This document shows, one piece after another, positions 1 to 64,000 of a stretch of 64,000 nucleotides of DNA. Each line of letters begins with the position of its first letter. The stretch's first letter is position 1. A program made the position numbers and the translations under genes. A model generated the notes under the pieces. That model did not search any database. It was not told the origin of the DNA and worked only from the letters and a program-made list of their open reading frames with translations. Source of the stretch: Pelosinus fermentans JBW45 (GTDB lineage: Bacteria; Bacillota; Negativicutes; DSM-13327); NCBI RefSeq assembly GCF_000271665.2, contig NZ_CP010978.1, positions 1,644,501-1,708,500 on the forward strand, in the 5' to 3' direction.

Positions 1-417
1 AAAGGTGTGGGGAGTGACCATACCATGGTGAATGCATTGATTAGTCCGGCAGGTGGCCCTGGAAGAGTGTCTGTATGTACAGGGCCGGAAAGCAGAAATT
101 TTCAGGATGCTATTTCTTGTGATGCTGCTGCTGCGATGTTAAAGGAAGTTGGTGTGCATTCTGTTAAATTTTATCCTATTGAAGGCCAATCTCGATTGGA
201 TGAAGTAGCTGAAATGGTAAGAGCTTCTGTACGGCAAGGCATTACTATATTTGAGCCAACAGGAGGAATTGATATTCATTCAGTTCATAAGGTGGTAGAT
301 GTTTGTGCTGAAAATGGTGCAACAATCGTCATTCCTCATATTTATACAGCACTGGTTGATACGACTACGGGTTTAACTGATCCAAGGCAAGCGGCTAAAT
401 TACTAGCATCATTCTAA
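1..417 (+). CDS. dgaF: KDGP aldolase family protein, 3' part
   Basis: The frame is open from base 1, so the start lies upstream; 138 C-terminal residues are visible. The sequence (KFYPIEGQSRLDE, IFEPTGGID, VIPHIYTAL) matches the TIM-barrel KDGP aldolase family typified by DgaF, which cleaves 2-keto-3-deoxy-6-phosphogluconate to pyruvate and glyceraldehyde-3-phosphate in D-glucosaminate use. DgaF-type proteins are about 250 residues, so roughly half is present. It probably ends an operon running in from the left, since a long folded element and a new gene on the same strand follow. The family call is firm; the exact sugar acid is inferred. Confidence 0.75.
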   Translation, partial: KGVGSDHTMVNALISPAGGPGRVSVCTGPESRNFQDAISCDAAAAMLKEVGVHSVKFYPIEGQSRLDEVAEMVRASVRQGITIFEPTGGIDIHSVHKVVDVCAENGATIVIPHIYTALVDTTTGLTDPRQAAKLLASF

Positions 418-437
418 AGAAGGTATTTTATTGTAAT

Positions 438-615
438 AAAAGAAAGCTACTCTTCTAAATTACTTATCCTATGACTAAAATCGTTCTAAGACTCCCATCG
501 TTCACAGTGGAAGTTAAGAGTGGGCTAAGTCCTAAGGATAAGTGTGACTAAGATTCAGGTGGAGCAAAAACTCCATTTGAACCTTAGTCTTCTTTATGGG
601 AGAGTAGCTTTCTTT
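438..615 (+). other. Multi-stem folded intergenic element
   Basis: A perfect 15-bp inverted repeat (AAAGAAAGCTACTCT at 438-452, complement at 601-615) closes the element. Inside are a second perfect pair (ACTTATCCT 462-470 with AGGATAAGT 535-543) and a long hairpin (546-590) whose arms GACTAAG...TGGAG and CTCCA...TTAGTC pair over about 19 bp with G-U wobbles. The whole looks like a cloverleaf closed by one outer stem. Its right end carries TTTCTTT, so it may end the upstream operon. A structured RNA or a non-coding mobile element is equally possible. No open reading frame is supported here. Confidence 0.55.
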
Positions 616-771
616 GTATTTAAGAGTTATTCAAATAGAAATACATTAATTGAAATACGCAATAGAGAATAAAATTTTGTGAAATGAAAATATTAGAAGA
701 TATATACAGGAAAAAAACAGCAGAACTCATAATATATATAATAGTACTTTTCAGTAAAGGAGAATTGTTCA

Positions 772-2664
772 ATGTCAAAACAGCCTCATTTAGTTCCTTT
801 TGCTCTTAGCCTCATGTTGCTTTCGACATCAAGTGCTATGGCGGCGGTAGGAGCGGAAACGTTTCAAATTCCCAGTCGCGAGGAAATTGCAGCTGAGTAT
901 AAATGGCATCTTGACGATTTGTATGCCAGTGATGAAGAATGGCAGGCAGACTATGATAAGGTAAAAGGAATGCTGCCTAAAGTCGGTGAGTATAAAGGGC
1001 AGCTGGATCGTTCAGGAAAGAACCTGTTAGCCTGCCTTAAGCTTAGGGATGATATTACCAAAATTACGGGGAAGCTATATCCTTTTGCTCGAATGCATCA
1101 AGATGAGAATACGGCGGATAATAAATACCAGGCATTAACTGGCAAGGCTCAATCTTTGAATATTGAAGTAAATGCTGCTACTGCCTTTATTGATTCTGAG
1201 ATAGTGGAAATATCAGCAGAGAAACTGGGAAAAATGCAAAAGCAGGAAAAGGGGCTGGAGATTTACAGCTTCTATTTAAAAAGTTTGATGCAGCAAAAAC
1301 AGCACGTGCTTTCCCCGCGGGAAGAAGCATTATTATCTCAGGCAGGAGAAGTAGCTGCCACTCCGGCAACTATTTTTAATGTTTTAGCAAATGCGGAAGT
1401 AAAATTTCCTTCGATTCAGGATGAACGAGGGCAAGAGGTTCCATTAAGTGAAGGTCGCTATAATAATTATCTGCGTTCTTCTGATCGTCGTGTACGTCAG
1501 GATGCATTTGCCGGTATTCTAGGTTCTTATAGCCAATATCGCAATACTTTGGCGGCAACACTGAATGGACACGTCAAGCAACACGTGTTTTTTGCTCAGG
1601 CCCATAACTATCATTCAGCTCAAGAAGCGGCTCTTATGCCAAATCATATTCCTGTAGAAGTATATGATAATCTTATTGCTACAGTAAATCACAATCTAGC
1701 TCCTCTGCATCGTTATGTGTCACTCAAAAAGAAAGCATTAGGTGTAGAGGAGATACATATGTATGATCTATATGCGCCAATGGTAAAAGATGTGGAAATT
1801 CAGTTATCTTATTCAGAAGCCCTGGATCTTGTTCGGCAAGCTTTAGCTCCTCTTGGTGAGGAGTATATAGTAAACTTTAACAAAGGAATTGATTCTCATT
1901 GGATTGATGTGTATGAGAATCAAGGTAAACGTTCCGGTGCTTATTCTTGGGGTGTTTATGGCGTCCATCCTTTTGTTTTTCTAAATTATAATGGACAATT
2001 TAGTGATGCATCTACCCTTGCCCATGAGATGGGGCATGCATTGCACAGTTTTTATAGTGCCAAGAGCCAGCCTTATCCCACAGTGGACTATGTGATTTTT
2101 ACAGCTGAAACCGCTTCTACTACCAACGAGATATTGCTCATTGATTATATGCTGGCAAAAACAACGGATAATAAAGAAAAAATGTATTTGCTGAATCAAT
2201 ACTTAGAAAATATTCGCACTACCTTGTACCGGCAGACGATGTTCGCTGAATTTGAAAAAGAGATTCATGATCGAAGTGAGAAGGGTGAGACCTTGACTGC
2301 AGATCTTATGGAGGAGATCTATCATGATCTTAATGTAAAGTACTTTGGTCCAGAAATGATTGTAGATAAAGAAATTGATATTGAGTGGGCTCGGATTCCG
2401 CATTTTTATCGAAATTTTTATGTGTATCAATATGCTACAGGATACTCTGCAGCAACAGCTTTTGCTAAGCAGCTTCAAACCGAAGGCAAAGCAGCCCAAG
2501 AACGATATGCGAACAAGTTTCTAAAAGCGGGTGGTTCTGATACACCAATTCGAATTTTAGAAAATGCTGGTGTTGATATGTCTACTCCTCAACCGATTGA
2601 AATTACGTTACAGAAATTCAATAGATTGTTAGATGAATTAGAAGGTTTATTGGCTGAATACTAG
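772..2664 (+). CDS. pepF: Oligoendopeptidase F, M3 family, with signal peptide
   Basis: This is a 630-residue zinc metallopeptidase of the M3B family that hydrolyses short peptides. The HEXXH zinc site is HEMGH at residues 418-422, followed by the expected downstream Glu region (TAETASTTNE). Length fits PepF (about 600). Unlike the usual cytoplasmic enzyme, the N-terminus has a charged start, a hydrophobic core and a cleavable-looking end (SSAMAAVGAE), so export to the periplasm is likely. A good site, AAAGGAG, lies at about 756-762. The gene is monocistronic: the upstream neighbour is separated by a folded element and a strong terminator follows. Family assignment is firm; export is inferred. 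Confidence 0.93.
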   Translation: MSKQPHLVPFALSLMLLSTSSAMAAVGAETFQIPSREEIAAEYKWHLDDLYASDEEWQADYDKVKGMLPKVGEYKGQLDRSGKNLLACLKLRDDITKITGKLYPFARMHQDENTADNKYQALTGKAQSLNIEVNAATAFIDSEIVEISAEKLGKMQKQEKGLEIYSFYLKSLMQQKQHVLSPREEALLSQAGEVAATPATIFNVLANAEVKFPSIQDERGQEVPLSEGRYNNYLRSSDRRVRQDAFAGILGSYSQYRNTLAATLNGHVKQHVFFAQAHNYHSAQEAALMPNHIPVEVYDNLIATVNHNLAPLHRYVSLKKKALGVEEIHMYDLYAPMVKDVEIQLSYSEALDLVRQALAPLGEEYIVNFNKGIDSHWIDVYENQGKRSGAYSWGVYGVHPFVFLNYNGQFSDASTLAHEMGHALHSFYSAKSQPYPTVDYVIFTAETASTTNEILLIDYMLAKTTDNKEKMYLLNQYLENIRTTLYRQTMFAEFEKEIHDRSEKGETLTADLMEEIYHDLNVKYFGPEMIVDKEIDIEWARIPHFYRNFYVYQYATGYSAATAFAKQLQTEGKAAQERYANKFLKAGGSDTPIRILENAGVDMSTPQPIEITLQKFNRLLDELEGLLAEY

Positions 2665-2709
2665 AAGGTGTTACCAAAGTTGAAAATACTATAGCTTTTA
2701 GGGCAGGTA

Positions 2710-2766
2710 CCCTCTTAGTAAATGTGAGTATAGATAATATACAACACATTTACTAAGGGGGTTTTT
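2710..2766 (+). terminator. Intrinsic terminator after pepF
   Basis: Arms at 2710-2726 and 2745-2761 pair over about 16 bp (CTTAGTAAATGTG core) and are followed by TTTTT. The position, 46 bases after the pepF stop, fits transcription termination. Confidence 0.9.
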
Positions 2767-2851
2767 AAATAGATAGAAAATTATTTATATAAAGTATTGT
2801 AATTTTCCAAAGAATATATTAATATATAGACACAGAACGAAAGTTACATAC

Positions 2852-2867
2852 CGTCACAAATGTGACG
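2852..2867. promoter_or_regulatory. Palindromic operator before the SorC-type regulator
   Basis: CGTCACAAATGTGACG has perfect 7-bp arms around AA. It sits about 45 bases before the regulator start at 2913, where an autoregulatory or effector-protein site is expected. SorC-family proteins bind such dyads; CRP sites have the opposite half-site order (TGTGA...TCACA). No second copy was noticed before the sorbitol genes. Confidence 0.5.
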
Positions 2868-2912
2868 ATGGGCAAAAAATCAATAAACCATATAAGGTTA
2901 GAAAGGTACACT

Positions 2913-3857
2913 ATGCTTAAGGTAGATAGAAGGTTACTTGTGAAAGTTTCACAGATGTATTACATAGAGAATATGAATCAAAATGAAATAGCTAGTAAGT
3001 TTGGTATCAATCGAACTACTGTAAGCAAATATCTGAAAAAAGCAATGTTAGCAGGAATTGTGCAAATTTCCGTTGTAAATGATTTGTATGAAAGTCTGGA
3101 AACCGCATTAGAAAAAAAGTTTGGATTAAAAGAAGTATATATTGTGCCTTCGAGTTCAGACCCGGGTGAGGTAAAAAATAATCTTGGAAAAGCGGGAATA
3201 AGTTACTTAAAGCGAATCATAAATGATGGTGATATCGTAGGGTTTGCCTGGGGAACGACTATTGGTGCGTTATCGAATCTAGCATCTGTAGAGAAGTGCG
3301 ATGTAGTTAATGCCAACATGATTCCTCTGGTGGGGGGGCCTGAAAATTTAGATAGCGAATATCATGTAAACACCATTGTATATAAAGTTGCAAATGCTTT
3401 TAAAGCTAAAAGTCATTATTTATATGCACCTGCTATTACCGGAACGACAGAAACTAAATCAGCCATTATGCAAGATGCTAATTGTAGTAAAATCGTGAAG
3501 TTATGGGATGAAGTGAGTATTACAATATTAGGAATTGGTGCACCAATAAGGTCTTCCAACTTAGTATGGTCCGGTTCTCTTGGCAAAGAATACAATGATA
3601 TGCTGGAAGATGCAGGGGTAGTAGGCGACATTTGCTCAAGGTTTTATGATGTTGATGGCAATGTGGTAGATACGGTATTAAAGGATAGAACAATAGCAAT
3701 TGATTTGGAAAAGTTAAGGAATATAAAATATTCCATAGGTATTGCGTCCTCACCGGAAAAGGTGCCTGCTATATATGGAGCAATGAAGGGTAAATTTATA
3801 AATGTGTTAATTTCTGATGAAGAAACTGCTAAATTACTAATTGATTTTGCCGACTAA
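2913..3857 (+). CDS. SorC/DeoR-type sugar-binding transcription regulator
   Basis: This 314-residue protein has an N-terminal helix-turn-helix (QNEIASKFGINRTTVSKYL, about residues 22-40) and a C-terminal phosphosugar-binding domain (VGFAWGTTIGAL, PLVGGPE, ITILGIGAP) typical of the SorC family. The ATG at 2913 is chosen because GAAAGG lies six bases before it; an in-frame ATG at 2862 lies inside the palindrome. It is followed by a terminator, then the sorbitol PTS operon on the same strand, so it is the likely regulator of that operon, with a hexose phosphate as inducer. The family is certain; the target is inferred from adjacency. Confidence 0.88.
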   Translation: MLKVDRRLLVKVSQMYYIENMNQNEIASKFGINRTTVSKYLKKAMLAGIVQISVVNDLYESLETALEKKFGLKEVYIVPSSSDPGEVKNNLGKAGISYLKRIINDGDIVGFAWGTTIGALSNLASVEKCDVVNANMIPLVGGPENLDSEYHVNTIVYKVANAFKAKSHYLYAPAITGTTETKSAIMQDANCSKIVKLWDEVSITILGIGAPIRSSNLVWSGSLGKEYNDMLEDAGVVGDICSRFYDVDGNVVDTVLKDRTIAIDLEKLRNIKYSIGIASSPEKVPAIYGAMKGKFINVLISDEETAKLLIDFAD

Positions 3858-3895
3858 GATGAAAGAATGCTTAGTTTCAAATGATTATGTAAGAG

Positions 3896-3929
3896 CCATG
3901 GGCTAAGCATAATGCCGCTCATGGTTTTT
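3896..3929 (+). terminator. Intrinsic terminator after the SorC gene
   Basis: CCATGGGC at 3896-3903 pairs with GCTCATGG at 3917-3924 (one G-U) and is followed by TTTTT. The 25 bases 3886-3910 recur exactly at 4135-4159 in the next terminator. Confidence 0.8.
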
Positions 3930-3984
3930 GTATACTCTTTACGAGGTGCAAATTATCAAAACTATGGTTTAGGAGGACTTTTAT

Positions 3985-4155
3985 ATGGCTAAAGAGATAA
4001 AATCAGTTCTACAACCAGGCGATAAGATATATACGCTATTTGAATATAATGAAGTGGTGATTAAAGGAAGTCAAGAAAGCTTTATTATACGAATAGAGAA
4101 AATAGAAGAAAGTAAAAAAAATAAATGTTGTCACTATGTAAGAGCCATGGGCTAA
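3985..4155 (+). CDS. Small 56-residue protein, unknown
   Basis: An ATG with a near-ideal ribosome site (AGGAGGA, seven bases upstream) opens a 57-codon frame: MAKEIKSVLQPGDKIYT... rich in Lys, Glu and Ile. The last codons (YVRAMG) read through the 5' arm of the following terminator, so the true C-terminus may once have been elsewhere. I do not recognise the family. It could be a small protein of the sorbitol system or the start of a decayed gene cut by duplication of the terminator sequence. The ribosome site argues that it is translated. Confidence 0.4.
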   Translation: MAKEIKSVLQPGDKIYTLFEYNEVVIKGSQESFIIRIEKIEESKKNKCCHYVRAMG

Positions 4156-4185
4156 GCATTGATTGCTTATCTCATGGTCCTTTTT
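4145..4185 (+). terminator. Intrinsic terminator / attenuator before srlD
   Basis: CCATGGGCTAAGCA (4145-4158) pairs with TGCTTA and CTCATGG (4164-4177); CCTTTTT follows. It lies between the small frame and srlD, so it ends the former or attenuates the sorbitol operon. Confidence 0.75.
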
Positions 4186-4228
4186 GTATATGAAAAAATA
4201 TAAGAAATCGTTCAGGAGGTATTTAGTT

Positions 4229-5002
4229 ATGTTGAAAGTTGCACTTATCGTTGGCGGAGGAAGAAGTTTGGGGGAATATTTAAGTAAGCATATGGCGAAG
4301 GAAGGATATGAGGTAGCTGTTGCAGACTTGGTATATGAAAATGCACAAAAGGTTTCAGATGAAATTAATGCAAGCGGTGGTAAATCAATTGCAGTAGAAG
4401 TGAATGCTTGCAAGGAAGATGAAGTAAAAGCAATGGTACAACAGGTTGTAAATGAGCTAGGAAGAGTAGATTTATTAATATACAATGCAGGAATAGCCAA
4501 AAGTTGCAAGATTACTGAATTTGAATTACAAGCATTTAATCGGATTGTAGATGTTAATTTAAATGGATATTTCCTTTGTGCTAGAGAAGTAGCCAAAGTA
4601 ATGATAAAAAGAAATATTAAAGGGGCCATTATTGGAATTAATTCTAAATCGGGTAAAGTTGGAAGTAAATTTAACAGCGGATACTCAGCTGCAAAATTTG
4701 CAGCTGTTGGTTTAACGCAAAGCTTAGCTTTAGATCTAGCGGATGATAATATAAGAGTCAATGCAATGATGCTTGGCAATCTTCTAGATTCAGATTTGTT
4801 TGAAAGCTTGCTTCCGCAATATGCAGTGAAGTTAGGAATACCAGAATCACAAGTAAAGCAAACATATATAGATAAGGTGCCGTTAAAGAGAGGATGCACG
4901 TTTGAAGATGTGGCAAATGTAGTTACCTTTTATGCATCAGAAAAAGCAAATTACTTAACAGGGCAATCTGTAAACATAACTGGTGGACAAGTAATGCACT
5001 AA
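4229..5002 (+). CDS. srlD: Sorbitol-6-phosphate 2-dehydrogenase
   Basis: A 257-residue short-chain dehydrogenase that oxidises sorbitol-6-phosphate to fructose-6-phosphate with NAD+ in the cytoplasm. The cofactor loop is the SrlD-like GGGRSLG (residues 9-15), and the catalytic pair Y152 and K156 lies in GYSAAK. The ATG at 4229 is preceded by AGGAGG and gives the family's usual length. It opens the PTS operon gutM-srlA-srlE-srlB, which supplies its substrate. The assignment rests on the domain plus its neighbours; other sugar-alcohol phosphates are possible but less likely. Confidence 0.9.
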   Translation: MLKVALIVGGGRSLGEYLSKHMAKEGYEVAVADLVYENAQKVSDEINASGGKSIAVEVNACKEDEVKAMVQQVVNELGRVDLLIYNAGIAKSCKITEFELQAFNRIVDVNLNGYFLCAREVAKVMIKRNIKGAIIGINSKSGKVGSKFNSGYSAAKFAAVGLTQSLALDLADDNIRVNAMMLGNLLDSDLFESLLPQYAVKLGIPESQVKQTYIDKVPLKRGCTFEDVANVVTFYASEKANYLTGQSVNITGGQVMH

Positions 5003-5125
5003 GAAGATGTAGTAGTAATGTTTTGCTGCATGTGTCAGAACAAGTTACATGTAAGTTAAGATAGCTAAATATTAAGATAATAACTAAAATGTAAAGTAGG
5101 ACTTGAGTTCAAAGGGGGAAATTAT

Positions 5126-5545
5126 ATGTTGTGGTTTGTTCTTCTTGCTGCAGGGATGTGGATACTTCAAGGGTTACTTGGCCTTTGGCAATTGAGACAT
5201 TTTAATCAGCGATTTAAATTATTGAGAAAAGAAGGTAGGGTCGTTATTGGCAAGTCGAAAGGTAGAGTCACGGCTGGGGTTGTACTTATGTTTTGTCTTG
5301 ACCAAGATTGCAATATCATTAGGGGCGAAAAAATGGAAGGGTTTTCAATTTTTGCTAGATTGAAGCCTTTTAATTCCTTCAATCATTTAAAGTTATTAGA
5401 GCTTGAAGAAAGTAAATGTAATAGGTTAGGTAAATCAGTGAGTAAGGCAGTAATGAACGCTATTGAAAATTATAAGGCGTTTATTAATATAGCGAAATCT
5501 GATATGGAGGTGGTTGGAACAGAAAATACAAGAATAACTGTGTAA
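5126..5545 (+). CDS. gutM: Glucitol operon activator GutM
   Basis: This 139-residue protein has one N-terminal membrane segment (FVLLAAGMWILQGLLGLWQL) and the GutM pattern WQLRHFNQRFKLLRKEGRVVIGKSKGR. GutM proteins are membrane-associated activators found next to sorbitol PTS genes; the mechanism is poorly known. It follows srlD after 123 bases that hold no clear signal, with GGGGGAAATT before the start, and precedes srlA. Length and context fit the family. Confidence 0.87.
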   Translation: MLWFVLLAAGMWILQGLLGLWQLRHFNQRFKLLRKEGRVVIGKSKGRVTAGVVLMFCLDQDCNIIRGEKMEGFSIFARLKPFNSFNHLKLLELEESKCNRLGKSVSKAVMNAIENYKAFINIAKSDMEVVGTENTRITV

Positions 5546-5584
5546 TGGCATTATAAAAAATTATTGAGAGAGAGAGGGTATCGC

Positions 5585-6154
5585 ATGGACATGTTCATTG
5601 TGTTAGCCAAAGGCTTTATCGGCATGTTTAATGAGGGTGGTAAAGTTTTCGTAAGTATGGTAACTGGAATAGTACCTACGTTAGTCATGTTGCTTGTAGC
5701 TATGAATGCTCTAATTCGATTTGTCGGGCAAGAGAAAGTTGAAAAACTCGCTCATATGTGTGGTGGCAATCCTATATCTAGATATCTCATTTTGCCAGTA
5801 ATAGGAACTTTCTTCTTTTGTAATCCAATGACTTTATCATTAGGGAAGTTTTTGCCTGAAAAATATAAACCAAGTTATTATGCTGCAGCTTCTTTTTCCT
5901 GCCATAGTATGAATGGTTTATTTCCACATATAAATCCTGGAGAATTATTTGTTTTTCTTGGAATTGCGGCTGGGATAAATCAACTGGGTTTATCAACAGT
6001 TGATTTAGCAGTAAGATACTTTCTTGTTGGAGTTGTGACCAATTTCTTTAGAGGATGGATCACTGATTTTACTACCGCATATGTTGAAAAACAACAAGGC
6101 ATCAAATTAAAAACAGAAGTGAGTACTGTACAGTCGGCTGGCTTTAATGCTTAG
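5585..6154 (+). CDS. srlA: PTS sorbitol transporter subunit IIC
   Basis: A membrane protein of about 189 residues with several hydrophobic helices and the IIC2-type signatures [31 protein letters not shown] and [20 protein letters not shown]. It forms the sorbitol channel together with SrlE. The ATG at 5585 is preferred over a TTG at 5564 because it yields the family N-terminus ([11 protein letters not shown]), with purine-rich GAGAGAGAGGG upstream. srlE starts 18 bases after its stop, so the two are co-translated subunits of one IIC-IIBC transporter. Confidence 0.92.
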
Positions 6155-6171
6155 AAAGGGGGGGATGAAAA

Positions 6172-7161
6172 ATGGCGAATTATAAATCAGTTATTATAAC
6201 AGCAGGTCGAGGTGGCTTTGGTGGACCGTTAGTGATTCAGCCTAATGACACCAAGAATAAGGTTGTCAATATTACTGGAGGTGTCATTTCACCTGTTGCT
6301 GCGAAAATTGCTGAAATGGCAGGTTGCATAGTAGTAGACGGATTTAAAACGAAAGTGCCTGATAATGAAATTGCTTGTGTCGTCATCGACTGTGGAGGAA
6401 CTTTGAGGTGTGGTATATATCCTCAAAAAAGGATTCCAACAATTAACTTGATGCCATCAGGTCCCAGTGGACCTTTGGCAGAACACATCAAGGCAGATAT
6501 TTATGTATCGGATGTCAAAGAAGTAAATATAAATTTTAGCGATGGAACGATCCAGAATGCGGTCTCTGAAGATAGTAGTGCTAAAAAGCCTAAGTATGAT
6601 ACGGAAAAGAAAATTAGTGAACAGACTACTGCTGGTGTTATGGCCAAAGTTGGGAAGGCTATGGGGGAGATAACCGCTACATTTTATCAATCTGGTCGCG
6701 ATGCTATCGATACTGTCTTAAAGACCATATTGCCTTTTATGGCGTTCGTATCCATGTTAATTGGTATTGTATTAAGTACTGGTATGGGTGATGTTTTTGC
6801 TAAAATACTGACACCGTTGGCCGGAACTGTTCAAGGGTTAGTATTACTATCAGCCATATGTTCGTTTCCATTCTTATCTCCATTCTTAGGGCCAGGCGCT
6901 GTAATTGCCCAAGTAATTGGGGTGCTGATTGGCGTTGAGATCGGTAAAGGTACGATTCCTCCTCAGTTAGCACTGCCAGCACTTTTCGCGATAAATTCCC
7001 AGTGTGCTTGTGATTTTATACCAGTAGGCATGGGATTGGCTGAAGCGGAAGTCGAAACTGTCGAAATTGGTGTACCTTCCGTATTATATTCTCGCTTTAT
7101 CACTGGTCCTACAACCGTATTGGTTGCTTGGGCTGCTAGTTTTGGTCTCTACGCAAAATAA
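6172..7161 (+). CDS. srlE: PTS sorbitol transporter subunit IIBC
   Basis: A 329-residue protein. The N-terminal IIB domain carries the phospho-cysteine motif [12 protein letters not shown], in which C74 is the likely phosphorylated residue, followed by KRIPTIN. A variable linker (about 120-160) leads to a C-terminal IIC half with four or five hydrophobic segments ending in [14 protein letters not shown]. It passes phosphate from SrlB to sorbitol during uptake. AAAGGGGGGG precedes the ATG. All residues expected of the family are present. Confidence 0.93.
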
Positions 7162-7202
7162 AAGTGAAAAAGTATATAGATGCTATTATGGAGGTGCATT
7201 TT

Positions 7203-7565
7203 ATGGAGATAATATATAATACTAGGGTTACTAATATTGGAGGATTAGCGTCGGCATTTTATGAAGAAAAGCTGATCATTATTTTCAAAGATAATGCTCC
7301 GGAGGAGCTGGCTGATTATTGCGTATTGCATTGTGGCAATGAGGTTTCAGATAGCGTTAAACAAGGTGATATTTTAGTCATAGCTGGTCAAGAATATAGA
7401 ATTGTATATGTGGGCGATGAAGTGCAGGCTAATTTGGAAAATTTGGGTCATATAACCTTGCGGTTTGATGGCAATACAGAAGGGTTAGGAGGAAGTGTAT
7501 ATCTTGAGGATAAGGCATTGCCTGCTATAAAAATTGGTGATGTTATTTCTATATACAGAGAATAG
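7203..7565 (+). CDS. srlB: PTS sorbitol transporter subunit IIA
   Basis: A 120-residue IIA(Gut) protein that receives phosphate from HPr and hands it to SrlE. The family pattern LGHITLRFDG (H83) and a second His in VLHCGNE (H43) are conserved. The start at 7203 is chosen because GGAGGTG lies six bases before it and the length then equals the family's; a frame opening at 7164 would add 13 unsupported residues. It belongs to the srl operon and precedes an aldolase gene. Confidence 0.92.
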   Translation: MEIIYNTRVTNIGGLASAFYEEKLIIIFKDNAPEELADYCVLHCGNEVSDSVKQGDILVIAGQEYRIVYVGDEVQANLENLGHITLRFDGNTEGLGGSVYLEDKALPAIKIGDVISIYRE

Positions 7566-7625
7566 ATGTTTGTTATGCGATGAACCTTTCAGATGGATTG
7601 GAAAGGAGTAGCTAAGGGGGGGCGA

Positions 7626-8303
7626 ATGAATATATTACTTGATAGTGCGAAAGTTGATTTTATAAAAAGTGCCAATGAATATTATCCAATTGATGGTATT
7701 ACAACCAATCCAACTATTCTAGCCAAAGAAAAGAGACCCTATATTGAAATCCTTCAAGAAATAGTATCTATAATTGGCAGTGAAAAAATGCTTCATGTGC
7801 AGGTATTAAGTACAAATGCCAAAGAAATAGTTAAGGAAGCGGAATATGTAAGCCAGATTCTTAATGGCAATATTTATATTAAAATTCCGGTTGTGCCTGA
7901 AGGGTTTAAGGTGATGATGACTCTACAGAAATTGAATATAAAAGTTACTGCAACTGCTGTGTTTACTCCACAACAGGCGCTTATGGCTGCAAAAGCTGGC
8001 GCTAGTTTTGTAGCGCCATACGTAAACAGAATTGACAATATTTCTGGTGATGGTGTAAAGGTAGTAGCAGACATTGTAAAAATTTTCGATACTCATCATA
8101 TTAAAACGCAAGTGTTAGCAGCCAGTTTTAAAAATGTAGAACAAGTGCAGAAAGTTTGTTTAGCTGGTACTCATGGTGTAACGGTTAGTGAAGATGTTTT
8201 TATCAACTTGTATCATCATCCTTTGACGGAGTGGAGTGTCAATACGTTTATTGAGGATTGGGAAAGTGTTTATGGTAAAGGAGCAATATTAGGTGAGGTT
8301 TAA
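7626..8303 (+). CDS. fsa: Fructose-6-phosphate aldolase / transaldolase-like
   Basis: This 225-residue protein is a short transaldolase of the FSA/TalC class. It has the N-terminal DGITTNPTIL motif and the Schiff-base lysine in YIKIPVV (K86). FSA enzymes cleave fructose-6-phosphate to dihydroxyacetone and glyceraldehyde-3-phosphate, which suits the product of SrlD; transaldolase activity on sedoheptulose-7-phosphate is the alternative. The ATG at 7626 follows AAGGGGGGC and gives the usual length. It closes the srl operon. Confidence 0.85.
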   Translation: MNILLDSAKVDFIKSANEYYPIDGITTNPTILAKEKRPYIEILQEIVSIIGSEKMLHVQVLSTNAKEIVKEAEYVSQILNGNIYIKIPVVPEGFKVMMTLQKLNIKVTATAVFTPQQALMAAKAGASFVAPYVNRIDNISGDGVKVVADIVKIFDTHHIKTQVLAASFKNVEQVQKVCLAGTHGVTVSEDVFINLYHHPLTEWSVNTFIEDWESVYGKGAILGEV

Positions 8304-8475
8304 TCCAGGAGATGCGACTATGTTTTTAGAACTCACTTTTCAGGATTTAAGTGGAGATCTTATTTGAAATTAGCCAGGGTAAGCGATAAGGAACATCCTT
8401 TGCATCTTAGTTTAGGCGGATGGTTAGATGAGATTGTTGTAGCATATGAAACATGGTCATTTATCAGAAGGTGGA

Positions 8476-8612
8476 GAACGTTAGTAAGAAATGGCAGGTT
8501 AGCCACGTTATTTGGCTTAGGTTTGATAGAACTGAAGAGGCATTGTTGTGCAATTAAGGTGGTAATGCGGTAAAAACTCGTCCTTGGATATATTCAAGGG
8601 CGAGTTTTTTAT
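8476..8612 (+). promoter_or_regulatory. Orphan T-box 3' half (duplicate of the T-box at 19171)
   Basis: About 137 bases are near-identical (five or six differences) to 19171-19308, covering the middle stem, the T-box element and the terminator (AACTCGTCCTTG...CAAGGGCGAG then T6). The T-box here reads AAGGTGGTAATGCGG, a C-to-T change in the invariant ACGCGG part. Upstream, 8320-8475 shows no Stem I with AGTA and specifier loop, and no amino-acid gene follows directly. It now probably acts only as the terminator of the srl operon. A short open frame across it (8364-8573) is not credible. Confidence 0.7.
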
Positions 8613-8644
8613 ATTCAAAATTTAAGGAAAATTTATCTAATTGA

Positions 8645-8673
8645 TTGACAGGATTATACATAAGTGCTAGAAT
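8645..8673 (+). promoter_or_regulatory. Sigma-A promoter of the malonate decarboxylase operon
   Basis: TTGACA (8645-8650), a 17-base spacer and TAGAAT (8668-8673) form a near-consensus promoter. The expected start, near 8680, gives a leader of about 190 bases that contains a strong terminator. Confidence 0.75.
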
Positions 8674-8754
8674 GAAAATCGAGAGTAATAAGTGAGTGAT
8701 AGATGGTCGTCCCTATATAAATGTGTTTGTAATAACTGAATATTGGAGAATGAG

Positions 8755-8792
8755 AGAGCAAAAAAGTCTAGGACTTTTCTGCTCTTTTTTTT
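8755..8792 (+). terminator. Leader terminator (attenuator) of the mad operon
   Basis: AGAGCA-A-AAAAGTC (8755-8768), loop TAG, and GACTTTT-C-TGCTCT (8772-8785) form a long hairpin followed by T7-8. No gene lies between the promoter at 8645 and this hairpin, so it acts on the leader of the operon. The operon itself encodes a HutP-like antiterminator. Confidence 0.8.
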
Positions 8793-8871
8793 GTGAAAAA
8801 AAAGAGCGGGGGTACCTAGTGGCAACAGGTTCTATTGGCTAAATCATAAAAATAGAAGGGAGGATGAAATA

Positions 8872-8997
8872 ATGGATGTTGTGAAGTATGCTTTTTTCTC
8901 CTATGGGCTAACTGCTGTCATATCATTACTAGTAATGGGAGTTATTGTTGTAATCAGTAAAGCACTTAGTAATACAGAAGAACAAAAGGAGATGTAA
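8872..8997 (+). CDS. Small one-helix subunit, decarboxylase gamma-like
   Basis: A 41-residue protein (MDVVKYAFFSYGLTAVISLLVMGVIVVISKAL...) with one membrane segment at about residues 12-32 and a charged tail. AGGGAGG lies nine bases before the ATG and its stop is four bases before madB. Position, size and topology match the gamma (OadG-like) subunits of Na+-pumping decarboxylases, which stabilise the complex. Similarity is by topology only, so the role is inferred. Confidence 0.6.
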   Translation: MDVVKYAFFSYGLTAVISLLVMGVIVVISKALSNTEEQKEM

Positions 8998-9001
8998 CAA
9001 T

Positions 9002-10207
9002 ATGTTAGAGACAGTAATTCAGCTTTTTCCTGGAATAGGTAGCTTATTTGTACAGGATACGACAATTGCATTTGCTAGGGTATTTTTGATCCTCTTTGGC
9101 TTTGCCCTTGCGTATTTTGGTTTTACTCGGACATTAGAGCCTTTGATTATGGTTCCCATGGGAATCGGTATGATTGCCATCAATTCAGGGGTGCTTTTTT
9201 TGCAAGCTGGCAACATTGGTACGATTTTTTTAGATCCTTTAGTTGAGCAACCTGATGTTCTAGTGAATATTATGCAAGTCAATTTCTTGCAGCCGATATA
9301 TAATTTTATGTTTAGTAATGGACTTATAGCTTGTTTAGTTTTCTTTGGGATTGGATCAATGAGTGAAATTGGTTTTATTCTTGCAAGGCCTTGGTCATGT
9401 ATGACGGTTGCTATATTTGCTGAGATGGGTACATTCGTTACTCTTGTGATTGGGGCGAAAATGGGTCTGCCGATTGGCGAAGCCGCTGCAGTAGCGACTA
9501 TCGGTGGTGCGGATGGTCCAATGGTTCTGTTTACTTCCCTAATGTTGGCGCCAAAGCTTTTTGTCCCTATTTCCATTATTGCTTATTTGTATCTTAGTCT
9601 AACCTATGCTGGTTATCCGTATATTATTAGATTGTTAGTTCCCCAAAAATATCGTGCTATGGATGTTGAAGTAGAAATACCACAAGTTTCTAAAAAAGCA
9701 AAATTCATTTTTACAATTTCGATATGCGCGTTACTCTGCCTCCTACTTCCGGTAGCAGCACCTCTAATAATGTCCTTCTTTCTTGGGGTAGCAATTAAAG
9801 AAGCCGAAATTAATCCGTATCAAGAATTACTTGAGAATACCCTGCTTTATGCTTCCACGTTGTTTCTTGGACTGCTGTTAGGGACCTTATGTGAGGCACA
9901 AACCCTTCTTAATCCTAAAGTAGCTATATTGTTAGTCTTAGGCATTACTGCTCTTGCTATTTCAGCTGTGGGCGGGCTTTTAGGTGGTTGGCTTGTGTAT
10001 TTTGTTACTAAGAACTACAATCCAGTGCTTGGTATTGCTGGTGTTTCTTGTGTTCCTACTACAGCTAAGCTTGCTCAGTATGCAGTTGAAGAAGAAAATC
10101 CTTTTGCCATGGTGTTGCCATTAGCTATGGGGGCGAATATCTGTGGAGTTATTGTATCAGCCATTGCGACAGGCGTGTTTGTATCGACTCTATTCTTAGT
10201 TAAATAA
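9002..10207 (+). CDS. madB: Na+-translocating carboxybiotin decarboxylase beta subunit
   Basis: This 401-residue membrane protein is of the OadB/GcdB/MmdB/MadB family, which decarboxylates carboxybiotin and pumps Na+ outward. Family signatures are visible: GIGSMSEIGFILARPW, ATIGGADGPMVLFTSL and GIAGVSCVPTTAKLAQ, with about nine to eleven hydrophobic helices. In this operon the substrate is the carboxybiotin on MadF, charged from malonyl-ACP by MadCD, so malonate decarboxylation is coupled to ion pumping as in Malonomonas rubra. It starts four bases after the small subunit's stop. Confidence 0.93.
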   Translation: MLETVIQLFPGIGSLFVQDTTIAFARVFLILFGFALAYFGFTRTLEPLIMVPMGIGMIAINSGVLFLQAGNIGTIFLDPLVEQPDVLVNIMQVNFLQPIYNFMFSNGLIACLVFFGIGSMSEIGFILARPWSCMTVAIFAEMGTFVTLVIGAKMGLPIGEAAAVATIGGADGPMVLFTSLMLAPKLFVPISIIAYLYLSLTYAGYPYIIRLLVPQKYRAMDVEVEIPQVSKKAKFIFTISICALLCLLLPVAAPLIMSFFLGVAIKEAEINPYQELLENTLLYASTLFLGLLLGTLCEAQTLLNPKVAILLVLGITALAISAVGGLLGGWLVYFVTKNYNPVLGIAGVSCVPTTAKLAQYAVEEENPFAMVLPLAMGANICGVIVSAIATGVFVSTLFLVK

Positions 10208-10242
10208 AGGGATATATTCTTTATTTAGAAAGAGTGATAATT

Positions 10243-11034
10243 ATGGATGATAACTACGTTAATGATGAGAAAATGCGAAAAGAAATAGAGACCAAATTAC
10301 CTGGAAGAAGAATTCACTATTATAGAGAGATAAGCTCAACAAACACCGCAGCTCTTGAATTCGCTGAAGCGAGAGCTCCAGAGGGAACATTGGTATTAGC
10401 TGATCGTCAGACAGGGGGTCACGGTAGGTTAAACAGAAAGTGGCTTTCGCCTGCAGGAGGAGGTCTTTGGTTTACATTGGTGCTAAGACCACAGATCGAT
10501 CCAGAAAAAGCAGCGCAAATTACCCTGTTAGCAGCAGTTGCTATTGCAAGGGCTATTGAGATTCATACAGGTATATGTCCTGGGATTAAATGGCCTAATG
10601 ATTTATTGATTAAGGGGAAAAAAGTTTGTGGTATTATTGCCGAAATGGAGAGTGGGGAAACAATTGACCACGTGATCTTAGGCATTGGTATCAATGTTAA
10701 TATGGATGTGCAGGATTTTAGTCTTGACTTACAAGATATAGCTACATCGTTATCTCAGGAATTGGGACGTCCTATATGTCGATTATCCCTTCTTGATGAG
10801 GTGCTTCGTCAGTTTGATTGTTGGTATTCCATATGGCAAAGAGATGGTTTTGAGCCTATTCGTGTTACGTGGAAACAATTTAATATTACACTCAAGCAGA
10901 ATGTCAAAGTAGATTCTGGTGATGCAGTATGGTCTGGCGAAGCCCTTGATATTGATGATGGTGGGGCTCTGATCATTAAAAGTATGAATGGAATGATAAA
11001 GAAATTTAATTTTGGTGAAGTAAGTGTTCGATGA
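10243..11034 (+). CDS. birA: Biotin--protein ligase
   Basis: A 263-residue biotin protein ligase. It shows STNTAAL, DRQTGGHGRLNRKWLSP (biotinyl-AMP loop), GIKWPNDLL, GKKVCGII and GIGINVNM in order. It lacks the N-terminal DNA-binding helix-turn-helix of bifunctional BirA, so it is a ligase only. Its place between madB and madA says that it biotinylates MadF (K35). The ATG at 10243 is preferred to the GTG at 10234 because AGAAAGAG then sits at normal spacing. Confidence 0.92.
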   Translation: MDDNYVNDEKMRKEIETKLPGRRIHYYREISSTNTAALEFAEARAPEGTLVLADRQTGGHGRLNRKWLSPAGGGLWFTLVLRPQIDPEKAAQITLLAAVAIARAIEIHTGICPGIKWPNDLLIKGKKVCGIIAEMESGETIDHVILGIGINVNMDVQDFSLDLQDIATSLSQELGRPICRLSLLDEVLRQFDCWYSIWQRDGFEPIRVTWKQFNITLKQNVKVDSGDAVWSGEALDIDDGGALIIKSMNGMIKKFNFGEVSVR

Positions 11035-11103
11035 TAATCTGTTTTTTAACGCGCGTTTAAAAATATAAGTTAAAAATGAGAGAGTGAGAGTGAGAGGATA
11101 ATT

Positions 11104-11592
11104 ATGAGTACCGAAAAAAGATTACCTTTAGAAAATAGTGTTACAAGCGTGGGGACAGCAGCTATGCTGCTAGCTCTTACTAGAACAATGGCTGACGAGG
11201 ATGATATAAAACAAATGGTGGGCAAGAAGGGCTATCGGTTTGTTGTAACTGAAGTGGGAGGAAAATCATCTTTTGCGGAATTTCAGGAGAAAACAACTAG
11301 AGCTGTTATGGGTGCCTGCCTAAATAATGGCTTGATCACAAAAACAGTGGCTAATATGCACGCATTGTTACATGCAGTTGAGGAAGCCAAGCGCGGAGTG
11401 CTTGTCAATGCTTCAACCAATACTAGTTTAGCGACAAAAATTGCAATCGTTAGAGACTCCAACTGGATTGCTGTGGCTATATTCGGGGAATCAGCTATTC
11501 ATCCCATGACCAATCATGAAAGAGCGGGATTAGGGGTAATGCATCTGTGCAATTGTGATTCTTCTAATTCAGCAAAGGATAATCCGGAATAG
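11104..11592 (+). CDS. HutP-family RNA-binding regulator
   Basis: A 162-residue protein matching HutP, the Bacillus antiterminator that, with its ligand and Mg2+, binds NAG-rich RNA. The Mg-site pair H86 and H90 (MHALLHAVEEA, compare HALYH in HutP), the core WIAVAIFGESAI and the C-terminal HERAGLGVMHL (H138, H147) are all present. It lies inside the malonate operon, not a histidine operon, between birA and madA. The mad leader has a strong terminator at 8755, and its own leader is the GAG-rich stretch 11079-11097. Family membership is strong; control of mad genes is inferred. Confidence 0.82.
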   Translation: MSTEKRLPLENSVTSVGTAAMLLALTRTMADEDDIKQMVGKKGYRFVVTEVGGKSSFAEFQEKTTRAVMGACLNNGLITKTVANMHALLHAVEEAKRGVLVNASTNTSLATKIAIVRDSNWIAVAIFGESAIHPMTNHERAGLGVMHLCNCDSSNSAKDNPE

Positions 11593-11655
11593 TCAATATA
11601 TCCAAAAAATGGGATTAGGACTTTAGGAGTAAGGGAAAGGAGTGTCAAAAGAGAT

Positions 11656-13326
11656 ATGGATAAGGAGACACAGCGAGTATGGGATTCTCTAAATAGGGAT
11701 ACTCAGGAAAGAATGGCAAAGGCCAGAACTATTGTTGGTACAGGAAAAGTTATTTCAGTTGATAAAACAGTTGCCTTGCTAGAAGCTATTATTAAACCTG
11801 GTGATAAGGTAAATCTAGAGGGCAATAATCAAAAACAAGCAGATTTCTTAGCAGATTGTTTATGTAAGGTTGATAAAAATAAAGTATATGATTTGCATAT
11901 GATTCAGTCGGTACTTTCTTTACCTAGTCATTTAGATGTTTTTGAAAAGGGAATTGCAAAAAAAGTTGATTTTTCCTTTTCAGGTCCTCAAGCAGGAAGA
12001 CTGGCTCAGTTGATAAGTGACAAAAAGATTGAGCTGGGTGCAATTCATACATATCTTGAATTGTTTGGTAGATACTTCATTGATTTAGTTCCTAAGGTTG
12101 CCCTTATCGTAGCATTTCAGGCTGACAAGGAAGGAAATCTTTATACGGGATTTAACACAGAAGATACTCCTGTAATCGTAGAAGCGACTAAGTTTAAACA
12201 GGGGATTGTTGTAGCACAGGTTAATGAAATTGTTGACAAACTTCCCAGGATTGATATACCTGCAGATTGGGTTGATTTTGTAGTCAAGTCGCCAAGTCCA
12301 TTTTATATTGAACCGTTATTTACTCGTGATCCTGCTCTGATTACAGATTCACAGGTTCTGCGGGCAATGATGGCGATAAAAGGAATTTATGCTGAATATG
12401 GAGTGCAAAGACTCAATCATGGTGTTGGTTTCGATACTGCTGCTATTGAACTTTTACTTCCTACTTATGGGGAAGAATTGGGTTTGAAGGGCAAAATTTG
12501 CTCTTATTTCTCATTGAATCCTCATCCGACTATGATTCCAGCTATTGAAAGTGGTTGGGTTAAGTCCATTCATAGTTTTGGCGGAGAATTAGGGATGGAA
12601 GATTATGTGAGAGCTCGTCCTGATGTATTCTTTGTTGGTCCTGATGGTTCTATGCGTTCCAATCGAGCATATTCCCAGATGGCAGGTCATTATTCTTTGG
12701 ATATGTTTATTGGTGGTACACTCCAAATTGATAAGTATGGTAATAGCAGTACGGCGACAGCAAGTCGAGTTGCAGGCTTTGGTGGTGCACCTAATATGGG
12801 TTGTGACGCCAAGGGCAGACGGCATTCAACAGAAGCATGGCTTAAATGTGGTCAGGAATATGGAATGAGCCATGAGCTAGTTGGCAACTTGCCACGTGGT
12901 AAGCGTTTAGTTGTGCAATTGCAAGAGACTTTCAGAGAAAAACTTGCACCTGGTTTTGTAGAGGAACTGGATGCATGGAAACTGGCTAAAAATGCAAATT
13001 TGGATATACCTCCAGTAATGATTTATGGAGATGATTTAACCCATGTTGTTACAGAAGAGGGTATTGCCTATCTTCATAAGTGTTCCTCCCTTGTAGAAAG
13101 AACGGCTGCTATTAGAGCTGTTGCAGGCTATACAGAAGTTGGCATGTTAGCTAAACCAGAAGATACGGCTGCATTGCGTAAGAAGGGGATTGTTAAGACA
13201 CCTGAGGATTTAGGTATTGATATATCACGGGCGAATCGGTCGCTTCTAGCTGCAAAAAATATTCGTGAACTAGTTACATGGTCTAAGGGATTATATAATC
13301 CACCGGCTAAATTCCGGAATTGGTAA
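11656..13326 (+). CDS. madA: Malonate decarboxylase alpha subunit (ACP transferase)
   Basis: A 556-residue homologue of MadA/MdcA, the acetyl-S-ACP:malonate ACP transferase that swaps acetate for malonate on the acyl carrier protein. The sequence runs as a two-lobed CoA-transferase-like protein with strong family blocks (GVGFDTAAIELLLPTYGEELG, NRAYSQMAGHYSLDMFIGGTLQIDKYG). Length fits the family. It begins the catalytic block madA-E-C-D. AAGGAGTG upstream is somewhat far from the ATG, but the N-terminus KETQRVWDSLN is in register with known alpha subunits. Confidence 0.93.
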   Translation: MDKETQRVWDSLNRDTQERMAKARTIVGTGKVISVDKTVALLEAIIKPGDKVNLEGNNQKQADFLADCLCKVDKNKVYDLHMIQSVLSLPSHLDVFEKGIAKKVDFSFSGPQAGRLAQLISDKKIELGAIHTYLELFGRYFIDLVPKVALIVAFQADKEGNLYTGFNTEDTPVIVEATKFKQGIVVAQVNEIVDKLPRIDIPADWVDFVVKSPSPFYIEPLFTRDPALITDSQVLRAMMAIKGIYAEYGVQRLNHGVGFDTAAIELLLPTYGEELGLKGKICSYFSLNPHPTMIPAIESGWVKSIHSFGGELGMEDYVRARPDVFFVGPDGSMRSNRAYSQMAGHYSLDMFIGGTLQIDKYGNSSTATASRVAGFGGAPNMGCDAKGRRHSTEAWLKCGQEYGMSHELVGNLPRGKRLVVQLQETFREKLAPGFVEELDAWKLAKNANLDIPPVMIYGDDLTHVVTEEGIAYLHKCSSLVERTAAIRAVAGYTEVGMLAKPEDTAALRKKGIVKTPEDLGIDISRANRSLLAAKNIRELVTWSKGLYNPPAKFRNW

Positions 13327-13341
13327 TAGGGAGGGATTTTA

Positions 13342-13674
13342 GTGGCACTCCAGCAACTGAAATTTGAGTTTAAGGTAAATAATCCAATTGAATTTTCCCA
13401 TGAATGGCGCCATCATGGCGTTGTGGGATCTGGCGATCTTGAAATTCTTATGGAAAAGAAGGATCTTGGCGGTGCAGTTCAAGTGCAAGTTGTAACTCCA
13501 GTTGTAGGCTTTGATAAGGTTTGGGGCATGGTGCTTGAGAAGATTGTTAAAGAGAATCGCTTAGGGAACATTTCTATTGAAATAAATGATAACAATGCAA
13601 CGCCAATCGTTGTTTCTATGAGACTTCGTCAGGCCCTCGCTGAAGCGGCCAAGGATGTACGGAAGGAGGTTTGA
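13342..13674 (+). CDS. madE: Malonate decarboxylase acyl carrier protein
   Basis: A 110-residue carrier protein. Unlike ordinary ACPs it is modified with 2'-(5''-phosphoribosyl)-3'-dephospho-CoA; the attachment serine is S30 in GVVGSGDLEIL. It carries malonyl and acetyl thioesters between MadA, MadCD and MadH. The start is GTG at 13342 with GGGAGGG in front. Its stop is followed after five bases by madC, whose ribosome site lies inside its last codons. Confidence 0.92.
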   Translation: MALQQLKFEFKVNNPIEFSHEWRHHGVVGSGDLEILMEKKDLGGAVQVQVVTPVVGFDKVWGMVLEKIVKENRLGNISIEINDNNATPIVVSMRLRQALAEAAKDVRKEV

Positions 13675-13679
13675 TTAAA

Positions 13680-14663
13680 ATGAGTGTTTGGAATCAATTG
13701 CAAAAAAATAGTTTTCTTGAATCAAGTGCACGCCAGCGTGCAAATGGCATTGTTGATAATGGAACGTTCACTGAATTACTTGGACCGCGGGATCGGGTTT
13801 CCAGTCCGCATCTTCCCGTTTTAGGAGAAGCGGTGGCTTTTGATGATGGTATTGTTACTGGAGTTGGTTTGATTGGTAAAAGGCCCGTGTTTGTGATTTC
13901 TCAAGAGGGGCGGTTTATCGGTGGTTCCGTAGGGGAAGTTGGCGGCGGGAAAATGGTTGCGACCCTAAAATTAGCCATAGGTGCTTATCATCAGATAAAG
14001 GAAAAATATCCAACGTCTTATCAAGGACGTCTTCCTGCGGTGGTTATTTCTTTTGAGACAGGCGGTGTTAGGCTCCATGAATCCAATGCAGGCTTACTCG
14101 CTCACGCGGAAGTGATGGATCAGTTCCAGGATGCTCGTGGAAAGATTCCTGTGATTTCTTTAATTGGCAGCAAAATTGGTTGCTTTGGAGGAATGGGATT
14201 TGTCGGTGCTGCTACTGACTTAATTATTATGAGTGAGCAGGGGCGTTTAGGGCTAACAGGTCCAGAAGTAATAGAGCAAGAAATGGGCAAAGATGAGTTT
14301 GATGCTTCTAATAAAGCATTAGTATATCGAACTACTGGCGGCAAACATAAGTACATAATGCAAGATTGTAATTTTCTTGTAGAAGACAGCATTGAGGCTT
14401 TCCGTACGCAGCTTGCTGAAGTTCTTACTCTTTCTATGGAATCCATCGAAGAAATGCGGCGTGTTGGTAGTCAAAAACTTGTAGAAGAACAGCTTGAACT
14501 TGTAAAACTAGCTGTTGAACTTGATCCGCGAGATTCTATGGATGTATGGAAATATTTTGGAAATGAATCTCCGGCAATTTTGCCAGAGTTATCGTTAACG
14601 GATTTTCTTAAGCAAGCTAAACGGCGGGTTAGAAAAGTTGAAGGAGGTTCAGTTAATGGATGA
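13680..14663 (+). CDS. madC: Malonyl-ACP decarboxylase carboxytransferase, beta part
   Basis: A 327-residue crotonase-fold carboxyltransferase subunit (MdcD/MadC). Seen are the glycine-rich GGSVGEVGGGKMV, FETGGVRLHESNAGLLAH and GCFGGMGFVGAATD oxyanion-hole segments. In the biotin-dependent system it moves the carboxyl of malonyl-ACP to biotin on MadF together with MadD. The ATG at 13680 follows AAGGAGGT by nine bases. The gene overlaps madD by eight bases, so translation is coupled. Confidence 0.92.
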   Translation: MSVWNQLQKNSFLESSARQRANGIVDNGTFTELLGPRDRVSSPHLPVLGEAVAFDDGIVTGVGLIGKRPVFVISQEGRFIGGSVGEVGGGKMVATLKLAIGAYHQIKEKYPTSYQGRLPAVVISFETGGVRLHESNAGLLAHAEVMDQFQDARGKIPVISLIGSKIGCFGGMGFVGAATDLIIMSEQGRLGLTGPEVIEQEMGKDEFDASNKALVYRTTGGKHKYIMQDCNFLVEDSIEAFRTQLAEVLTLSMESIEEMRRVGSQKLVEEQLELVKLAVELDPRDSMDVWKYFGNESPAILPELSLTDFLKQAKRRVRKVEGGSVNG

Positions 14664-15543
14664 AGTGGAAAGTATGATTGGTCGAGGTCGAGAAGCTATT
14701 GATATGATTATTGACGCTGACTCTCTTCAAGAAGGTATCATTGGTGAATTTCAGTTTGATCCAGAACTTGGTCCTGGTGCAGTAGTAGGCACAGTTACTA
14801 TTGGTGGACAACCTGCGACGATTATAGCAAATGATGCTGATGAATATAATCCAAGATTTCCCGTAGTTTTTGCTGGTGTTATTGGTTTAGAAGAAGGCTA
14901 CAAAATGGCGTTGGCAGTATATAGAACCATCACTGTTGATAAGGAAAAACCATTAGATCAAAAGCGGGCACTTCTGTTAATTGTTGATACTCCGGGCAAT
15001 GGTCCAGGAAAAATTGAAGAAATCATGGGGATGAATAAATCCACGGGTGGTTATCAGCTAGCGTTAGCTGAAGCAAGAAAAGCTGGTCATCCCGTTATTG
15101 CTATTGTAATTGGACGGGCTATTAGCGGTGCATTTCTCTGCCATGGTTTGCAAGCCGACCATATTTTGTCCCTATCAAAAGAATTCGGTACAATGATTCA
15201 CGTTATGCCGTTAACCAGTATTTCTCGGATTACCAAACTTGACATTGAATTATTGGAGGATTTGTCGACTAAGAATCCAGTGTTTGCCGCAGGTGTAAAC
15301 TTCTTTTATCGTCTAGGTGGCGTCAATGAAGTTGTTGATCAAGTTGAGGGAATGCGAGATGCGATGATTCGTCATATTGATGAGGTGCGTGAATTAAAGC
15401 GCACGGGTCAATTTGATAAACTTGGTCCATGGGGACGTGGAACCATCGGAGCAGAGCGTGGTGGCCGTCAAACACGGAAAATGGTGATTGAAAAGATGAC
15501 AGAAGAATTTGATGCTGTGGCTGACAAATATCTATACGCGTAA
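14656..15543 (+). CDS. madD: Malonyl-ACP decarboxylase carboxytransferase, gamma part
   Basis: A 295-residue partner of MadC (MdcE/MadD family). Conserved blocks are GTVTIGGQPATIIANDADEYNPRFPVVFAGVIGLEEG, LLIVDTPGNGPGKIEEIMGM and AIVIGRAISGAFLCHGLQAD. The ATG at 14656 overlaps the madC stop and has AAGGAGGT in front. With MadC it forms the heteromeric carboxytransferase. Length and spacing match other mad clusters. Confidence 0.92.
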   Translation: MDEVESMIGRGREAIDMIIDADSLQEGIIGEFQFDPELGPGAVVGTVTIGGQPATIIANDADEYNPRFPVVFAGVIGLEEGYKMALAVYRTITVDKEKPLDQKRALLLIVDTPGNGPGKIEEIMGMNKSTGGYQLALAEARKAGHPVIAIVIGRAISGAFLCHGLQADHILSLSKEFGTMIHVMPLTSISRITKLDIELLEDLSTKNPVFAAGVNFFYRLGGVNEVVDQVEGMRDAMIRHIDEVRELKRTGQFDKLGPWGRGTIGAERGGRQTRKMVIEKMTEEFDAVADKYLYA

Positions 15544-15554
15544 GGGAGTTTGTG

Positions 15555-16649
15555 ATGAAAGATATTCTCGATAGTCTTGCTCAAATGGTTGAAGAATTTG
15601 GAACGGCTCCTACTTTTGAAGAAATGCCAAGACGTACCCTTCAGGATAAAGGTATTGGTGGGCCAACTGCCGCCCATGTTATCGAGGAAGTTCATGTTCC
15701 ATTAAATCTGGCTTATCTTAGTTTTACGACAGGGTCGTCCGCCTTTCAAAATATCGTTGGGGTTACCCATCCAGAGATGGAGGCCCGGGAAAAAGCCACT
15801 CGCTTAGTTTTTGAGCAGGCTAAGGTTCAAAGTGGGAGTAACATTTTATTTACCTATCCTCCCTTAGTCAATGTTTTTACTAAAAAGGCTCTTGATGCTT
15901 GTGGTATGAATTGTTCTTTTCTGCGGCGCTCTAGTCGAGATGCATTTTTGGCGGCCCTTTATAATAATCGTCCAGACGTTGTTGTTGGTGAATCTTCCTT
16001 TTTACGTTCGGCTCTGGAAGATGCAAAATCCATGGGGATGGCTACCTTTCTTCCTAAGGAAGTTATTATACTGGCTGCTGGTACACCCTTAGATCTTGAA
16101 TTACCTGCCGTTGCAGAACGCATTTTAAATGGATTGGTTCATGATCTATATGGTTGTCAGGAATTTGGTTGGATTACCATCAATGGCATTCCCGTAAGGG
16201 ATGATATTACGCTTGTGAAGTCTCCCTTGTCAGGTAATTCAATGTACGAGGTTGTAGTTGGCGGGCTTCCCATGGGTGATAGCTTTCCCGTTGCCGATAG
16301 TGGTCATATTTGTAATTCTGCAGGCAAAATAATTACTTATCGGCGAGAACGTACCTTTCCAGAATATGAAGTTATAGTACGTGCTACGACTTTATCTTCG
16401 GATGTAACCATTGGAAGAGTTGCGCGAACGATTCTACGGATAAAGGGGCGCATTGTAAAAGTCGATCCGGGGGTCAAGACCATGGCTTCCCAGACTATGC
16501 TAGAGCTATGTTCGGGAGGCGATGCATCGGCAGAACCAATCATTATTACTGGACCCCAAGGAACTGGTTTATTTGATGAGCTGGTAAAGGCTCAGCTTGA
16601 ATATCAGCAGATGAGTAAAAGTGATCCTGTTTGGGTAAAGAAGAGGTGA
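15555..16649 (+). CDS. madH: Deacetyl-ACP:acetate ligase
   Basis: A 364-residue adenylate-forming enzyme of the MadH type, related in fold to phenylacetate-CoA ligases. It uses ATP and acetate to reload the thiol of deacetyl-ACP, priming the malonate cycle. Seen are FTTGSSAFQNIVGVTHPEMEAREKATRLVFEQA, a central VVGESSFLRSALEDAKSMG and a C-terminal small domain (RTILRIKGRIVKVDPGVKT). It starts just after madD with AAGGGAG in front. No other thiol ligase is in the cluster, supporting this role. Confidence 0.85.
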   Translation: MKDILDSLAQMVEEFGTAPTFEEMPRRTLQDKGIGGPTAAHVIEEVHVPLNLAYLSFTTGSSAFQNIVGVTHPEMEAREKATRLVFEQAKVQSGSNILFTYPPLVNVFTKKALDACGMNCSFLRRSSRDAFLAALYNNRPDVVVGESSFLRSALEDAKSMGMATFLPKEVIILAAGTPLDLELPAVAERILNGLVHDLYGCQEFGWITINGIPVRDDITLVKSPLSGNSMYEVVVGGLPMGDSFPVADSGHICNSAGKIITYRRERTFPEYEVIVRATTLSSDVTIGRVARTILRIKGRIVKVDPGVKTMASQTMLELCSGGDASAEPIIITGPQGTGLFDELVKAQLEYQQMSKSDPVWVKKR

Positions 16650-16652
16650 TCG

Positions 16653-17339
16653 ATTATACGTCGGCATGATTTAGTAGAAATAAGCGATCAAGGTCGTGAA
16701 TTGGCGTTTGAGAGAGTCGCTCCTCATCTACCACCCCGTGAATTTGAGTTAGTCAAACAACTCATTATTGGCACTCCAGGAGGAATAAAAATCCCTGGTA
16801 TTGTTAGACGTGAAGACAGGAAGCAGATTCCAGATACGATTCCTGTAGGATTTTCTTCACCGTTTCGCATTGATGGTAACCGACTGCGCATTGCGGGATT
16901 TGTTCCCACATCGGCAGTGATACAGGTTGTTTCTCCTTTTGCGGTAATTGATCGAGAATTCTTTCTACGAACGCCTTGTTTAAATGCCTTGGTAGAGGTT
17001 CTTGCAGTGGCAGGGGAACTGGGACTCAAACTTGGTGTGTGGGGATCGTCAGCGTTGGAGATATTTACAGGATTGCAGTATACGGATGAGGCATCTGATC
17101 TGGATGTGCTTGTTGGTATGACTAGGCTAGATACTATTCGAACCTTTACAAATCGCCTAGCAGAGATCGCAAGAACATTTCATTGCAAAGTGGATGCAGA
17201 GCTTGAGCTAAATTCAGGCTACGGGGTTAAAGTAGCAGAGTTGTTTATGCATACTGACACGGTATTAGCTAAGGGATTAAATGATGTAATACTTCTGCCT
17301 AAACACGATATTTTAGCTGAGATGACAGAAGTTCAGTAG
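16653..17339 (+). CDS. mdcG: Phosphoribosyl-dephospho-CoA transferase (holo-ACP synthase)
   Basis: A protein of about 228 residues that attaches the phosphoribosyl-dephospho-CoA prosthetic group to MadE. The nucleotidyltransferase core (LKLGVWGSSALEIFTGLQYTDEASDLDVLV, with DLD) is clear. The first ordinary start in frame is a TTG at 16701, but the 16 residues before it (IIRRHDLVEISDQGRE) match the RHDLV N-terminus of MdcG proteins, and no ATG, GTG or TTG exists there. An ATT at 16653, six bases after AAGAGG, is therefore proposed as the start; ATA at 16656 or a one-base indel after a GTG at 16646 are alternatives. Confidence 0.8.
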   Translation: MIRRHDLVEISDQGRELAFERVAPHLPPREFELVKQLIIGTPGGIKIPGIVRREDRKQIPDTIPVGFSSPFRIDGNRLRIAGFVPTSAVIQVVSPFAVIDREFFLRTPCLNALVEVLAVAGELGLKLGVWGSSALEIFTGLQYTDEASDLDVLVGMTRLDTIRTFTNRLAEIARTFHCKVDAELELNSGYGVKVAELFMHTDTVLAKGLNDVILLPKHDILAEMTEVQ

Positions 17340-17399
17340 GTTTATTTGGCCGATAGGTCATTTAATATAAGAAATATAAAATGAGAGGAATTGATCATA

Positions 17400-17609
17400 A
17401 TGGAATTAAAAGCACGCGTTCCTGGCAAAGTTATTGAGGTTACTGTTAAAGTAGGCGATTCTGTAAAGGTTAAGGATGTTGTAGCTGTAATGGAAGCTAT
17501 GAAAATGAAACAAAAGTTTCCTTCTTCCGTTGAAGGGACAGTAAAAGAAATTAAAGTAAACGCTGGTGACAGAGTTTCCGCAGGCGATGTAATTATGATT
17601 GTTGAGTAA
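17400..17609 (+). CDS. madF: Biotin carrier protein of malonate decarboxylase
   Basis: A 69-residue free-standing biotinyl domain. The biotinylation motif is EAMKM with K35 as the acceptor, preceded by a GKVIEVTVKVGDSVKVKD barrel half and followed by its mirror GTVKEIKVNAGDRVSAGD. It shuttles CO2 from MadCD to MadB. The ATG at 17400 follows AGAGGAATTGATC. It lacks the proline/alanine-rich hinge of larger carriers. Confidence 0.93.
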   Translation: MELKARVPGKVIEVTVKVGDSVKVKDVVAVMEAMKMKQKFPSSVEGTVKEIKVNAGDRVSAGDVIMIVE

Positions 17610-17621
17610 AAATACTAAGGG

Positions 17622-17657
17622 TTATTCCCAGGATTCTTTATAGGGTTCTGGGAATAA
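17622..17657 (+). other. Hairpin between madF and madL
   Basis: TTATTCCCAG (17622-17631) and CTGGGAATAA (17648-17657) are a perfect 10-bp inverted repeat with a 16-base loop and no T-run. It could stabilise the upstream messenger or lower expression of the transporter genes. Confidence 0.6.
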
Positions 17658-17679
17658 ATAAAAAGAGGAGGGCTAAACT

Positions 17680-18060
17680 ATGGCTATTTATGGTGTGGCA
17701 ATTCTATCTTTATGTATGTTTATTGGTATATTTTTAGGTGATGTTCTAGGGACTTTTCTTGGGGTTGCTGCTAATGTTGGCGGGGTCGGTTTTGCAATGC
17801 TATTACTAATTGTTCTTACTGATTATTTAATGGGAAAGGATATTTTGTCAAAGCTTGCTGAAAGTGGTATTTCCTTTTGGAGCGCGATGTACATTCCCAT
17901 AGTTGTGGCGATGGCTGCTCAACAGGATGTATTGGCGGCTATAACAGGGGGGCCTCTTGCAATTATAGCGGGGATTGTTACTGTTCTAGTAGGGTTCTTA
18001 TTTGTTCCTCTAATAAGTAAAATTGGCAATAAAACAACTTATAAGGATCATGCAATATAA
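17680..18060 (+). CDS. madL: Malonate transporter subunit MadL
   Basis: A 126-residue membrane protein with four hydrophobic segments, matching MadL (GIFLGDVLGTFLGVAANVGGVGFAMLLL, FWSAMYIPIVVAMAAQQDV). MadL and MadM together form a malonate:Na+ symporter. AAAGAGGAGGG precedes the ATG and madM begins 21 bases after its stop. The pairing with the decarboxylase genes confirms the substrate. Confidence 0.92.
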   Translation: MAIYGVAILSLCMFIGIFLGDVLGTFLGVAANVGGVGFAMLLLIVLTDYLMGKDILSKLAESGISFWSAMYIPIVVAMAAQQDVLAAITGGPLAIIAGIVTVLVGFLFVPLISKIGNKTTYKDHAI

Positions 18061-18081
18061 GAATAAGGAGGAATTTCCATA

Positions 18082-18852
18082 ATGGATTTCGGAAAAATAA
18101 TACTAGATATTTTCGTGAAGAATGGCTTGGTCATGTCATTTCTTTTTATTGGGCTAGTAACATACTTGGCATACCTCATATCGGATAAATTAACGAATAA
18201 AAGAATCCACGGTTCAGCAATTGCAATTGTTTTTGGTTTAATGTTGGCCTATTGGGGTGGTATACAAACTGCTGGACATAAGGGACTGGCTGATATTAAG
18301 TTGTTCACTGGCGTTGGTTTGATGGGTGGCGGAATGCTAAGAGACTTTGCGATTGTTTCTACGGCCTTTGGTGCGAGGTTGGAAGAAATTAAAAAATGCG
18401 GCACAGCAGGAGCAATGTCATTGTTGTTAGGTGTTATTTTGTCTTATATTGTTGGGGTAGTTTTAGCCTTTGCCTTTGGTTATACTGATACTGTAAGTCT
18501 TACTACCATTGGTGCTGGTTCAGTTACCTTTATCGTTGGACCTGTTACAGGCGCTGCCTTGAATGCAAGCTCTCCTGTTATTGCTATTAGTATTGCAGCT
18601 GGTGTGGTGAAGTCTATTGTAGTTATGATTATCACACCAATTATGGCAAAAAGCATAGGTCTTAATAATCCACAATCTGCTATGGTATATGGTGGGTTAA
18701 TGGGAACGACAAGCGGAACAGCCGCTGGACTTGCTGCTGTTGATCCTAAATTGGTTCCATATGGAGCAATGACAGCTACCTTTTACACAGGATTAGGTTG
18801 TTTACTTTGTCCATCGGTTCTTTTCTTGGCAACGAAAGCAATTTTCGGTTAA
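18082..18852 (+). CDS. madM: Malonate transporter subunit MadM
   Basis: A 256-residue membrane protein with about seven or eight hydrophobic helices and MadM blocks (GLMLAYWGGIQTAGHKGLADIKLFTGVGLMGGGMLRDF, TTSGTAAGLAAVDPKLVPYGAMTATFYTG). It is the larger half of the malonate:Na+ symporter. AAGGAGGAA precedes the ATG. It is the last gene of the operon; no clear intrinsic terminator follows before the T-box promoter at 19012. Confidence 0.92.
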   Translation: MDFGKIILDIFVKNGLVMSFLFIGLVTYLAYLISDKLTNKRIHGSAIAIVFGLMLAYWGGIQTAGHKGLADIKLFTGVGLMGGGMLRDFAIVSTAFGARLEEIKKCGTAGAMSLLLGVILSYIVGVVLAFAFGYTDTVSLTTIGAGSVTFIVGPVTGAALNASSPVIAISIAAGVVKSIVVMIITPIMAKSIGLNNPQSAMVYGGLMGTTSGTAAGLAAVDPKLVPYGAMTATFYTGLGCLLCPSVLFLATKAIFG

Positions 18853-19011
18853 TAATGGTGTTTTGTAATAGTCAGTACAAATGGCGTTTTCCGAATATTC
18901 TGTTAGTTGCACAAATGTAATCAAACAGGTAATTTTAAAATACAAAAGTATTCATTGGAGGAATAGAAAAAATATAAAATTACAAAATTAACATAAAAAC
19001 ATAAAAATATA

Positions 19012-19041
19012 TTGACATTAGTAAAGGTGAAGTGATAAAAT
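19012..19041 (+). promoter_or_regulatory. Promoter of the T-box operon
   Basis: TTGACA (19012-19017), an 18-base spacer and TAAAAT (19036-19041). The expected start near 19048 lies just before the T-box Stem I. The rest of 18853-19011 is AT-rich without a recognisable element. Confidence 0.65.
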
Positions 19042-19054
19042 TCATTCCAAAGCA

Positions 19055-19308
19055 TAATGAAGAAGAGTAATGACGGAGTAAGTAAACCATTTGTAAATTT
19101 CCAGAGAGTCGGCATAAGGTGGAAGTCGACAATGAGCGGTGGAAGAAGATCCCTCCGGAACTGTGTTTCTGAACGTTAGTAAGAAATGCCGGGTTAGCCA
19201 CGTTATTTGGCTTAGGTTTGATAGAACTGAAGAGGCACTGTTGTGCAATTAAGGTGGTAACGCGGGTAATAACTCGTCCTTGGATATATTCAAGGGCGAG
19301 TTTTTTAT
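19055..19308 (+). promoter_or_regulatory. T-box riboswitch leader
   Basis: The leader has Stem I landmarks (GAAGAAGAGTAATGACGGAG, AGAGAGTCGG, GGTGGAAG), the lower stem GGAG/CTCC, the T-box AAGGTGGTAACGCGG (19251-19265) and a terminator (AACTCGTCCTTG...CAAGGGCGAG, T6) whose 5' arm can pair alternatively with the T-box. Uncharged tRNA would favour read-through into the threonine dehydratase gene. The specifier region is GGAAGAAGATCCC; its register is unclear, with GAA, GAT or ATC possible, so the tRNA is not assigned. Confidence 0.88.
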
Positions 19309-19326
19309 TATTTTTAGGGGAACGTT

Positions 19327-19404
19327 GAACACAGAGTTCACTTAAGAGCACAGCGGTTATTAAACCCTATTGATCTTTTCTCAGTGTTCTCTGTGGTTCG
19401 GTTC
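19327..19404. repeat. Dispersed hairpin repeat, copy 1
   Basis: The segment starts GAACACAGAG and ends CTCTGTGGTTCGGTTC, forming an imperfect long hairpin; it also carries AGCACAGCGGTTA. A relative with the same CACAGAG...CTCTGTG layout lies at 23207-23280. It sits inside the leader between the T-box terminator and the gene. Confidence 0.5.
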
Positions 19405-19460
19405 ACTAGTATGCTTTAAAGGACGCGCAGCGTTTTCTTATCAAATTTTGGAGGTAAATT

Positions 19461-20696
19461 ATGAATCAGAACACTTTTAAGGTAGCTAATTCTTGTGTGT
19501 CAATTGAAGACGTATATGCAGCGGCAAGGAAGCTGCAAAGTATAATCAAAAAGACAGAACTCATTGAAAGTCCAGTGTTTAGTAATGAGTGTGGAAATTT
19601 TGTATTCATTAAACCAGAGAACCTACAAGTGACAGGTGCATTTAAAATCCGCGGAGCATTTAATAAATTGAGTAAGTTAAGTGATGAGGAAAAAAGTAGG
19701 GGAGTCATCGCTTCCTCAGCAGGAAATCATGCCCAGGGGGTTGGCTATGCAGCTCAATTACTGGATATTAAGGCTACTGTTGTGATGCCTGCAACCACGC
19801 CCATCATTAAAGTGGAAGCTACAAGAAATTATGGAGCAAATGTTGTATTATACGGCGATAGTTATGATGAAGCTTATAAAAAAGCCAGAGAGTTGGAGAC
19901 CGAACATAACTATGTCTTTGTGCATCCCTTTGATGATTTGGATGTAATTCTTGGTCAAGGTACAGTGGCCTTGGAAATTTTGAATCAATTAGAAGATGTT
20001 GATGAGATATTGGTTCCTATAGGTGGAGGCGGTTTAGCGAGTGGCATTGCATTTGCGGCAAAAATGCTAAAGCCAAGTATCAGAATTATCGGAGTTGAGC
20101 CAGAAGGCGCATGCTGCATGAAAAAGTCTTTGGCTGATAATAAAGTAATAGAGCTGGAGAAAGTGGATACCATAGCAGATGGTGCTGCTGTAAAAAGACC
20201 AGGTACATTGACGTTCGAATTTATCAGAGAGTTTGTTGACGAAGTCATCACTGTTTCTGACTTTGATATTGCAGAAGCAATACTGCTCTTAATCGAAAAG
20301 CATAAACTGATCACAGAAGGAGCAGGGGCGCTGTCCTTAGCTGGCTTAAAGAAATTATCTTCCAAGAATAAAAAGGTAGTTTGCTTAGTCAGTGGCGGAA
20401 ATATTGATATTTTAACGATTTCGGCAATCATAAATAAAGCCTTGGTATTTAGGGGAAGGCTGTTCTGCTTTACCATTAATTTACCTGACAAACCAGGGGA
20501 ATTATTGCATGTGGCAAAAATTATCTCTGAATTAAATGCAAACGTAATAAAATTGGATCATAATCAATCGAAAGTGATGGACAGCTTTAAACAGGTTCAA
20601 CTGGAAGTTACCGTAGAGACGAATGGGCATAGTCATGTAGAGGAAATCGAAGCTGCCTTTTTACGAAATGGTATTGATATCCAAAAAATTTATTAA
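19461..20696 (+). CDS. ilvA: Threonine dehydratase with ACT domain
   Basis: A 411-residue PLP enzyme that deaminates threonine (and serine) to 2-oxobutyrate (pyruvate). The PLP lysine is K62 in GAFKIRGAFNK, the phosphate-binding loop is PIGGGGLASG, and one C-terminal ACT domain begins at about residue 333 (FTINLPDKPGELLHVAKII). One ACT domain and this length fit the TdcB-like or short IlvA class, not the two-ACT E. coli IlvA. Start: TTGGAGG then ATG. It is under the T-box and followed by an editing-protein gene 47 bases on. Confidence 0.9.
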   Translation: MNQNTFKVANSCVSIEDVYAAARKLQSIIKKTELIESPVFSNECGNFVFIKPENLQVTGAFKIRGAFNKLSKLSDEEKSRGVIASSAGNHAQGVGYAAQLLDIKATVVMPATTPIIKVEATRNYGANVVLYGDSYDEAYKKARELETEHNYVFVHPFDDLDVILGQGTVALEILNQLEDVDEILVPIGGGGLASGIAFAAKMLKPSIRIIGVEPEGACCMKKSLADNKVIELEKVDTIADGAAVKRPGTLTFEFIREFVDEVITVSDFDIAEAILLLIEKHKLITEGAGALSLAGLKKLSSKNKKVVCLVSGGNIDILTISAIINKALVFRGRLFCFTINLPDKPGELLHVAKIISELNANVIKLDHNQSKVMDSFKQVQLEVTVETNGHSHVEEIEAAFLRNGIDIQKIY

Positions 20697-20743
20697 TACA
20701 TTACAAACTGAATGAAGTAAGAATATGCCAATGAGGTGAAAGC

Positions 20744-21388
20744 ATGACTGTTAAAAAATTGTTTTGGGAAGATCCTTACTTAAAGCAATGTACTGCAACG
20801 GTAATGAGTGTCGATGGTAATCGTGTAACTCTTGATAAAACAATTGTATTTGCCTTTTCTGGTGGTCAGGCATCGGATTCTGGAACCATCCATGGTTATC
20901 CAGTGATGGCAGCCCAAAAAGTTGATAGAGAAATCGTTTATGAGATTGAGGCGGATCATGATTTACAAGTGGGTCAGCAAGTGGAAGTGATTATTGATTG
21001 GGAGAAACGATATAAAATTATGAAGCTGCATTTTGCTGCTGAGATTGTATTGGAGCTGATGGTTCAGAATTTTAATGATCCTAAAAAAATCGGTGCTAAT
21101 ATAACTGCAGAAAAAGCAAGAGTAGATTTTGAATGGCATGGGAATATTTCAGAGGTTTTTCCCTTGCTTCAAAAAAGGATTGAGGAAATTATTGATTCTA
21201 GTATTCCTATCCTAAGTTGTTTTAGTGACGAAGAGCGGGAAATCAGATATTGGAAAATCGATGGTTTTGGCAAAGTTCCCTGTGGAGGGACTCATATAAA
21301 AAATACGGGTGAAATAGGCGCTGTCTTGCTAAAAAGAGGAAAACGTCTTGGTGCTAATAAAGAAAGAATTGAGATCTATTTATGTTAA
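20744..21388 (+). CDS. AlaX-like trans-editing protein
   Basis: A 214-residue protein related to the AlaRS/ThrRS editing domain. It has the FSGGQASDSGTI N-terminal barrel and the zinc motif CGGTH near residue 180, which mark AlaX proteins that hydrolyse Ser- or Gly-tRNA(Ala). The first zinc motif, usually HxxxH, reads HFAAE (H96, E100), so one zinc ligand seems to be replaced. Following a serine/threonine deaminase under a T-box, it plausibly protects translation when the amino-acid balance shifts. AATGAGGTG precedes the ATG. Confidence 0.78.
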   Translation: MTVKKLFWEDPYLKQCTATVMSVDGNRVTLDKTIVFAFSGGQASDSGTIHGYPVMAAQKVDREIVYEIEADHDLQVGQQVEVIIDWEKRYKIMKLHFAAEIVLELMVQNFNDPKKIGANITAEKARVDFEWHGNISEVFPLLQKRIEEIIDSSIPILSCFSDEEREIRYWKIDGFGKVPCGGTHIKNTGEIGAVLLKRGKRLGANKERIEIYLC

Positions 21389-21453
21389 ATTATGAGGAGT
21401 TAAAAATTAGGTATTGCCTATTACAATTTCTTACTCTATAATGAAATAAAAAA

Positions 21454-21471
21454 GTGTCAATTAACTGACAC
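21454..21471. promoter_or_regulatory. Palindrome, copy 1, likely site of the sigma-54 activator
   Basis: GTGTCAATTAACTGACAC is an almost perfect dyad, 134 bases before the activator gene. It agrees at 15 of 18 positions with 23068-23085, so both are probably bound by the Fis-type helix-turn-helix of that activator. Confidence 0.55.
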
Positions 21472-21476
21472 AAGCA

Positions 21477-21526
21477 AAGACGCTTGTACAGGGACTAATT
21501 ATAGTCCTGTATGGGGCGTCTTTTTT
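21477..21526 (+). terminator. Terminator after the AlaX gene
   Basis: AAGACGC...ACAGGGACT (21477-21495) pairs with AGTCCTGT...GGCGTCTT (21502-21522) and is followed by T-rich sequence. Confidence 0.85.
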
Positions 21527-21604
21527 CGTTTAGCAAAGTTTATAGTTATCCTTCATAATGCAGAGATAGGAAGCGCTATTATATTATAAGGGAGGCATGC
21601 TTTT

Positions 21605-23077
21605 ATGAATTCTCAGTATCCCTTGCCGATTGAGGAATTTCGCAGTTATCTTGAAGCAGACCAATCAGAAAAAGTAATAGAAAGTTTTCAGCAGCTTTTA
21701 ACCTTATATGAGTTGCAGCAGGTTAGGCTAGAAGCGCTATTAGATACAGTTAATGAGGCAGTATGTATTATTGATGAATCAGATAAGGTGGTAGTGTGGA
21801 ATCATCATGCTGAACTTTTATACGGAATTGCCGCTGATGAAATTATTGGGCGTCCTATCGAAGGTTTTTTTTCCAATTTAATGTTAACCAAAGTGATGAA
21901 AGAACGACGCACCGTGCATGAACAATACCACACTCCTTGTCCTGATACTCATGTATTAATTAATGCAAGACCTGTAAAGTTAGCTGGCCAGGTGATCGGC
22001 GGAGTTTGTGCGGAACGAGATATTACAGAAGTAGTGCAGCTAAATCAAAAACTATCTCAGACTCATCAGGAAGTACAAACCCTTAAGCAAGAAATTGATA
22101 AAATTCATTCCCAGTCAGATTCCTTTTCGACGGTTTATGGTCATAGTACTGCCATTCGCGAAGCGGTTAGTATTGCCAGACGTGTTGCAGCAACGGCGGT
22201 TCCAGTATTACTGCGTGGGGAAAGCGGTACAGGAAAAGAATTATTTGCCCGTGCTATTCATGATGCCAGTCAATTTGCCGGTCCCTTTATTGCTATAAAC
22301 TGTGGAGCGATTTCTCCTAATCTATTTGAAAGTGAATTGTTTGGTTATCAGCCTGGAGCATTTACGGGAGCTGACCGCAAAGGAAAAGTGGGGTTATTAG
22401 AGCAAGCAAATGGAGGAACTCTCTTACTGGATGAGCTGGGAGATATGCCGAAAGACATGCAGGTAAAACTATTGCGGGTTCTACAGGATAAGAGTTTCTA
22501 TCGTGTGGGCGGCAACAAAGCGATTCATATTGATGTTCGTATTATTGCTGCTACCCACCGCAATTTAGAAGAAATGATTAAGAACGGTGAATTTCGAGAA
22601 GATCTATATTATCGTTTAAATGTAGTGGCGGTGTCCCTGCCTTCATTGCGTGATAGGTTAGATGATATACCTGAATTAGTTCATAAAGGTATTTTGCATT
22701 ATGGCACAATTCATAATAAAAAAATCTCAAAAGTGAATCCCGCACTCATGGCATCTTTTATTCAATATCCATGGCCTGGCAATATTAGAGAGTTATTCAA
22801 TGTATTAGAACGGCTGGTGATTTTGGCTGATAGTGACCAATTGGGTATCGATAATCTGCCAGCTACGTTCTGCCAAATGGATTTTCCTATGGAAAGTATA
22901 GATCCCTGCGCTATGGAAGGCAGTTTGTTGGAAAAAACCTTAAGCCTAGAAAAAGAAGTGATTGCTAAGGTTCTGGCGGAATACCATTTTAATAAAGCAG
23001 CTGCAGCAAAGAAACTCGGTATCCCTCGCAGCACCTTATATTACAAAATGCAGAAGCTGGGATTGGAGTGTCAATAA
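21605..23077 (+). CDS. Sigma-54-dependent activator, PAS-AAA-Fis (RocR-like)
   Basis: A 490-residue enhancer-binding protein. Domains in order: a PAS domain (about 45-150, [23 protein letters not shown]), a short coiled coil (about 152-172), an AAA+ domain with Walker A GESGTGKE (about 204), the sigma-54 contact loop GAFTGA (about 249) and LDELGDMP, and a C-terminal Fis-type HTH ([20 protein letters not shown]). It stands directly before an operon with a -24/-12 promoter and RocA, matching RocR-type control of proline/arginine catabolism. Sensing by PAS of a catabolic intermediate is inferred. GGGAGGC precedes the ATG. Confidence 0.9.
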
Positions 23078-23085
23078 ACTGACGT
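23068..23085. promoter_or_regulatory. Palindrome, copy 2, upstream activating site
   Basis: GTGTCAATAAACTGACGT overlaps the activator's stop codon and lies about 255-270 bases before the -24/-12 promoter, a usual distance for an enhancer site. It is the partner of 21454-21471. Confidence 0.6.
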
Positions 23086-23150
23086 TATCGTCGAATGGTA
23101 GATAGAAAACGTTGTTATAAAAGGTCATTTATTAAAATAGATACAGAAAA

Positions 23151-23184
23151 AAGTGCCGCAAAGAATACGTCGGTACTTTTTTTT
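23151..23184 (+). terminator. Terminator after the activator gene
   Basis: AAGTGCCG (23151-23158) pairs with CGGTACTT (23171-23178) with one G-U and runs into T6. Confidence 0.75.
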
Positions 23185-23206
23185 ACATTAATGGGCTAAA
23201 ATGATT

Positions 23207-23280
23207 AACACAGAGGACACAGAGTGGGATTTTTAACCCTTATCTATGTTTTCTCTGTGTTCTCTGCGCCTCTGCGGTTA
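23207..23280. repeat. Dispersed hairpin repeat, copy 2
   Basis: ACACAGAGGACACAGAG pairs with CTCTGTGTTCTCTGCG to form a long hairpin, then CCTCTGCGGTTA. This motif type is scattered in many bacterial genomes. It lies between the activating site and the sigma-54 promoter, and resembles 19327-19404. Confidence 0.6.
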
Positions 23281-23338
23281 AAAGCTGTAGTAGTGTTTTT
23301 TCTGCTGTTACTAAATTTATAATATAAAAAATATATAG

Positions 23339-23355
23339 TTGGCACGAATATTGCA
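23339..23355 (+). promoter_or_regulatory. Sigma-54 promoter of the dehydrogenase operon
   Basis: TTGGCACGAATATTGCA matches the sigma-54 consensus, with GG at 23341-23342 and GC at 23353-23354 and exactly ten bases between. Transcription would start near 23366, just before the ribosome site of the first gene. Confidence 0.9.
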
Positions 23356-23383
23356 TTAGGAATAGGGCAGGAGGTGTTTAACT

Positions 23384-23689
23384 ATGAGAATTGTCAACCA
23401 TCCAATACTGACATTTCCAAAACGAGATATGGTGACCTTCACATTGAATGGTCAAACGATAGAGGGAATAGCGGGAGAGCCAATTGCTGCTGCACTACAT
23501 GCGGCTGATGTAAAGGTATTGCGTCATAGTCATGGTCGCCATCGTCCTCGTGGTCTCTTCTGTGCCATTGGAAACTGTTCATCTTGTTTGATGACAGTAG
23601 ATAAAATTCCTAATGTACGGGTTTGTACTGAACCTCTTCGCGCTGGCATGGTAGTTGAGACCCAAGAAGGGAAGGGGAAGATCGTATGA
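23384..23689 (+). CDS. [2Fe-2S] subunit of amine dehydrogenase, HcnA-like
   Basis: A 101-residue ferredoxin-fold subunit. The cluster ligands are in C-x4-C-x2-C-x12-C (CAIGNCSSC...VC). HcnA-like subunits carry electrons from flavin subunits in hydrogen-cyanide synthase, opine oxidase and multi-subunit proline or hydroxyproline dehydrogenases. AGGAGGTG precedes the ATG and it overlaps the next gene by four bases. It is the first gene behind the sigma-54 promoter. With RocA downstream, a proline dehydrogenase is the best reading. Confidence 0.82.
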   Translation: MRIVNHPILTFPKRDMVTFTLNGQTIEGIAGEPIAAALHAADVKVLRHSHGRHRPRGLFCAIGNCSSCLMTVDKIPNVRVCTEPLRAGMVVETQEGKGKIV

Positions 23690-24774
23690 TAACGACAGAA
23701 ATCTTAGTCATAGGAGCTGGCCCGGCTGGGTTAATGGCTGCCATTCATGCTGCAGAGGCTGGCGCAAAGGTATTGCTTGTTGAACGGGCGGATCGCTTAG
23801 GCGGTCAGTTAATTAAACAAACTCATAAATTTTTTGGCTCGAAGGCAGAATTTGCCGGTGAGCGTGGAATGGATATAGCTGAAAAATTAATCAACCAGAG
23901 TTCGGATATTTCAGGTATCACCATTTGGAAGAATGCTGTAGTACTAGGAATCTATCCAGATGGCGTAGTTACGATTTCTTATGAAGGTGCTTTTTGCACA
24001 GCCAGACCTAAAAAAATTATTATTGCAACGGGCGCTTCGGAAAAAACAATGGCCTTTCCTAATAATGATTTACCAGGTATTTATGGTGCAGGTGCAGTCC
24101 AAACATTAATGAATGTTCACGGAGTGATACCAGCAAAAAGGATACTCATGATTGGCGCTGGTAATATTGGTGTGATTGTGGCTTATCAATTGCTGCAGGC
24201 GGGTGTTAAAGTAGCAGGCATTGTAGAAGCTGCGCCGCAAGTTGGCGGTTATCGTGTTCATGCTGCTAAGCTGCAACGTCATGGTGTACCAATTTATACA
24301 TCTCATTCGATACAATCAGCCCATGGTGATTCTTGTTTGGAAGGTGTTACGATTTCTAAACTAGATGAACAATGGCAGCCGATTGATGGAAGTGAACAAT
24401 ATATTGCTGTAGATGGGCTATGTTTGGCAGTAGGATTAAGTCCCCTGACAGAACTGTTGTGGCAAGCGGGCTGTGAAATGAAGTTCGCAGCAGAATTAGG
24501 CGGTTATGTACCATTACGTGATGCCAATATGAAAACATCCCACGAAAATATCTATGTAGCTGGTGATGTTTCAGGAGTCGAAGAAGCCTCAGCAGCTATG
24601 GTAGAAGGAAAATTAGCAGGCTTATATGTTGCTTCTGTTTTAGGACATAAAAAAGATTCGTTTACCAAAGAGTTTCAGACTGCAAAATCACAACTGAGTG
24701 CCCTGCGTTCTGGTCCAGCAAGTGTGAAGATTTGTACGGGACTTAGCAAAGTTGTTTTAGAGGAGGTTGGATAA
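23686..24774 (+). CDS. FAD/NAD(P)-binding subunit of amine dehydrogenase, HcnB-like
   Basis: A 362-residue pyridine-nucleotide-disulfide-type oxidoreductase. It has an N-terminal dinucleotide fold (VIGAGPAGLMAAIHAAEAG...ERADRLGGQL), a central second fold (MIGAGNIGVIVAYQLLQAG) and a C-terminal FAD motif (NIYVAGDVSGVEEASAAMVEGKLAG). It corresponds to the alpha subunit of dye-linked proline dehydrogenase or HcnB. It lacks the fused C-terminal cysteine region found in many homologues; that module is encoded separately at 25216. ATG overlaps the previous stop (ATGA). Confidence 0.85.
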   Translation: MITTEILVIGAGPAGLMAAIHAAEAGAKVLLVERADRLGGQLIKQTHKFFGSKAEFAGERGMDIAEKLINQSSDISGITIWKNAVVLGIYPDGVVTISYEGAFCTARPKKIIIATGASEKTMAFPNNDLPGIYGAGAVQTLMNVHGVIPAKRILMIGAGNIGVIVAYQLLQAGVKVAGIVEAAPQVGGYRVHAAKLQRHGVPIYTSHSIQSAHGDSCLEGVTISKLDEQWQPIDGSEQYIAVDGLCLAVGLSPLTELLWQAGCEMKFAAELGGYVPLRDANMKTSHENIYVAGDVSGVEEASAAMVEGKLAGLYVASVLGHKKDSFTKEFQTAKSQLSALRSGPASVKICTGLSKVVLEEVG

Positions 24775-24775
24775 A

Positions 24776-25219
24776 ATGCCGTCACAGGAGCGTTTCGCGA
24801 AAGGTCCAATCGCTTTATTTGAATGTATGCAGCAAATTCCCTGTAATCCTTGTGCTGATGCTTGCCCACGGGGTGCCATTACCGTAAAAGAAATTAATGA
24901 CTGTCCTTCTTTAAATGAAGAACTTTGCAATGGCTGTGGAGTGTGTATGACTCACTGCCCTGGGTTGTCTATTTTTGTTGTTGACTATACTTATGGAAAA
25001 GATGTGGCCTTAGTTAAGATTCCCTATGAATTTTCTCCTTTGCCTGAGGCTAAGACTGTTGTCGATGCTTTAAATCGACAAGGTCAATGTATTGGCACTT
25101 CAGAAGTCATTCGAGTACAAACATCACCAAATAAAACAAATATTATTTGGCTGTCTGTGCCTCGGGAATTAGCTATGGAGGTACGCAGCATTCGCCTTAA
25201 GAAAGGAGGAAGATCATGA
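24776..25219 (+). CDS. 4Fe-4S ferredoxin-type subunit
   Basis: A 147-residue protein with two cysteine clusters, CNPCADACPRG and CNGCGVCMTHCPG, fitting 4Fe-4S centres. The C-terminal part (about 75-147) has no recognisable domain. The ATG at 24776 is one base after the previous stop, with AGGAGGT nine bases upstream. It probably wires the flavin subunits to the electron-transport chain. Such a subunit is typical of the anaerobic and archaeal version of this complex and absent from HcnABC. Confidence 0.8.
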   Translation: MPSQERFAKGPIALFECMQQIPCNPCADACPRGAITVKEINDCPSLNEELCNGCGVCMTHCPGLSIFVVDYTYGKDVALVKIPYEFSPLPEAKTVVDALNRQGQCIGTSEVIRVQTSPNKTNIIWLSVPRELAMEVRSIRLKKGGRS

Positions 25220-25494
25220 ATCATAATGATATTATTATCTGTCGTTGTGAAGATATAACCTTAGGAGAGATTAGAGAACAGATTGCACAGGGAAAACATA
25301 CTCTGGAAGAAATAAAAAGAGCTTGCCGCTCTGGAATGGGTCCTTGCCAAGGAAGAACTTGTGCTCCTCTTATTGTGAATGAAATTGCCAAAGCCACAGG
25401 AAAGCCTGTCGCACAGATTCCTTTGCCTACGTTTCGTCCTTCTACCTCTCCCATTAAGATGGCTTCTTTGTTAGGAGGAGATAAGCATGATTAA
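25216..25494 (+). CDS. BFD-like [2Fe-2S] subunit
   Basis: A 92-residue protein with the bacterioferritin-associated-ferredoxin cysteine pattern CRCEDIT...C...GPCQGRTC. In related enzymes this module is fused to the C-terminus of the HcnB-like subunit; here it is a separate gene. It starts inside ATGA of the previous gene and overlaps the next by eight bases, so all five subunits are translationally coupled. Confidence 0.82.
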   Translation: MNHNDIIICRCEDITLGEIREQIAQGKHTLEEIKRACRSGMGPCQGRTCAPLIVNEIAKATGKPVAQIPLPTFRPSTSPIKMASLLGGDKHD

Positions 25495-26635
25495 GACTGC
25501 AGATGTTGTGGTAATTGGTGGTGGTGTCATCGGCTGTTCCACTGCCTATAACTTAGCTAAATTAGGTGCAGGTAAAGTAGTCGTATTAGAGAAGAAGTAC
25601 TTAGCCAGTGGTGCCACCGGTCGCTGTGGCGCAGGTATGAGAATGCAGTGGGGAACAGAGACTAATTGTCTTTTGTCTCGTGAAAGTGTTAAGATGCTCT
25701 CCCATTTACCAGAATTGCTGAATGTGGATGTAGATATTGAATTTACCCAAAATGGTTATTTAATGCCCGCTTATTCGGAAAAAATGGCAGAGCAGTTTAA
25801 AAAGAATTTGGTACTGCAAAATTCTCTTAACATTCCTGCACGCTGGGTGACGCCAGAGGAATCTTTGGAAATTGTCCCTTTTTTGAATACAAAAGGAATG
25901 TTTGGCGCTACCTATTGTGCAGAAGATGGTCATTGTAATCCCTTTAAAGTAACAGAAGCTTATGCACAAGCTGCAAAAAATTTAAATGTTGAGGTTTATA
26001 CCGATACGGAAGTGCAAGGCATTGTAACGAAGAATGGTAAAATTATTTCCGTCCGCACCAATCAGGGCAATATTCAAACGGATACGGTTGTAAATGCGGC
26101 AGGAGGGTATGCAAAAACCGTTGGACGTATGGTTGGTGTTGAGCTCCCTATATTCCCGGAACGTCATGAAATTTTGGTAACAGAACCAGTGGAGCCTACT
26201 ATGGGACCCATGGTGATGAGCTTTTATCATAATTTATATTGTCAGCAAAGTCCTCATGGCAGTTTTATTATGGGAATTGGTCATCCAAATGAACCAGAAA
26301 GCTATAATATAAAATCCAGTTGGCAGTTTTTACGAGATATGGCGCAGCGACTTGTGGAAATCCTGCCGCCTTTAGCAGGTCTAAATGTAGTTCGGCAATG
26401 GGCGGGATTATATGATATGTGCCCTGACCGCACACCGATATTAGGCAGCAGTCCTGCTCTCAATCGTTTCTTCACTGCTGCAGGCTTTAGTGGTCATGGT
26501 TTCATGATTTCGCCTATCACAGGCCAATTAATGGCAGAGATGATAGTGGGAAAACCCACGGCCTTTCCTACCCAAATGTTTGATGCTGGGCGGTTTGAAC
26601 GCGGAGAGTTATTTGTAGAGCCATCCGTTGTGTAA
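25487..26635 (+). CDS. FAD-dependent amine dehydrogenase subunit (DAO family, HcnC-like)
   Basis: A 382-residue flavoprotein of the DAO family that oxidises the amine substrate. The N-terminal fold is VVVIGGGVIGCSTAYNLAKLGAG and the C-terminal FAD motif is FTAAGFSGHGFMISPITGQLMAE; SGATGRCGAGMRMQWG is typical of the proline-dehydrogenase beta / sarcosine-oxidase group. With RocA 48 bases downstream the likely substrate is L-proline, giving P5C. Glycine, sarcosine or hydroxyproline remain possible. GGAGGAG precedes the ATG. Confidence 0.85.
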   Translation: MIKTADVVVIGGGVIGCSTAYNLAKLGAGKVVVLEKKYLASGATGRCGAGMRMQWGTETNCLLSRESVKMLSHLPELLNVDVDIEFTQNGYLMPAYSEKMAEQFKKNLVLQNSLNIPARWVTPEESLEIVPFLNTKGMFGATYCAEDGHCNPFKVTEAYAQAAKNLNVEVYTDTEVQGIVTKNGKIISVRTNQGNIQTDTVVNAAGGYAKTVGRMVGVELPIFPERHEILVTEPVEPTMGPMVMSFYHNLYCQQSPHGSFIMGIGHPNEPESYNIKSSWQFLRDMAQRLVEILPPLAGLNVVRQWAGLYDMCPDRTPILGSSPALNRFFTAAGFSGHGFMISPITGQLMAEMIVGKPTAFPTQMFDAGRFERGELFVEPSVV

Positions 26636-26682
26636 GTCAATATATATCATTACATTTAAAATACGAAAGTGAGGAATTTAAA

Positions 26683-28230
26683 ATGATTACAGAATACAAA
26701 AATGAACCTTTTACTAACTTTGGTCTTCCAGAAAACAAGGCTGCTATGGAGAAGGCATTGGCTGCGGTACAGTTGGAGAAAGCTGCTCATTATCCACTCA
26801 TTATCGGCGGAGAAACTGTCGATACAGAAGCGCGCATTACATCGATCAATCCTTCTAACACATCTGACATTGTTGGCACCGTTGCTCGGGCCAATATAGA
26901 TTTAGCTGAAAAAGCGGTGCAAGCAGCCAATAAAGCTTTTGCTTCATGGCAGTATGTAGACCCCGCAGAACGATCTTTGTATTTGTTTAAAGCCTCTGCT
27001 GTTTTACGCCGACGAAAATTTGAGTTTTCCGCTTGGTTAGTGGCAGAGGCAGGAAAAACATGGGCGGAAGCGGATGCCGATACTGCAGAAGCAATCGATT
27101 TTATGGAATACTATGCTCGCCAAATGGATAAGTATGCAAAAGGCATGGAAGTAACACCTTATCCTGGAGAACAAAATGAGTGTGCCTATATTCCTCTCGG
27201 TGTTGGTGTTGTAATTCCGCCATGGAATTTTCCCTTAGCCATTTTAGCAGGGATGACAGCAGCAGCTATTGTAGCTGGCAATACGGTGATTATGAAGCCT
27301 GCAAGCTCAACGCCTGTAATTGCTGCTAAATTTATGCAGTTGTGGGAAGAAGTCTCTTTACCTGCTGGTGTTGTAAATTATCTTCCAGGCAGTGGTGGAA
27401 CGATTGGCGATTATTTGGTATCCCACGCTCAAGTGCGCTTTATCAATTTTACAGGTTCTAAAGAAGTCGGACTTCGCATTAATAAGTTAGCTGCTGATTT
27501 GTCTCCAGGGCAGAAATGGATTAAAAGAGTCGTAGCTGAAATGGGCGGTAAAGATTCTATTGTTGTAGACAGTGAAGCTGATCTTGAAGAAGCAGCTGCT
27601 GGAATTGTTGCATCTGCCTTTGGCTTCCAGGGACAAAAATGTTCTGCTTGCTCTCGTGCTATTATCGTGAGAGACGTATATGATGCAGTACTTGCAAAGG
27701 TAGTCGAAAAGACGAAGGCTCTTAAGATTGGTGATGCCAGCAGCCCTGAAAGTAATATTGGTCCTGTAATTGATGAAAACTCTTATAAAAAGATTTTAAG
27801 CTATATCGAAATTGGCAAAACAGAAGGGAAACTAGAGTGCGGTGGATCTACGGCTGGTGAACAAGGCTACTTTATTGAGCCAACTGTATTTTCAGGGATT
27901 TCTCCCGAGGCCCGTATTTCCCAGGAAGAGATATTTGGACCCGTGCTTGCGGTAATTCCTGCTGATGACTTTGACCATGCTCTTGCTATTGCCAATGGCA
28001 CTGAATATGGTCTTACTGGCGCTGTGTATTCAAAGAGCCGTGCTAAACTAGAAAAGGCTCGCCGCGAATTTCATGTAGGCAATCTATATTTTAACCGTAA
28101 GTGCACAGGTGCTTTAGTCGGTGTTCATCCTTTTGGCGGTTTTAACTTATCTGGTACCGATTCTAAAGCTGGTGGTGCTGATTATTTATTATTGTTTTTA
28201 CAGGCAAAATCAATTTGTGAAAAACTATAA
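26683..28230 (+). CDS. rocA: 1-pyrroline-5-carboxylate dehydrogenase
   Basis: A 515-residue aldehyde dehydrogenase that oxidises glutamate semialdehyde (P5C) to glutamate with NAD+. The RocA signature GFQGQKCSACSRAI holds the catalytic C320; MGGKDS precedes it at normal distance and PPWNFPLAILAGM lines the pocket. Length equals Bacillus RocA. It is the last gene of the sigma-54 operon and gives the operon its meaning: amine dehydrogenase makes P5C and RocA makes glutamate. GTGAGG precedes the ATG. Confidence 0.94.
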   Translation: MITEYKNEPFTNFGLPENKAAMEKALAAVQLEKAAHYPLIIGGETVDTEARITSINPSNTSDIVGTVARANIDLAEKAVQAANKAFASWQYVDPAERSLYLFKASAVLRRRKFEFSAWLVAEAGKTWAEADADTAEAIDFMEYYARQMDKYAKGMEVTPYPGEQNECAYIPLGVGVVIPPWNFPLAILAGMTAAAIVAGNTVIMKPASSTPVIAAKFMQLWEEVSLPAGVVNYLPGSGGTIGDYLVSHAQVRFINFTGSKEVGLRINKLAADLSPGQKWIKRVVAEMGGKDSIVVDSEADLEEAAAGIVASAFGFQGQKCSACSRAIIVRDVYDAVLAKVVEKTKALKIGDASSPESNIGPVIDENSYKKILSYIEIGKTEGKLECGGSTAGEQGYFIEPTVFSGISPEARISQEEIFGPVLAVIPADDFDHALAIANGTEYGLTGAVYSKSRAKLEKARREFHVGNLYFNRKCTGALVGVHPFGGFNLSGTDSKAGGADYLLLFLQAKSICEKL

Positions 28231-28360
28231 ATTAAAGGTCATATACCGTTATAGCAATTTGTAATGCAAGGAAAAGGTCGTTACAAATTTCACAAAATAA
28301 AGAAAGAAAATATACTATAAATGTTCAAAAAAATATAAAATGTTTTTTTGAAAAAAACAC

Positions 28361-28389
28361 TTGTCAAGTTGGAGAACGCACGGTATAAT
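28361..28389 (+). promoter_or_regulatory. Sigma-A promoter of the binding-protein gene
   Basis: TTGTCA (28361-28366), a 17-base spacer and TATAAT (28384-28389) form a very strong promoter. Transcription would begin near 28396, about 20 bases before a terminator hairpin. Confidence 0.85.
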
Positions 28390-28416
28390 AAAAAACAAAT
28401 ATAAGATTAAAGCAAT

Positions 28417-28462
28417 GGTGCTTTAAACAGAGAGTATTCTCTTCTGTTTGAAGCACCTTTTT
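28417..28462 (+). terminator. Leader terminator before the binding-protein gene
   Basis: GGTGCTTTAAACAGAG (28417-28432) pairs with CTGTTTGAAGCACC (28444-28457) and TTTTT follows. It lies between promoter and gene, so it either attenuates the gene or ends a short RNA of about 65 bases; it may also end read-through from rocA. Confidence 0.8.
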
Positions 28463-28542
28463 CGATATTTTGGTGGGGGTGGTAGGGAAGACGGTAAGGT
28501 GTAGAAAACTTCGAAATAATATAATTAATAAGGGGGATTATT

Positions 28543-29712
28543 GTGTTTAGAAAAATGAATGCTAAATGGTTATCTTTATTCACTGTTGTCATATTGGTTG
28601 CTGGATTGGTAGCTGGCTGTGGTGGAAGCGCTAGCAAAGATATTAAAATTGGTGTTGTATATGAATTGACAGGAAATACTGCATCCTTTGGTACAGCTGC
28701 TGCCAATGGCGCTAAGCTAGCATTTAAAGAAATTAATGCTAATGGTGGCGTTTTGGGCAAACAAATCCAAATCGCAGTTGCCGATAACAAAGGTGAACCA
28801 TCTGAATCCTCTAATGCAATGACAAAAGTTATTTCTCAAGATAAAGTAATTGCTGTTACTGGTTTTACTACCAGCTCTAACGGTATCGCAGGTTCAACCG
28901 TTGCTGAAGCAAATAAAATTCCTTTTGTTGCTGCTGCAACAACCAATCCTAAAGTAACCTTGGATGAGAATACTGGAAAAGTTAAAAATTATACTTTCCG
29001 CGTATGTTTCATTGATCCTTTCCAAGGAACTGTAGGAGCGAATTTCGTATTAAACTCTCTTAAAGCTAAAAATGCTGCTGTCATGATTGATAACTCTAGC
29101 GATTATAGCAAAGGCTTATCTAAATTCTTTAAAGATGCTTTTACTAAGGGCGGCGGTAGCATAGCTATCGAAGAAGCTTATTTACAAAATGACCAAGATT
29201 TCAAAACACTGTTAACAAAAATTAAAGCTACTAACCCAGATGTAATTTATGTGCCTGGCTATTACGGCGAAGTAGGAAAGATCATAAAACAGGCTCGTGA
29301 AATTGGTATCACCGTACCATTTGTTGGCGGCGATGGCTGGGATTCTCCTAAACTGGCTGAAATCGGTGGACCAGATGCTCTTAATAATACGTACTTTACA
29401 AATCACTATTCTGTAGAAGATAACAGTCCTAAATCAAAAGCATTCCTTGATGCTTTCCAAAAAGAATATGGTCAAGTGCCAGATGCAATGGCTGTTCTAG
29501 GTTATGATGCAGCTTATGCTTTAGTAGATGCCATTAAACGGGCTAACAGCACGGATTCTGAAAAAATTCGTGAAGCACTTGCCAATACAAAAGACTTCCA
29601 AGGTGTAACTGGTTCCTTAACACTAAATGATAACCATGATGCAATAAAAAGCGCTGTAATTATTGAAATGAAAAATGGTAAACAAGTGTATAAAGAAACT
29701 GTAAAACCTTAA
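28543..29712 (+). CDS. Branched-chain-amino-acid-type ABC substrate-binding lipoprotein
   Basis: A 389-residue periplasmic binding protein of the LivJ type. The lipoprotein signal ends at GLVAGC, with C26 as the lipidated residue, followed by the KIGVVYELTGNTASFGTAAANGAKLAF ligand domain. The start is GTG at 28543 after AAGGGGGATT. No permease or ATPase gene follows; an IS element begins within about ten bases of the stop, so partners are elsewhere or were displaced. After the rocA operon, proline or another amino acid is a likely ligand. Confidence 0.9.
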   Translation: MFRKMNAKWLSLFTVVILVAGLVAGCGGSASKDIKIGVVYELTGNTASFGTAAANGAKLAFKEINANGGVLGKQIQIAVADNKGEPSESSNAMTKVISQDKVIAVTGFTTSSNGIAGSTVAEANKIPFVAAATTNPKVTLDENTGKVKNYTFRVCFIDPFQGTVGANFVLNSLKAKNAAVMIDNSSDYSKGLSKFFKDAFTKGGGSIAIEEAYLQNDQDFKTLLTKIKATNPDVIYVPGYYGEVGKIIKQAREIGITVPFVGGDGWDSPKLAEIGGPDALNNTYFTNHYSVEDNSPKSKAFLDAFQKEYGQVPDAMAVLGYDAAYALVDAIKRANSTDSEKIREALANTKDFQGVTGSLTLNDNHDAIKSAVIIEMKNGKQVYKETVKP

Positions 29713-29821
29713 TAAGAGCCAATAAAGAAACTGCCAGGGATTTTGGTGTGCTACCCGTCAAGAGGACAATAAAAAATAATAAATTTTTCTATCGCCAGCC
29801 TGATAACGGTTGGCGATATTT

Positions 29822-30730
29822 TTATGCTGCCAATCTATAATGATTATGGTATGCCATTGGTGTCATTACATTTAACTTGCGTTGCAGACGTCGATTATTG
29901 TAGTAATCTATGTAATCAGTTATAGCCTCCACTAGATTATCTCTATTAGTGAAACGATGACCATAATACATTTCTCGTTTCAAAATTCCCCAAAATCCTT
30001 CCATTGGTCCATTGTCAATGCAATGGGCTACTCTGGACATACTTTGCTTCATGTGATGATCTTTTAAACGCATATGGAATTGAGCACTTGTATATTGATA
30101 ACCACGGTCGCTGTGGAACAGCGGATGAGCCTCCGGTTCCAAACGAACAGCTTCATCAAAAGTATCCATAACCAATGGATTATCGTTATGATTACTAATT
30201 TTAAAGGCTACAATTCTGCGGTCGTATAAATCCAGGATGGCACTCAGATATATCTTGTGAACTTCAATACCGATATAATATTTGAATTCAGAAACATCCG
30301 TAAGCCATTTTTCATTAGGCATATCAGCGTGGAATTCACGGTTTAAATAGTTTTTTGCGATGTGGTCCGGATTTCGAGCAGATCTGGTACAACTTTTTGG
30401 TCTCCATTTAATGGTGGATTGAATTCCTTTGTTTCTGCAAATACGAAGAACGCGTTTATCGTTCACAACAATTTTGTAATTTACATCCAGCTCATCACGA
30501 ATACGGCGGTATCCCATATCTGGATGTTGTTTATGGATAGTATATATTTCTTCCGAAATACGTTCATTCTTAATTTCACTATCACTCTTTGGATGATTGA
30601 GCCAACGATAATAAGCAGAGCGCGTGATTTTAAGATATTTACATAATTTTTTTGTTGGATAGCCTTTGGTTGAAGATAATTCCTTGATAGCTATATAGGC
30701 TGTAAGGTACTGTACTAAAGATAGTGATCC
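29822..30730 (-). CDS. IS3-family transposase OrfB (DDE integrase)
   Basis: The frame is open from about 30730 and encodes about 302 residues. The first ATG is only at 30517, but residues upstream (STKGYPTKKLCKYLKITRSAYYRWLNHPKSD) are typical of the OrfB N-terminus. The DDE residues are visible in WLTDVSEF, FHSDRGYQYTS and EGFWGILKREMYY. It overlaps the end of OrfA in another phase, so it is probably made as an OrfAB fusion by ribosomal frameshifting. It catalyses excision and integration of the element. Confidence 0.9.
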   Translation of the reverse strand, partial: GSLSLVQYLTAYIAIKELSSTKGYPTKKLCKYLKITRSAYYRWLNHPKSDSEIKNERISEEIYTIHKQHPDMGYRRIRDELDVNYKIVVNDKRVLRICRNKGIQSTIKWRPKSCTRSARNPDHIAKNYLNREFHADMPNEKWLTDVSEFKYYIGIEVHKIYLSAILDLYDRRIVAFKISNHNDNPLVMDTFDEAVRLEPEAHPLFHSDRGYQYTSAQFHMRLKDHHMKQSMSRVAHCIDNGPMEGFWGILKREMYYGHRFTNRDNLVEAITDYIDYYNNRRLQRKLNVMTPMAYHNHYRLAA

Positions 30731-31401
30731 CTCCTCTCCAGTTCCCTGACTTTTTTTAACAGATCATTCTCCATTTGTAGATCGGTGTTCATTCGTTCCA
30801 ACTCTGCAATCTTATCCCGTAGCTCTTCTTCTGGACTACGACTTGGCTGCGAACCAACACGGTGACCACGTCTGTCTTCAAGTCCAGCCCTTCCCATATC
30901 TTCATACTTTTTGACCCAGTTTCGAATCTGTTGATAAGAACAATTGTATTTGCTTGCCATTGCTCCATAGTTTTTATCATTCATTAAACAATCCTTGACT
31001 ACCTGTAATCGTTCTTCAGGAGTTGTTGTTCTTGCTTTTGTCATGTATGTACCTCCAGTGGATTCTTTAAGTATTCCACCAGAATTATACACCTTTATCC
31101 AATCACAAAGTTGCTTGTTAGAACGAATATCGTACTTTTGACAAATGTCACCAAGTGATCCTTTTCCACTCAGATAGTCATTAACCGCATTCATCTTTAA
31201 CGTTTTTGAATAACTTCGGTTCTTGGTTTGATTAAGCAATCCGATAGGACCTTCTGCTTTATATATTCGCACCCATCTCTGCACACTTTGGTAGGCTACG
31301 TTTGCAATTCTTCCCGCTTGTCTAATGCCAATTTTGCCATTCAGGTATCGTTCAACAATTTTTACTTTTTCTACTGGATCAATCTTACTTTTTCTAGACA
31401 T
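30715..31401 (-). CDS. IS3-family OrfA (helix-turn-helix)
   Basis: A 228-residue protein with two or three helix-turn-helix units of the IS150/IS3 type (VEKVKIVERYLNGKIGIRQAGRIANVAYQSVQRWVRIYK and MASKYNCSYQQIRNWVKKYEDMG) and a C-terminal leucine-zipper-like stretch (ELERMNTDLQMENDLLKKVREL). It binds the IS ends and forms the N-terminal part of the OrfAB transposase. It starts 89 bases inside the right end of the element. Confidence 0.88.
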   Translation of the reverse strand: MSRKSKIDPVEKVKIVERYLNGKIGIRQAGRIANVAYQSVQRWVRIYKAEGPIGLLNQTKNRSYSKTLKMNAVNDYLSGKGSLGDICQKYDIRSNKQLCDWIKVYNSGGILKESTGGTYMTKARTTTPEERLQVVKDCLMNDKNYGAMASKYNCSYQQIRNWVKKYEDMGRAGLEDRRGHRVGSQPSRSPEEELRDKIAELERMNTDLQMENDLLKKVRELERRDHYL

Positions 31402-31516
31402 AGAAATACCCCCATATAGGACTTTTATATTTCAGTGTCCTATATAGGGGTAGCATATCATTTTATCCCTGGCAGTTTCTTTATTGGTTCTATTCCCATT
31501 CATGCAAGTCAATTCC

Positions 31517-32272
31517 CTAAGGAGCCATCAATGTAATATGGTTGCTGCTAAAAAAGTCTGTATATTCATCATCTGGTTTTTGATTGGTTACAAATACTTG
31601 GATGTCTTTTAAATCGTAGTACGTTATTAATGATACTTTACCGAGCTTCGTATCATCTGCCAATAGTATTTTTTTATCGCAGTGCTCTACAATATATTTT
31701 TTTATATCGTACTCAAGAGATGAGGAATTTGTGATTCCTTTTGCAATTGAGATCCCGGTTGTGGCTAAAAAGGCTTTAGAGATATTGTATTTTTTCAAGG
31801 AGCTTACTGCTCCTGAATCAACAAAAGAATTCGTTCGTCTAAATAGTGTTCCCCCTGTAGATATCACATTTAAGTTTTGATAAGGGAGAGCTTTTAATAT
31901 CACATGTAAATTATTGGTGATAATTGTTAAGTTCTTGACATCTGACAAATAGGGTATCATGTGCATCGTAGTTGTCCCAGAGTCGATATAAATGATATCT
32001 CCATCTTCAATTAATGTACTGGCAAGCTTTGCGATAATTAATTTTGCATCTCTGTTTTTGACTTCTCTAGATTCAAAAGGCTCAGTCGTTTTCTTGTCTG
32101 TTAAAATAATGCCGCCATAGACTTTTTTTATTTTACCTTGAGACTCTAGTTGATTAATATCTCTTCTCATTGTGTTTTTGGAAACATTGAACACACTACA
32201 AAGCTCTTCGATGGATGCTCGTTCTTTTTCAAGAATATAGTTTTGAAGTTCGTTGATTCTATCTTCTTTCAC
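31517..32272 (-). CDS. iolR: Inositol catabolism repressor IolR (DeoR family)
   Basis: A 251-residue DeoR-family repressor. The HTH is SIEELCSVFNVSKNTMRRDINQLESQGKIKKVYGG and the ligand domain has DGDIIYIDSGTTTMHMI, ITNNLHVI and the C-terminal DDEYTDF, all closely like Bacillus IolR. IolR releases DNA on binding 2-deoxy-5-keto-gluconate-6-phosphate. The start is GTG. It is divergent from the iolA operon, and 11-bp tandem repeats resembling IolR sites lie between. The IS element ends 27 bases after its stop. Confidence 0.92.
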   Translation of the reverse strand: MKEDRINELQNYILEKERASIEELCSVFNVSKNTMRRDINQLESQGKIKKVYGGIILTDKKTTEPFESREVKNRDAKLIIAKLASTLIEDGDIIYIDSGTTTMHMIPYLSDVKNLTIITNNLHVILKALPYQNLNVISTGGTLFRRTNSFVDSGAVSSLKKYNISKAFLATTGISIAKGITNSSSLEYDIKKYIVEHCDKKILLADDTKLGKVSLITYYDLKDIQVFVTNQKPDDEYTDFFSSNHITLMAP

Positions 32273-32344
32273 GTTATAAACTCCATTTCACATTATTATA
32301 TTCAAATTGGCTTATATCCGTATTAGCCTTCATGAGACTAAACA

Positions 32345-32388
32345 TAACCACAATACTATTACCATAATACCACAATATAACCAAATAT
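32345..32388. promoter_or_regulatory. iolR box: Tandem 11-bp IolR operator array
   Basis: Four consecutive 11-mers (TAACCACAATA, CTATTACCATA, ATACCACAATA, TAACCAAATAT) repeat with exact 11-bp period. Bacillus IolR is reported to bind direct repeats of WRAYCAADARD, which these resemble with one or more mismatches. The array lies in the divergent iolR-iolA gap. Confidence 0.65.
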
Positions 32389-32417
32389 GTAACTGAATTT
32401 TCTTATAAAATTAAGAC

Positions 32418-32459
32418 TTGCATTAAAGTCATAGAATGCACTATAATATAACCAAAATA
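32418..32459 (+). promoter_or_regulatory. Probable iolA promoter with overlapping IolR site
   Basis: TTGCAT (32418-32423), an 18-base spacer and TATAAT (32442-32447), followed at once by TAACCAAAATA (32449-32459). A similar pair, TATAAT with TAATCAAATAG, recurs at 32506-32523. Binding there would block transcription initiation. The rest of 32273-32624 is AT-rich with no gene. Confidence 0.55.
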
Positions 32460-32624
32460 TAATAATGATATAACATATTTTGATCGATAAATAACAATAG
32501 TTCGCTATAATATAATCAAATAGAAGTAATGTAAGGAGGGGATGGGAAAGAAATTCGAAGAAACCAGAGGTTTGTATCAGATGAAAGGGATAAATGATTC
32601 CATATAAAAAGGAGAATGTTGATT

Positions 32625-34142
32625 ATGACAATAGCAAAATTAAAGTATAGCGTAAATGGAGAATGGAAAGAGTCGGTAACAACTACCTATATGCCGATTA
32701 CGGATTCGAATACAGGAAAAGTGATTGCCCAGGCACCATGCTGCACCGTTGAAGAAGTCAATCAAGCAGTTAGCGCAGCAAAAATTGCATTTCCTGCTTG
32801 GTCTTCGACACCTGTATCAGCAAGAGCTCAACTTATGTTTAAGTATAAAGTCATTTTGGATGCCCACCTGGAAGAGTTAGCCTTATTGGTCGCCACAGAG
32901 TTAGGCAAAAATCTCAATGAAGCTCGCGGCGATGTTTTGAAGGCTATTGAAGTGGTAGAGCTATCATGTTCTGCTCCTGTTATGATGCAAGGTGATTCGT
33001 TGATGAATGTGTCCCATGGGCATGACACGGTTATGTATAGAGAACCTGTAGGTGTATTTGCTGGTATTGTGCCCTATAATTTTCCTGCGATGATTCCCTT
33101 TGGCTGGATGATTCCTCTCTGCATCGCTACAGGTAATACCTTTGTACTTAAAGCCGCCAGTCATGTTCCTCAAACTGCTGTAAGAATGTTGGAATTGCTA
33201 ATTGAGGCAGGACTGCCTAAGGGTGTTGTCAACTTGGTTACTTGCAGTCGAAAAGAAGCGGAAACGCTGCTGAAACATACGGATGTTGCAGGTATTTGCT
33301 ATGTTGGTTCCACTTCAGTAGGTCTTCATATTTATTCCACTGCGGCAGCTCATGGCAAGAGAGTCCAAGCTTTATGTGAAGCAAAAAATCATGCTTTAGT
33401 TCTTAAGGATGCTGCTTTAGAAATGGCTGCTACAAGAGTTATTAACTCAGGTTTTGGCTGCGCAGGACAACGCTGTATGGCTCTGCCAGTGGTTTGTGTG
33501 GAAGAAGAAGTGGCCGATGAATTCGTTGCTCATCTGGTAAGGCTTGCTAAAGAGCTTAAAGTAGGTCCGGCTTATGACCCTTCCTATGACTTAGGACCTG
33601 TTGTATCAGCCGAACAAAAACAAAGTATTGTAAATTGGATTCATAAAGGCGTTGAAGAAGGGGCCAAACTGATCTTAGACGGCAGAGATATTGTTGTTAA
33701 AGGCTATGAAGACGGTTTCTTTCTGGCACCAACTATTTTTGACCATGTAAAACCAGGAATGACGATTGGCGATATTGAAATTTTTGGACCTGTTGTATGT
33801 ATTAAACGCGTAAAGAATTTTGAAGAAGGTCTTGCTGTAATGAATGCAAATCCATTTGCCAATGGTTCCTGCATTTTTACCCAGAGTGGCTATTATGCAA
33901 GAGAATTTGCAGCAAAAACCCATGGCGGCATGGTTGGAATTAATGTAGGTATTCCTGTTCCTCTTTCTGTATTCCCCTTTGCAGGACATAAGAAATCTTT
34001 CTTTGGTGACTTGCATTGTATGGGCAAAGATGGCGTGGCTTTTTTCACGGAAGCTAAATGCGTGACTAGCCGGTGGTTTAATGAAGAAGATAAGAAACAT
34101 ACCAAAGTGGATACTTGGGAAGGTACCATGACTCGTAAGTAA
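32625..34142 (+). CDS. iolA: Malonate/methylmalonate-semialdehyde dehydrogenase (CoA-acylating)
   Basis: A 505-residue aldehyde dehydrogenase of the MmsA/IolA group, converting malonate semialdehyde plus CoA and NAD+ to acetyl-CoA and CO2. Catalytic C284 lies in GFGCAGQRCMALP, and the N-terminal half has YREPVGVFAGIVPYNFPAMIPFGWM. The ATG at 32625 is chosen over 32616 because the latter leaves only one base after GGAGA. It starts the iol operon, handling the last intermediate of the pathway. Confidence 0.93.
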   Translation: MTIAKLKYSVNGEWKESVTTTYMPITDSNTGKVIAQAPCCTVEEVNQAVSAAKIAFPAWSSTPVSARAQLMFKYKVILDAHLEELALLVATELGKNLNEARGDVLKAIEVVELSCSAPVMMQGDSLMNVSHGHDTVMYREPVGVFAGIVPYNFPAMIPFGWMIPLCIATGNTFVLKAASHVPQTAVRMLELLIEAGLPKGVVNLVTCSRKEAETLLKHTDVAGICYVGSTSVGLHIYSTAAAHGKRVQALCEAKNHALVLKDAALEMAATRVINSGFGCAGQRCMALPVVCVEEEVADEFVAHLVRLAKELKVGPAYDPSYDLGPVVSAEQKQSIVNWIHKGVEEGAKLILDGRDIVVKGYEDGFFLAPTIFDHVKPGMTIGDIEIFGPVVCIKRVKNFEEGLAVMNANPFANGSCIFTQSGYYAREFAAKTHGGMVGINVGIPVPLSVFPFAGHKKSFFGDLHCMGKDGVAFFTEAKCVTSRWFNEEDKKHTKVDTWEGTMTRK

Positions 34143-34174
34143 AGGAAAATAGCTGAATTTGAAAGGAGGCAACT

Positions 34175-35020
34175 ATGTCTTTAGTTACATTGGAAAATGC
34201 ATTGAAAAAAATTGGTGAGGGAAAATATGGAATTGGGGCTTTTAATGTAGCAAATATGGAAATGGTTATGGGGGCTATAAAAGCAGGGGAGGAATTAAAT
34301 TCTCCCATTATTCTGCAAGTAGCAGAAGGGCGGCTGCGGTATTCTCCGCTGCATCTTATTGGTCCTGTGATGGTAGAGGCGGCTAAGAAAGCTGCCATTC
34401 CCATTGTTGTGCATCTGGATCATGGTGCTAGTATGGACGTGATTGCCCAGGCGCTGCAGCTGGGATTTAGTTCGGTAATGTTTGATGGATCCGCTTATCC
34501 TTTAGAAAAAAATATTGAAATGACAAATAAAGTAAAGAAAATGGCTGCAGAATATGGTGCCTCTGTGGAAGCGGAAATCGGTAAAGTTGGCGGCAGTGAA
34601 GGAGATTATGAAAGTGTAGAAGTGCTCATTACTTCTGTGGCTGAAGCCAAAACATTCTATGACGAAACGCAAGTTGACGCTTTAGCGGTAGCAATCGGAA
34701 CAGCTCATGGGCATTACAAAGAACAGCCTAAATTGCAGTTTAAACGGTTAGAGGAAATTGCTCAGGCTATCGATTGTCCTTTGGTCTTACACGGTGGTTC
34801 AGGGCTTACTCCTGATGATTTTAAAAATTGCATACAGCATAAAATCAAGAAAGTGAATATTGCTACAGCATCGTTTGAAAATGTTGCTCAAAAAGTTAAC
34901 CAATTGTCTAAGGGATCGAAAGATATTACGTTCTTTCAATATCTTGACACTGTGCTTGACGCGACATATGAAAATATTAAAAACCATATTTTAATTTTCG
35001 GCAGTCAAAATAAAGCATAA
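34175..35020 (+). CDS. iolJ: Class II aldolase for 5-dehydro-2-deoxygluconate-6-P
   Basis: A 281-residue class II (zinc) aldolase of the FbaA/IolJ type. Zinc ligands and loops are visible in VVHLDHGASMD, EAEIGKVGGSEGD, GTAHGHY and VLHGGSGL. In the iol context it splits 2-deoxy-5-keto-gluconate-6-phosphate into dihydroxyacetone phosphate and malonate semialdehyde. On sequence alone fructose-bisphosphate or tagatose-bisphosphate aldolase would be alternatives; the place between iolA and iolC decides. AAAGGAGGC precedes the ATG, 32 bases after iolA. Confidence 0.9.
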   Translation: MSLVTLENALKKIGEGKYGIGAFNVANMEMVMGAIKAGEELNSPIILQVAEGRLRYSPLHLIGPVMVEAAKKAAIPIVVHLDHGASMDVIAQALQLGFSSVMFDGSAYPLEKNIEMTNKVKKMAAEYGASVEAEIGKVGGSEGDYESVEVLITSVAEAKTFYDETQVDALAVAIGTAHGHYKEQPKLQFKRLEEIAQAIDCPLVLHGGSGLTPDDFKNCIQHKIKKVNIATASFENVAQKVNQLSKGSKDITFFQYLDTVLDATYENIKNHILIFGSQNKA

Positions 35021-35247
35021 AAACCCTTACCTTAAGTAAAGGATTCATTCAAATGCTATTGTATGGAAAATTGTAAAAGATGGATCAGCGCGCAAGAGAT
35101 TTCTCAAATGGCTGTTGATGAATCAAGAATGGGTAATTATGAGTCTAAATATGCCAAATTAATGACGAAATGCAAAGGCACCCTTCGAGATATGAAAAGG
35201 AACCGTTTTGTTTGGTGTAAAAATTACGATAGGAAAAGGGGTGTGTT

Positions 35248-36819
35248 ATGGTCAAGATCATTACTTCGGCAGAAGCGGCTAATCTTATTGAAGATGCTGT
35301 TACGATTGCTACGAGTGGTTTTGTTGGTAGTGCGAATCCTGAAGCACTAACGACTGCGTTGGAAGAACGATTTCTAAGAGACGGCAGACCTCGCAATTTA
35401 ACGCTTGTGTATTGTGCGGGGCAAGGGGATGGGAAGGATTGCGGAGCCAATCATTTTGGTCACGAAAATCTGGTAAAAAGAGTAGTTGGCGGACATTTTA
35501 AGACGGCTCCAAAACTCAGTCAATTAGCCGTTGATGAAAAAATTGAGGCTTATAATTTTCCTCAAGGGACGCTTACCCAGTGGTTTCGTAATGTAGCAGG
35601 CAAGAAGCCGGGTGTTATTACTAAAGTAGGCTTGAATACTTTTGTTGACCCAAGGATTGAAGGTGGAAAAATTAACAAAAAGACCACACAAGATCTTGTA
35701 GAAGTGATTGAGTTAGGCAATGAGGAATGGCTATGGTATAAACCTTTTCCAATCGATGTTGCTTTTATTCGTGGCACTACGGCCGATGAAAATGGGAATA
35801 TTTCCATTGAAAAGGAGTGTGTCTCACTAGAACTATTATCCATTGCCCAAGCTGCCAGAAATTCTGGAGGAATTGTCATTGTACAGGTAGAACGTATCGT
35901 TAAGTCTGGCAGCCTGCATCCCATGAATGTAAAAGTTCCAGGGATTGTGGTCGACTATATTGTAGTAGCAGAGCAGGCTAATCATAAGCAGACATTTTCG
36001 GAAATCTATAATCCTGCTTATTCAGGGGAAATGAATGTATCGGCTTTGTCAGATAACTGTACAATGCGACTAGACGAACGAAAAGTGATTGCCCGTCGTG
36101 CTGCGATGGAATTAATTCCGAATGCAATTGTTAATCTTGGTATTGGTGTTCCTGAAGGGGTCGCCATCGTGGCAAATGAAGAGGGGCTGGGAGACATGAT
36201 GACTCTTACCGTTGAAGCAGGCCCGGTAGGCGGGATCCCTGCTGGCAATCTAAACTTTGGAGCTTCCAGTAACCCGGAAGCGATATTGGATCAGCCTTAT
36301 CAATTTGACTTCTATGATGGCGGTGGTTTGGATTTAGCTTTTCTGGGATTAGCAGAAACCGATAAGCATGGCAATATTAATGTAAGTAAGTTTAAAGGCT
36401 GTATAGCTGGCTGTGGTGGTTTTATTAACATTACCCAGAATACAAAAGAAGTGATCTTTCTTGGTACCTTTATGGCAGGAGGTTTAAAGGTCGAAGTTGC
36501 AGATGGCAAATTAAATATCATTACAGAAGGACGAAATAAAAAGTTCTTGGATCATGTTGAGCAAATTACTTTTAGTGGCAAATATGCTCAGGAAAGTAAG
36601 CAATCGATTCTCTACATTACTGAGCGGGCAGTATTTCGTCTAACGCCTGGTGGTATGGTTTTAATTGAAATTGCTCCGGGAGTCGAGCTTGAGAAAGATG
36701 TATTAGCACATATGGATTTTGAACCGATTATAGCTCGGGATCTTAAAACTATGGACCCTCGGATTTTCAAAGAAGAAAAGATGGGACTCGGTGGGATGTT
36801 GTCAAAATGTACAAAGTAA
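35248..36819 (+). CDS. Acyl-CoA:acetate/propionate CoA-transferase
   Basis: A 523-residue class I CoA-transferase with fused alpha and beta halves, of the propionate-CoA transferase type. The alpha start ITSAEAANLIEDAVTIATSGFVG and the beta catalytic glutamate in VEAGPVGGIPAGN (EAGPVGG loop) are clear. It lies inside the iol operon, where Bacillus has no such gene. It could recover acetate from acetyl-CoA while activating another acid, such as 3-hydroxypropionate. The 227 bases before it hold no credible gene. The family is certain; the substrate is inferred. Confidence 0.88.
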   Translation: MVKIITSAEAANLIEDAVTIATSGFVGSANPEALTTALEERFLRDGRPRNLTLVYCAGQGDGKDCGANHFGHENLVKRVVGGHFKTAPKLSQLAVDEKIEAYNFPQGTLTQWFRNVAGKKPGVITKVGLNTFVDPRIEGGKINKKTTQDLVEVIELGNEEWLWYKPFPIDVAFIRGTTADENGNISIEKECVSLELLSIAQAARNSGGIVIVQVERIVKSGSLHPMNVKVPGIVVDYIVVAEQANHKQTFSEIYNPAYSGEMNVSALSDNCTMRLDERKVIARRAAMELIPNAIVNLGIGVPEGVAIVANEEGLGDMMTLTVEAGPVGGIPAGNLNFGASSNPEAILDQPYQFDFYDGGGLDLAFLGLAETDKHGNINVSKFKGCIAGCGGFINITQNTKEVIFLGTFMAGGLKVEVADGKLNIITEGRNKKFLDHVEQITFSGKYAQESKQSILYITERAVFRLTPGGMVLIEIAPGVELEKDVLAHMDFEPIIARDLKTMDPRIFKEEKMGLGGMLSKCTK

Positions 36820-36867
36820 GCTCTTATTGAGACGTTAATTACTGAAAATTTATAATGTTAAAATATT

Positions 36868-36907
36868 TTAAAAAGAGTGATAATTTAATATTGCAATTAC
36901 TCTTTAA
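36868..36907 (+). terminator. Possible terminator after the CoA-transferase gene
   Basis: AAAGAGT-GA and TT-ACTCTTT form a stem around an AT-rich loop of about 20 bases. No clean T-run follows, so it is weak. Confidence 0.35.
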
Positions 36908-36951
36908 ATATACTAGAATGTAACTATAAAATAATAATTAACATCTTAATA

Positions 36952-36973
36952 TAACCACAACATGATCAAAATA
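36952..36973. promoter_or_regulatory. Two tandem IolR-like boxes before the Fe-ADH gene
   Basis: TAACCACAACA and TGATCAAAATA abut with the same 11-bp period as the array at 32345. They lie 35-56 bases before the Fe-alcohol dehydrogenase gene, suggesting a second IolR-controlled promoter inside the cluster. Confidence 0.6.
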
Positions 36974-37007
36974 TACAAAAATGCACGTGTAAAAAAGGAT
37001 GATGATT

Positions 37008-38162
37008 ATGTCGAATGTATTTTTAATTCCAGGAACTATTATTTCGGGGAATGAGGCATTAGAGAAATCTGGTTCTTATTTGAAGAAATCTGGAAATAAA
37101 GCTCTTATCGTTACTGATAAAATGATGGTGAGCATTGGAAATGTTCAAAAATTAATCAATTTATTAGAAAAACAAAAGATCGGATATGAATTGTTTGCAG
37201 AAATCAATAGTGAGCCTACAGATAAAATGGTTTATCAAGGGGTTAAAACGTATAAAGAAACGAATTGTGATTTTCTGATCGCTATAGGCGGGGGCAGTCC
37301 GATTGATACGATGAAAGCAATTGGTGCCATGCTGACAAATCCAGGAACATTAGCCGACTATATGGGAAAAGAAATCACTACGCTGCCACCTACGTTAATT
37401 GCCATACCAACAACGGCTGGAACTGGTTCAGAGGCGACACAATTCACCATCATATCAGATACACAAACTGAGGTGAAAATGCTGCTAAAAGGAGCACCAT
37501 TATTACCTGCATTAGCGATTGTAGATCCAGAGTTAACCCTTACTTCACCGCCCAACGTTACGGCAGCGACTGGCATTGATGCTTTAACTCATGCCATAGA
37601 AGCATATACATCTAAGAAATCCCAGCCTATGTCAGATACTTTTGCAGTGTCAGCAGTTAAAAGAGTTTTTAAAAATTTGTTAACAGCTTATAAAGATGGT
37701 AAGGACATTGAAGCAAGAAAAGAAATGTCCATAGCTGCGCTTGAAGCTGGTATTGCTTTTAATAACTCTTCAGTAACAATTGTCCATGGAATGAGCAGAC
37801 CCATAGGAGCACTTTTTCATGTGCCTCACGGTTTATCAAATGCAATGCTGCTTTCTGAATGTTTAAAATTTGCTTTGGCTGGAAGTCCGCAACGATTTTG
37901 TGATTTAGCAAGAGCAACGGGAATTTATGAAAACAATATGAGTGAATTGCAAGGCGGGCAAGCCTTTATAACAGAAGTAGAAAAATTATGCGCTCAATTG
38001 CAGGTTAGCACGCTGGAACAGTTTGGCGTAGATAAGAAAAAATTCTTTGATCAGTTAGATAAGATGGCAGAAGATGCCTTAAAGAGTGGCAGCCCGCAAA
38101 ATACAATAAGAAACGTTGGAAAAGAAGACATAATAAATATTTACAAAGCTCTATGGAAATAA
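37008..38162 (+). CDS. Iron-containing alcohol dehydrogenase
   Basis: A 384-residue group III Fe-ADH. The NAD(P)-binding GGGSPIDTMKAIGAM, the TTAGTGSEAT stretch and the metal-binding DALTHAIEAY and HGMSRPIGALFHVPHG segments are all present. The ATG at 37008 follows AAAAGGA. It stands between the CoA-transferase and iolC with IolR-like boxes in front, so its substrate is probably an aldehyde made from inositol. Malonate semialdehyde, reduced to 3-hydroxypropionate to dispose of NADH, is the best guess. Confidence 0.88.
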   Translation: MSNVFLIPGTIISGNEALEKSGSYLKKSGNKALIVTDKMMVSIGNVQKLINLLEKQKIGYELFAEINSEPTDKMVYQGVKTYKETNCDFLIAIGGGSPIDTMKAIGAMLTNPGTLADYMGKEITTLPPTLIAIPTTAGTGSEATQFTIISDTQTEVKMLLKGAPLLPALAIVDPELTLTSPPNVTAATGIDALTHAIEAYTSKKSQPMSDTFAVSAVKRVFKNLLTAYKDGKDIEARKEMSIAALEAGIAFNNSSVTIVHGMSRPIGALFHVPHGLSNAMLLSECLKFALAGSPQRFCDLARATGIYENNMSELQGGQAFITEVEKLCAQLQVSTLEQFGVDKKKFFDQLDKMAEDALKSGSPQNTIRNVGKEDIINIYKALWK

Positions 38163-38203
38163 ATTGATAAAAGATAAATACAAAGCAAAAAAAGGAGGAT
38201 AAA

Positions 38204-39220
38204 ATGAAACATCTTGAATTTGATAATAGCCGAAAGTTTGACATTGTACCTATTGGGAGAGCCGCAATTGATTTTAATCCTGTGGATATAAATAGAACCC
38301 TTGCCGAAAGTACAACTTTTAAAAAGTACCTAGGCGGATCGCCAGCTAATATAGCAGTTGGTTTAGCTAGATTAGGTAAAAAAGTAGGATTCGTAGGAAA
38401 AGTGTCAAAAGATCGATTTGGCGAATTTATTATTGATTATTTTAATAAAGAAGGAATAGATACATCACAAATTTATAAGGCGGAGAATGGTGAATCATTA
38501 GGTCTTACTTTCACGGAAATATTGAGTCCTACGGAAAGCAGCATTCTAATGTATCGAAATGACATTGCTGATTTAAGTTTAGCAGTGGAAGAAATTAATG
38601 AAGAGTATATAAAAAATGTGAAAGCAATCGTTGTATCCGGAACTGCATTGGCAAAAAGCCCTTCCAGGGAAGCCGTATTAAAGGCTTTGGAATATGCGAA
38701 GAAACACAACACAGTGGTTATTTTTGATGTTGATTATCGTGCATATTCATGGCTGAATAAAGATGAGATTGCCATTTATTATTCTATCGTTGGTAAGAGC
38801 AGTGATTTAATTATAGGATCAAGAGAAGAGTTTGATTTGATGCAAGGACTGATGACCAAAGAGAGCAGTGATGAAGAGACTGCGAAACGATGGCTTGCAT
38901 ATGGAAATAAAATTGTCGTGATTAAGCATGGAAAAGATGGTTCAACCGCTTACACGACAGATGGAAAAAAATATAATATTAAACCATTTCCCGTTAAACT
39001 TCTTAAGTCTTTTGGCGGAGGCGACGCTTATGCATCAGCCTTTATCTATGGACTGTTGGAAGGTTGGGACATGATTGACTGTTTAGAATTTGGCAGTGCT
39101 TCAGCTGCTATGTTAGTAGCTAGTCATAGTTGTTCCGAAGCAATGCCAACGGTTGAGGAAGTAACAGAGTTTATAAGAAAGAGCAAAGAGGAACATGGAG
39201 AGATGGTAGCAAGAATGTAG
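38204..39220 (+). CDS. iolC: 5-dehydro-2-deoxygluconokinase
   Basis: A 338-residue PfkB-family kinase that phosphorylates 2-deoxy-5-keto-D-gluconate. It has the N-terminal PfkB motif GGSPANIAVGLARLG and the C-terminal anion-hole and catalytic motif GGGDAYASAF (usually GAGDA...). Strong IolC blocks include PIGRAAIDFNP and LMYRNDIADLSL. AAAGGAGG precedes the ATG; iolB follows after 12 bases. Confidence 0.93.
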   Translation: MKHLEFDNSRKFDIVPIGRAAIDFNPVDINRTLAESTTFKKYLGGSPANIAVGLARLGKKVGFVGKVSKDRFGEFIIDYFNKEGIDTSQIYKAENGESLGLTFTEILSPTESSILMYRNDIADLSLAVEEINEEYIKNVKAIVVSGTALAKSPSREAVLKALEYAKKHNTVVIFDVDYRAYSWLNKDEIAIYYSIVGKSSDLIIGSREEFDLMQGLMTKESSDEETAKRWLAYGNKIVVIKHGKDGSTAYTTDGKKYNIKPFPVKLLKSFGGGDAYASAFIYGLLEGWDMIDCLEFGSASAAMLVASHSCSEAMPTVEEVTEFIRKSKEEHGEMVARM

Positions 39221-39232
39221 GAGGATAACATT

Positions 39233-40021
39233 ATGATTCACAATATCGGTGAGTTAAAATATGGTTTAAATTTATTATGTGAAGTCAATGGAAAAAATAA
39301 AGAAATGCTAATGGATATCAGCATTGTAAAGCTCGATAAAGATTCCCATGAATCCTATTACCAGCAACATAAAGAAATTGCTATTTTGCTATTAGATGGG
39401 AAGATCAAGATAAAATGGTCGGCTAGAGAAGAAGTGATCGAAAGAAGATCTGTATTTGACGAAAATCCTTGGTGTTTACATGTTCCAAAAGAGACAGAGG
39501 TTACTGTAGAATTTTTAGAGGCAAGTGAAATACTCGTTCAATGTACTGAAAATGAGAATAGTTTTGCAGCTAAGCTATACAGTCCTGCTGACTGTCAAAG
39601 TGATATTTTTGGTGAAGGCGTTTGGAATGATGTTGCTAGAAGAGTCGTTAGGACAGTATTTGATTATCGTAATGCCCCTTACTCCAATATGGTTATGGGC
39701 GAAGTAATAACCTATCCAGGTAAGTGGTCGAGTTACCCTCCTCATCATCATCCACAGCCAGAAGTGTATTACTACAAATTCAATAAACCACAGGGATTTG
39801 GCTTATGTCTAGTCGGTGAAGATGCTTATAAAATACAAGATAATAGCTTTTTAGCAATACCGGGAGGTCTAGTCCACCCCCAAACATCTGCTCCAGGATA
39901 TGCGATGTATTATTGCTGGATGATCAGACATCTGGAGAATAATCCATGGACTGATCGAATTGATGATGAAAAGCATACATGGTTACTAGATAAAAATGTG
40001 AAAATATGGCCGGACAAATAA
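39233..40021 (+). CDS. iolB: 5-deoxy-glucuronate isomerase
   Basis: A 262-residue bicupin that isomerises 5-deoxy-glucuronate to 2-deoxy-5-keto-gluconate. The metal-binding cupin is seen in WSSYPPHHHPQPEVYYY and the second half in HPQTSAPGYAMYYCWMIRH. Length fits IolB. TAGGAGGA precedes the ATG. Confidence 0.94.
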   Translation: MIHNIGELKYGLNLLCEVNGKNKEMLMDISIVKLDKDSHESYYQQHKEIAILLLDGKIKIKWSAREEVIERRSVFDENPWCLHVPKETEVTVEFLEASEILVQCTENENSFAAKLYSPADCQSDIFGEGVWNDVARRVVRTVFDYRNAPYSNMVMGEVITYPGKWSSYPPHHHPQPEVYYYKFNKPQGFGLCLVGEDAYKIQDNSFLAIPGGLVHPQTSAPGYAMYYCWMIRHLENNPWTDRIDDEKHTWLLDKNVKIWPDK

Positions 40022-40139
40022 GAAAAAGTAATAGTATGGAACCAATATTCGCAATATTTTGCATTGTATTGGTATACTATACAGTACTTGAAAAGATCTG
40101 AATGCCAAGTCAAATCAATTGTGAAGTAGGAGGAAGGGT

Positions 40140-41036
40140 ATGTTTAACAAGGAAAAAGTAAAATTAGGAATCGCACCCATCGCTTGGACGAATGATGATA
40201 TGCCGGATCTGGGGAAAGAAAATACTTTTGAACAATGTATAAGCGAAATGGCTCTTGCTGGTTTTACTGGTTCAGAAGTAGGTTGTAAATATCCCAAAGA
40301 TGTAAATGTTTTAAAAAAGGCCCTTAATTTAAGAGGATTACAAATAGCAAGTGCTTGGTTTAGTGCCTTTTTGACAACAAAGCCATATGAAGAAACAGAA
40401 AGAGAATTCATTCGGCACAGAGATTTTCTACATGCTATGGGGGCTAAAGTCGTTGTAGTATCAGAACAAGGCCATAGTATACAAGGAAAGCTGGATATTC
40501 CGATATTCACAGGAAAATATAATTTAAATGATAAAGAGTGGCAGAACTTTGCAGAGGGCTTAAACAAATTAGGTGCCTTAGCAAAAGAAAAGGATATGAA
40601 ATTGGTTTATCATCATCATATGGGAACTGTAGTTCAGACTACGGAAGAAATAGACCGACTTATGAATATGACAGATGAAAACTTGGTGTATTTATTATTT
40701 GACTCAGGACATCTAGCGTATTCAGGGGAAGATTTTATTTCGATATTAAAAAAATATGTTAACAGAATTAAACATGTTCATTTAAAAGATGTGCGTCCAG
40801 AAATGCAAGAGAAAGTTAGAAAAGAAAACTTAAGTTTCCTTCAAGGGGTTAGAGCAGGTGCATTTACAGTGCCAGGAGATGGATGCATCGATTTTGGGCC
40901 AATCTTTACGATTTTGTCTGAAAATAAGTATGAAGGATGGCTGTTAGTAGAGGCAGAGCAGGATCCGGCACAAGCAAATGCTTTTGAATATGCGCAAAAG
41001 GCTAGAAACTATATCAAAGAAAAAATAGGGTTTTAA
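40140..41036 (+). CDS. iolE: Inosose dehydratase
   Basis: A 298-residue TIM-barrel enzyme that dehydrates scyllo-inosose to 3D-trihydroxycyclohexane-1,2-dione. IolE blocks are [29 protein letters not shown] and [13 protein letters not shown] with metal-binding residues. AGGAGGAAGG precedes the ATG. It follows iolB by 118 bases with no clear signal between. Confidence 0.94.
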
Positions 41037-41101
41037 AAAATCTATAGGGTAGATGATTTCGTCATTCAAAGGTAATGAATAATGATAGGCGAGGTGGCAT
41101 T

Positions 41102-43039
41102 ATGAAAAAAATACGGCTTACAGTTGCTCAAGCACTTATAAAATTCCTTAATAATCAATACGTTGAATTTGATGGTGTGGAAAGGAAATTTGTCGAAGGT
41201 ATCTTCACCATTTTTGGTCACGGTAATGTAATCGGATTAGGACAGGCATTAGAGCAGGATGCAGGTGATCTAATCGTTCATCAGGGACGGAATGAACAAG
41301 GGATGGCGCATGCAGCTATCGGATTTGCCAAACAAAAGTTTAGAAAACAAATATATGCTTGTACATCATCCGTAGGGCCAGGGGCCGCCAATATGATAAC
41401 GGCAGCAGCGACTGCCACCGCCAATAGAATCCCTGTATTATTCTTGCCAGGTGATGTATATGCCACCCGGCAGCCAGACCCTGTTTTACAGCAAATCGAA
41501 CAATTTCATGACTTTTCAATTAGCACAAATGATGCTTTTAAAGCAGTAAGCAAATACTGGGATCGAATTTCTCGCCCGGAACAACTCATGACTGCCTGCA
41601 TCAACGCTATGAGAGTATTAACAGATCCGGCAGACACTGGAGCAGTGACAATCGCTCTGCCTCAGGATGTGCAAGGTGAAGCTTATGATTATCCAGAGTA
41701 TTTCTTTCAAAAGAGAGTTCACCGAATTGAAAGAAGGCCTGCAACGAAAGAAATGATTCAAGATGCAGTTGCCCTTATCTCGAAGAAAAAGAAACCCATT
41801 CTAATATGCGGCGGTGGAGTAAAATACGCAGAAGCGGCAGCCGTATTTAAACTCTTTGCTGAGAAGTTCAATATTCCTTTTGGAGAAACACAAGCTGGCA
41901 AAGGTGCAATCGTCTGGGATCATGAATTAAATCTTGGCGGAATCGGTGAAACAGGCAGTTTAGCAGCAAACACAATTGCGAAAGAAACAGATCTTGTCAT
42001 TGGTGTAGGTACGAGGTATACAGACTTTACAACCTCTTCGAAATGGATATTCCAGAACCCAGAGGTAGACTATTTAAATATAAATGTAGCTGCTTTTGAT
42101 GCTTATAAATTGGACGGCGTAAAAGTGGTTGCTGATGCAAAAGCTGCTTTGGAAGTATTAACGGAAGAATTAGAAAAAATAGATTATCAATCAGCCTATG
42201 AAACCCAGATAAAAGACGCTAAAGATAAATTGAAGGCAGAAGTAGATCGAGTATATGCTGTGGAATATACAGGTGAAGGCTTTGTTCCTGAAATTGACGA
42301 TCATCTTGACCGTGCCGTCTTAGAAGAGTTTAAAAAGGTAACTGGTTCCTGCTTAACCCAGTCAAGAGTCTTAGGCGTATTGAATGAAATGCTTGGTGAG
42401 ACTGATATTATCGTTGGTGCATCAGGAAGCTTGCCGGGAGATTTGCAGCGAGTTTGGCGGGCCAAAGGAACGAATACCTACCATATGGAATATGGATTTT
42501 CCTGCATGGGATATGAAGTAAATGCAAGCCTGGGTGTGAAATTGGCTGCACCAGATCAGGAAGTATATACATTTGTTGGTGATGGCTCCTATATGATGCT
42601 GCATTCTGAATTACCGACTTCTATCCAGGAAAGAAAGAAGATCAATGTGATACTATTGGATAATATGACATTTGGGTGTATCAACAATGTACAAATGGAA
42701 CATGGAATGGGAAGCTTCGGTACTGAATTTAGATTTAGAGATAAAGTAAGCGGCAAGTTAGATGGCGGATTTGTGCCTATTGACTTTGCTATGAACGCAG
42801 CTTCTTATGGATGCAAGACGTATACCGTTAAAACAGTAGATGAACTGAAAGCTGCAGTCATTGATTCGAAAAAGCAAACTGTTTCTACGCTGATTGATAT
42901 AAAAGTGCTGCCTAAAACCATGGTGCATAAATACAATTCATGGTGGCGAGTTGGTGTTGCTGAGGTTTCTACCAGCGAAAAGATTCAGGAAGTATATAAA
43001 ACAATAAGAAAGAATATTGATCAGGCTCGAGAGTATTAA
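41102..43039 (+). CDS. iolD: THcHDO hydrolase (TPP enzyme)
   Basis: A 645-residue thiamine-diphosphate enzyme that opens the ring of 3D-trihydroxycyclohexane-1,2-dione to 5-deoxy-glucuronate. It shows [18 protein letters not shown] near the N-terminus (catalytic Glu), a central nucleotide-like domain ([15 protein letters not shown]) and the C-terminal TPP motif [38 protein letters not shown]. The ATG at 41102 with GAGGTGG gives the family length. It is the end of the first iol operon. Confidence 0.95.
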
Positions 43040-43422
43040 CATCAATTAAATAAATATCCATAAGCAGTAAGTCATAAATAATGATCATTGCTCTAGTAGA
43101 TCATTTTTAAATGAATAACTCAAATGACTGGAGAAAATTGTGAATCTTATTTTATGGCTTACGCTTGCTTATATCTAACCCCTTAGATAATGAAACCGAA
43201 TTTACGGTCTCATTATAAAAAGTTGTCCTTAACGTGCCCGGGCAATTAAATTTTACAAATATTTCATTTAATTATTATTTTTCGAATTATCACAACTGTT
43301 ATGGAGACAATAGAGATATTGCTGTTGCTAGAGGAAAATACAATAGAAAAATGAAATAATTTGGTATTTAATGGAAATCATCCGTTGAATAAATATTGAA
43401 AATGGATAGGGAGGAAAGTAGT
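43040..43422 (+). other. Intergenic region before iolT
   Basis: This gap holds no gene. It has a short hairpin after iolD (GATCATT...GATCATTTTT, about 43082-43108), which may be its terminator, a stem at 43187-43216 (ATAATGA-A-ACCG with CGGT-C-TCATTAT), and the LacI-type operator half-palindrome at 43231-43248. Confidence 0.5.
43231..43248. promoter_or_regulatory. LacI-type operator candidate before iolT
   Basis: AACGTGCCCGGGCAATTA keeps one full half-site AACGTGC and the central CG of the palindrome at 45004-45021. Confidence 0.5.
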
Positions 43423-44916
43423 ATGAATGGACAGGTAAGTACAGCTTCCGGAACCGAGACAGCGGCATCCAAGGAACCGAACTCATCAATGAATGGAAAC
43501 CAACGTACCCCCAAGTCATTTTTAAAAAGGATTACATTTATATCAACATTTGGAGGACTGCTTTTTGGGTATGATACGGGTGTTATTAATGGAGCATTGC
43601 CGTATATGTCCCAAGCCGATCAATTAAACCTAACCGCATATACAGAAGGTTTGGTTGCCAGTTCACTTCTGTTTGGAGCTGCACTAGGAGCTGTGGCGGG
43701 GGGATTTTTTTCCGATAAGAATGGTCGTCGAAAGAATATTCTTTCTTTAGCAGTAATATTTTTTATTGCTGCACTTGGATGTACTTTTGCACCCAGTGTA
43801 CCCATCATGGTTGGATTTCGGTTTCTGCTTGGCTTAGCTGTAGGAGGAGCCTCTGTTACGGTACCGACCTATTTAGCTGAAATGTCTCCTTCGGAAAATC
43901 GGGGACGCATGGTTACTCAAAATGAGTTGATGATTGTTACAGGGCAGCTTTTAGCTTTCGTTTTTAATGCCATTATCGGTGTTACATTAGGTCAGGAAGC
44001 TCATGTTTGGCGTTATATGTTAGTTATTGCTTCGATCCCCGCTGTGGTCTTATGGTTTGGCATGCTTGTAATGCCGGAAAGTCCTCGCTGGCTTGCATCA
44101 AAGGGCAGAATTGGAGATGCATTACGCGTTCTTCAGCAAGTACGTGAAGAAAATAGAGCCCAAGCTGAATTGAATGAAATTCAAGAGACTCTTGCAGAAG
44201 AAGCCGAACTCAAAAAAGCGACTTATAAAGATTTGACAATTCCTTGGGTGCGTCGAATTGTATTCTTAGGGGTTGGTATTAGTGTTGTTCAGCAAATTAC
44301 AGGGGTTAACTCCATTATGTATTATGGAACCGAGATTTTAAGAAATGCCGGATTTAGCACAGAAGCAGCCTTAATTGGTAATATTGCAAATGGCGTTATT
44401 TCGGTAGTAGCTACTGTTGTAGGAATTTGGTTGCTGGGAAAAGTGGGACGACGTCCTATGTTGTTGGTTGGGCAAATCGGAACTACCGCAGCCTTACTGC
44501 TGATTGGAATCTTTTCATTAACCATGCAAGGATCTGCAATGCTTCCGTTTATTGTACTTTCATTAACGGTAACCTTTTTAGCGTTTCAGCAAGGTGCCAT
44601 TTCACCAGTGACATGGCTTATGCTCTCTGAAATATTCCCATTACGCTTACGGGGACTTGGAATGGGCGTATCTGTGTTCTGTTTATGGGTTATTAATTTC
44701 TTAATCGGCTTAACCTTTCCTGTATTATTAGCAAAACTGGGATTATCCACAACCTTCTTCGTATTTGTGGCTCTAGGGCTTATTGCAATAGCATTTGTAA
44801 ATAAATATGTACCAGAAACAAAAGATCGTACTCTTGAACAACTTGAGCGTGATTTCCGTAATTTTGATAAGCCAAAGAATAAGGCAGTTCAAGCATCGAT
44901 TATCGACTGCGATTAA
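43423..44916 (+). CDS. iolT: myo-Inositol transporter, MFS sugar-porter family
   Basis: A 497-residue twelve-helix MFS permease, close to Bacillus IolT (STFGGLLFGYDTGVINGALPYM, LTAYTEGLVASSLLFGAALGA, LAEMSPSENRGRMVTQNELMIV, WLMLSEIFPLRLRGLGMG, PETKDRTLEQLE). It imports myo-inositol with H+. A hydrophilic N-terminal extension of about 35 residues (MNGQVSTASGTETAAS...) is unusual. The ATG at 43423 is preceded by AGGGAGG. Confidence 0.94.
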   Translation: MNGQVSTASGTETAASKEPNSSMNGNQRTPKSFLKRITFISTFGGLLFGYDTGVINGALPYMSQADQLNLTAYTEGLVASSLLFGAALGAVAGGFFSDKNGRRKNILSLAVIFFIAALGCTFAPSVPIMVGFRFLLGLAVGGASVTVPTYLAEMSPSENRGRMVTQNELMIVTGQLLAFVFNAIIGVTLGQEAHVWRYMLVIASIPAVVLWFGMLVMPESPRWLASKGRIGDALRVLQQVREENRAQAELNEIQETLAEEAELKKATYKDLTIPWVRRIVFLGVGISVVQQITGVNSIMYYGTEILRNAGFSTEAALIGNIANGVISVVATVVGIWLLGKVGRRPMLLVGQIGTTAALLLIGIFSLTMQGSAMLPFIVLSLTVTFLAFQQGAISPVTWLMLSEIFPLRLRGLGMGVSVFCLWVINFLIGLTFPVLLAKLGLSTTFFVFVALGLIAIAFVNKYVPETKDRTLEQLERDFRNFDKPKNKAVQASIIDCD

Positions 44917-44965
44917 CTATCTGCCCAACTGTTATTATCTGAACGTTTTAAATTATGCGAATAGA

Positions 44966-45021
44966 TTGACAACAAACATATCCTGTCGTATACTTATACC
45001 ATCAACGTGCTCGGGCACGTT
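44966..45021 (+). promoter_or_regulatory. iolG promoter with LacI-type operator
   Basis: TTGACA (44966-44971), 17 bases, TATACT (44989-44994), then the palindrome AACGTGCTCGGGCACGTT (45004-45021) at about +4 to +21. The arms AACGTGC/GCACGTT are perfect and the centre has CG, as in LacI-family sites. A repressor bound here would block transcription of iolG-iolH. Confidence 0.8.
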
Positions 45022-45117
45022 ATAAGAATTTTGATTGGCGATTCACATGGGAATGCAGTTATAAATAACATCATTAAAGATGAAAGGTTTATGCAAAAGT
45101 TATTCTGTAACTTTTGA

Positions 45118-46164
<1,047 letters not shown>

Positions 46165-46193
46165 TGGGACATAGTTTTAATGGCAGGGCAATG

Positions 46194-46234
46194 GTTTAAT
46201 TAGATGGATACAAAATATTCTTATCTGATTAAAC
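46194..46234 (+). other. Hairpin between iolG and iolH
   Basis: GTTTAATTAGAT (46194-46205) pairs with ATCTGATTAAAC (46223-46234) with one G-U. No T-run follows; it may protect the messenger or give partial termination. Confidence 0.5.
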
Positions 46235-46291
46235 GCTGCTTATGGAGTTAGTAAGCATACGTGATGATGATATAAGGAGGTACAACATAAC

Positions 46292-47155
46292 ATGAAGATT
46301 GCATTTGATCCTGATGTTATCAGATACTTGTCAATTACTGATATGGTACACAAAATTTCAGAAATGGGGTTTAAATACATCGAACAGTCTCCTCATCCTC
46401 AAATTTTACCATTCTACAAGCATCCCAAAGCAAGCAAGGAAATTATCGCAGAATATAAGAAGGCATTAAAAGAAACGGGAGTTAGTATTTCTTCCATGAT
46501 TCCAATTTACAATTGGTCAGGTCCAGAGGAAGAGCGTCGACAAGCTGCAGTGAAAAACTGGAAACGTGCGATTGAAATTGCAGTTGAACTAGATGTTAAT
46601 GTAATGAATACGGAGCTTGCCGGAGATCCCCATCAACCAGTTATTTGTGAAGAAATGTTTTATAAATCCATGGAAGAACTGCTTCCTATTTTTGAACGGG
46701 AAGGTATTCGTCTTGACATTCAATCTCATCCCTATGATTTTTGTGAAAATGGTAATGAGACAGTTGATATTGTTAAATCATTCCGCAGTAATCACGTAAA
46801 ATACCTGTACTGTGCAGCTCATACATTCTTCTACGATAATGGCGCGGGTGATGTTGCTGGTATGCTTGATTACGCTGGTGATGATTTATCACATGTTATT
46901 ATTGCGGATACTTTAAATCAAACGAAGAATTGCCGTTATATTGTGAATCCGCCAGGTGTAAGTGCTACCGTTCATCAGCATGTAGGACTTGGTGAGGGAG
47001 ATGTTAATTTTGATGCTTTCTTCCAAAAACTTCGTGAAATGAAGTTTGCCCAGCGGGATGATACCATTGCTTCTGTTTCTTTGTTTGGATTTCCAGAAAA
47101 AATGGCTTATCAAGGACCTGAGACACTAGCCAGAATAAAAAAAGAATTATTATAA
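46292..47155 (+). CDS. iolH: IolH, sugar isomerase/epimerase family
   Basis: A 287-residue TIM-barrel protein of the xylose-isomerase-like family, matching Bacillus IolH in length and N-terminus (MKIAFDPDVIRYLSITDMVHKI). Putative metal ligands are in LDIQSHPYDF and VIIADTLNQ. Its step in inositol catabolism is not well established in any organism. TAAGGAGG precedes the ATG. Confidence 0.88.
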   Translation: MKIAFDPDVIRYLSITDMVHKISEMGFKYIEQSPHPQILPFYKHPKASKEIIAEYKKALKETGVSISSMIPIYNWSGPEEERRQAAVKNWKRAIEIAVELDVNVMNTELAGDPHQPVICEEMFYKSMEELLPIFEREGIRLDIQSHPYDFCENGNETVDIVKSFRSNHVKYLYCAAHTFFYDNGAGDVAGMLDYAGDDLSHVIIADTLNQTKNCRYIVNPPGVSATVHQHVGLGEGDVNFDAFFQKLREMKFAQRDDTIASVSLFGFPEKMAYQGPETLARIKKELL

Positions 47156-47277
47156 ATTAGTCTGGTTGTTAATAGCTTCGTGCATTATCGAAATCGCATA
47201 GTAACCAACGTCTCATGTACTTATTTATGATTGAAATTTCCTAAGAAAAATCATATAATTCATGTGAGGTGGGGTTT

Positions 47278-48297
47278 ATGCGAGTCACGATTAAATCAGT
47301 AGCTGAAGCTGCCAATGTTTCAAGAGGTACAGTAGATAAAGTGTTAAATAACAGACTTGGTGTAAGTGATGAAGTGAGAGAACGTGTTAGAAATGTAGCC
47401 AAGGAATTAGGTTATACTGTAAACTTAGTTGGCAAAGCTCTGGCATTCCAAAAAAATCCTATAAAAATCGGAGTCATTATTTTAGACAAAAAAGATGAGC
47501 TGTTTAATGAAATTTATAAGGGGATTAGACTGGCTCATGATGAATGGAAAGACTCAGGAATTATCATAGAGTGCTGTGTAATGCAGAAAGTTGACGTAAA
47601 TGAGCAATTGAAATATATAAAAGAGCTGGAACAGAAAAATATTCGAGCCCTTGCATTATCTCCTCTTGATGAAGAAGCAATAACGAAAGAATTAAATAGA
47701 CTTGCAAAGAAAGATATAAAAATTATAACCTTTAATACGGACGTTCCTGGTATCAACAAAATGTGTTTTATTGGACAGGATTTGAAGAAAAGCGGACGTG
47801 TAGCTGGGCAGTTAATGGGAGATTTATTGCCCGCTGGCGGAGAGGTAGCAATCATAACAGGACCTGCGAAAATTAAGGCATTAAGGGAACGAAAAGCAGG
47901 TTTTGAAGAAATTATTTCCGCAGAATATCCTGCCATAAAAATCGTTGATACGGTAGAGCTCGCCAATGTTACATCTTCCTATGCAGAAGCAATAGAACTT
48001 TTTACAGCACATCCCAATCTCAATGGGGTTTTTATGACCGGTAGAGGAATCAGAGGCGTTGGCAAAGCCATTGGGAAGCTTAATAAAAAGAATGTCAAAT
48101 TTATATGTTTTGACTTGCTTCCTGAAACCATTCAGTTAATAAAAGATAACACAATAGATTTTACGATAACACAAGAACCCTTGATGCAAGGATATTTACC
48201 CATTAAGATCCTCTTTGAATATTTTTTCCTTAATAAAATTCCAGAAAAAGAATATTTATACACCAAACTTGAGATTAAAATTAGAGAAAATATTTGA
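47278..48297 (+). CDS. LacI-family transcription regulator
   Basis: A 339-residue regulator with a LacI-type HTH and hinge (TIKSVAEAANVSRGTVDKVLNNRLGVSDEVRERV) and a periplasmic-binding-like effector domain (IGVIILDKKDELFNEIYKGIRLA, GEVAIITGP, GVFMTGRGIRGVGKA). RGTVDKVLN replaces the usual TVSRVLN. Palindromes with central CG lie before iolT, iolG and iolI, on both sides of this gene, and are its likely targets. Inositol or a sugar derivative would be the effector. GAGGTGGGG precedes the ATG. Confidence 0.9.
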   Translation: MRVTIKSVAEAANVSRGTVDKVLNNRLGVSDEVRERVRNVAKELGYTVNLVGKALAFQKNPIKIGVIILDKKDELFNEIYKGIRLAHDEWKDSGIIIECCVMQKVDVNEQLKYIKELEQKNIRALALSPLDEEAITKELNRLAKKDIKIITFNTDVPGINKMCFIGQDLKKSGRVAGQLMGDLLPAGGEVAIITGPAKIKALRERKAGFEEIISAEYPAIKIVDTVELANVTSSYAEAIELFTAHPNLNGVFMTGRGIRGVGKAIGKLNKKNVKFICFDLLPETIQLIKDNTIDFTITQEPLMQGYLPIKILFEYFFLNKIPEKEYLYTKLEIKIRENI

Positions 48298-48336
48298 AAA
48301 TCGTTTAGAATTTGTAAATGAAAAAATTTACCCTAA

Positions 48337-48354
48337 AAAGAGCGCGAGCACGTT
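48337..48354. promoter_or_regulatory. LacI-type operator candidate before iolI
   Basis: AAAGAGCGCGAGCACGTT agrees at 15 of 18 positions with the reverse complement of the operator at 45004-45021 and keeps the half-site GCACGTT. It lies 44 bases before iolI. Confidence 0.6.
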
Positions 48355-48397
48355 TGGTTTAAAAGTAAATAATAGCGATATTTAGGAGGAGAAAAGA

Positions 48398-49231
48398 ATG
48401 AAATTATGTTTTAACCAAGCGACCACCATGGTAAAGTCATCATTGGAATTAGATTTACAATTCTGTGAAAAACATGGTTACGATCTAATTGAAATCAGAA
48501 CCATGGATAAATTAAAGGATTATCTAAAAAATCATAGCATTGAAGATCTAGCAAATTATTTCAAGACACATAAGATTAAACCTTATGCATTTAATGCCTT
48601 AGTATTCTTTAATAATCGAGATGAAGCAGGCTATAAAGAAATAAAAGAAGAATTGCAATACATGTGTGAAGTCGGACAAAAAATTGGCTGCCCCAATATC
48701 GTTGTGGTTCCTCTTGTAGGTACCGACAAATTCACTTATGGACAAATTAAAGAAAGTTCTGTAAAAGTCTTACATGAATTAGCAGATATTGCTGAAAAAT
48801 ATGGTATTCGGCTTGCGATTGAATTCGTAGGGCATCCTCAATGTACGATCAATACTTTTGGTAAAGCTTATGATATTGTGCAAGCTGTAAATCGAAATAA
48901 TGTAGGTTTGGTCTTAGATTGTTTCCATTTTCATGCAATGGGCTCAAGAATGGAAGATCTTAAAAAGGCTGACGGATCAAAAATCTTTATATTACACATT
49001 GATGATACTGAAGATTTTCCGATTGGCATCCTAACAGATGTTGATAGAGTGTGGCCAGGTGAAGGTGCAATAGACCTTAAAGGTATATTGACTACTTTGA
49101 AGGAAATCGGTTATAAAGAAGATATGGTATCTGTAGAATTATTCAGACCGGAATATTATGAGCTTGAAGTAGAAGAAGCAATAAAAATTGCCAAAGAAAA
49201 AACCTTAGCTGTTGTAGGGAAGTATTTTTAA
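48398..49231 (+). CDS. iolI: Inosose isomerase
   Basis: A 277-residue TIM-barrel enzyme nearly colinear with Bacillus IolI (LDLQFCEKHGYDLIEIRTMDKL, NALVFFNNRDE, EFVGHPQCTINTF, LDCFHFHAMGS, IDDTEDFPIGILTD, VSVELFRPEYY). Metal ligands Glu, Asp, His, Glu are in these blocks. It interconverts 2-keto-myo-inositol and 1-keto-chiro-inositol, letting D-chiro-inositol enter the pathway. AGGAGGAG precedes the ATG, and a strong terminator follows. Confidence 0.94.
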   Translation: MKLCFNQATTMVKSSLELDLQFCEKHGYDLIEIRTMDKLKDYLKNHSIEDLANYFKTHKIKPYAFNALVFFNNRDEAGYKEIKEELQYMCEVGQKIGCPNIVVVPLVGTDKFTYGQIKESSVKVLHELADIAEKYGIRLAIEFVGHPQCTINTFGKAYDIVQAVNRNNVGLVLDCFHFHAMGSRMEDLKKADGSKIFILHIDDTEDFPIGILTDVDRVWPGEGAIDLKGILTTLKEIGYKEDMVSVELFRPEYYELEVEEAIKIAKEKTLAVVGKYF

Positions 49232-49265
49232 TAGTATATAGATCCTAGTGTGAGATAGAAAAATG

Positions 49266-49310
49266 CCCGTTCTTGTTGAGGCGAAACTTAACAAGAACGG
49301 GTATTTTTTT
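49266..49310 (+). terminator. Terminator after iolI
   Basis: CCCGTTCTTGTT (49266-49277) pairs perfectly with AACAAGAACGGG (49290-49301), followed by TA and T7. It closes the iol locus. Confidence 0.92.
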
Positions 49311-49388
49311 CACTATAAGTTGCGATGAGGGATTCGTACTATTTTACATTCAAATAAAATGAAAATTTATAATATTAAAATATTCACA

Positions 49389-49417
49389 TTGACAAAGAAT
49401 AGAAATTATAGTAAATT
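49389..49417 (+). promoter_or_regulatory. Promoter of the second inositol-related operon
   Basis: TTGACA (49389-49394), 17 bases and TAAATT (49412-49417). It leaves a leader of about 320 bases before the gene at 49743. The rest of the gap 49311-49742 is AT-rich; a weak dyad CATAC...GTATG is near 49615-49635 and nothing else is recognised. Confidence 0.5.
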
Positions 49418-49742
49418 AATCATGAGTTAATCATAAAATCATCAAAAAATATTAATAAACGATAATTTATAGAGGGAAAAATATAAATTATGAGTACATT
49501 ACAATGCGATGTTGATTAAATATACATAGATATAGTTAAAACGATTAAATATTTGATATTACCATAATGAATTGGCTTACTTTAAATTTTACAGGAACAA
49601 TTGTTAGAACCATACTATACTCGGATGGTATGCTGTGCTTGAATTCCAAGATTAATATAATCTCTACTGCTAAAACAACGTTTTTGGCAGAGAAGGTGAT
49701 ATTAACATAATAAATAATAAACTCAGGGAAGGTGGTATCGTT

Positions 49743-50768
49743 ATGTTAAAGGTTGGTATTATCGGAGCAGGGAGAATTGGTAAAGTGCATGCAGAAAGTA
49801 TCTGCAAATATGTTAAGGGAGCAGAGGTAAGGTCGATTGCAGATCCATTTCTGGATGAAGTTACGGAACAATGGGCGAAATCATTGGGGATTCAACAAAT
49901 TAGTAAGGACTATCATGATATGTTGAGGGATGGAGAGATTGATGCTGTGTTAGTGTGTTCATCAACTGATACCCATTCACAAATTTCTCTAGATGCCATT
50001 AAAGAAGGTAAACATGTCTTCTGCGAAAAACCTGTTGATCATGATATAGAAAAGATTAAAGACGTAATAAAAGCAGTGCAAGGTTCTAAATGCAAATATC
50101 AGGTTGGTTTTAACCGTCGATTTGATCATAATTTTAGATCAGCTCGAGAGGCTGTAGCATCAGGTAAAATTGGAACACAGCATATTATTAAAATTACCTC
50201 TCGGGATCCAGAGGCACCACCTATTGCTTATGTTAAAGTATCAGGTGGAATGTTTCTTGATATGACAATTCATGATTTTGATATGGTTCGTTATTTATCC
50301 GGTAGTGAGGTGGTAGAAGTCTATGCTGTAGGTGGAGTATTAGTGGATTCTGCTATTGGTGAAGCTGGTGATATTGATACAGCAATCATCACAATGAAGC
50401 TGGAAAATGGTGCTATGGCAGTAATTGATAATTGTAGGCAGGCTTCTTATGGTTATGACCAACGAGCAGAGATTTTTGGCTCTAAAGGGGCAGTGGAAAT
50501 TAGTAATGATACATTCTCTACTGCCGTGGTGAGTACTACTGATGGTGTTATTGCTGAAAAACCGCTGCATTTCTTTCTTGAAAGATATATGCAGGCTTAT
50601 GCTAACGAGATTAGAGAATTCATTGAGGCTATCGAAGAGAATAAAGATGTTCCTGTTACTGTGATCGATGGATTAGAGCCTGTAATTATTGGACTTGCAG
50701 CAAAAAAATCCATGGCTGAAAATCGACCAGTGAAAACTGCAGAAATTAAAAAGGCTTTTGGCTTATAG
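49743..50768 (+). CDS. Inositol 2-dehydrogenase-like oxidoreductase
   Basis: A 341-residue Gfo/Idh/MocA protein with GAGRIGKVHAESI, FCEKPVDHD (catalytic Lys) and GFNRRFDHNFRSAREAV, GGMFLDMTIHDFDMVRYLSG. It is an IolG-type protein clearly different from the iolG at 45151 and resembles the class often annotated as inositol 2-dehydrogenase in Firmicutes. scyllo-, chiro- or a phosphorylated inositol are possible substrates. It opens the phosphatase/phytase locus, with AGGGAAGGTGG before the ATG. Confidence 0.85.
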   Translation: MLKVGIIGAGRIGKVHAESICKYVKGAEVRSIADPFLDEVTEQWAKSLGIQQISKDYHDMLRDGEIDAVLVCSSTDTHSQISLDAIKEGKHVFCEKPVDHDIEKIKDVIKAVQGSKCKYQVGFNRRFDHNFRSAREAVASGKIGTQHIIKITSRDPEAPPIAYVKVSGGMFLDMTIHDFDMVRYLSGSEVVEVYAVGGVLVDSAIGEAGDIDTAIITMKLENGAMAVIDNCRQASYGYDQRAEIFGSKGAVEISNDTFSTAVVSTTDGVIAEKPLHFFLERYMQAYANEIREFIEAIEENKDVPVTVIDGLEPVIIGLAAKKSMAENRPVKTAEIKKAFGL

Positions 50769-50905
50769 TACAACTATAGATAAAAAAGAGAAAATATACT
50801 TTAAATTCGGAATATTATAATTTTAATGATTTCCTATAAGGACTATATTCATTGATAGAGAATAGAAAAATGCTGTATAAATACTAATATTTAGGAGTGG
50901 GAGAA

Positions 50906-52282
50906 ATGAATGTATTTAAATGGTTTTTAACTGGCGAAGCAAAGCCACGAATTCAAGATTCTGAGCAAATAAAAAGGATGTTTACTCGGGCTAGGTGGCA
51001 GGGAATGACTGCAATGATCTTGGGTTATGGTATGTATTATGTAATGAAAATGACTCTAGGTGTTGCAAAGAAGCCGATGATACAAGAAGCTGGTTTTACG
51101 GCTACTGAATTGGGACAAATTGGCGCAGCATTGCTAATTGCATACGCATTTGGTAAGTGTTTTCATGGATTTCTTGGTGATAGGTGTAGTGTAAAAAAAT
51201 TAGTGCCCATTGGTTTACTGGGTTCAGCCATAGCTAATGTTATATTAGGATTTACCCCTTATTTTTGGGCTTTTTTATTCCTTTGGTTTGTTAACGGCTG
51301 GTTTCAGTCTATGGGATCCGCACCATGTATTGTTGGCATCACGCAGTGGTTTCCAAAGAGTCAAGTCGCAACCCAGTATGGTGTGTTTAGTATTGCCCAT
51401 TATCTAGGCGAAGGTGCTACGTTTATATTTTCAGCAATGTTAATTGTTAAATTTGGTTGGCAGTCGGCATTTTTATACCCAGGGCTTGCGTGTTTAGTTA
51501 TTGCATTTATTATGTATAAGTTTATGTTTGATCGCCCAGAAGCATATGGTTTACCAACAGCTAATGAGTACAATGGTGAAGTCATAGAAGTAGCAAAGGA
51601 AAAGACAAAAACTACGAAAGAAGCACAGATAGAAGTAATAAAAAATCCATATGTCTGGTTAGTTGCATTGAGCGCTACTTGTATGGGAATTGCTCGCTAT
51701 TCAATAAGTAGCTGGGGTGTTATTTATTTGCAAGAAGTTAAAGCTTATGATTTGATAGCTGCTGGTAGCGTACTTGCTATAACACCTTTAATGGGAGGAA
51801 TCGGATCCTTTGCATCTGGCTATATTTCAGACAAAATTTTTAAATCAAACCATGCGCTAACAACTATATTCTTTGGACTCGTAATGCTAGGAGGATTAGT
51901 AGGTTTTTGCTTAAATCCTGCAGGAAATCAATTGCTAGATACCATCTTTATGGCAATATTTGGTTTTGGTTTGGGAGTTATACTCTGCTTTGTTGGTGGA
52001 ATGCTTGCAGTTGATCTTTGTTCACAAAAGGCTGCTGGAGCTGCCATGGGTGTAGTCGGATTGCTAGCTTATGCAGGTGCAGCAGTACAAGACGTTCTCA
52101 ATGGTATGTTGATGGATGCCAGTATTATTATGGTAAATGGCAAGACTGTATATAATTTTGATAATATTAAGATGTTTTGGATTGGCTCTGTAATTACTAT
52201 GATTATATTGCTTGTGCCAATATTATGGGCAAAAAAAGCACAAGCAAAAAAGGATGCTGAACTTCTTAGTGCAGCGAGGTAA
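50906..52282 (+). CDS. MFS permease of the organophosphate:phosphate antiporter family
   Basis: A 458-residue, twelve-helix MFS protein resembling GlpT/UhpT/UhpC (MTAMILGYGMYYVMKMTLGVAKKPMIQE, GKCFHGFLGDRCSVKKLVPIGLLGSA, GWFQSMGSAPCIVGITQWFPKSQ). GlpT-type transporters exchange phosphate for phosphorylated solutes. The arginine that binds phosphate in GlpT (YYLVRKNF) seems replaced by Lys (YYVMKMTL). Between an inositol dehydrogenase and two phosphatases it may import an inositol phosphate or glycerophospho-inositol. The ATG at 50906 follows AGGAGTGGGAG. Confidence 0.82.
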   Translation: MNVFKWFLTGEAKPRIQDSEQIKRMFTRARWQGMTAMILGYGMYYVMKMTLGVAKKPMIQEAGFTATELGQIGAALLIAYAFGKCFHGFLGDRCSVKKLVPIGLLGSAIANVILGFTPYFWAFLFLWFVNGWFQSMGSAPCIVGITQWFPKSQVATQYGVFSIAHYLGEGATFIFSAMLIVKFGWQSAFLYPGLACLVIAFIMYKFMFDRPEAYGLPTANEYNGEVIEVAKEKTKTTKEAQIEVIKNPYVWLVALSATCMGIARYSISSWGVIYLQEVKAYDLIAAGSVLAITPLMGGIGSFASGYISDKIFKSNHALTTIFFGLVMLGGLVGFCLNPAGNQLLDTIFMAIFGFGLGVILCFVGGMLAVDLCSQKAAGAAMGVVGLLAYAGAAVQDVLNGMLMDASIIMVNGKTVYNFDNIKMFWIGSVITMIILLVPILWAKKAQAKKDAELLSAAR

Positions 52283-52309
52283 TGACTTTTAAAATAGGAG
52301 AAATGAAAT

Positions 52310-53020
52310 ATGGTAAGAATTGTTGCGGATTTGCATACGCACTCCCTTGCTTGTGGTCATGGTTTTAGCACCGTTACAGAAGTCATTCGTGCTGCAGCAG
52401 ATTGTAAGTTAGAAGCGGTGGCTTTAACTGAGCATGGTCCAGGTTATCCTGGGAGTGTAGGTTATGCTTATTTTAATACTTATCGTGACATTCCTTCAGA
52501 AATGTTTGGAATATCTGTATTGAAAGGATGCGAGGCTAATTTAATGAATTTGGCTGGTGAATTGGATTTTGATGAGAATCACTTAGCTCAATTGGATATA
52601 GTGATTGCTAGCTGTCATAAAGAGGTAACACCAATAGGTACGATTGAGCAAAATACTGCAATGTATATCGGAGCGATTCAAAACCCATATGTGGACATTA
52701 TTGGTCATCCGGATTTTCCCCTATATCCTATTGATGTAGAAGCAGTCGTTAGAGCGGCTGCCGCAAGGGGTGTTGCGTTAGAAATTAATAATAGTTCACC
52801 GGCAGCTCGTCCAGATAGTGAAGACATGTGCGCTGAGATTATTTGTAATGCTAAGCGCCTAGGTGCTAAATTAGCAGTTGGATCAGATGCTCATTATCAT
52901 CTTGTGGTGGGGAATTTTGATTATGCGTATGAAATGCTTAGTAAATATGGTTATCCACTAGAGCAAGTTATCAACTCTTCTATGGATAAGCTGCTTTCTC
53001 ATCTTAAACGAAACAGATAA
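52310..53020 (+). CDS. PHP-domain phosphatase
   Basis: A 236-residue PHP-fold metal-dependent phosphoesterase like YcdX. Metal ligands are in the N-terminal DLHTHS (H9, H11), TEHGPGY, ASCHKE, GHPDFPL and GSDAHYH motifs. No signal peptide, so it acts in the cytoplasm. It follows the antiporter by 27 bases and precedes a large metallophosphoesterase, implying dephosphorylation of an imported compound. Start: ATAGGAGAAATGAAAT then ATG. Confidence 0.85.
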   Translation: MVRIVADLHTHSLACGHGFSTVTEVIRAAADCKLEAVALTEHGPGYPGSVGYAYFNTYRDIPSEMFGISVLKGCEANLMNLAGELDFDENHLAQLDIVIASCHKEVTPIGTIEQNTAMYIGAIQNPYVDIIGHPDFPLYPIDVEAVVRAAAARGVALEINNSSPAARPDSEDMCAEIICNAKRLGAKLAVGSDAHYHLVVGNFDYAYEMLSKYGYPLEQVINSSMDKLLSHLKRNR

Positions 53021-53140
53021 GCTTTGTTAAGATGTTTGAAAAAGACTAAAATAGTAAGGTGAATGTATGAGATGTAACTTTTATATCTCATACATTGCTA
53101 AAATAAGTTAAGCGGAATCTACTAGAGAAGGAGGAAAAGG

Positions 53141-56059
53141 ATGAGTTGTTCAGATATTTCAAATGGTCCTTATTTATTGGCACCAACTACAACTGGTATG
53201 ACGGTAACTTGGGAGACTCGTTTTCCGGTTGGCGCAATAGTGTTGTATGGGATTATGGGACAGTTTGATAATAAGCTAACTGTTGAGTGTGAACGAGGAA
53301 CTCCTTGGAAGGACAATATAGAAGGAATTTGCATGTACCGAGGGATTCTTACAAATCTTAAGCCCGATACAGCGTATGTTTATAAAGTTGTATTGGAATC
53401 AGGTGAGATTAAAGAAGGTAGCTTTAAGACACTGAGTGACAATCCCGAAGAAATTCGAATTATTACCTTAAGTGATTCCCATTTATTTAAAATAAGCCGG
53501 GAGTTTACTGATGCTGTATTACAAAACAGACCGGATTTTATTATTCATTCAGGTGATATATCATTAGCCACAGGCTATCAAAAGGATGAATATACTACTA
53601 ATTGGTTTAATGAAGGAGCCCATTTTCTAAAGAATATTCCTGTTATTTATGCATTTGGCAATCATGATATTAGTCCATATTATGATGATTTTTTTATGCA
53701 TGTACAAAAGAACGTCTATCATACAGATAAAACAGGTCATAATATTTCATTTAATTATGGAGATACCCATATCGCATTTTTAGACAGTAACCCTTGGGGG
53801 CTCTTTGAAATGAATGCTGTAAATTCGGGGTTGCCCGTTGATGAAGTTACAAGAAAAAATATTGATATTACATTAACGTGGCTTCATGATGATTTAGGAT
53901 CGCCTGAGGCTCAAGACGCAATGTGGAGAATTTTAGTGCTGCACCATCCTTATACAGATGATTTTACTAATAAACATATTGTTGCGATAGCGGAAAATTA
54001 TAATGTCAATATAATAATTGCGGGACATCTGCATTATTATATTAAAAATGTATCTGTCAATCCTAAAATTGGGTCGAAAACCGTTTATATCAGCCAAGGA
54101 AGTGCTCAGGATTATGCAGTGGCACTGGACTATGGAAAGGAAGATGAAAGAATTTTACCAGATTTTCCAGAGGTGATTGCCACGGGTCAGGCAAATTATG
54201 GATGTATTACGATTAATAAGGATACTTTGATTTTCAGAAGTTATGGATTTCAAGAAGATCTAGTTGGCAGTAAACTTGTTGATGAAGTGACTCTTGTTAA
54301 AGAAGAATCCCAGGTCGCTTTATCTGGCATAACGATTAAGGCAGATTGTAGAAGAGGAACTGTAGTAATTGAAGGTTATGCTAAGAATGAAGGACGTGGT
54401 CTGGCAGTTGTAACGCTTTTAATACTAGATAACGGCAAGGAATTTATACAAAACTTATTTGGTGTCAAGGGCAAGGAACGTGTTGTGGCTTTAAATCCAG
54501 GCGAAGTAAAGAGGATTAATACTGAGTATACGATTGTAGAACCAGGGAGACATATAATAAAAGTTAGTAACACAACTCAGTTGATTGATGTTGTGCCTCC
54601 AGCTCCAATCATCTTTGAAAATTTGAGATCTAAGGTCGGTCAGGGAAAAGCTTCAAATATTATTTTTACGACAGTTGAAATCACGAATAATCAAGATGTT
54701 AGCACTTTGATTGATGTTGATTTATACATAGACAATCGAATTGTCCTAACTCAGAAAGCAGAATTGCAGTCTTATGAGAAAAAAAGTGTAGACTTCACTT
54801 ACCAACCTGCTAAAGGCGGGACCTATAAGGTCTCCATAGGAGATCTAGAATCTAAAGCGGTGACCGTTGAGGGAACTTTAAAAGGGATACCTATTATTAA
54901 AGATTTATCTGGAAATGGCAATCATGCTTTTCTTAGAGGTAAACCTAGAATAATCGCTGATAGTGATAGGGTCGTGCTATCTCTTGATAAGTATGGAGAT
55001 TATATTGAAATACCTGATAGTGAAACCTTACATGTTAAGGATGGATATACTGGCATTGTCTGGGCTAATCTCAATCGATTAGCCACAGAAGAAGAAATGG
55101 GGCATAACCCGTTGATGGTAAAGGGGATTTCCACTGGCTGGGGGGCTACCTATTTACTGAGAATGTGCGTGGAAAGAAATGGAAATATAAAATGGGGGAC
55201 ATGCTATGGAATTACTGAATACTCTTGGCAAGGGGGAAAAGCCAGTGTAGGGGATTGGGTTCAATATAGCTCTACTTTTGATAAGGAAACTGGCGGAGTA
55301 TCTTATTGCAATAAAGAAAAGGTTGCAGAAATTATTGGGATTTCAGTAGATGATCCGCTGCGCAATTGGGAAGGCGTACCACTCTTTGTTGGTTATTCTT
55401 ATATTGGACATATCATAAGAGAGATTGGCAGACCTAAATATTTCACACATCTTTCTGCAAAAATTAGTCAGGTTCGTTTTTATAAAACAAAACTTTCAGA
55501 AGATGAAATTAAAGATATCTATGAGCATCAAAATAAAGTCGGATCTAATAGTGAAGACTTGGCTGTTTGGTTAAACTTTCGGGATATTGAGACAAAGGGT
55601 ATGCACAAAACTGAATGGCGAAGACCAGCAACGTTCTATCCTTCTTACAAAACGGAGAAACGACTATGGGAATTTAAGACTCTTAGTGTCGATGCAACAA
55701 TACCAGGGATGGCCTATTTAAAAGCGATTGTGCAAGTTTCTGATGATGGAGAAACTGTAAAAGATTCTATAGGAATAGAGTTGATGAATGGCAAACAGAA
55801 AATCGATATATCCATTTTATCAAAAGCACAGTTTATAAGAATCATGACCGAGTTCCATTCTTCTGTTACTCTAGAGGGGACTTATACTCCAGAATTACAT
55901 GAATATAAAATAGGAGCCTTTTTAGGTCAATTAATAACACATATAAATTGGGGCACACGAGTTGATTGGGAAAGCGGCGAGTTTAACGGAGCTGTTGGTT
56001 TTGAACCTTTGGATAGGACTAAGGTTTTTGATGAATATACCGACGTAATCCATGGTTAG
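53141..56059 (+). CDS. Large metallophosphoesterase with C-terminal LamG-like domain
   Basis: A 972-residue protein. Residues 5-98 look like the fibronectin-like N-domain of purple acid phosphatases (GPYLLAPTTTGMTVTWET, LKPDTAYVYKV). A calcineurin-like phosphoesterase follows with D112 and H114 (SDSH), D139 (SGDI), N174-H175 (GNHD), LHHP and GHLHYY. The middle has CARDB-like beta domains (about 390-580), then a LamG/concanavalin-like module starting DLSGNGNHAFLRG (about 590-800). No signal peptide is seen, odd for such beta-rich modules. GGAGGA precedes the ATG. The substrate is unknown; an inositol-linked phosphate is suggested by neighbours. Confidence 0.8.
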   Translation: MSCSDISNGPYLLAPTTTGMTVTWETRFPVGAIVLYGIMGQFDNKLTVECERGTPWKDNIEGICMYRGILTNLKPDTAYVYKVVLESGEIKEGSFKTLSDNPEEIRIITLSDSHLFKISREFTDAVLQNRPDFIIHSGDISLATGYQKDEYTTNWFNEGAHFLKNIPVIYAFGNHDISPYYDDFFMHVQKNVYHTDKTGHNISFNYGDTHIAFLDSNPWGLFEMNAVNSGLPVDEVTRKNIDITLTWLHDDLGSPEAQDAMWRILVLHHPYTDDFTNKHIVAIAENYNVNIIIAGHLHYYIKNVSVNPKIGSKTVYISQGSAQDYAVALDYGKEDERILPDFPEVIATGQANYGCITINKDTLIFRSYGFQEDLVGSKLVDEVTLVKEESQVALSGITIKADCRRGTVVIEGYAKNEGRGLAVVTLLILDNGKEFIQNLFGVKGKERVVALNPGEVKRINTEYTIVEPGRHIIKVSNTTQLIDVVPPAPIIFENLRSKVGQGKASNIIFTTVEITNNQDVSTLIDVDLYIDNRIVLTQKAELQSYEKKSVDFTYQPAKGGTYKVSIGDLESKAVTVEGTLKGIPIIKDLSGNGNHAFLRGKPRIIADSDRVVLSLDKYGDYIEIPDSETLHVKDGYTGIVWANLNRLATEEEMGHNPLMVKGISTGWGATYLLRMCVERNGNIKWGTCYGITEYSWQGGKASVGDWVQYSSTFDKETGGVSYCNKEKVAEIIGISVDDPLRNWEGVPLFVGYSYIGHIIREIGRPKYFTHLSAKISQVRFYKTKLSEDEIKDIYEHQNKVGSNSEDLAVWLNFRDIETKGMHKTEWRRPATFYPSYKTEKRLWEFKTLSVDATIPGMAYLKAIVQVSDDGETVKDSIGIELMNGKQKIDISILSKAQFIRIMTEFHSSVTLEGTYTPELHEYKIGAFLGQLITHINWGTRVDWESGEFNGAVGFEPLDRTKVFDEYTDVIHG

Positions 56060-56149
56060 CGGATTAATCATATGGACGGGCTGCTTTTACTAGATATTCT
56101 TGATTAAGGCTTTTAGCAGAGTCTGGTGTACAATCATTTTTGATACGAT

Positions 56150-56192
56150 ATAGCTCAGCAGGTTGTTAACGTGTTTAAATCTGCTGAGCTAT
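56150..56192 (+). other. Perfect hairpin before the first phytase
   Basis: ATAGCTCAGCAG (56150-56161) and CTGCTGAGCTAT (56181-56192) pair perfectly around a 19-base loop. AAAAGA, not a T-run, follows. It may end the phosphatase messenger or act in the phytase leader. Confidence 0.6.
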
Positions 56193-56312
56193 AAAAGACG
56201 AAATATTCAATTTATTATAACTCTATTGTGGAATAAAAATGTGAAAGGAGGGGATTTACAGAAAGAACAGGTATTCAGTCACTAAAATAAATCTAAATGG
56301 GGAGGGTTTTTC

Positions 56313-57272
56313 ATGAAAAGGACATTAGCCAGTAAGAAACTATTTTTTGCACTATTGTTAACATTATTATTACTTTGTCAGGTGACATTGGTGGCGATTG
56401 CTAACGAGGTCCCAAAGGGGCCAGTTCTGAAAGTTGATCGTCAAGATATTTCACAGTTGCCTAGAAACTTTAGAATTACGAATGATCCATTTAAAGGTAC
56501 TTTGAAAGATGGTAGTATACCTTCTAGAGTTGGCATAGATAAAGTAAGGGCATCAGCAAGCAGTATATTTTCTGAAAAGGAATTTGAACAAGTTCTTGCA
56601 AGGCTTCCTGTCTCTAGCAAAAACGTAATTGTTTTAGATTTGCGTCAGGAGTCTCACGGTTATTTGAATGGGACAGCAGTAAGCTGGTTTTTACCGAACA
56701 ACTGGGGGAATGATGGTAAGAACCTTGAAGAGGTTACAGCAATTGAGCGTGCTCAACTTGATAAAGCGTTAGTTAATTCCCCGACTACAGTGTACAATTT
56801 TGACGATAATAAGAATGTCCTTACGACTAGTTACCAAATGGATGTGACAAGTGCACGTACAGAAGAGCAAATGGTTAAGGACCACGGTGCAGGATACTAC
56901 CGGCTTGCCTTAGCAGATCATTTTCGTCCGGAAGACAAAGATGTAGATACTTTCATTGAATGGTATAAGAAATTGCCTAAAGATGCTTGGCTGCATATTC
57001 ACTGTTTCGCTGGTATGGGACGTACTACCGTTTTTATGAATATGGTGGATATATTACAAAATGCTAAGCAAGTCAGCTTTAACGATATTGTAGGTCGCCA
57101 GGGACTGATTGGTATTGTTGACCTTCGCGATATTGACGGCAAACTAAACTGGAAGCGTAAAGCTTATATCGAACGTCTGCAATTTACGAAACATTTTTAT
57201 GAGTATGTAAAACAAAGTCCTAAGGATTTTCCGGTAAAGTACTCGGAATGGGCTAAAAAGCACGACTATTAA
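56313..57272 (+). CDS. PTP-like phytase (inositol polyphosphatase), copy 1
   Basis: A 319-residue exported cysteine phosphatase. A signal peptide (residues 1-31, core FFALLLTLLLLCQVTLVAIA) is followed by the PTP-like phytase pattern: KVDRQDISQLPRNFR, DLRQESHGYLNG, the general-acid loop ADHFRP and the P-loop HCFAGMGRTT with nucleophile C231 and R237. Proteins of this group, known from Selenomonas, remove phosphates from inositol hexakisphosphate stepwise. The P-loop Phe and Met differ from HCEAGVGRTT of the best-known enzymes. GGGGAGGG precedes the ATG. Confidence 0.9.
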   Translation: MKRTLASKKLFFALLLTLLLLCQVTLVAIANEVPKGPVLKVDRQDISQLPRNFRITNDPFKGTLKDGSIPSRVGIDKVRASASSIFSEKEFEQVLARLPVSSKNVIVLDLRQESHGYLNGTAVSWFLPNNWGNDGKNLEEVTAIERAQLDKALVNSPTTVYNFDDNKNVLTTSYQMDVTSARTEEQMVKDHGAGYYRLALADHFRPEDKDVDTFIEWYKKLPKDAWLHIHCFAGMGRTTVFMNMVDILQNAKQVSFNDIVGRQGLIGIVDLRDIDGKLNWKRKAYIERLQFTKHFYEYVKQSPKDFPVKYSEWAKKHDY

Positions 57273-57333
57273 TTCGCTATAAGCAATGTTTGTACTTAAC
57301 AATGAAGTAAAAAAATAAGTGGAGCGAGAAACA

Positions 57334-58281
57334 ATGAAAAAAATGGCAAAGGGTAATTTAGTTTTAACTATTCTATTAACCATAGCGATGCTTTTGCAAG
57401 CACCGTTCTTAACACTAGCCGCTGAGCCTGCACCTGGAGTAACTATTTTGAAGGTTGACAGGGACGATATATTGCAATTGCCTAAGGACTTTAGAATAGC
57501 AAATGATGCTTTTAAACAGTTAAGTACGGATTTTAAAATGCCTTCAAGATTTGGTATGGACAAGCTAAATCTTTCAGGCAGTAGTTACTATTCTCAATTA
57601 GAATTTGCAAAAATGCTGACAAAATTGCCTCAAGATCGGTTAGTTATCTTGGATTTGCGCTTAGAGCCTCATGGCTATTTAGATGGTATGGGGGTAAGCT
57701 GGTACAGTGCTTACAAAAGGGCTAATTGGGGGAAGAGTTCTGCCGAATTGGAAATAATCGAAAGAAATTTATTGGATAGTACATTAGCTGGTTCTGTTGA
57801 AGTAGCTCGTCTTGATTCTGAGAAATCGATTGCTTCTAAGACTGAACTAAATGTTACCCATGCACTTACGGAAGGCGATTTAGCAGCGCTATTTGGAGTA
57901 AAATATTTCCGAATTTACGTTGCTGACTATACTAAACCAACGGATGAAAATGTGGATCAATTTCTGAATTTCTATCAAAAACTTCCGAAAGATGCTTGGC
58001 TGCATTTACACTGTGAAGCGGGTGAAGGACGTACTACTGTATTTATGGCAATGGTAGATATGCTACATAATGCAAAAGATGTTAGCTACGATGATATTAT
58101 GTCCCGTCAATGGTTAATTGGCGGTCAAGATATCCGGAAATCAACATCAAAAGATCCATTGAAAAAAGTGGGTTATGCGGATCGTGCTGCATTTACGAAG
58201 CATTTTTATGACTATGTATCACAAAGACCTAATGATTCTATGACTTGGACTGAATGGGCAAAGCAACATAAATACAATTGA
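57334..58281 (+). CDS. PTP-like phytase, copy 2
   Basis: A 315-residue paralogue of the preceding gene, with a signal peptide (NLVLTILLTIAMLLQAPFLTLAAE), KVDRDDILQLPKDFR, DLRLEPHGYLDG, acid loop ADYTKP and the P-loop HCEAGEGRTT (C227, R233), which is the closest of the three to classical phytases. The ATG at 57334 is preferred to GTG at 57319. It follows copy 1 by 61 bases and is probably co-transcribed. It acts in the periplasm. Confidence 0.92.
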   Translation: MKKMAKGNLVLTILLTIAMLLQAPFLTLAAEPAPGVTILKVDRDDILQLPKDFRIANDAFKQLSTDFKMPSRFGMDKLNLSGSSYYSQLEFAKMLTKLPQDRLVILDLRLEPHGYLDGMGVSWYSAYKRANWGKSSAELEIIERNLLDSTLAGSVEVARLDSEKSIASKTELNVTHALTEGDLAALFGVKYFRIYVADYTKPTDENVDQFLNFYQKLPKDAWLHLHCEAGEGRTTVFMAMVDMLHNAKDVSYDDIMSRQWLIGGQDIRKSTSKDPLKKVGYADRAAFTKHFYDYVSQRPNDSMTWTEWAKQHKYN

Positions 58282-58321
58282 AGATTTATCTTAGCGGGAT
58301 TGAATCATGTAATGGGAAAAG

Positions 58322-58368
58322 CCCTCGAACTGGGAGTCATAGAGCAGCAACTCTATCCCGGTCGAGGA
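58322..58368 (+). other. Stable stem between phytase copy 2 and the porin gene
   Basis: CCTCGA...GGGA...AGAG pairs with CTCT...TCCC...TCGAGG as a three-segment hairpin. No T-run follows, so it is either a weak terminator or an RNA stability element. Confidence 0.55.
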
Positions 58369-58491
58369 CCTTATCCATATAGAAACCAATATAATAATAC
58401 TATTTATTGTGAGGATAGTAAAGAAGTATAGGGTTATATTACATGCTTTTTGGAATTAGCAATATTATTTTTAAAAAAGCGGAGGAAGTAA

Positions 58492-59439
58492 GTGAATAAA
58501 AATATGATCACCGCTGTTGTACTAGCAGCGATTATGATGTCAACTGTCCAGGTTTATGCTAGTGCTGGTCCTATTAAAATTACAGGATCGACAAAGACCG
58601 GATATGAACGTACGGAAGATAATGAATATAAGTCCAAGAGCGAAATCAAGGTTTATATGACTAGCGAGCTTGATGATAGAACTACGGTAGGGCTTGATTT
58701 AAAATTCAAGAATTCAAACAATAATACAGCTAACTCTGAGTCAAACTCCATTACGCTTTATGACGTGTGGGTAGAGAGCAAGCTAAATAATACTATGGCG
58801 CTGCGTCTTGGAAGTCAACCTATTGATATAGGTAAGGGTTTATGGATGTCTGCTAATGGTGTAACTGGTGCCATGTTATCCGCGAAACTTAATAAAGCTA
58901 ACTTAATTAGAGTATTTGCCGGTCGGGATCAGCAGGAAGATACGGTCTACGATGCCAAGAGTCGTACTAAAATAAACTTTACTAGTGAAATACAATACTT
59001 GGCTTGGGACAATGCTTTCGAAAAGGGAATTGGAGGTGTTTATTTTGGAAAGCAAGACAAGGATAAATATGTAGCTGTACATGGCAAGTATGAATTTGCT
59101 TCACAAACGACAGTAAGCAGTGAATACATAAATAATAATCACAGTAAGACAAAAGCCTATGTAGTCGAATTGGAAAATGGCAGCACGAAAAAGGTTGGTG
59201 ATTTTAAGTACACCCTGTCTTACATGGATGCTGATGCAGGAATTTTTAGAGATGCCAATTATACAGATTATGATGACCAGTATACTGAGAATGGATTTAA
59301 AGGAGTTGGCGCAGCAATTTCTTATAAAGTATCCAAAGCAGGTACCCTCACATTCGAAAAATGGTGGGGAGAAAAGACGGCCGCTGCAGATCATGGTACT
59401 TTCATCTGTTCGTCGCTAAAACTGAGTACTAAGTTCTAA
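58492..59439 (+). CDS. Outer-membrane porin-like beta-barrel
   Basis: A 315-residue exported protein with a signal peptide (MITAVVLAAIMMSTVQVYASA) and alternating polar/apolar strands (KITGSTKTGYER, SEIKVYMTSELDDRTTVGLDLKF, MALRLGSQPIDIGKGLWM) ending in a C-terminal phenylalanine (KLSTKF), as outer-membrane barrels do. It has no SLH anchor domain. The start is GTG at 58492 after GGAGGAAG. Set among three phytases, it may let phytate or inositol phosphates through the outer membrane. It is direct evidence for a diderm cell. Confidence 0.82.
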   Translation: MNKNMITAVVLAAIMMSTVQVYASAGPIKITGSTKTGYERTEDNEYKSKSEIKVYMTSELDDRTTVGLDLKFKNSNNNTANSESNSITLYDVWVESKLNNTMALRLGSQPIDIGKGLWMSANGVTGAMLSAKLNKANLIRVFAGRDQQEDTVYDAKSRTKINFTSEIQYLAWDNAFEKGIGGVYFGKQDKDKYVAVHGKYEFASQTTVSSEYINNNHSKTKAYVVELENGSTKKVGDFKYTLSYMDADAGIFRDANYTDYDDQYTENGFKGVGAAISYKVSKAGTLTFEKWWGEKTAAADHGTFICSSLKLSTKF

Positions 59440-59502
59440 TCGATAATCAGATAAAATTCTCAAATCTTTCGTTCTATCGCCACTATACGAGGAGGAGTTA
59501 TT

Positions 59503-60471
59503 ATGAAAAAAATCATATCATTCGTATTCATGTTAACCATGTTACTCGCTTGTGAATCAGTTCTATTTGCTGCTGAACCAGCAATGCAGACTGTGCAGGA
59601 AACGCCAATCTGGCGAATTGACAATAAAAACATCTCCACGATGCCAAAAAGCTTTAGGATGGCAACTGATCCATTTCAAAATAAAAAGATAAAAGGGGAA
59701 TTACCATCTAGACTCGGTTTGGAAAATCTGCATATTTCAGGGAGCTCTGAATTTTCCTTTGCATCTTATGATAAGATGATAGAAAAAATAAAGTCAGTAG
59801 CTTCTGGTCCGATTTATATAGTTGATTTGCGCCAGGAATCTCATGGCTTTGTAAATGGTATTGCGGTAAGTGCGTATATTAGCCGTGATTGGATAAATGT
59901 AGGTAAATCAACTGCCCAAGTTGAAAAAGACGAAAAAGCGTGGTTAAGATCTGCTTTAAAGGCTCCTATAGAAATTTCTGTCTTAGATGATGATAAAAAC
60001 GCTTATGAAACTTATAAAATAGTAGTTGATAACGCACTCACCGAAAAAGAATTTGTAACTTCTCGTGGACAAAATTACCTGCGAATTCAAGCCACTGATC
60101 ACTCTTCATTTACAAATGAACAAGTTAACGATTTTGTGAAGTTTTACAAGAAATTACCTCAAGATGCTTGGATACATTTTCATTGTATGGCTGGTGAAGG
60201 GCGTACCACTCAAATCATGGTAATGTATGACATTCTTCGCAATGGAAAACAGGTGAGTTTCGAGGACATTGTAAATCGTCAATATTTGCTTGGTGGGAAC
60301 AATGCTACCAAAATAACTGTATCTAACGAAAAGGATTCTTATAAGGTGCCTCTCTATAAGGAAAAGGTTAAACTTTTGAAAAAGTTTTATGAGTATGTAA
60401 CAACAAGTCCTGATGATTTGCCAATTAGTTGGTCGAAATGGATTAAAGAACATAATCAGGACGAAGAATAA
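59503..60471 (+). CDS. PTP-like phytase, copy 3
   Basis: A 322-residue third paralogue with a signal peptide (IISFVFMLTMLLACESVLFAAE), RIDNKNISTMPKSFR, DLRQESHGFVNG, acid loop TDHSSF and the P-loop HCMAGEGRTT (C228, R234). It differs from copies 1 and 2 by more than they differ from each other near the C-terminus, so product or substrate preference may differ. AGGAGGAG precedes the ATG, 63 bases after the porin stop. Confidence 0.9.
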   Translation: MKKIISFVFMLTMLLACESVLFAAEPAMQTVQETPIWRIDNKNISTMPKSFRMATDPFQNKKIKGELPSRLGLENLHISGSSEFSFASYDKMIEKIKSVASGPIYIVDLRQESHGFVNGIAVSAYISRDWINVGKSTAQVEKDEKAWLRSALKAPIEISVLDDDKNAYETYKIVVDNALTEKEFVTSRGQNYLRIQATDHSSFTNEQVNDFVKFYKKLPQDAWIHFHCMAGEGRTTQIMVMYDILRNGKQVSFEDIVNRQYLLGGNNATKITVSNEKDSYKVPLYKEKVKLLKKFYEYVTTSPDDLPISWSKWIKEHNQDEE

Positions 60472-60592
60472 GCATTACATATTATAAGCTAAGTGGGCTG
60501 AGCCCTAAAATGAGCTTAGCCTCTCTTTCCTGCATATTAGATAAAAACATGCTAGTGTAAATAAAAGAAAATTTTAATGAGGTGATCTTCAA

Positions 60593-61720
60593 ATGAAAAC
60601 ATGTAGAAAAATATGTGCAGCTTTATTAGTTACTTCCTTCATGGGGTTTGGCTGGGGAGGTTGTAATATTTCTGAAGCAGCAAAGAATTATCACGATGTT
60701 GCTGTTCAGGCAGATTATGAAACTGATGCTGTTGTAGCAGGTAATGATGCCGCAGATGATCCGGCTATATGGGTTCATCCTCGAAACCCTTCTAAAAGTA
60801 CTATTATTGCTACTAATAAACAGGGAGGCCTTCTTGTTTATGATTTAAAAGGTAAGGAATTATATAATGTCAAAGTTGGAAAGCCGAATAATGTTGATGT
60901 ACGTTACAGTTTTCCCCTTGGCAAGGAAAAGATTGATATTGCTGCTGCTACTGATAGATCCCAAAAAAATGGGCTGCTTATTTATAAAATAAACTCAGAG
61001 ACGGGTAAATTGACGAATATCGCAGCAAGAGATATATTTGCCAAGATGAAAGTAGTATATGGATTTTCTTTGTACCATAGCTTGAAAACTGGTAAATACT
61101 ACGCTCTTATATCTGGATATGAAGGTGAATTTGAGCAATATGAACTATTTGATAACGGAGAGGGGAAAATTGATGCTAAACTGGTTCGTTCTTTAGAAAT
61201 CGGCAGTATTTCTGAAGGTTTAGTAGCTGATGATGAATATGGTTGCTTCTATATTTCTGAAGAAAATGTTGGAATATGGAAATATGGTGCTGAGCCCAAT
61301 GCAGGAACTAAGCGTGTTCAGGTTGATTCTGTCGGTGTTGGTCATTTAATTGCAGATGTTGAAGGATTAACGATTTATTACGCACGTAATGGAAAAGGGC
61401 ACTTAATAGCCTCTAGCCAAGGAAATAACAGTTATAATATCTATGATCGAAGCGGAATCAATTCATACATTGGCAGTTTTTCTATTGATGATGGTAAAGT
61501 TGATGGAACTAATGATACGGACGGCATTGATGTTATCAGTTTTGAACTGGCGAAGGAATTTCCTAATGGTCTATTTATTGCTCAAGATGGTGAAAATATG
61601 GACGGTGATAAGAAATTAAACCAAAACTTTAAAATAGTAAGGTGGGAAAAAATTTCTCGAGCCCTTCCTGGCATATTATTGGATAATACAGTGAATCCGC
61701 GACACTTGAAAAGGCAATAA
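60593..61720 (+). CDS. Beta-propeller 3-phytase
   Basis: A 375-residue exported enzyme of the Ca2+-dependent beta-propeller phytase family. The hallmark DDPAIWVHPRNPSKSTIIATNKQGGLLVYDLKG (starting at about residue 55) and the later ISEGLVADDEYGCFYISEENVGIWKY, VEGLTIYY and DGIDV segments form blades and metal sites. A signal ends near GWGGC (C24), so it may be a lipoprotein, although the lipobox is weak. It is unrelated in fold to the neighbouring cysteine phytases but has the same substrate. GAGGTGAT precedes the ATG. Confidence 0.92.
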   Translation: MKTCRKICAALLVTSFMGFGWGGCNISEAAKNYHDVAVQADYETDAVVAGNDAADDPAIWVHPRNPSKSTIIATNKQGGLLVYDLKGKELYNVKVGKPNNVDVRYSFPLGKEKIDIAAATDRSQKNGLLIYKINSETGKLTNIAARDIFAKMKVVYGFSLYHSLKTGKYYALISGYEGEFEQYELFDNGEGKIDAKLVRSLEIGSISEGLVADDEYGCFYISEENVGIWKYGAEPNAGTKRVQVDSVGVGHLIADVEGLTIYYARNGKGHLIASSQGNNSYNIYDRSGINSYIGSFSIDDGKVDGTNDTDGIDVISFELAKEFPNGLFIAQDGENMDGDKKLNQNFKIVRWEKISRALPGILLDNTVNPRHLKRQ

Positions 61721-61731
61721 CCAAAGCTAAA

Positions 61732-61759
61732 TCCCTTGAAGTTGTTATGGCTTCAAGGG
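61732..61759 (+). other. Hairpin after the beta-propeller phytase gene
   Basis: TCCCTTGAAG (61732-61741) and CTTCAAGGGA (61750-61759) pair perfectly with an 8-base loop; AAAAATTATT follows. It is a probable transcript end or stability element. Confidence 0.6.
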
Positions 61760-61876
61760 AAAAATTATTAGATATCGTTTCTCTGTGCGGCTTATAACTT
61801 TAGATATTGATATATTTACAGGGATAAATTTGACTGGGATTTGATGTCAAATATAAATACGAAAGGTGAGGAATTT

Positions 61877-63874
61877 ATGTGGAAATCATTGAAGTTAAGG
61901 ACCAAAATGTTGCTCGTACTGATCGTTCCAATGCTATTGGTATTAATTATAATGAGTTTCTACTCTTATTATGAAGCACGCCGTATTCTTGATGAACAAA
62001 TAGTAGAAACTGCTAGTTATTTGGTAGAAAGTAGCAGCAATAAGATATATTCTTCACTAAAAGAAAAAGAGGTATTAGTTTCGGTTACTGCTCAGGTATT
62101 AGGTGAGAAGCTAATATCACAATCGGAAGAAATTGAATTTTTAAAACAGGTCAAAGCTGCTGGGACAGGTGTTCAATCCGCTTATACAGGATATGAAGAT
62201 ATGACTTGTGCAGACTCTCAGGGAGTCACAGAAAAAAAGAAACCACAAGGGTATGACCCGCGGTCACGAGAATGGTACAAGGTGGCTTTGCAAGCTAATG
62301 GAGGAGTTGGTTATACCGAAATATATGAATCAACAGCTAAAGAGTTGTCTGTTGGCGTAGTAAAAAACATAATACGTGATGGTAAAGTTATTGGTGTTAC
62401 TGGCATTGGTATGGATATTGATCCGATACATAGACTAGCTCAGGATTTTAAAATTGGTAAAACTGGATATGCAGTTATACTAGACGCAAGAGGAAATTTT
62501 GTATATCATCCTATCTTTGGGCTAAAAGATAATATCTTAAAGAATGAAAATGGAATGCTTGCGGAATATGGAAGAACTCTCATGAATGGATCAGCTAATG
62601 TGCAAACAGGGTTAATCGATGGTGTTGATACTTTGATGGCGGCATCTCCTATTGGAAAAACTGGTTGGACATTTGTTGTCTTTGTTCCTAAAGCAGAATT
62701 GCTTGACCAAGTGAATATACTAAGAATGCATTCATTTATTTCCAGTATAGTTGCACTTTTTTTATTAGGAATCATTATTATAGTAATTACGCTGCAAATA
62801 GTGCGGCGGATTCAATTATTAAAAGAGATGGCAGAAGATATTGCAGATGGCGATTTGACGATTACTTCCAACAAAGATTTAGTAATTGGAGATGAAATTG
62901 ACAATTTAATAAACAGTTTTTCTAAAATGGCAGCAAATTTGCGTGGATTAATTTCACATGTCTATTCATCTGCTGGAAAAGTTGAAAAATCTGCTCAACA
63001 ATTTAGTGTAAGTTCGCAGCAATCTGCAGAGGCATCTTGTTCGATTGCATCTGCTATTGCTAATGTGACTCGGGGGTCGGAAGAGCAAGTGAATATATTA
63101 AAGGAGGTATCTGCAGTTGTTACCGGAATGTCAGCAAGTATTGAAGACGTAGCTGCAACGGCGGATAGAATGACTAAAGTCGCTCAGGAAGCAACTTTAG
63201 CTACAGATGCTGGACAATACGCTATAGATAAAGCAATGAGTCAAATGGAAAGTATGGTTAAGGCTGCTAGAGGAGCAAAAGAAACGTCTGGTGACCTAGA
63301 AATAGGCTCCAAGCAAATTGGAGAAATAGTAGAATTGATTTCTATTATAGCTGGACAGACAAATCTTCTGGCTCTAAATGCCGCGATAGAAGCAGCACGT
63401 GCAGGAGAACAAGGACGCGGCTTTGCTGTCGTAGCGGAAGAAGTACGAAAATTGGCTGAACAATCCGAAAGAGCAGCCTTGCAAATTACTGGATTAATTC
63501 AAAAAAATCATCAAAATATAAACAATGTAGTCGAATCAATTGATTCAGCTATTGCGAATGTTGACCAAGGCGTGACGGTGGTAAGTTCCGCAGGAGAAGA
63601 ATTTAAACAGATTTTACATTTTGTCAAAAGTGTAGATAGCCAGGTGAAAATAATTTCGACGTCATTGGCACAACTCTCCTTAGGTAGCCAACGAATCGTA
63701 ATGTCGGTGAAAGAGGCGGGAAAGACTTGTGAAGGTACTACAAGTGAATTGCAGAATGTATCTGCAGCAGTAGAGGAGCAGACAGCTTCGATGGAGGAAG
63801 TTGCTTCGACCTGTGGAATGCTATCTCAATTATCGAAGCAGCTGAAGGAGCAGGTTCATAAATTTAAAATATAG
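61877..63874 (+). CDS. Methyl-accepting chemotaxis protein, Cache type
   Basis: A 665-residue chemoreceptor. TM1 is at about 11-29, followed by a periplasmic double-Cache sensor (about 35-280, with [35 protein letters not shown]), TM2 (about 285-307), HAMP, and a cytoplasmic signalling tip ([41 protein letters not shown]). The ATG at 61877 has AAAGGTGAGG in front. Placed last after the phytases, it may sense inositol, a phosphate ester or another nutrient; the ligand cannot be read from sequence. Confidence 0.92.
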
Positions 63875-63970
63875 TTTTCGACAGACTACGCTATAGCGAT
63901 TTTCTGTATAAAATAAATATGATGTTATAAGGAAGCTAAGTATGTTCTAATACGATAAAAAAGGTACCCT

Positions 63971-64000
63971 TTCTTGTTGACTAAATGATATTCAACAAGA
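63971..64000 (+). terminator. Hairpin cut by the window end
   Basis: TCTTGTTGA and TCAACAAGA pair, and the element runs off the window. It probably terminates the chemoreceptor gene. Confidence 0.4.

Follow-up and report, generated by a model that had tools for sequence, protein, structure and literature searches.

The malonate decarboxylase (mad) operon of Pelosinus fermentans JBW45 contains a gene of the HutP family, and we propose that its product is a regulator specific to malonate use that binds RNA in response to a ligand and that would free the mad terminators through GAG repeats and repress its own translation. We put the probability of this reading at roughly 0.78; binding to RNA and to a ligand is inferred. 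The operon lies in a 64-kb stretch of contig NZ_CP010978.1 (the window; all positions are counted within it), and its features are on the forward strand. Judged from sequence, operons of this kind have GAG triplets at a spacing of 8 nt at three sites: in the leader, over the ribosome-binding site of hutP, and, in many of the relatives, at a terminator in the gap from hutP to madA.

NCBIfam and Pfam matches identified the operon as encoding a Na+/biotin-type malonate decarboxylase, with the gene order small membrane ORF, madB, birA, hutP, madA, acyl carrier, beta, gamma, madH, mdcG, biotin-carrier-like ORF, madL, and madM. The assignments of madB, birA, madA, acyl carrier, beta, gamma, mdcG, madL, and madM were confirmed by NCBIfam/Pfam or by comparison. 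The first gene (8872-8997) encodes a membrane protein of 41 aa, is kept ahead of madB in related operons, and had no match in Pfam or NCBIfam. It is followed by madB, encoding the Na+-transporting carboxybiotin decarboxylase subunit (9002-10207; TIGR03136, 687 bits), which marks the same enzyme type as the Malonomonas rubra-type Na+ malonate decarboxylase operon, by a birA-type biotin protein ligase gene (10234-11034; TIGR00121, 210 bits), and by hutP (11104-11592). The remaining mad genes, assigned by NCBIfam/Pfam and comparison, occupy 11656-18852, with starts at 11656 (madA), 13342 (acyl carrier), 13671 (beta), 14638 (gamma), 15552 (AMP-ligase-like madH), 16701 (mdcG), 17680 (madL), and 18082 (madM); the biotin-carrier-like ORF is also present in this part.

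A promoter scan placed a sigma-70-type promoter at 8645-8673 (TTGACA at 8645, a 17-nt spacer, and TAGAAT at 8668; 11/12 match, with TG). It was the better of two hits in the region, where promoter-like hits were rarer than in shuffled sequences. At the predicted RNA start, a first cluster of NAG triplets (8681-8702) consists of GAG, GAG, AAG, GAG, and TAG at the irregularly spaced positions 8681, 8683, 8690, 8694, and 8700. A second cluster (8746-8758), with GAG at 8746, 8752, 8754, and 8756, runs into the 5' arm of an intrinsic terminator at 8749-8791 (arms 8749-8768 and 8772-8791), the predicted attenuator, whose folding energy was -17 to -18 kcal/mol (z about -3). This terminator was not listed by a simple terminator scan of the region and was later picked up by a stem finder. 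An earlier note, made from the letters alone, had described a good promoter at 8645 and a strong terminator at 8755 ahead of the first gene, and both were recovered here. It had also called the leader rich in NAG triplets without the exact Bacillus spacing; the triplets are present, but they are not striking in the window leader alone and become significant only through comparison with relatives.

The HutP-family gene that the note had placed inside the mad operon was borne out. Its product matched Pfam PF09021 over the full length of the model (118 bits, cut-off 25; 1-128/128), and a PDB sequence search returned matches to HutP only. The name "HutP family protein" is already found in database annotation. 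When the AlphaFold (AF2) model of the protein (pLDDT 90) was used in a fold search, the best matches were the HutP crystal structures 4ok9 and 1wpv and the HutP-RNA complex 1wmq (E 1e-9 to 3e-8; TM about 0.63-0.75), and the first eleven matches were all HutP entries. Against the equivalog model of hut HutP (NCBIfam NF002838), the protein scored 35.9 bits, under the cut-off of 155, and its neighbours are mad genes, not hut genes. The conserved histidine pair and C-terminal motif recognized earlier proved to be His86 and His90, and His138, all of which align with hut HutP; we take them to correspond to the metal ligands of Bacillus subtilis HutP. Arg88 and Glu90 of hut HutP are presumably its histidine contacts. 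In our alignment, the mad clade has mostly V/I/F and small residues at these positions, and Arg140 (window HutP numbering) is nearly invariant across the mad clade and absent from hut HutP. By alignment and predicted fold, the window protein is a true HutP homologue with three putative metal-ligand histidines.

Rare occurrence of HutP genes beside mad genes had been named as an observation that would refute the proposal, and the proposal withstood this test. Among 300 sampled Negativicutes genomes, 20 MadB proteins passed the family cut-off, and a mad-clade HutP gene was found in all 15 complete madB+madA operons (15/15), either inside the operon or immediately upstream. Five apparent HutP-less mad loci proved not to be mad operons: they were lone MadB-like genes above the cut-off (L103, L104, L105, L106, and L110), none of which (0/5) has madA or HutP nearby. 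The Clostridia locus L197 possesses madA, beta, and gamma and lacks both madB and HutP, suggesting that the regulator follows the biotin type of mad. A HutP-alignment scan of a collection of genomes from 84,980 species yielded 63 loci, of which 36 were mad loci, 13 lay beside a class III CoA-transferase gene, 9 lay before nitrogenase genes, and 5 were other. Hosts were found among Negativicutes, Clostridia, and Eggerthellaceae, and mad operons in the last two of these groups also carry HutP of the mad clade. The mad rows clustered together with support in the tree, and four CoA-transferase rows, Sporomusa malonica among them, branched within this cluster (97/92). The HutP gene of the CoA-transferase clade precedes the class III CoA-transferase gene, and at locus L157 the genes for CoA-transferase, MadL, and MadM (MadM, 330 bits) follow a more distantly related HutP gene. 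Judged by these occurrences, HutP is a fixed part of biotin-type mad operons.

The leaders were then compared by an unbiased triplet-spacing scan (64 triplets × 10 spacings, 640 pairs). In 23 mad leaders, GAG pairs 8 nt apart came top of the 640 (44 observed versus 3.8 expected; in a separate test of this pair, 3.2 expected, z 25), and GAGAG-N3-GAG occurred in 13/23 leaders versus 0.3 expected. The same pair ranked first in the flanks of mad hutP genes (40 versus 5.0 expected) and of CoA-transferase hutP genes (17 versus 1.2 expected). When the scan was applied to a control set of four hut loci on plasmids of Bacillaceae and Peptoclostridium, UAG at 7 nt ranked first (7 versus 0.9 expected), in agreement with the known HutP NAG repeats, and this result served as a positive control. 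The mad spacing of 8 nt (GAG-N5-GAG) therefore differs from the 7 nt of Bacillus-type hut, which refines the earlier description. Reading of the leaders upstream of madB located GAG repeats just past the promoter and again at the terminator, and two NAG clusters were evident in the leaders of several relatives. A chance excess of GAG was rejected on the basis of shuffle, control-start, and control-terminator tests. Because the loci are related, the p-values overstate independence; despite this relatedness, the GAG code is common to three groups of hosts and to two types of operon.

When every locus was scanned blindly for its densest GAG/8 cluster, most mad loci had it close to the mad leader or to hutP. 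The densest GAG-N5-GAG cluster of the whole window, which had been missed before, starts at 11078 (11078-11096, with GAG at 11078, 11080, 11082, 11086, 11088, 11092, and 11094) and covers the Shine-Dalgarno region of hutP, making this ribosome-binding site a second putative site, stronger than that in the window leader, for which no binding data exist. GAG repeats were present at 13/21 mad hutP starts versus 5/211 control starts (p = 2e-12) and in 9/21 hutP 3' regions versus 9/211 controls. The resemblance of GAG to the Shine-Dalgarno sequence is a caveat, though control starts were used. Among terminators called by the stem finder, at least two GAGs were found in 24/26 of those between hutP and the next gene and in 21/48 of those in leader regions, compared with 30/855 (4%) of control terminators; a GAG-N3/5-GAG pair was found in 16/26 internal terminators after hutP and in 2/855 controls. 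Across the relatives, the GAG code overlaps the 5' arm of both leader and internal terminators, as the GAGs at 8746-8756 do in the window leader. An additional attenuator lies between hutP and madA in many relatives; the stem finder detected no terminator between these two genes in the window. The suggestion that a HutP relative controls mad read-through is largely supported by this comparison, in that the GAG code lies in terminator 5' arms, where antitermination of the HutP type would place it, in the absence of binding or read-through data.

With Mg2+ and histidine bound, hut HutP binds NAG repeats and prevents terminator formation (PMC7430163). By analogy, a mad HutP hexamer with Mg2+ held by the retained His86, His90, and His138 and with its ligand, most likely malonate, would wrap the GAG repeats. 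At terminators, it would capture the 5' arm so that the hairpin cannot form, and RNA polymerase would read into the mad genes; without ligand, transcription would end at about 8791. That the protein acts by antitermination and not by termination is inferred from the 5'-arm overlap, as in hut. Bound at 11078-11096, HutP would cover its own Shine-Dalgarno sequence and limit its own synthesis, a negative feedback.

Since GAGs cluster most densely in the window over the Shine-Dalgarno sequence of hutP and are also found at several madA starts, HutP could be mainly an autogenous and operon translational repressor, with the leader terminator ordinary or otherwise controlled. We consider this improbable, given that GAGs lie in or beside the 5' arm of nearly all internal terminators (24/26) and of many leader terminators and occur in only 4% of controls. 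The repeats could also belong to TRAP, a protein ring that reads GAG/UAG repeats at terminators and ribosome-binding sites, or be chance purine-rich Shine-Dalgarno repeats; part of the hutP site is made up of a repeated GAGAGT hexamer, and TRAP is alike in action to what we propose for mad HutP. However, the two proteins are unrelated, TRAP sites have 2-3-nt spacers (a period of 5-6 nt) rather than a spacing of 8 nt, the pattern is lacking in control starts and terminators, and a search for the TRAP gene (PF02081) gave 0 matches in this genome, on which ground TRAP was rejected. This explanation is largely refuted, and we regard it as barely tenable. Control of the mad operon by a T-box, with HutP incidental, is only marginally easier to defend. 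A T-box-like element (8437-8609) with its own terminator (8572-8609; stem score 38) does lie upstream of the mad promoter, but its match to Rfam RF00230 (8437-8588, 32.4 bits) is far below the gathering score of 93, and other mad leaders, read by eye, have no such element. The strong promoter at 8645 is situated downstream of the T-box terminator and allows mad transcripts to begin beyond it, and T-box control was rejected for the weakness and upstream position of the match. The element has no gene of its own and is probably separate or left over. A strong T-box (116.6 bits) was observed elsewhere in the window, at 19061-19284, upstream of a threonine dehydratase-like gene at 19461.

Malonate as the ligand is inferred, without ligand data, because it is the common theme of the mad loci and the CoA-transferase/MadL/MadM loci; it is also a natural Mg2+ chelator, and the metal histidines of hut HutP hold their ligand through Mg2+. 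Histidine is unlikely because the residues that presumably contact it in hut HutP are replaced in the mad clade. It remains quite possible, if not the reading we prefer, that the same protein and sites respond to acetate, Na+, biotin, or a CoA-linked intermediate, or that no ligand is needed. No ligand data exist to exclude this, malonyl-ACP and acetyl-ACP are direct intermediates of malonate decarboxylase, and birA adjoins hutP in the window operon. On the other side, the metal histidines are kept, and one HutP clade is common to two different malonate-linked operon types. As for biotin, birA is missing from many Clostridia mad operons and from the CoA-transferase loci that carry mad-type HutP; biotin is therefore unlikely, and sensing of biotin through birA was rejected, as birA is unlinked to HutP outside some clades.

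HutP is a textbook case of single-strand RNA antitermination. The mad protein shares with HutP of B. subtilis and Geobacillus the fold, the three metal-ligand histidines, the location of the gene inside or beside the operon, and NAG repeats that overlap the terminator 5' arm. In contrast to hut HutP, it is associated with a malonate operon rather than a histidine operon and with GAG at 8 nt rather than UAG at 7 nt; its clade has lost the presumed histidine-contact Arg and Glu and gained a conserved Arg, and it has an added putative site on the hutP ribosome-binding site. Mad HutP would accordingly combine a new target and an altered RNA code with what is probably a new ligand. No HutP regulator for mad was described in the openly licensed papers searched, although mention elsewhere is not excluded, and only one HutP operon and one ligand were known in the open literature searched. 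If true, our proposal supplies a regulator for the anaerobic biotin-type malonate decarboxylase operons of gut and environmental bacteria, and a malonate clade with an altered RNA code would make HutP a family whose members could be compared, and their specificities for ligand and RNA exchanged, and would provide a ready set of sensors.

Other HutP clades belong to the same Pfam family as mad HutP and have different targets. A second, very common clade follows a sodium/solute symporter (SSS) gene in many Negativicutes genomes (L001/L058; G000:C1:1292377), and its leaders carry UAG pairs at 8 nt (19 versus 0.9 expected), which also occur at the symporter ribosome-binding site. At L043 and L051, HutP-family genes, several copies per locus, lie beside tyrosine decarboxylase and tyrosine-tyramine antiporter genes; no clear repeat code was detected in four tyrosine decarboxylase leader sequences, which were partly masked. 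In the alignment, all three metal histidines are missing from both the SSS and the tyrosine decarboxylase clades. We think it somewhat probable that HutP is a broad family of ligand-gated RNA readers, each clade changed in ligand and RNA code (hut UAG/7, symporter UAG/8, malonate GAG/8), which control malonate use, transporters, amino-acid decarboxylases, and the Desulfosporosinus-type nitrogenase operon through terminators and ribosome-binding sites.

At four Acidaminococcaceae-type loci (L121:3574-3703, L122:3533-3672, L125:3341-3530, and L128:252-392), the mad leader contains a cobalamin riboswitch, mostly after a GAG attenuator; we know of no requirement for B12 in the malonate decarboxylase pathway. 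In Desulfosporosinus and its relatives, a HutP-family gene is located just upstream of nifI1-nifI2-nifH-nifD-nifK (L163, L164, L166-L168, and L170-L174; the gene order is annotated for L164 and taken by similarity for the others), and the leaders of this clade carry GAG pairs at 8 nt. In the gap between HutP and nifI1 (e.g., L164:6426-6931), GAG repeats are accompanied by a conserved GGGCACC-hairpin-GGAGCG element, and a terminator follows. Four of the loci were scanned against Rfam without a match. The 5' arm of the terminator (GAGAGCCC) could pair with the GGGC of the element.

Follow-up and report, generated by a model that had tools for sequence, protein, structure and literature searches.

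A probable phytate-utilisation locus of Pelosinus fermentans with a candidate inositol monophosphate permease and its conserved phosphatase partner

The window, the whole stretch of 64,000 nucleotides of the Pelosinus fermentans JBW45 genome that was analysed, contains an inositol-catabolism cluster followed by phytase genes. On the forward strand, the cluster includes iolC-, iolB-, iolE- and iolD-like genes (at 38204, 39233, 40140 and 41075, spanning 38204-43039), labels given on the basis of the usual iol gene order and gene lengths. Locus comparison places this run next to the permease in congeners too. Downstream on the same strand lie a sugar porter of the MFS, likely an IolT-like importer of free inositol (43396-44916; TIGR00879, 366.9 bits, over the cut-off), a second inositol dehydrogenase of the myo/D-chiro type (45151-46164; NF052679, 605.4 bits for a cut-off of 540), a xylose-isomerase-like TIM barrel (46292-47155; PF01261), a LacI-type regulator recognized by eye from its N-terminal sequence and likely to control the locus (47269-48297; ortholog at 91% in the locus of a congener), another xylose-isomerase-like TIM barrel, IolI/IolE/IolO-like (48398-49231; PF01261, with weak NCBIfam matches), and the inositol 2-dehydrogenase IolG (49743-50768; TIGR04380, 475.8 bits for a cut-off of 355). 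A CoA-transferase-like gene inside the cluster (35248-36819; PF01144) is consistent with a CoA-based, anaerobic final part of the pathway.

The next gene on the forward strand encodes a permease (50906-52282) that is of the OPA type of the MFS by profile searches and predicted fold, and a candidate inositol-monophosphate:phosphate antiporter. Its open reading frame starts at GTG 50897 or ATG 50906, and the stop codon ends at 52282. After a spacing of 27 nucleotides (52283-52309) comes, on the same strand, the gene of a YcdX-like PHP phosphatase (ATG 52310 to stop 53020), predicted from NF006702, its PDB match and its linkage to be an accessory cytoplasmic enzyme. A preliminary description had reported an OPA-family permease, a PHP gene 27 bases downstream and an adjoining inositol-dehydrogenase-like gene; all were found in place, the dehydrogenase being IolG by its score over the TIGR04380 cut-off. 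Beyond what had been described, the run continues with a metallophosphoesterase of the purple acid phosphatase fold (53141-56059, forward strand), three PTP-like phytases and a beta-propeller phytase. Two congeners show the same succession of permease, PHP protein and next phosphatase genes, and the arrangement is therefore not due to chance. AT-rich inverted repeats of 16 nucleotides precede the metallophosphoesterase (53062-53096) and the first phytase (56149-56193), and may be operators or RNA hairpins.

The three secreted PTP-like phytases are encoded on the forward strand at 56313-57272 (loop HCFAGMGRT; PF14566, 91.9 bits for a cut-off of 27), 57319-58281 (HCEAGEGRT; 82.9 bits) and 59503-60471 (HCMAGEGRT; 87.7 bits). 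All three combine the HCx5R loop with a PF14566 score over the cut-off, and the best 12-residue stretch within their first 40 residues has a hydrophobicity of 2.71-3.09. XopH, the best NCBIfam name for these proteins, was rejected: the scores of 203.9 and 153.2 compare with a cut-off of 500, and only the common PTP-like domain lies behind the match. The beta-propeller phytase follows on the same strand (60593-61720; PF02333, 498.1 bits for a cut-off of 21). Two unrelated phytase classes are thus present in one locus, as they are in the congener G005. An outer-membrane protein termed porin-like from a reading by eye is encoded at 58492-59439 (forward strand). It has no Pfam match, and distant relatives (26-29%) stand beside phytases in Selenomonas and Anaerovibrio loci; it is a candidate channel for phytate entry through the outer membrane. 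A dCache-type chemoreceptor (61841-63874) adjoins the phytases and has relatives in the loci of three other genomes (G005, G008 and G292), with taxis toward phytate products as a possible role.

With the permease, the TIGR00881 profile gave 250.9 bits for a cut-off of 407.75. The protein scored below the cut-offs of all named OPA equivalogs: GlpT (230.1 for 632.55 and 208.2 for 748), UhpT (147.1 for 497), PgtP (148 for 750) and UhpC (217.3 for 564). The fold nearest to its predicted model is that of human SLC37A4 (Z-score of 45.9 with 380 aligned residues and 2.1 Å), that of GlpT giving a Z-score of 35.4, and the sequence matches that of GlpT (1pw4) with an E-value of 5e-52. By this modelled MFS fold, nearest to GlpT and SLC37 proteins, the permease belongs to the OPA family.

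The distribution of the genes was surveyed in 380 genomes of the class Negativicutes. Permeases with at least 56% identity form a clade, the next proteins having at most 40%. The clade is represented in 32 of the 380 genomes, the metallophosphoesterase likewise in 32, and both occur in 31. The exceptions are G097, where a permease fragment at a contig end is found without the phosphatase, and G343, a genome 78% complete with the phosphatase only. A one-sided Fisher test gave p = 3e-43, which is not a true probability as the genomes are related. The phosphatase stands beside the permease in 31 of the 32 carrier neighbourhoods, and the loci of G276 and G126 contain two copies of it. When neighbours were counted by BLAST to the window proteins at 1e-8, with a minimum of 45% identity for iol genes, a PTP-like phytase was found in 17 neighbourhoods, an iol gene in 18, and one or the other in 25. 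Where at least 13 kb had been fetched, the proportion was 21 of 23. Seven neighbourhoods contain neither, of which four are shorter than 10 kb and one measures 10.8 kb. The sugar porter was seen in the window only (1/32). At the level of whole genomes, PTP-like phytases are present in 30 of the 32 carriers versus 158 of the 348 other genomes.

Four carriers gave no match to PF14566, PF00328 or PF02333, namely G342, G126, whose genome is complete, G343, with the phosphatase only, and the Scrofimicrobium genome G382. A strict dependence on the carrier's own phytase was thus not upheld, and the substrate need not be a product of a self-made phytase. The genes can serve organisms that make no InsP themselves; these might scavenge products that their neighbours release, or take up another substrate.

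Among the ten genomes of the family, the permease and PHP genes of the window are paired in three (G000, G005 and G008), each time with PTP-like phytases alongside, and G006 has a PTP-like phytase without the pair. The order iolG, permease, PHP, phosphatase, phytase, phytase is kept in the congeners G005 and G008. In the latter, an iolE-like gene follows iolG, and the stretch between the phosphatase and the phytases encodes a TAT-signal protein of 389 residues (L039:1359-2528) with no other Pfam match. The sugar porter is missing from both of these loci, in which iol genes and phytases are present; two relatives are encoded elsewhere in G005 and none in G008 at an E-value of 1e-40. In selenomonads, the permease gene is flanked by a divergent gene for an AraC-type regulator (L087:7843-8748, L125:8851-9702), versus the LacI-type regulator of the Pelosinus locus.

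The PHP protein scored 255.1 bits with NF006702, just under the cut-off of 264. Its best PDB match is E. coli YcdX (1m65, E-value of 1e-40), the metal ligands of which are kept by alignment: they correspond to His 9, 11, 17, 42, 103, 133 and 195 of the window protein. As had been proposed, it lacks a signal peptide, its best 12-residue hydrophobicity within the first 40 residues being 1.03 versus 2.71-3.09 for the PTP-like phytases. In contrast to E. coli YcdX, it is encoded in a phytate locus, and it is 45% identical to the single other YcdX-like protein of the genome. Relatives of the additional OPA and YcdX-like proteins occur in the other genomes of the family. The PHP gene is linked to the permease in only 6 of the 32 carrier neighbourhoods, which rules it out as the conserved partner; it is an accessory in this genus and a few others. 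The initial proposal of an inositol-phosphate importer working with a cytoplasmic phosphatase remains the best fit to the conserved context, but the phosphatase so paired is the metallophosphoesterase and not the PHP protein.

The metallophosphoesterase has 972 residues, with a LamG-type domain and further β-domains, according to Pfam, alignment, modelling and fold search. A subset of 22 phosphatases (A2) was picked from the loci and aligned, as were 23 permeases (A1). In the predicted model of the window protein (pLDDT of 87.9), a two-domain purple acid phosphatase fold extends over residues 1-422. The best fold matches are plant purple acid phosphatases (Z-score of 34.2), followed by the wheat purple acid phytase (28-29), and the glycerophosphodiesterase GpdQ is lower in the list (17.5). 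Matches to PAPP-A, pentraxin and neurotoxin-associated proteins cover nothing but the LamG-type domain and were disregarded. The metallophosphoesterase motifs are present, the first one being DSH, and the metal-binding motifs are invariant in the 22 aligned sequences save for one with Gln at position 114. The tyrosine of the GDxxY motif, the Fe(III) ligand that makes true purple acid phosphatases purple, is missing: the window protein has GDISL, and no tyrosine occurs there in any of the 22 sequences. The enzyme is therefore termed purple acid phosphatase-like. It shares the fold and the metallophosphoesterase motifs with purple acid phosphatases, but differs from them by the DSH and GDISL motifs, the additional LamG-type and further β-domains, and the lack of a signal peptide.

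The likely location of this phosphatase was deduced from its N-terminus. The structure matches start at residues 1-3, and most of the 22 aligned sequences enter the fold only a few residues after their first amino acid. None of the 22 has an N-terminus resembling a signal peptide, as judged by eye and by a simple scan of hydrophobicity. The genes of permease and phosphatase overlap or all but touch in several loci, with -4 nucleotides from stop to start in L094, 0 in L102, 3 in L090 and L093, and 15 in L101, which leaves no room for a signal peptide. From these sequence features we infer that the phosphatase is cytoplasmic. The LamG-type domain, uncommon among proteins of the cytoplasm, weighs against this location.

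The substrate pocket of the permease was compared with that of GlpT, in which Arg45 and Arg269 are the phosphate-binding basic residues and His165 is the pocket histidine. Lys48 of the window permease aligns with the arginine of the segment YYLVRK of 1pw4, Arg45. The comparison covered 26 clade members, consisting of the A1 set with L124, L134 and L136 added. Arg264, His165 and Lys84 are invariant in all 26, and position 48 is Lys in six and Arg in 20; it is Arg also in the congener L037. The replacement of this arginine by lysine, pointed out in the preliminary description, does exist in the window permease but is not a property of the clade. It cannot bear an argument on specificity, and was discarded as a signature. 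Other positions distinguish the clade almost completely from 51 OPA relatives, seven of 58 non-clade proteins having been left out as their open reading frame was missing or outside 380-520 residues. These are Phe161 in place of Trp (46/51), Tyr166 in place of Asn (42/51), Gly261 in place of Tyr (50/51) and Ser266 in place of Ala (42/51). Judging by their nearness in sequence to pocket residues, these changes suggest a reshaped, perhaps roomier pocket. The clade thus has the MFS fold, the pocket histidine and the second arginine in common with the OPA family (GlpT, UhpT, PgtP, UhpC and SLC37A4), the first arginine being Arg or Lys, but stands apart by these changes, its constant link to a cytoplasmic phosphatase and its frequent links to iol and phytase genes.

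Named genomes were scanned as well and yielded 80 loci, a set that overlaps the survey of 380 genomes, so that the counts of the two are not independent. In the 26 loci with a permease of at least 50% identity, the phosphatase was found 26 times, a phytase 13 times and an iol gene 15 times. The 54 loci with a permease below 50% identity contained no phosphatase, no phytase, and iol genes once. The pair occurs in Mitsuokella, Selenomonas, Megamonas, Pelosinus and a few other Firmicutes. Three of the 26 loci are by title outside the Negativicutes. Clostridium muellerianum has a full iol run, a sugar porter, the permease, the phosphatase and a PTP-like phytase on one strand. The pair is not common among Clostridia, as the phosphatase was detected in one of 391 genomes, that of C. 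muellerianum itself. In the Scrofimicrobium canadense stretch, a LacI regulator is found, and neither iol nor phytase genes. In Caproicibacter fermentans, the pair is inside an iol cluster, followed by a histidine phosphatase with MINPP phytases as best PDB relatives (E-value of 1e-44). There the phytase class is swapped and the pair stays, which we regard as the strongest indication that these loci deal with inositol phosphates.

Mitsuokella jalaludinii DSM 13811 carries the permease-phosphatase pair (L125), and its growth on phytate has been studied. The passages covered of that study (PMC7618129) report a doubling time of 3.4 h on phytate and 7 h on myo-inositol, and the accumulation on phytate of Ins(2)P and inositol as intermediates. 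According to the legend of its Figure 4, uptake is possible for both Ins(2)P and inositol. The same kinds of phytases and iol genes as in the window make up the pathway described there. A periplasmic phytase and an inositol transporter are assigned, and in the parts covered neither an Ins(2)P importer nor an intracellular phosphatase gene is named. The growth difference and the uptake on phytate are ascribed in those parts to the induced 'inositol transporter' MJ_0380, which weighs against import of Ins(2)P by the permease. In the passages covered, a review (PMC12482443) again describes dephosphorylation in two steps by way of Ins(2)P and names no importer. A text search of PMC12406696, on marine inositol phosphates, returned no passage on a transporter, permease or uptake, and the passages covered of PMC12838507, on pig gut bacteria, contain nothing on inositol phosphate uptake. 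The literature search turned up no description of a bacterial importer of inositol phosphates, which is weak evidence of absence as subscription papers were mostly outside its coverage.

The following route is proposed. Phytate would reach the periplasm, possibly through the porin-like protein, and secreted phytases of both classes, PTP-like and beta-propeller, would cut it down to a lower inositol phosphate. The most likely product is myo-inositol 2-monophosphate, since PTP-like phytases stop at Ins(2)P. OPA proteins exchange organophosphates for phosphate, and the permease would take up Ins(2)P probably in this manner. In the cytoplasm, the purple acid phosphatase-like enzyme, aided in this genus by the PHP protein, would remove the last phosphate. 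Inositol would enter the Iol pathway, and the released phosphate would be available for the next exchange, with one Pi per InsP1. Recycling of Pi in this way predicts that inositol is taken up at no energetic cost. This prediction agrees with the faster doubling of M. jalaludinii when phytate rather than inositol is supplied, as given in the passages covered of PMC7618129.

The genes, their order, conservation and co-occurrence, the predicted folds and the absence of signal peptides are findings of the analysis; substrate, exchange mode, catalysis and regulation are inferred. The overall reading, a locus by which a diderm Firmicute uses phytate and in which the import step acts on phosphorylated inositol that is dephosphorylated inside, is given a probability of about 0.7. 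The narrower proposal of a dedicated inositol-monophosphate:phosphate antiporter, with a cytoplasmic phosphatase regenerating the counter-substrate so that phytate fermenters are spared the final hydrolysis in the periplasm and any energy cost of inositol uptake, is held at slightly better than even odds.

Three other readings were weighed. The permease may be an ordinary antiporter of sugar phosphates or glycerol phosphate for phosphate scavenging, co-located with the phytases because both answer phosphate starvation; its nearest solved relatives carry glucose-6-phosphate (SLC37A4) and glycerol-3-phosphate (GlpT), and the pocket His and Arg are kept. This is unlikely for several reasons. An OPA protein other than this permease is encoded in the genome (37%) and in all ten genomes of the family, the clade is separated by the drop in identity from 56 to 40% and has fixed changes close to the pocket (Gly261 and Tyr166 among them), and its links are to inositol catabolism. 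The preliminary description had named glycerophosphoinositol beside InsP1 as a substrate. Import of such a glycerophosphodiester, with the metallophosphoesterase as a cytoplasmic diesterase, would agree with the transport of glycerol-3-phosphate by OPA relatives and with the presence of GpdQ among the fold matches, and the phosphatase could act on diesters. Its model is, however, far closer to phosphomonoesterases, with purple acid phosphatases and the wheat purple acid phytase as nearest folds, and phytases recur in the loci. InsP1 is for these reasons retained as the likelier substrate, and import of a glycerophosphodiester is considered improbable.

Uptake of InsP2-InsP3, followed by removal of several phosphates inside by the phosphatase, is given very little weight. 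In its favour, one of the best fold matches, the wheat purple acid phytase, is an enzyme active on polyphosphates, and the G276 and G126 loci have two copies of the phosphatase. Against it, the OPA relatives of known substrate carry monophosphate esters, and the intermediate detected in Mitsuokella is Ins(2)P, according to the passages covered of PMC7618129.

If import of inositol monophosphate by the permease is correct, the InsP1:Pi antiport step would account for the faster growth of Mitsuokella on phytate relative to inositol. The permease-phosphatase pair offers a candidate answer to the fate of the Ins(2)P left by the PTP-like phytases of gut and rumen bacteria, and would be a marker for complete phytate fermenters.
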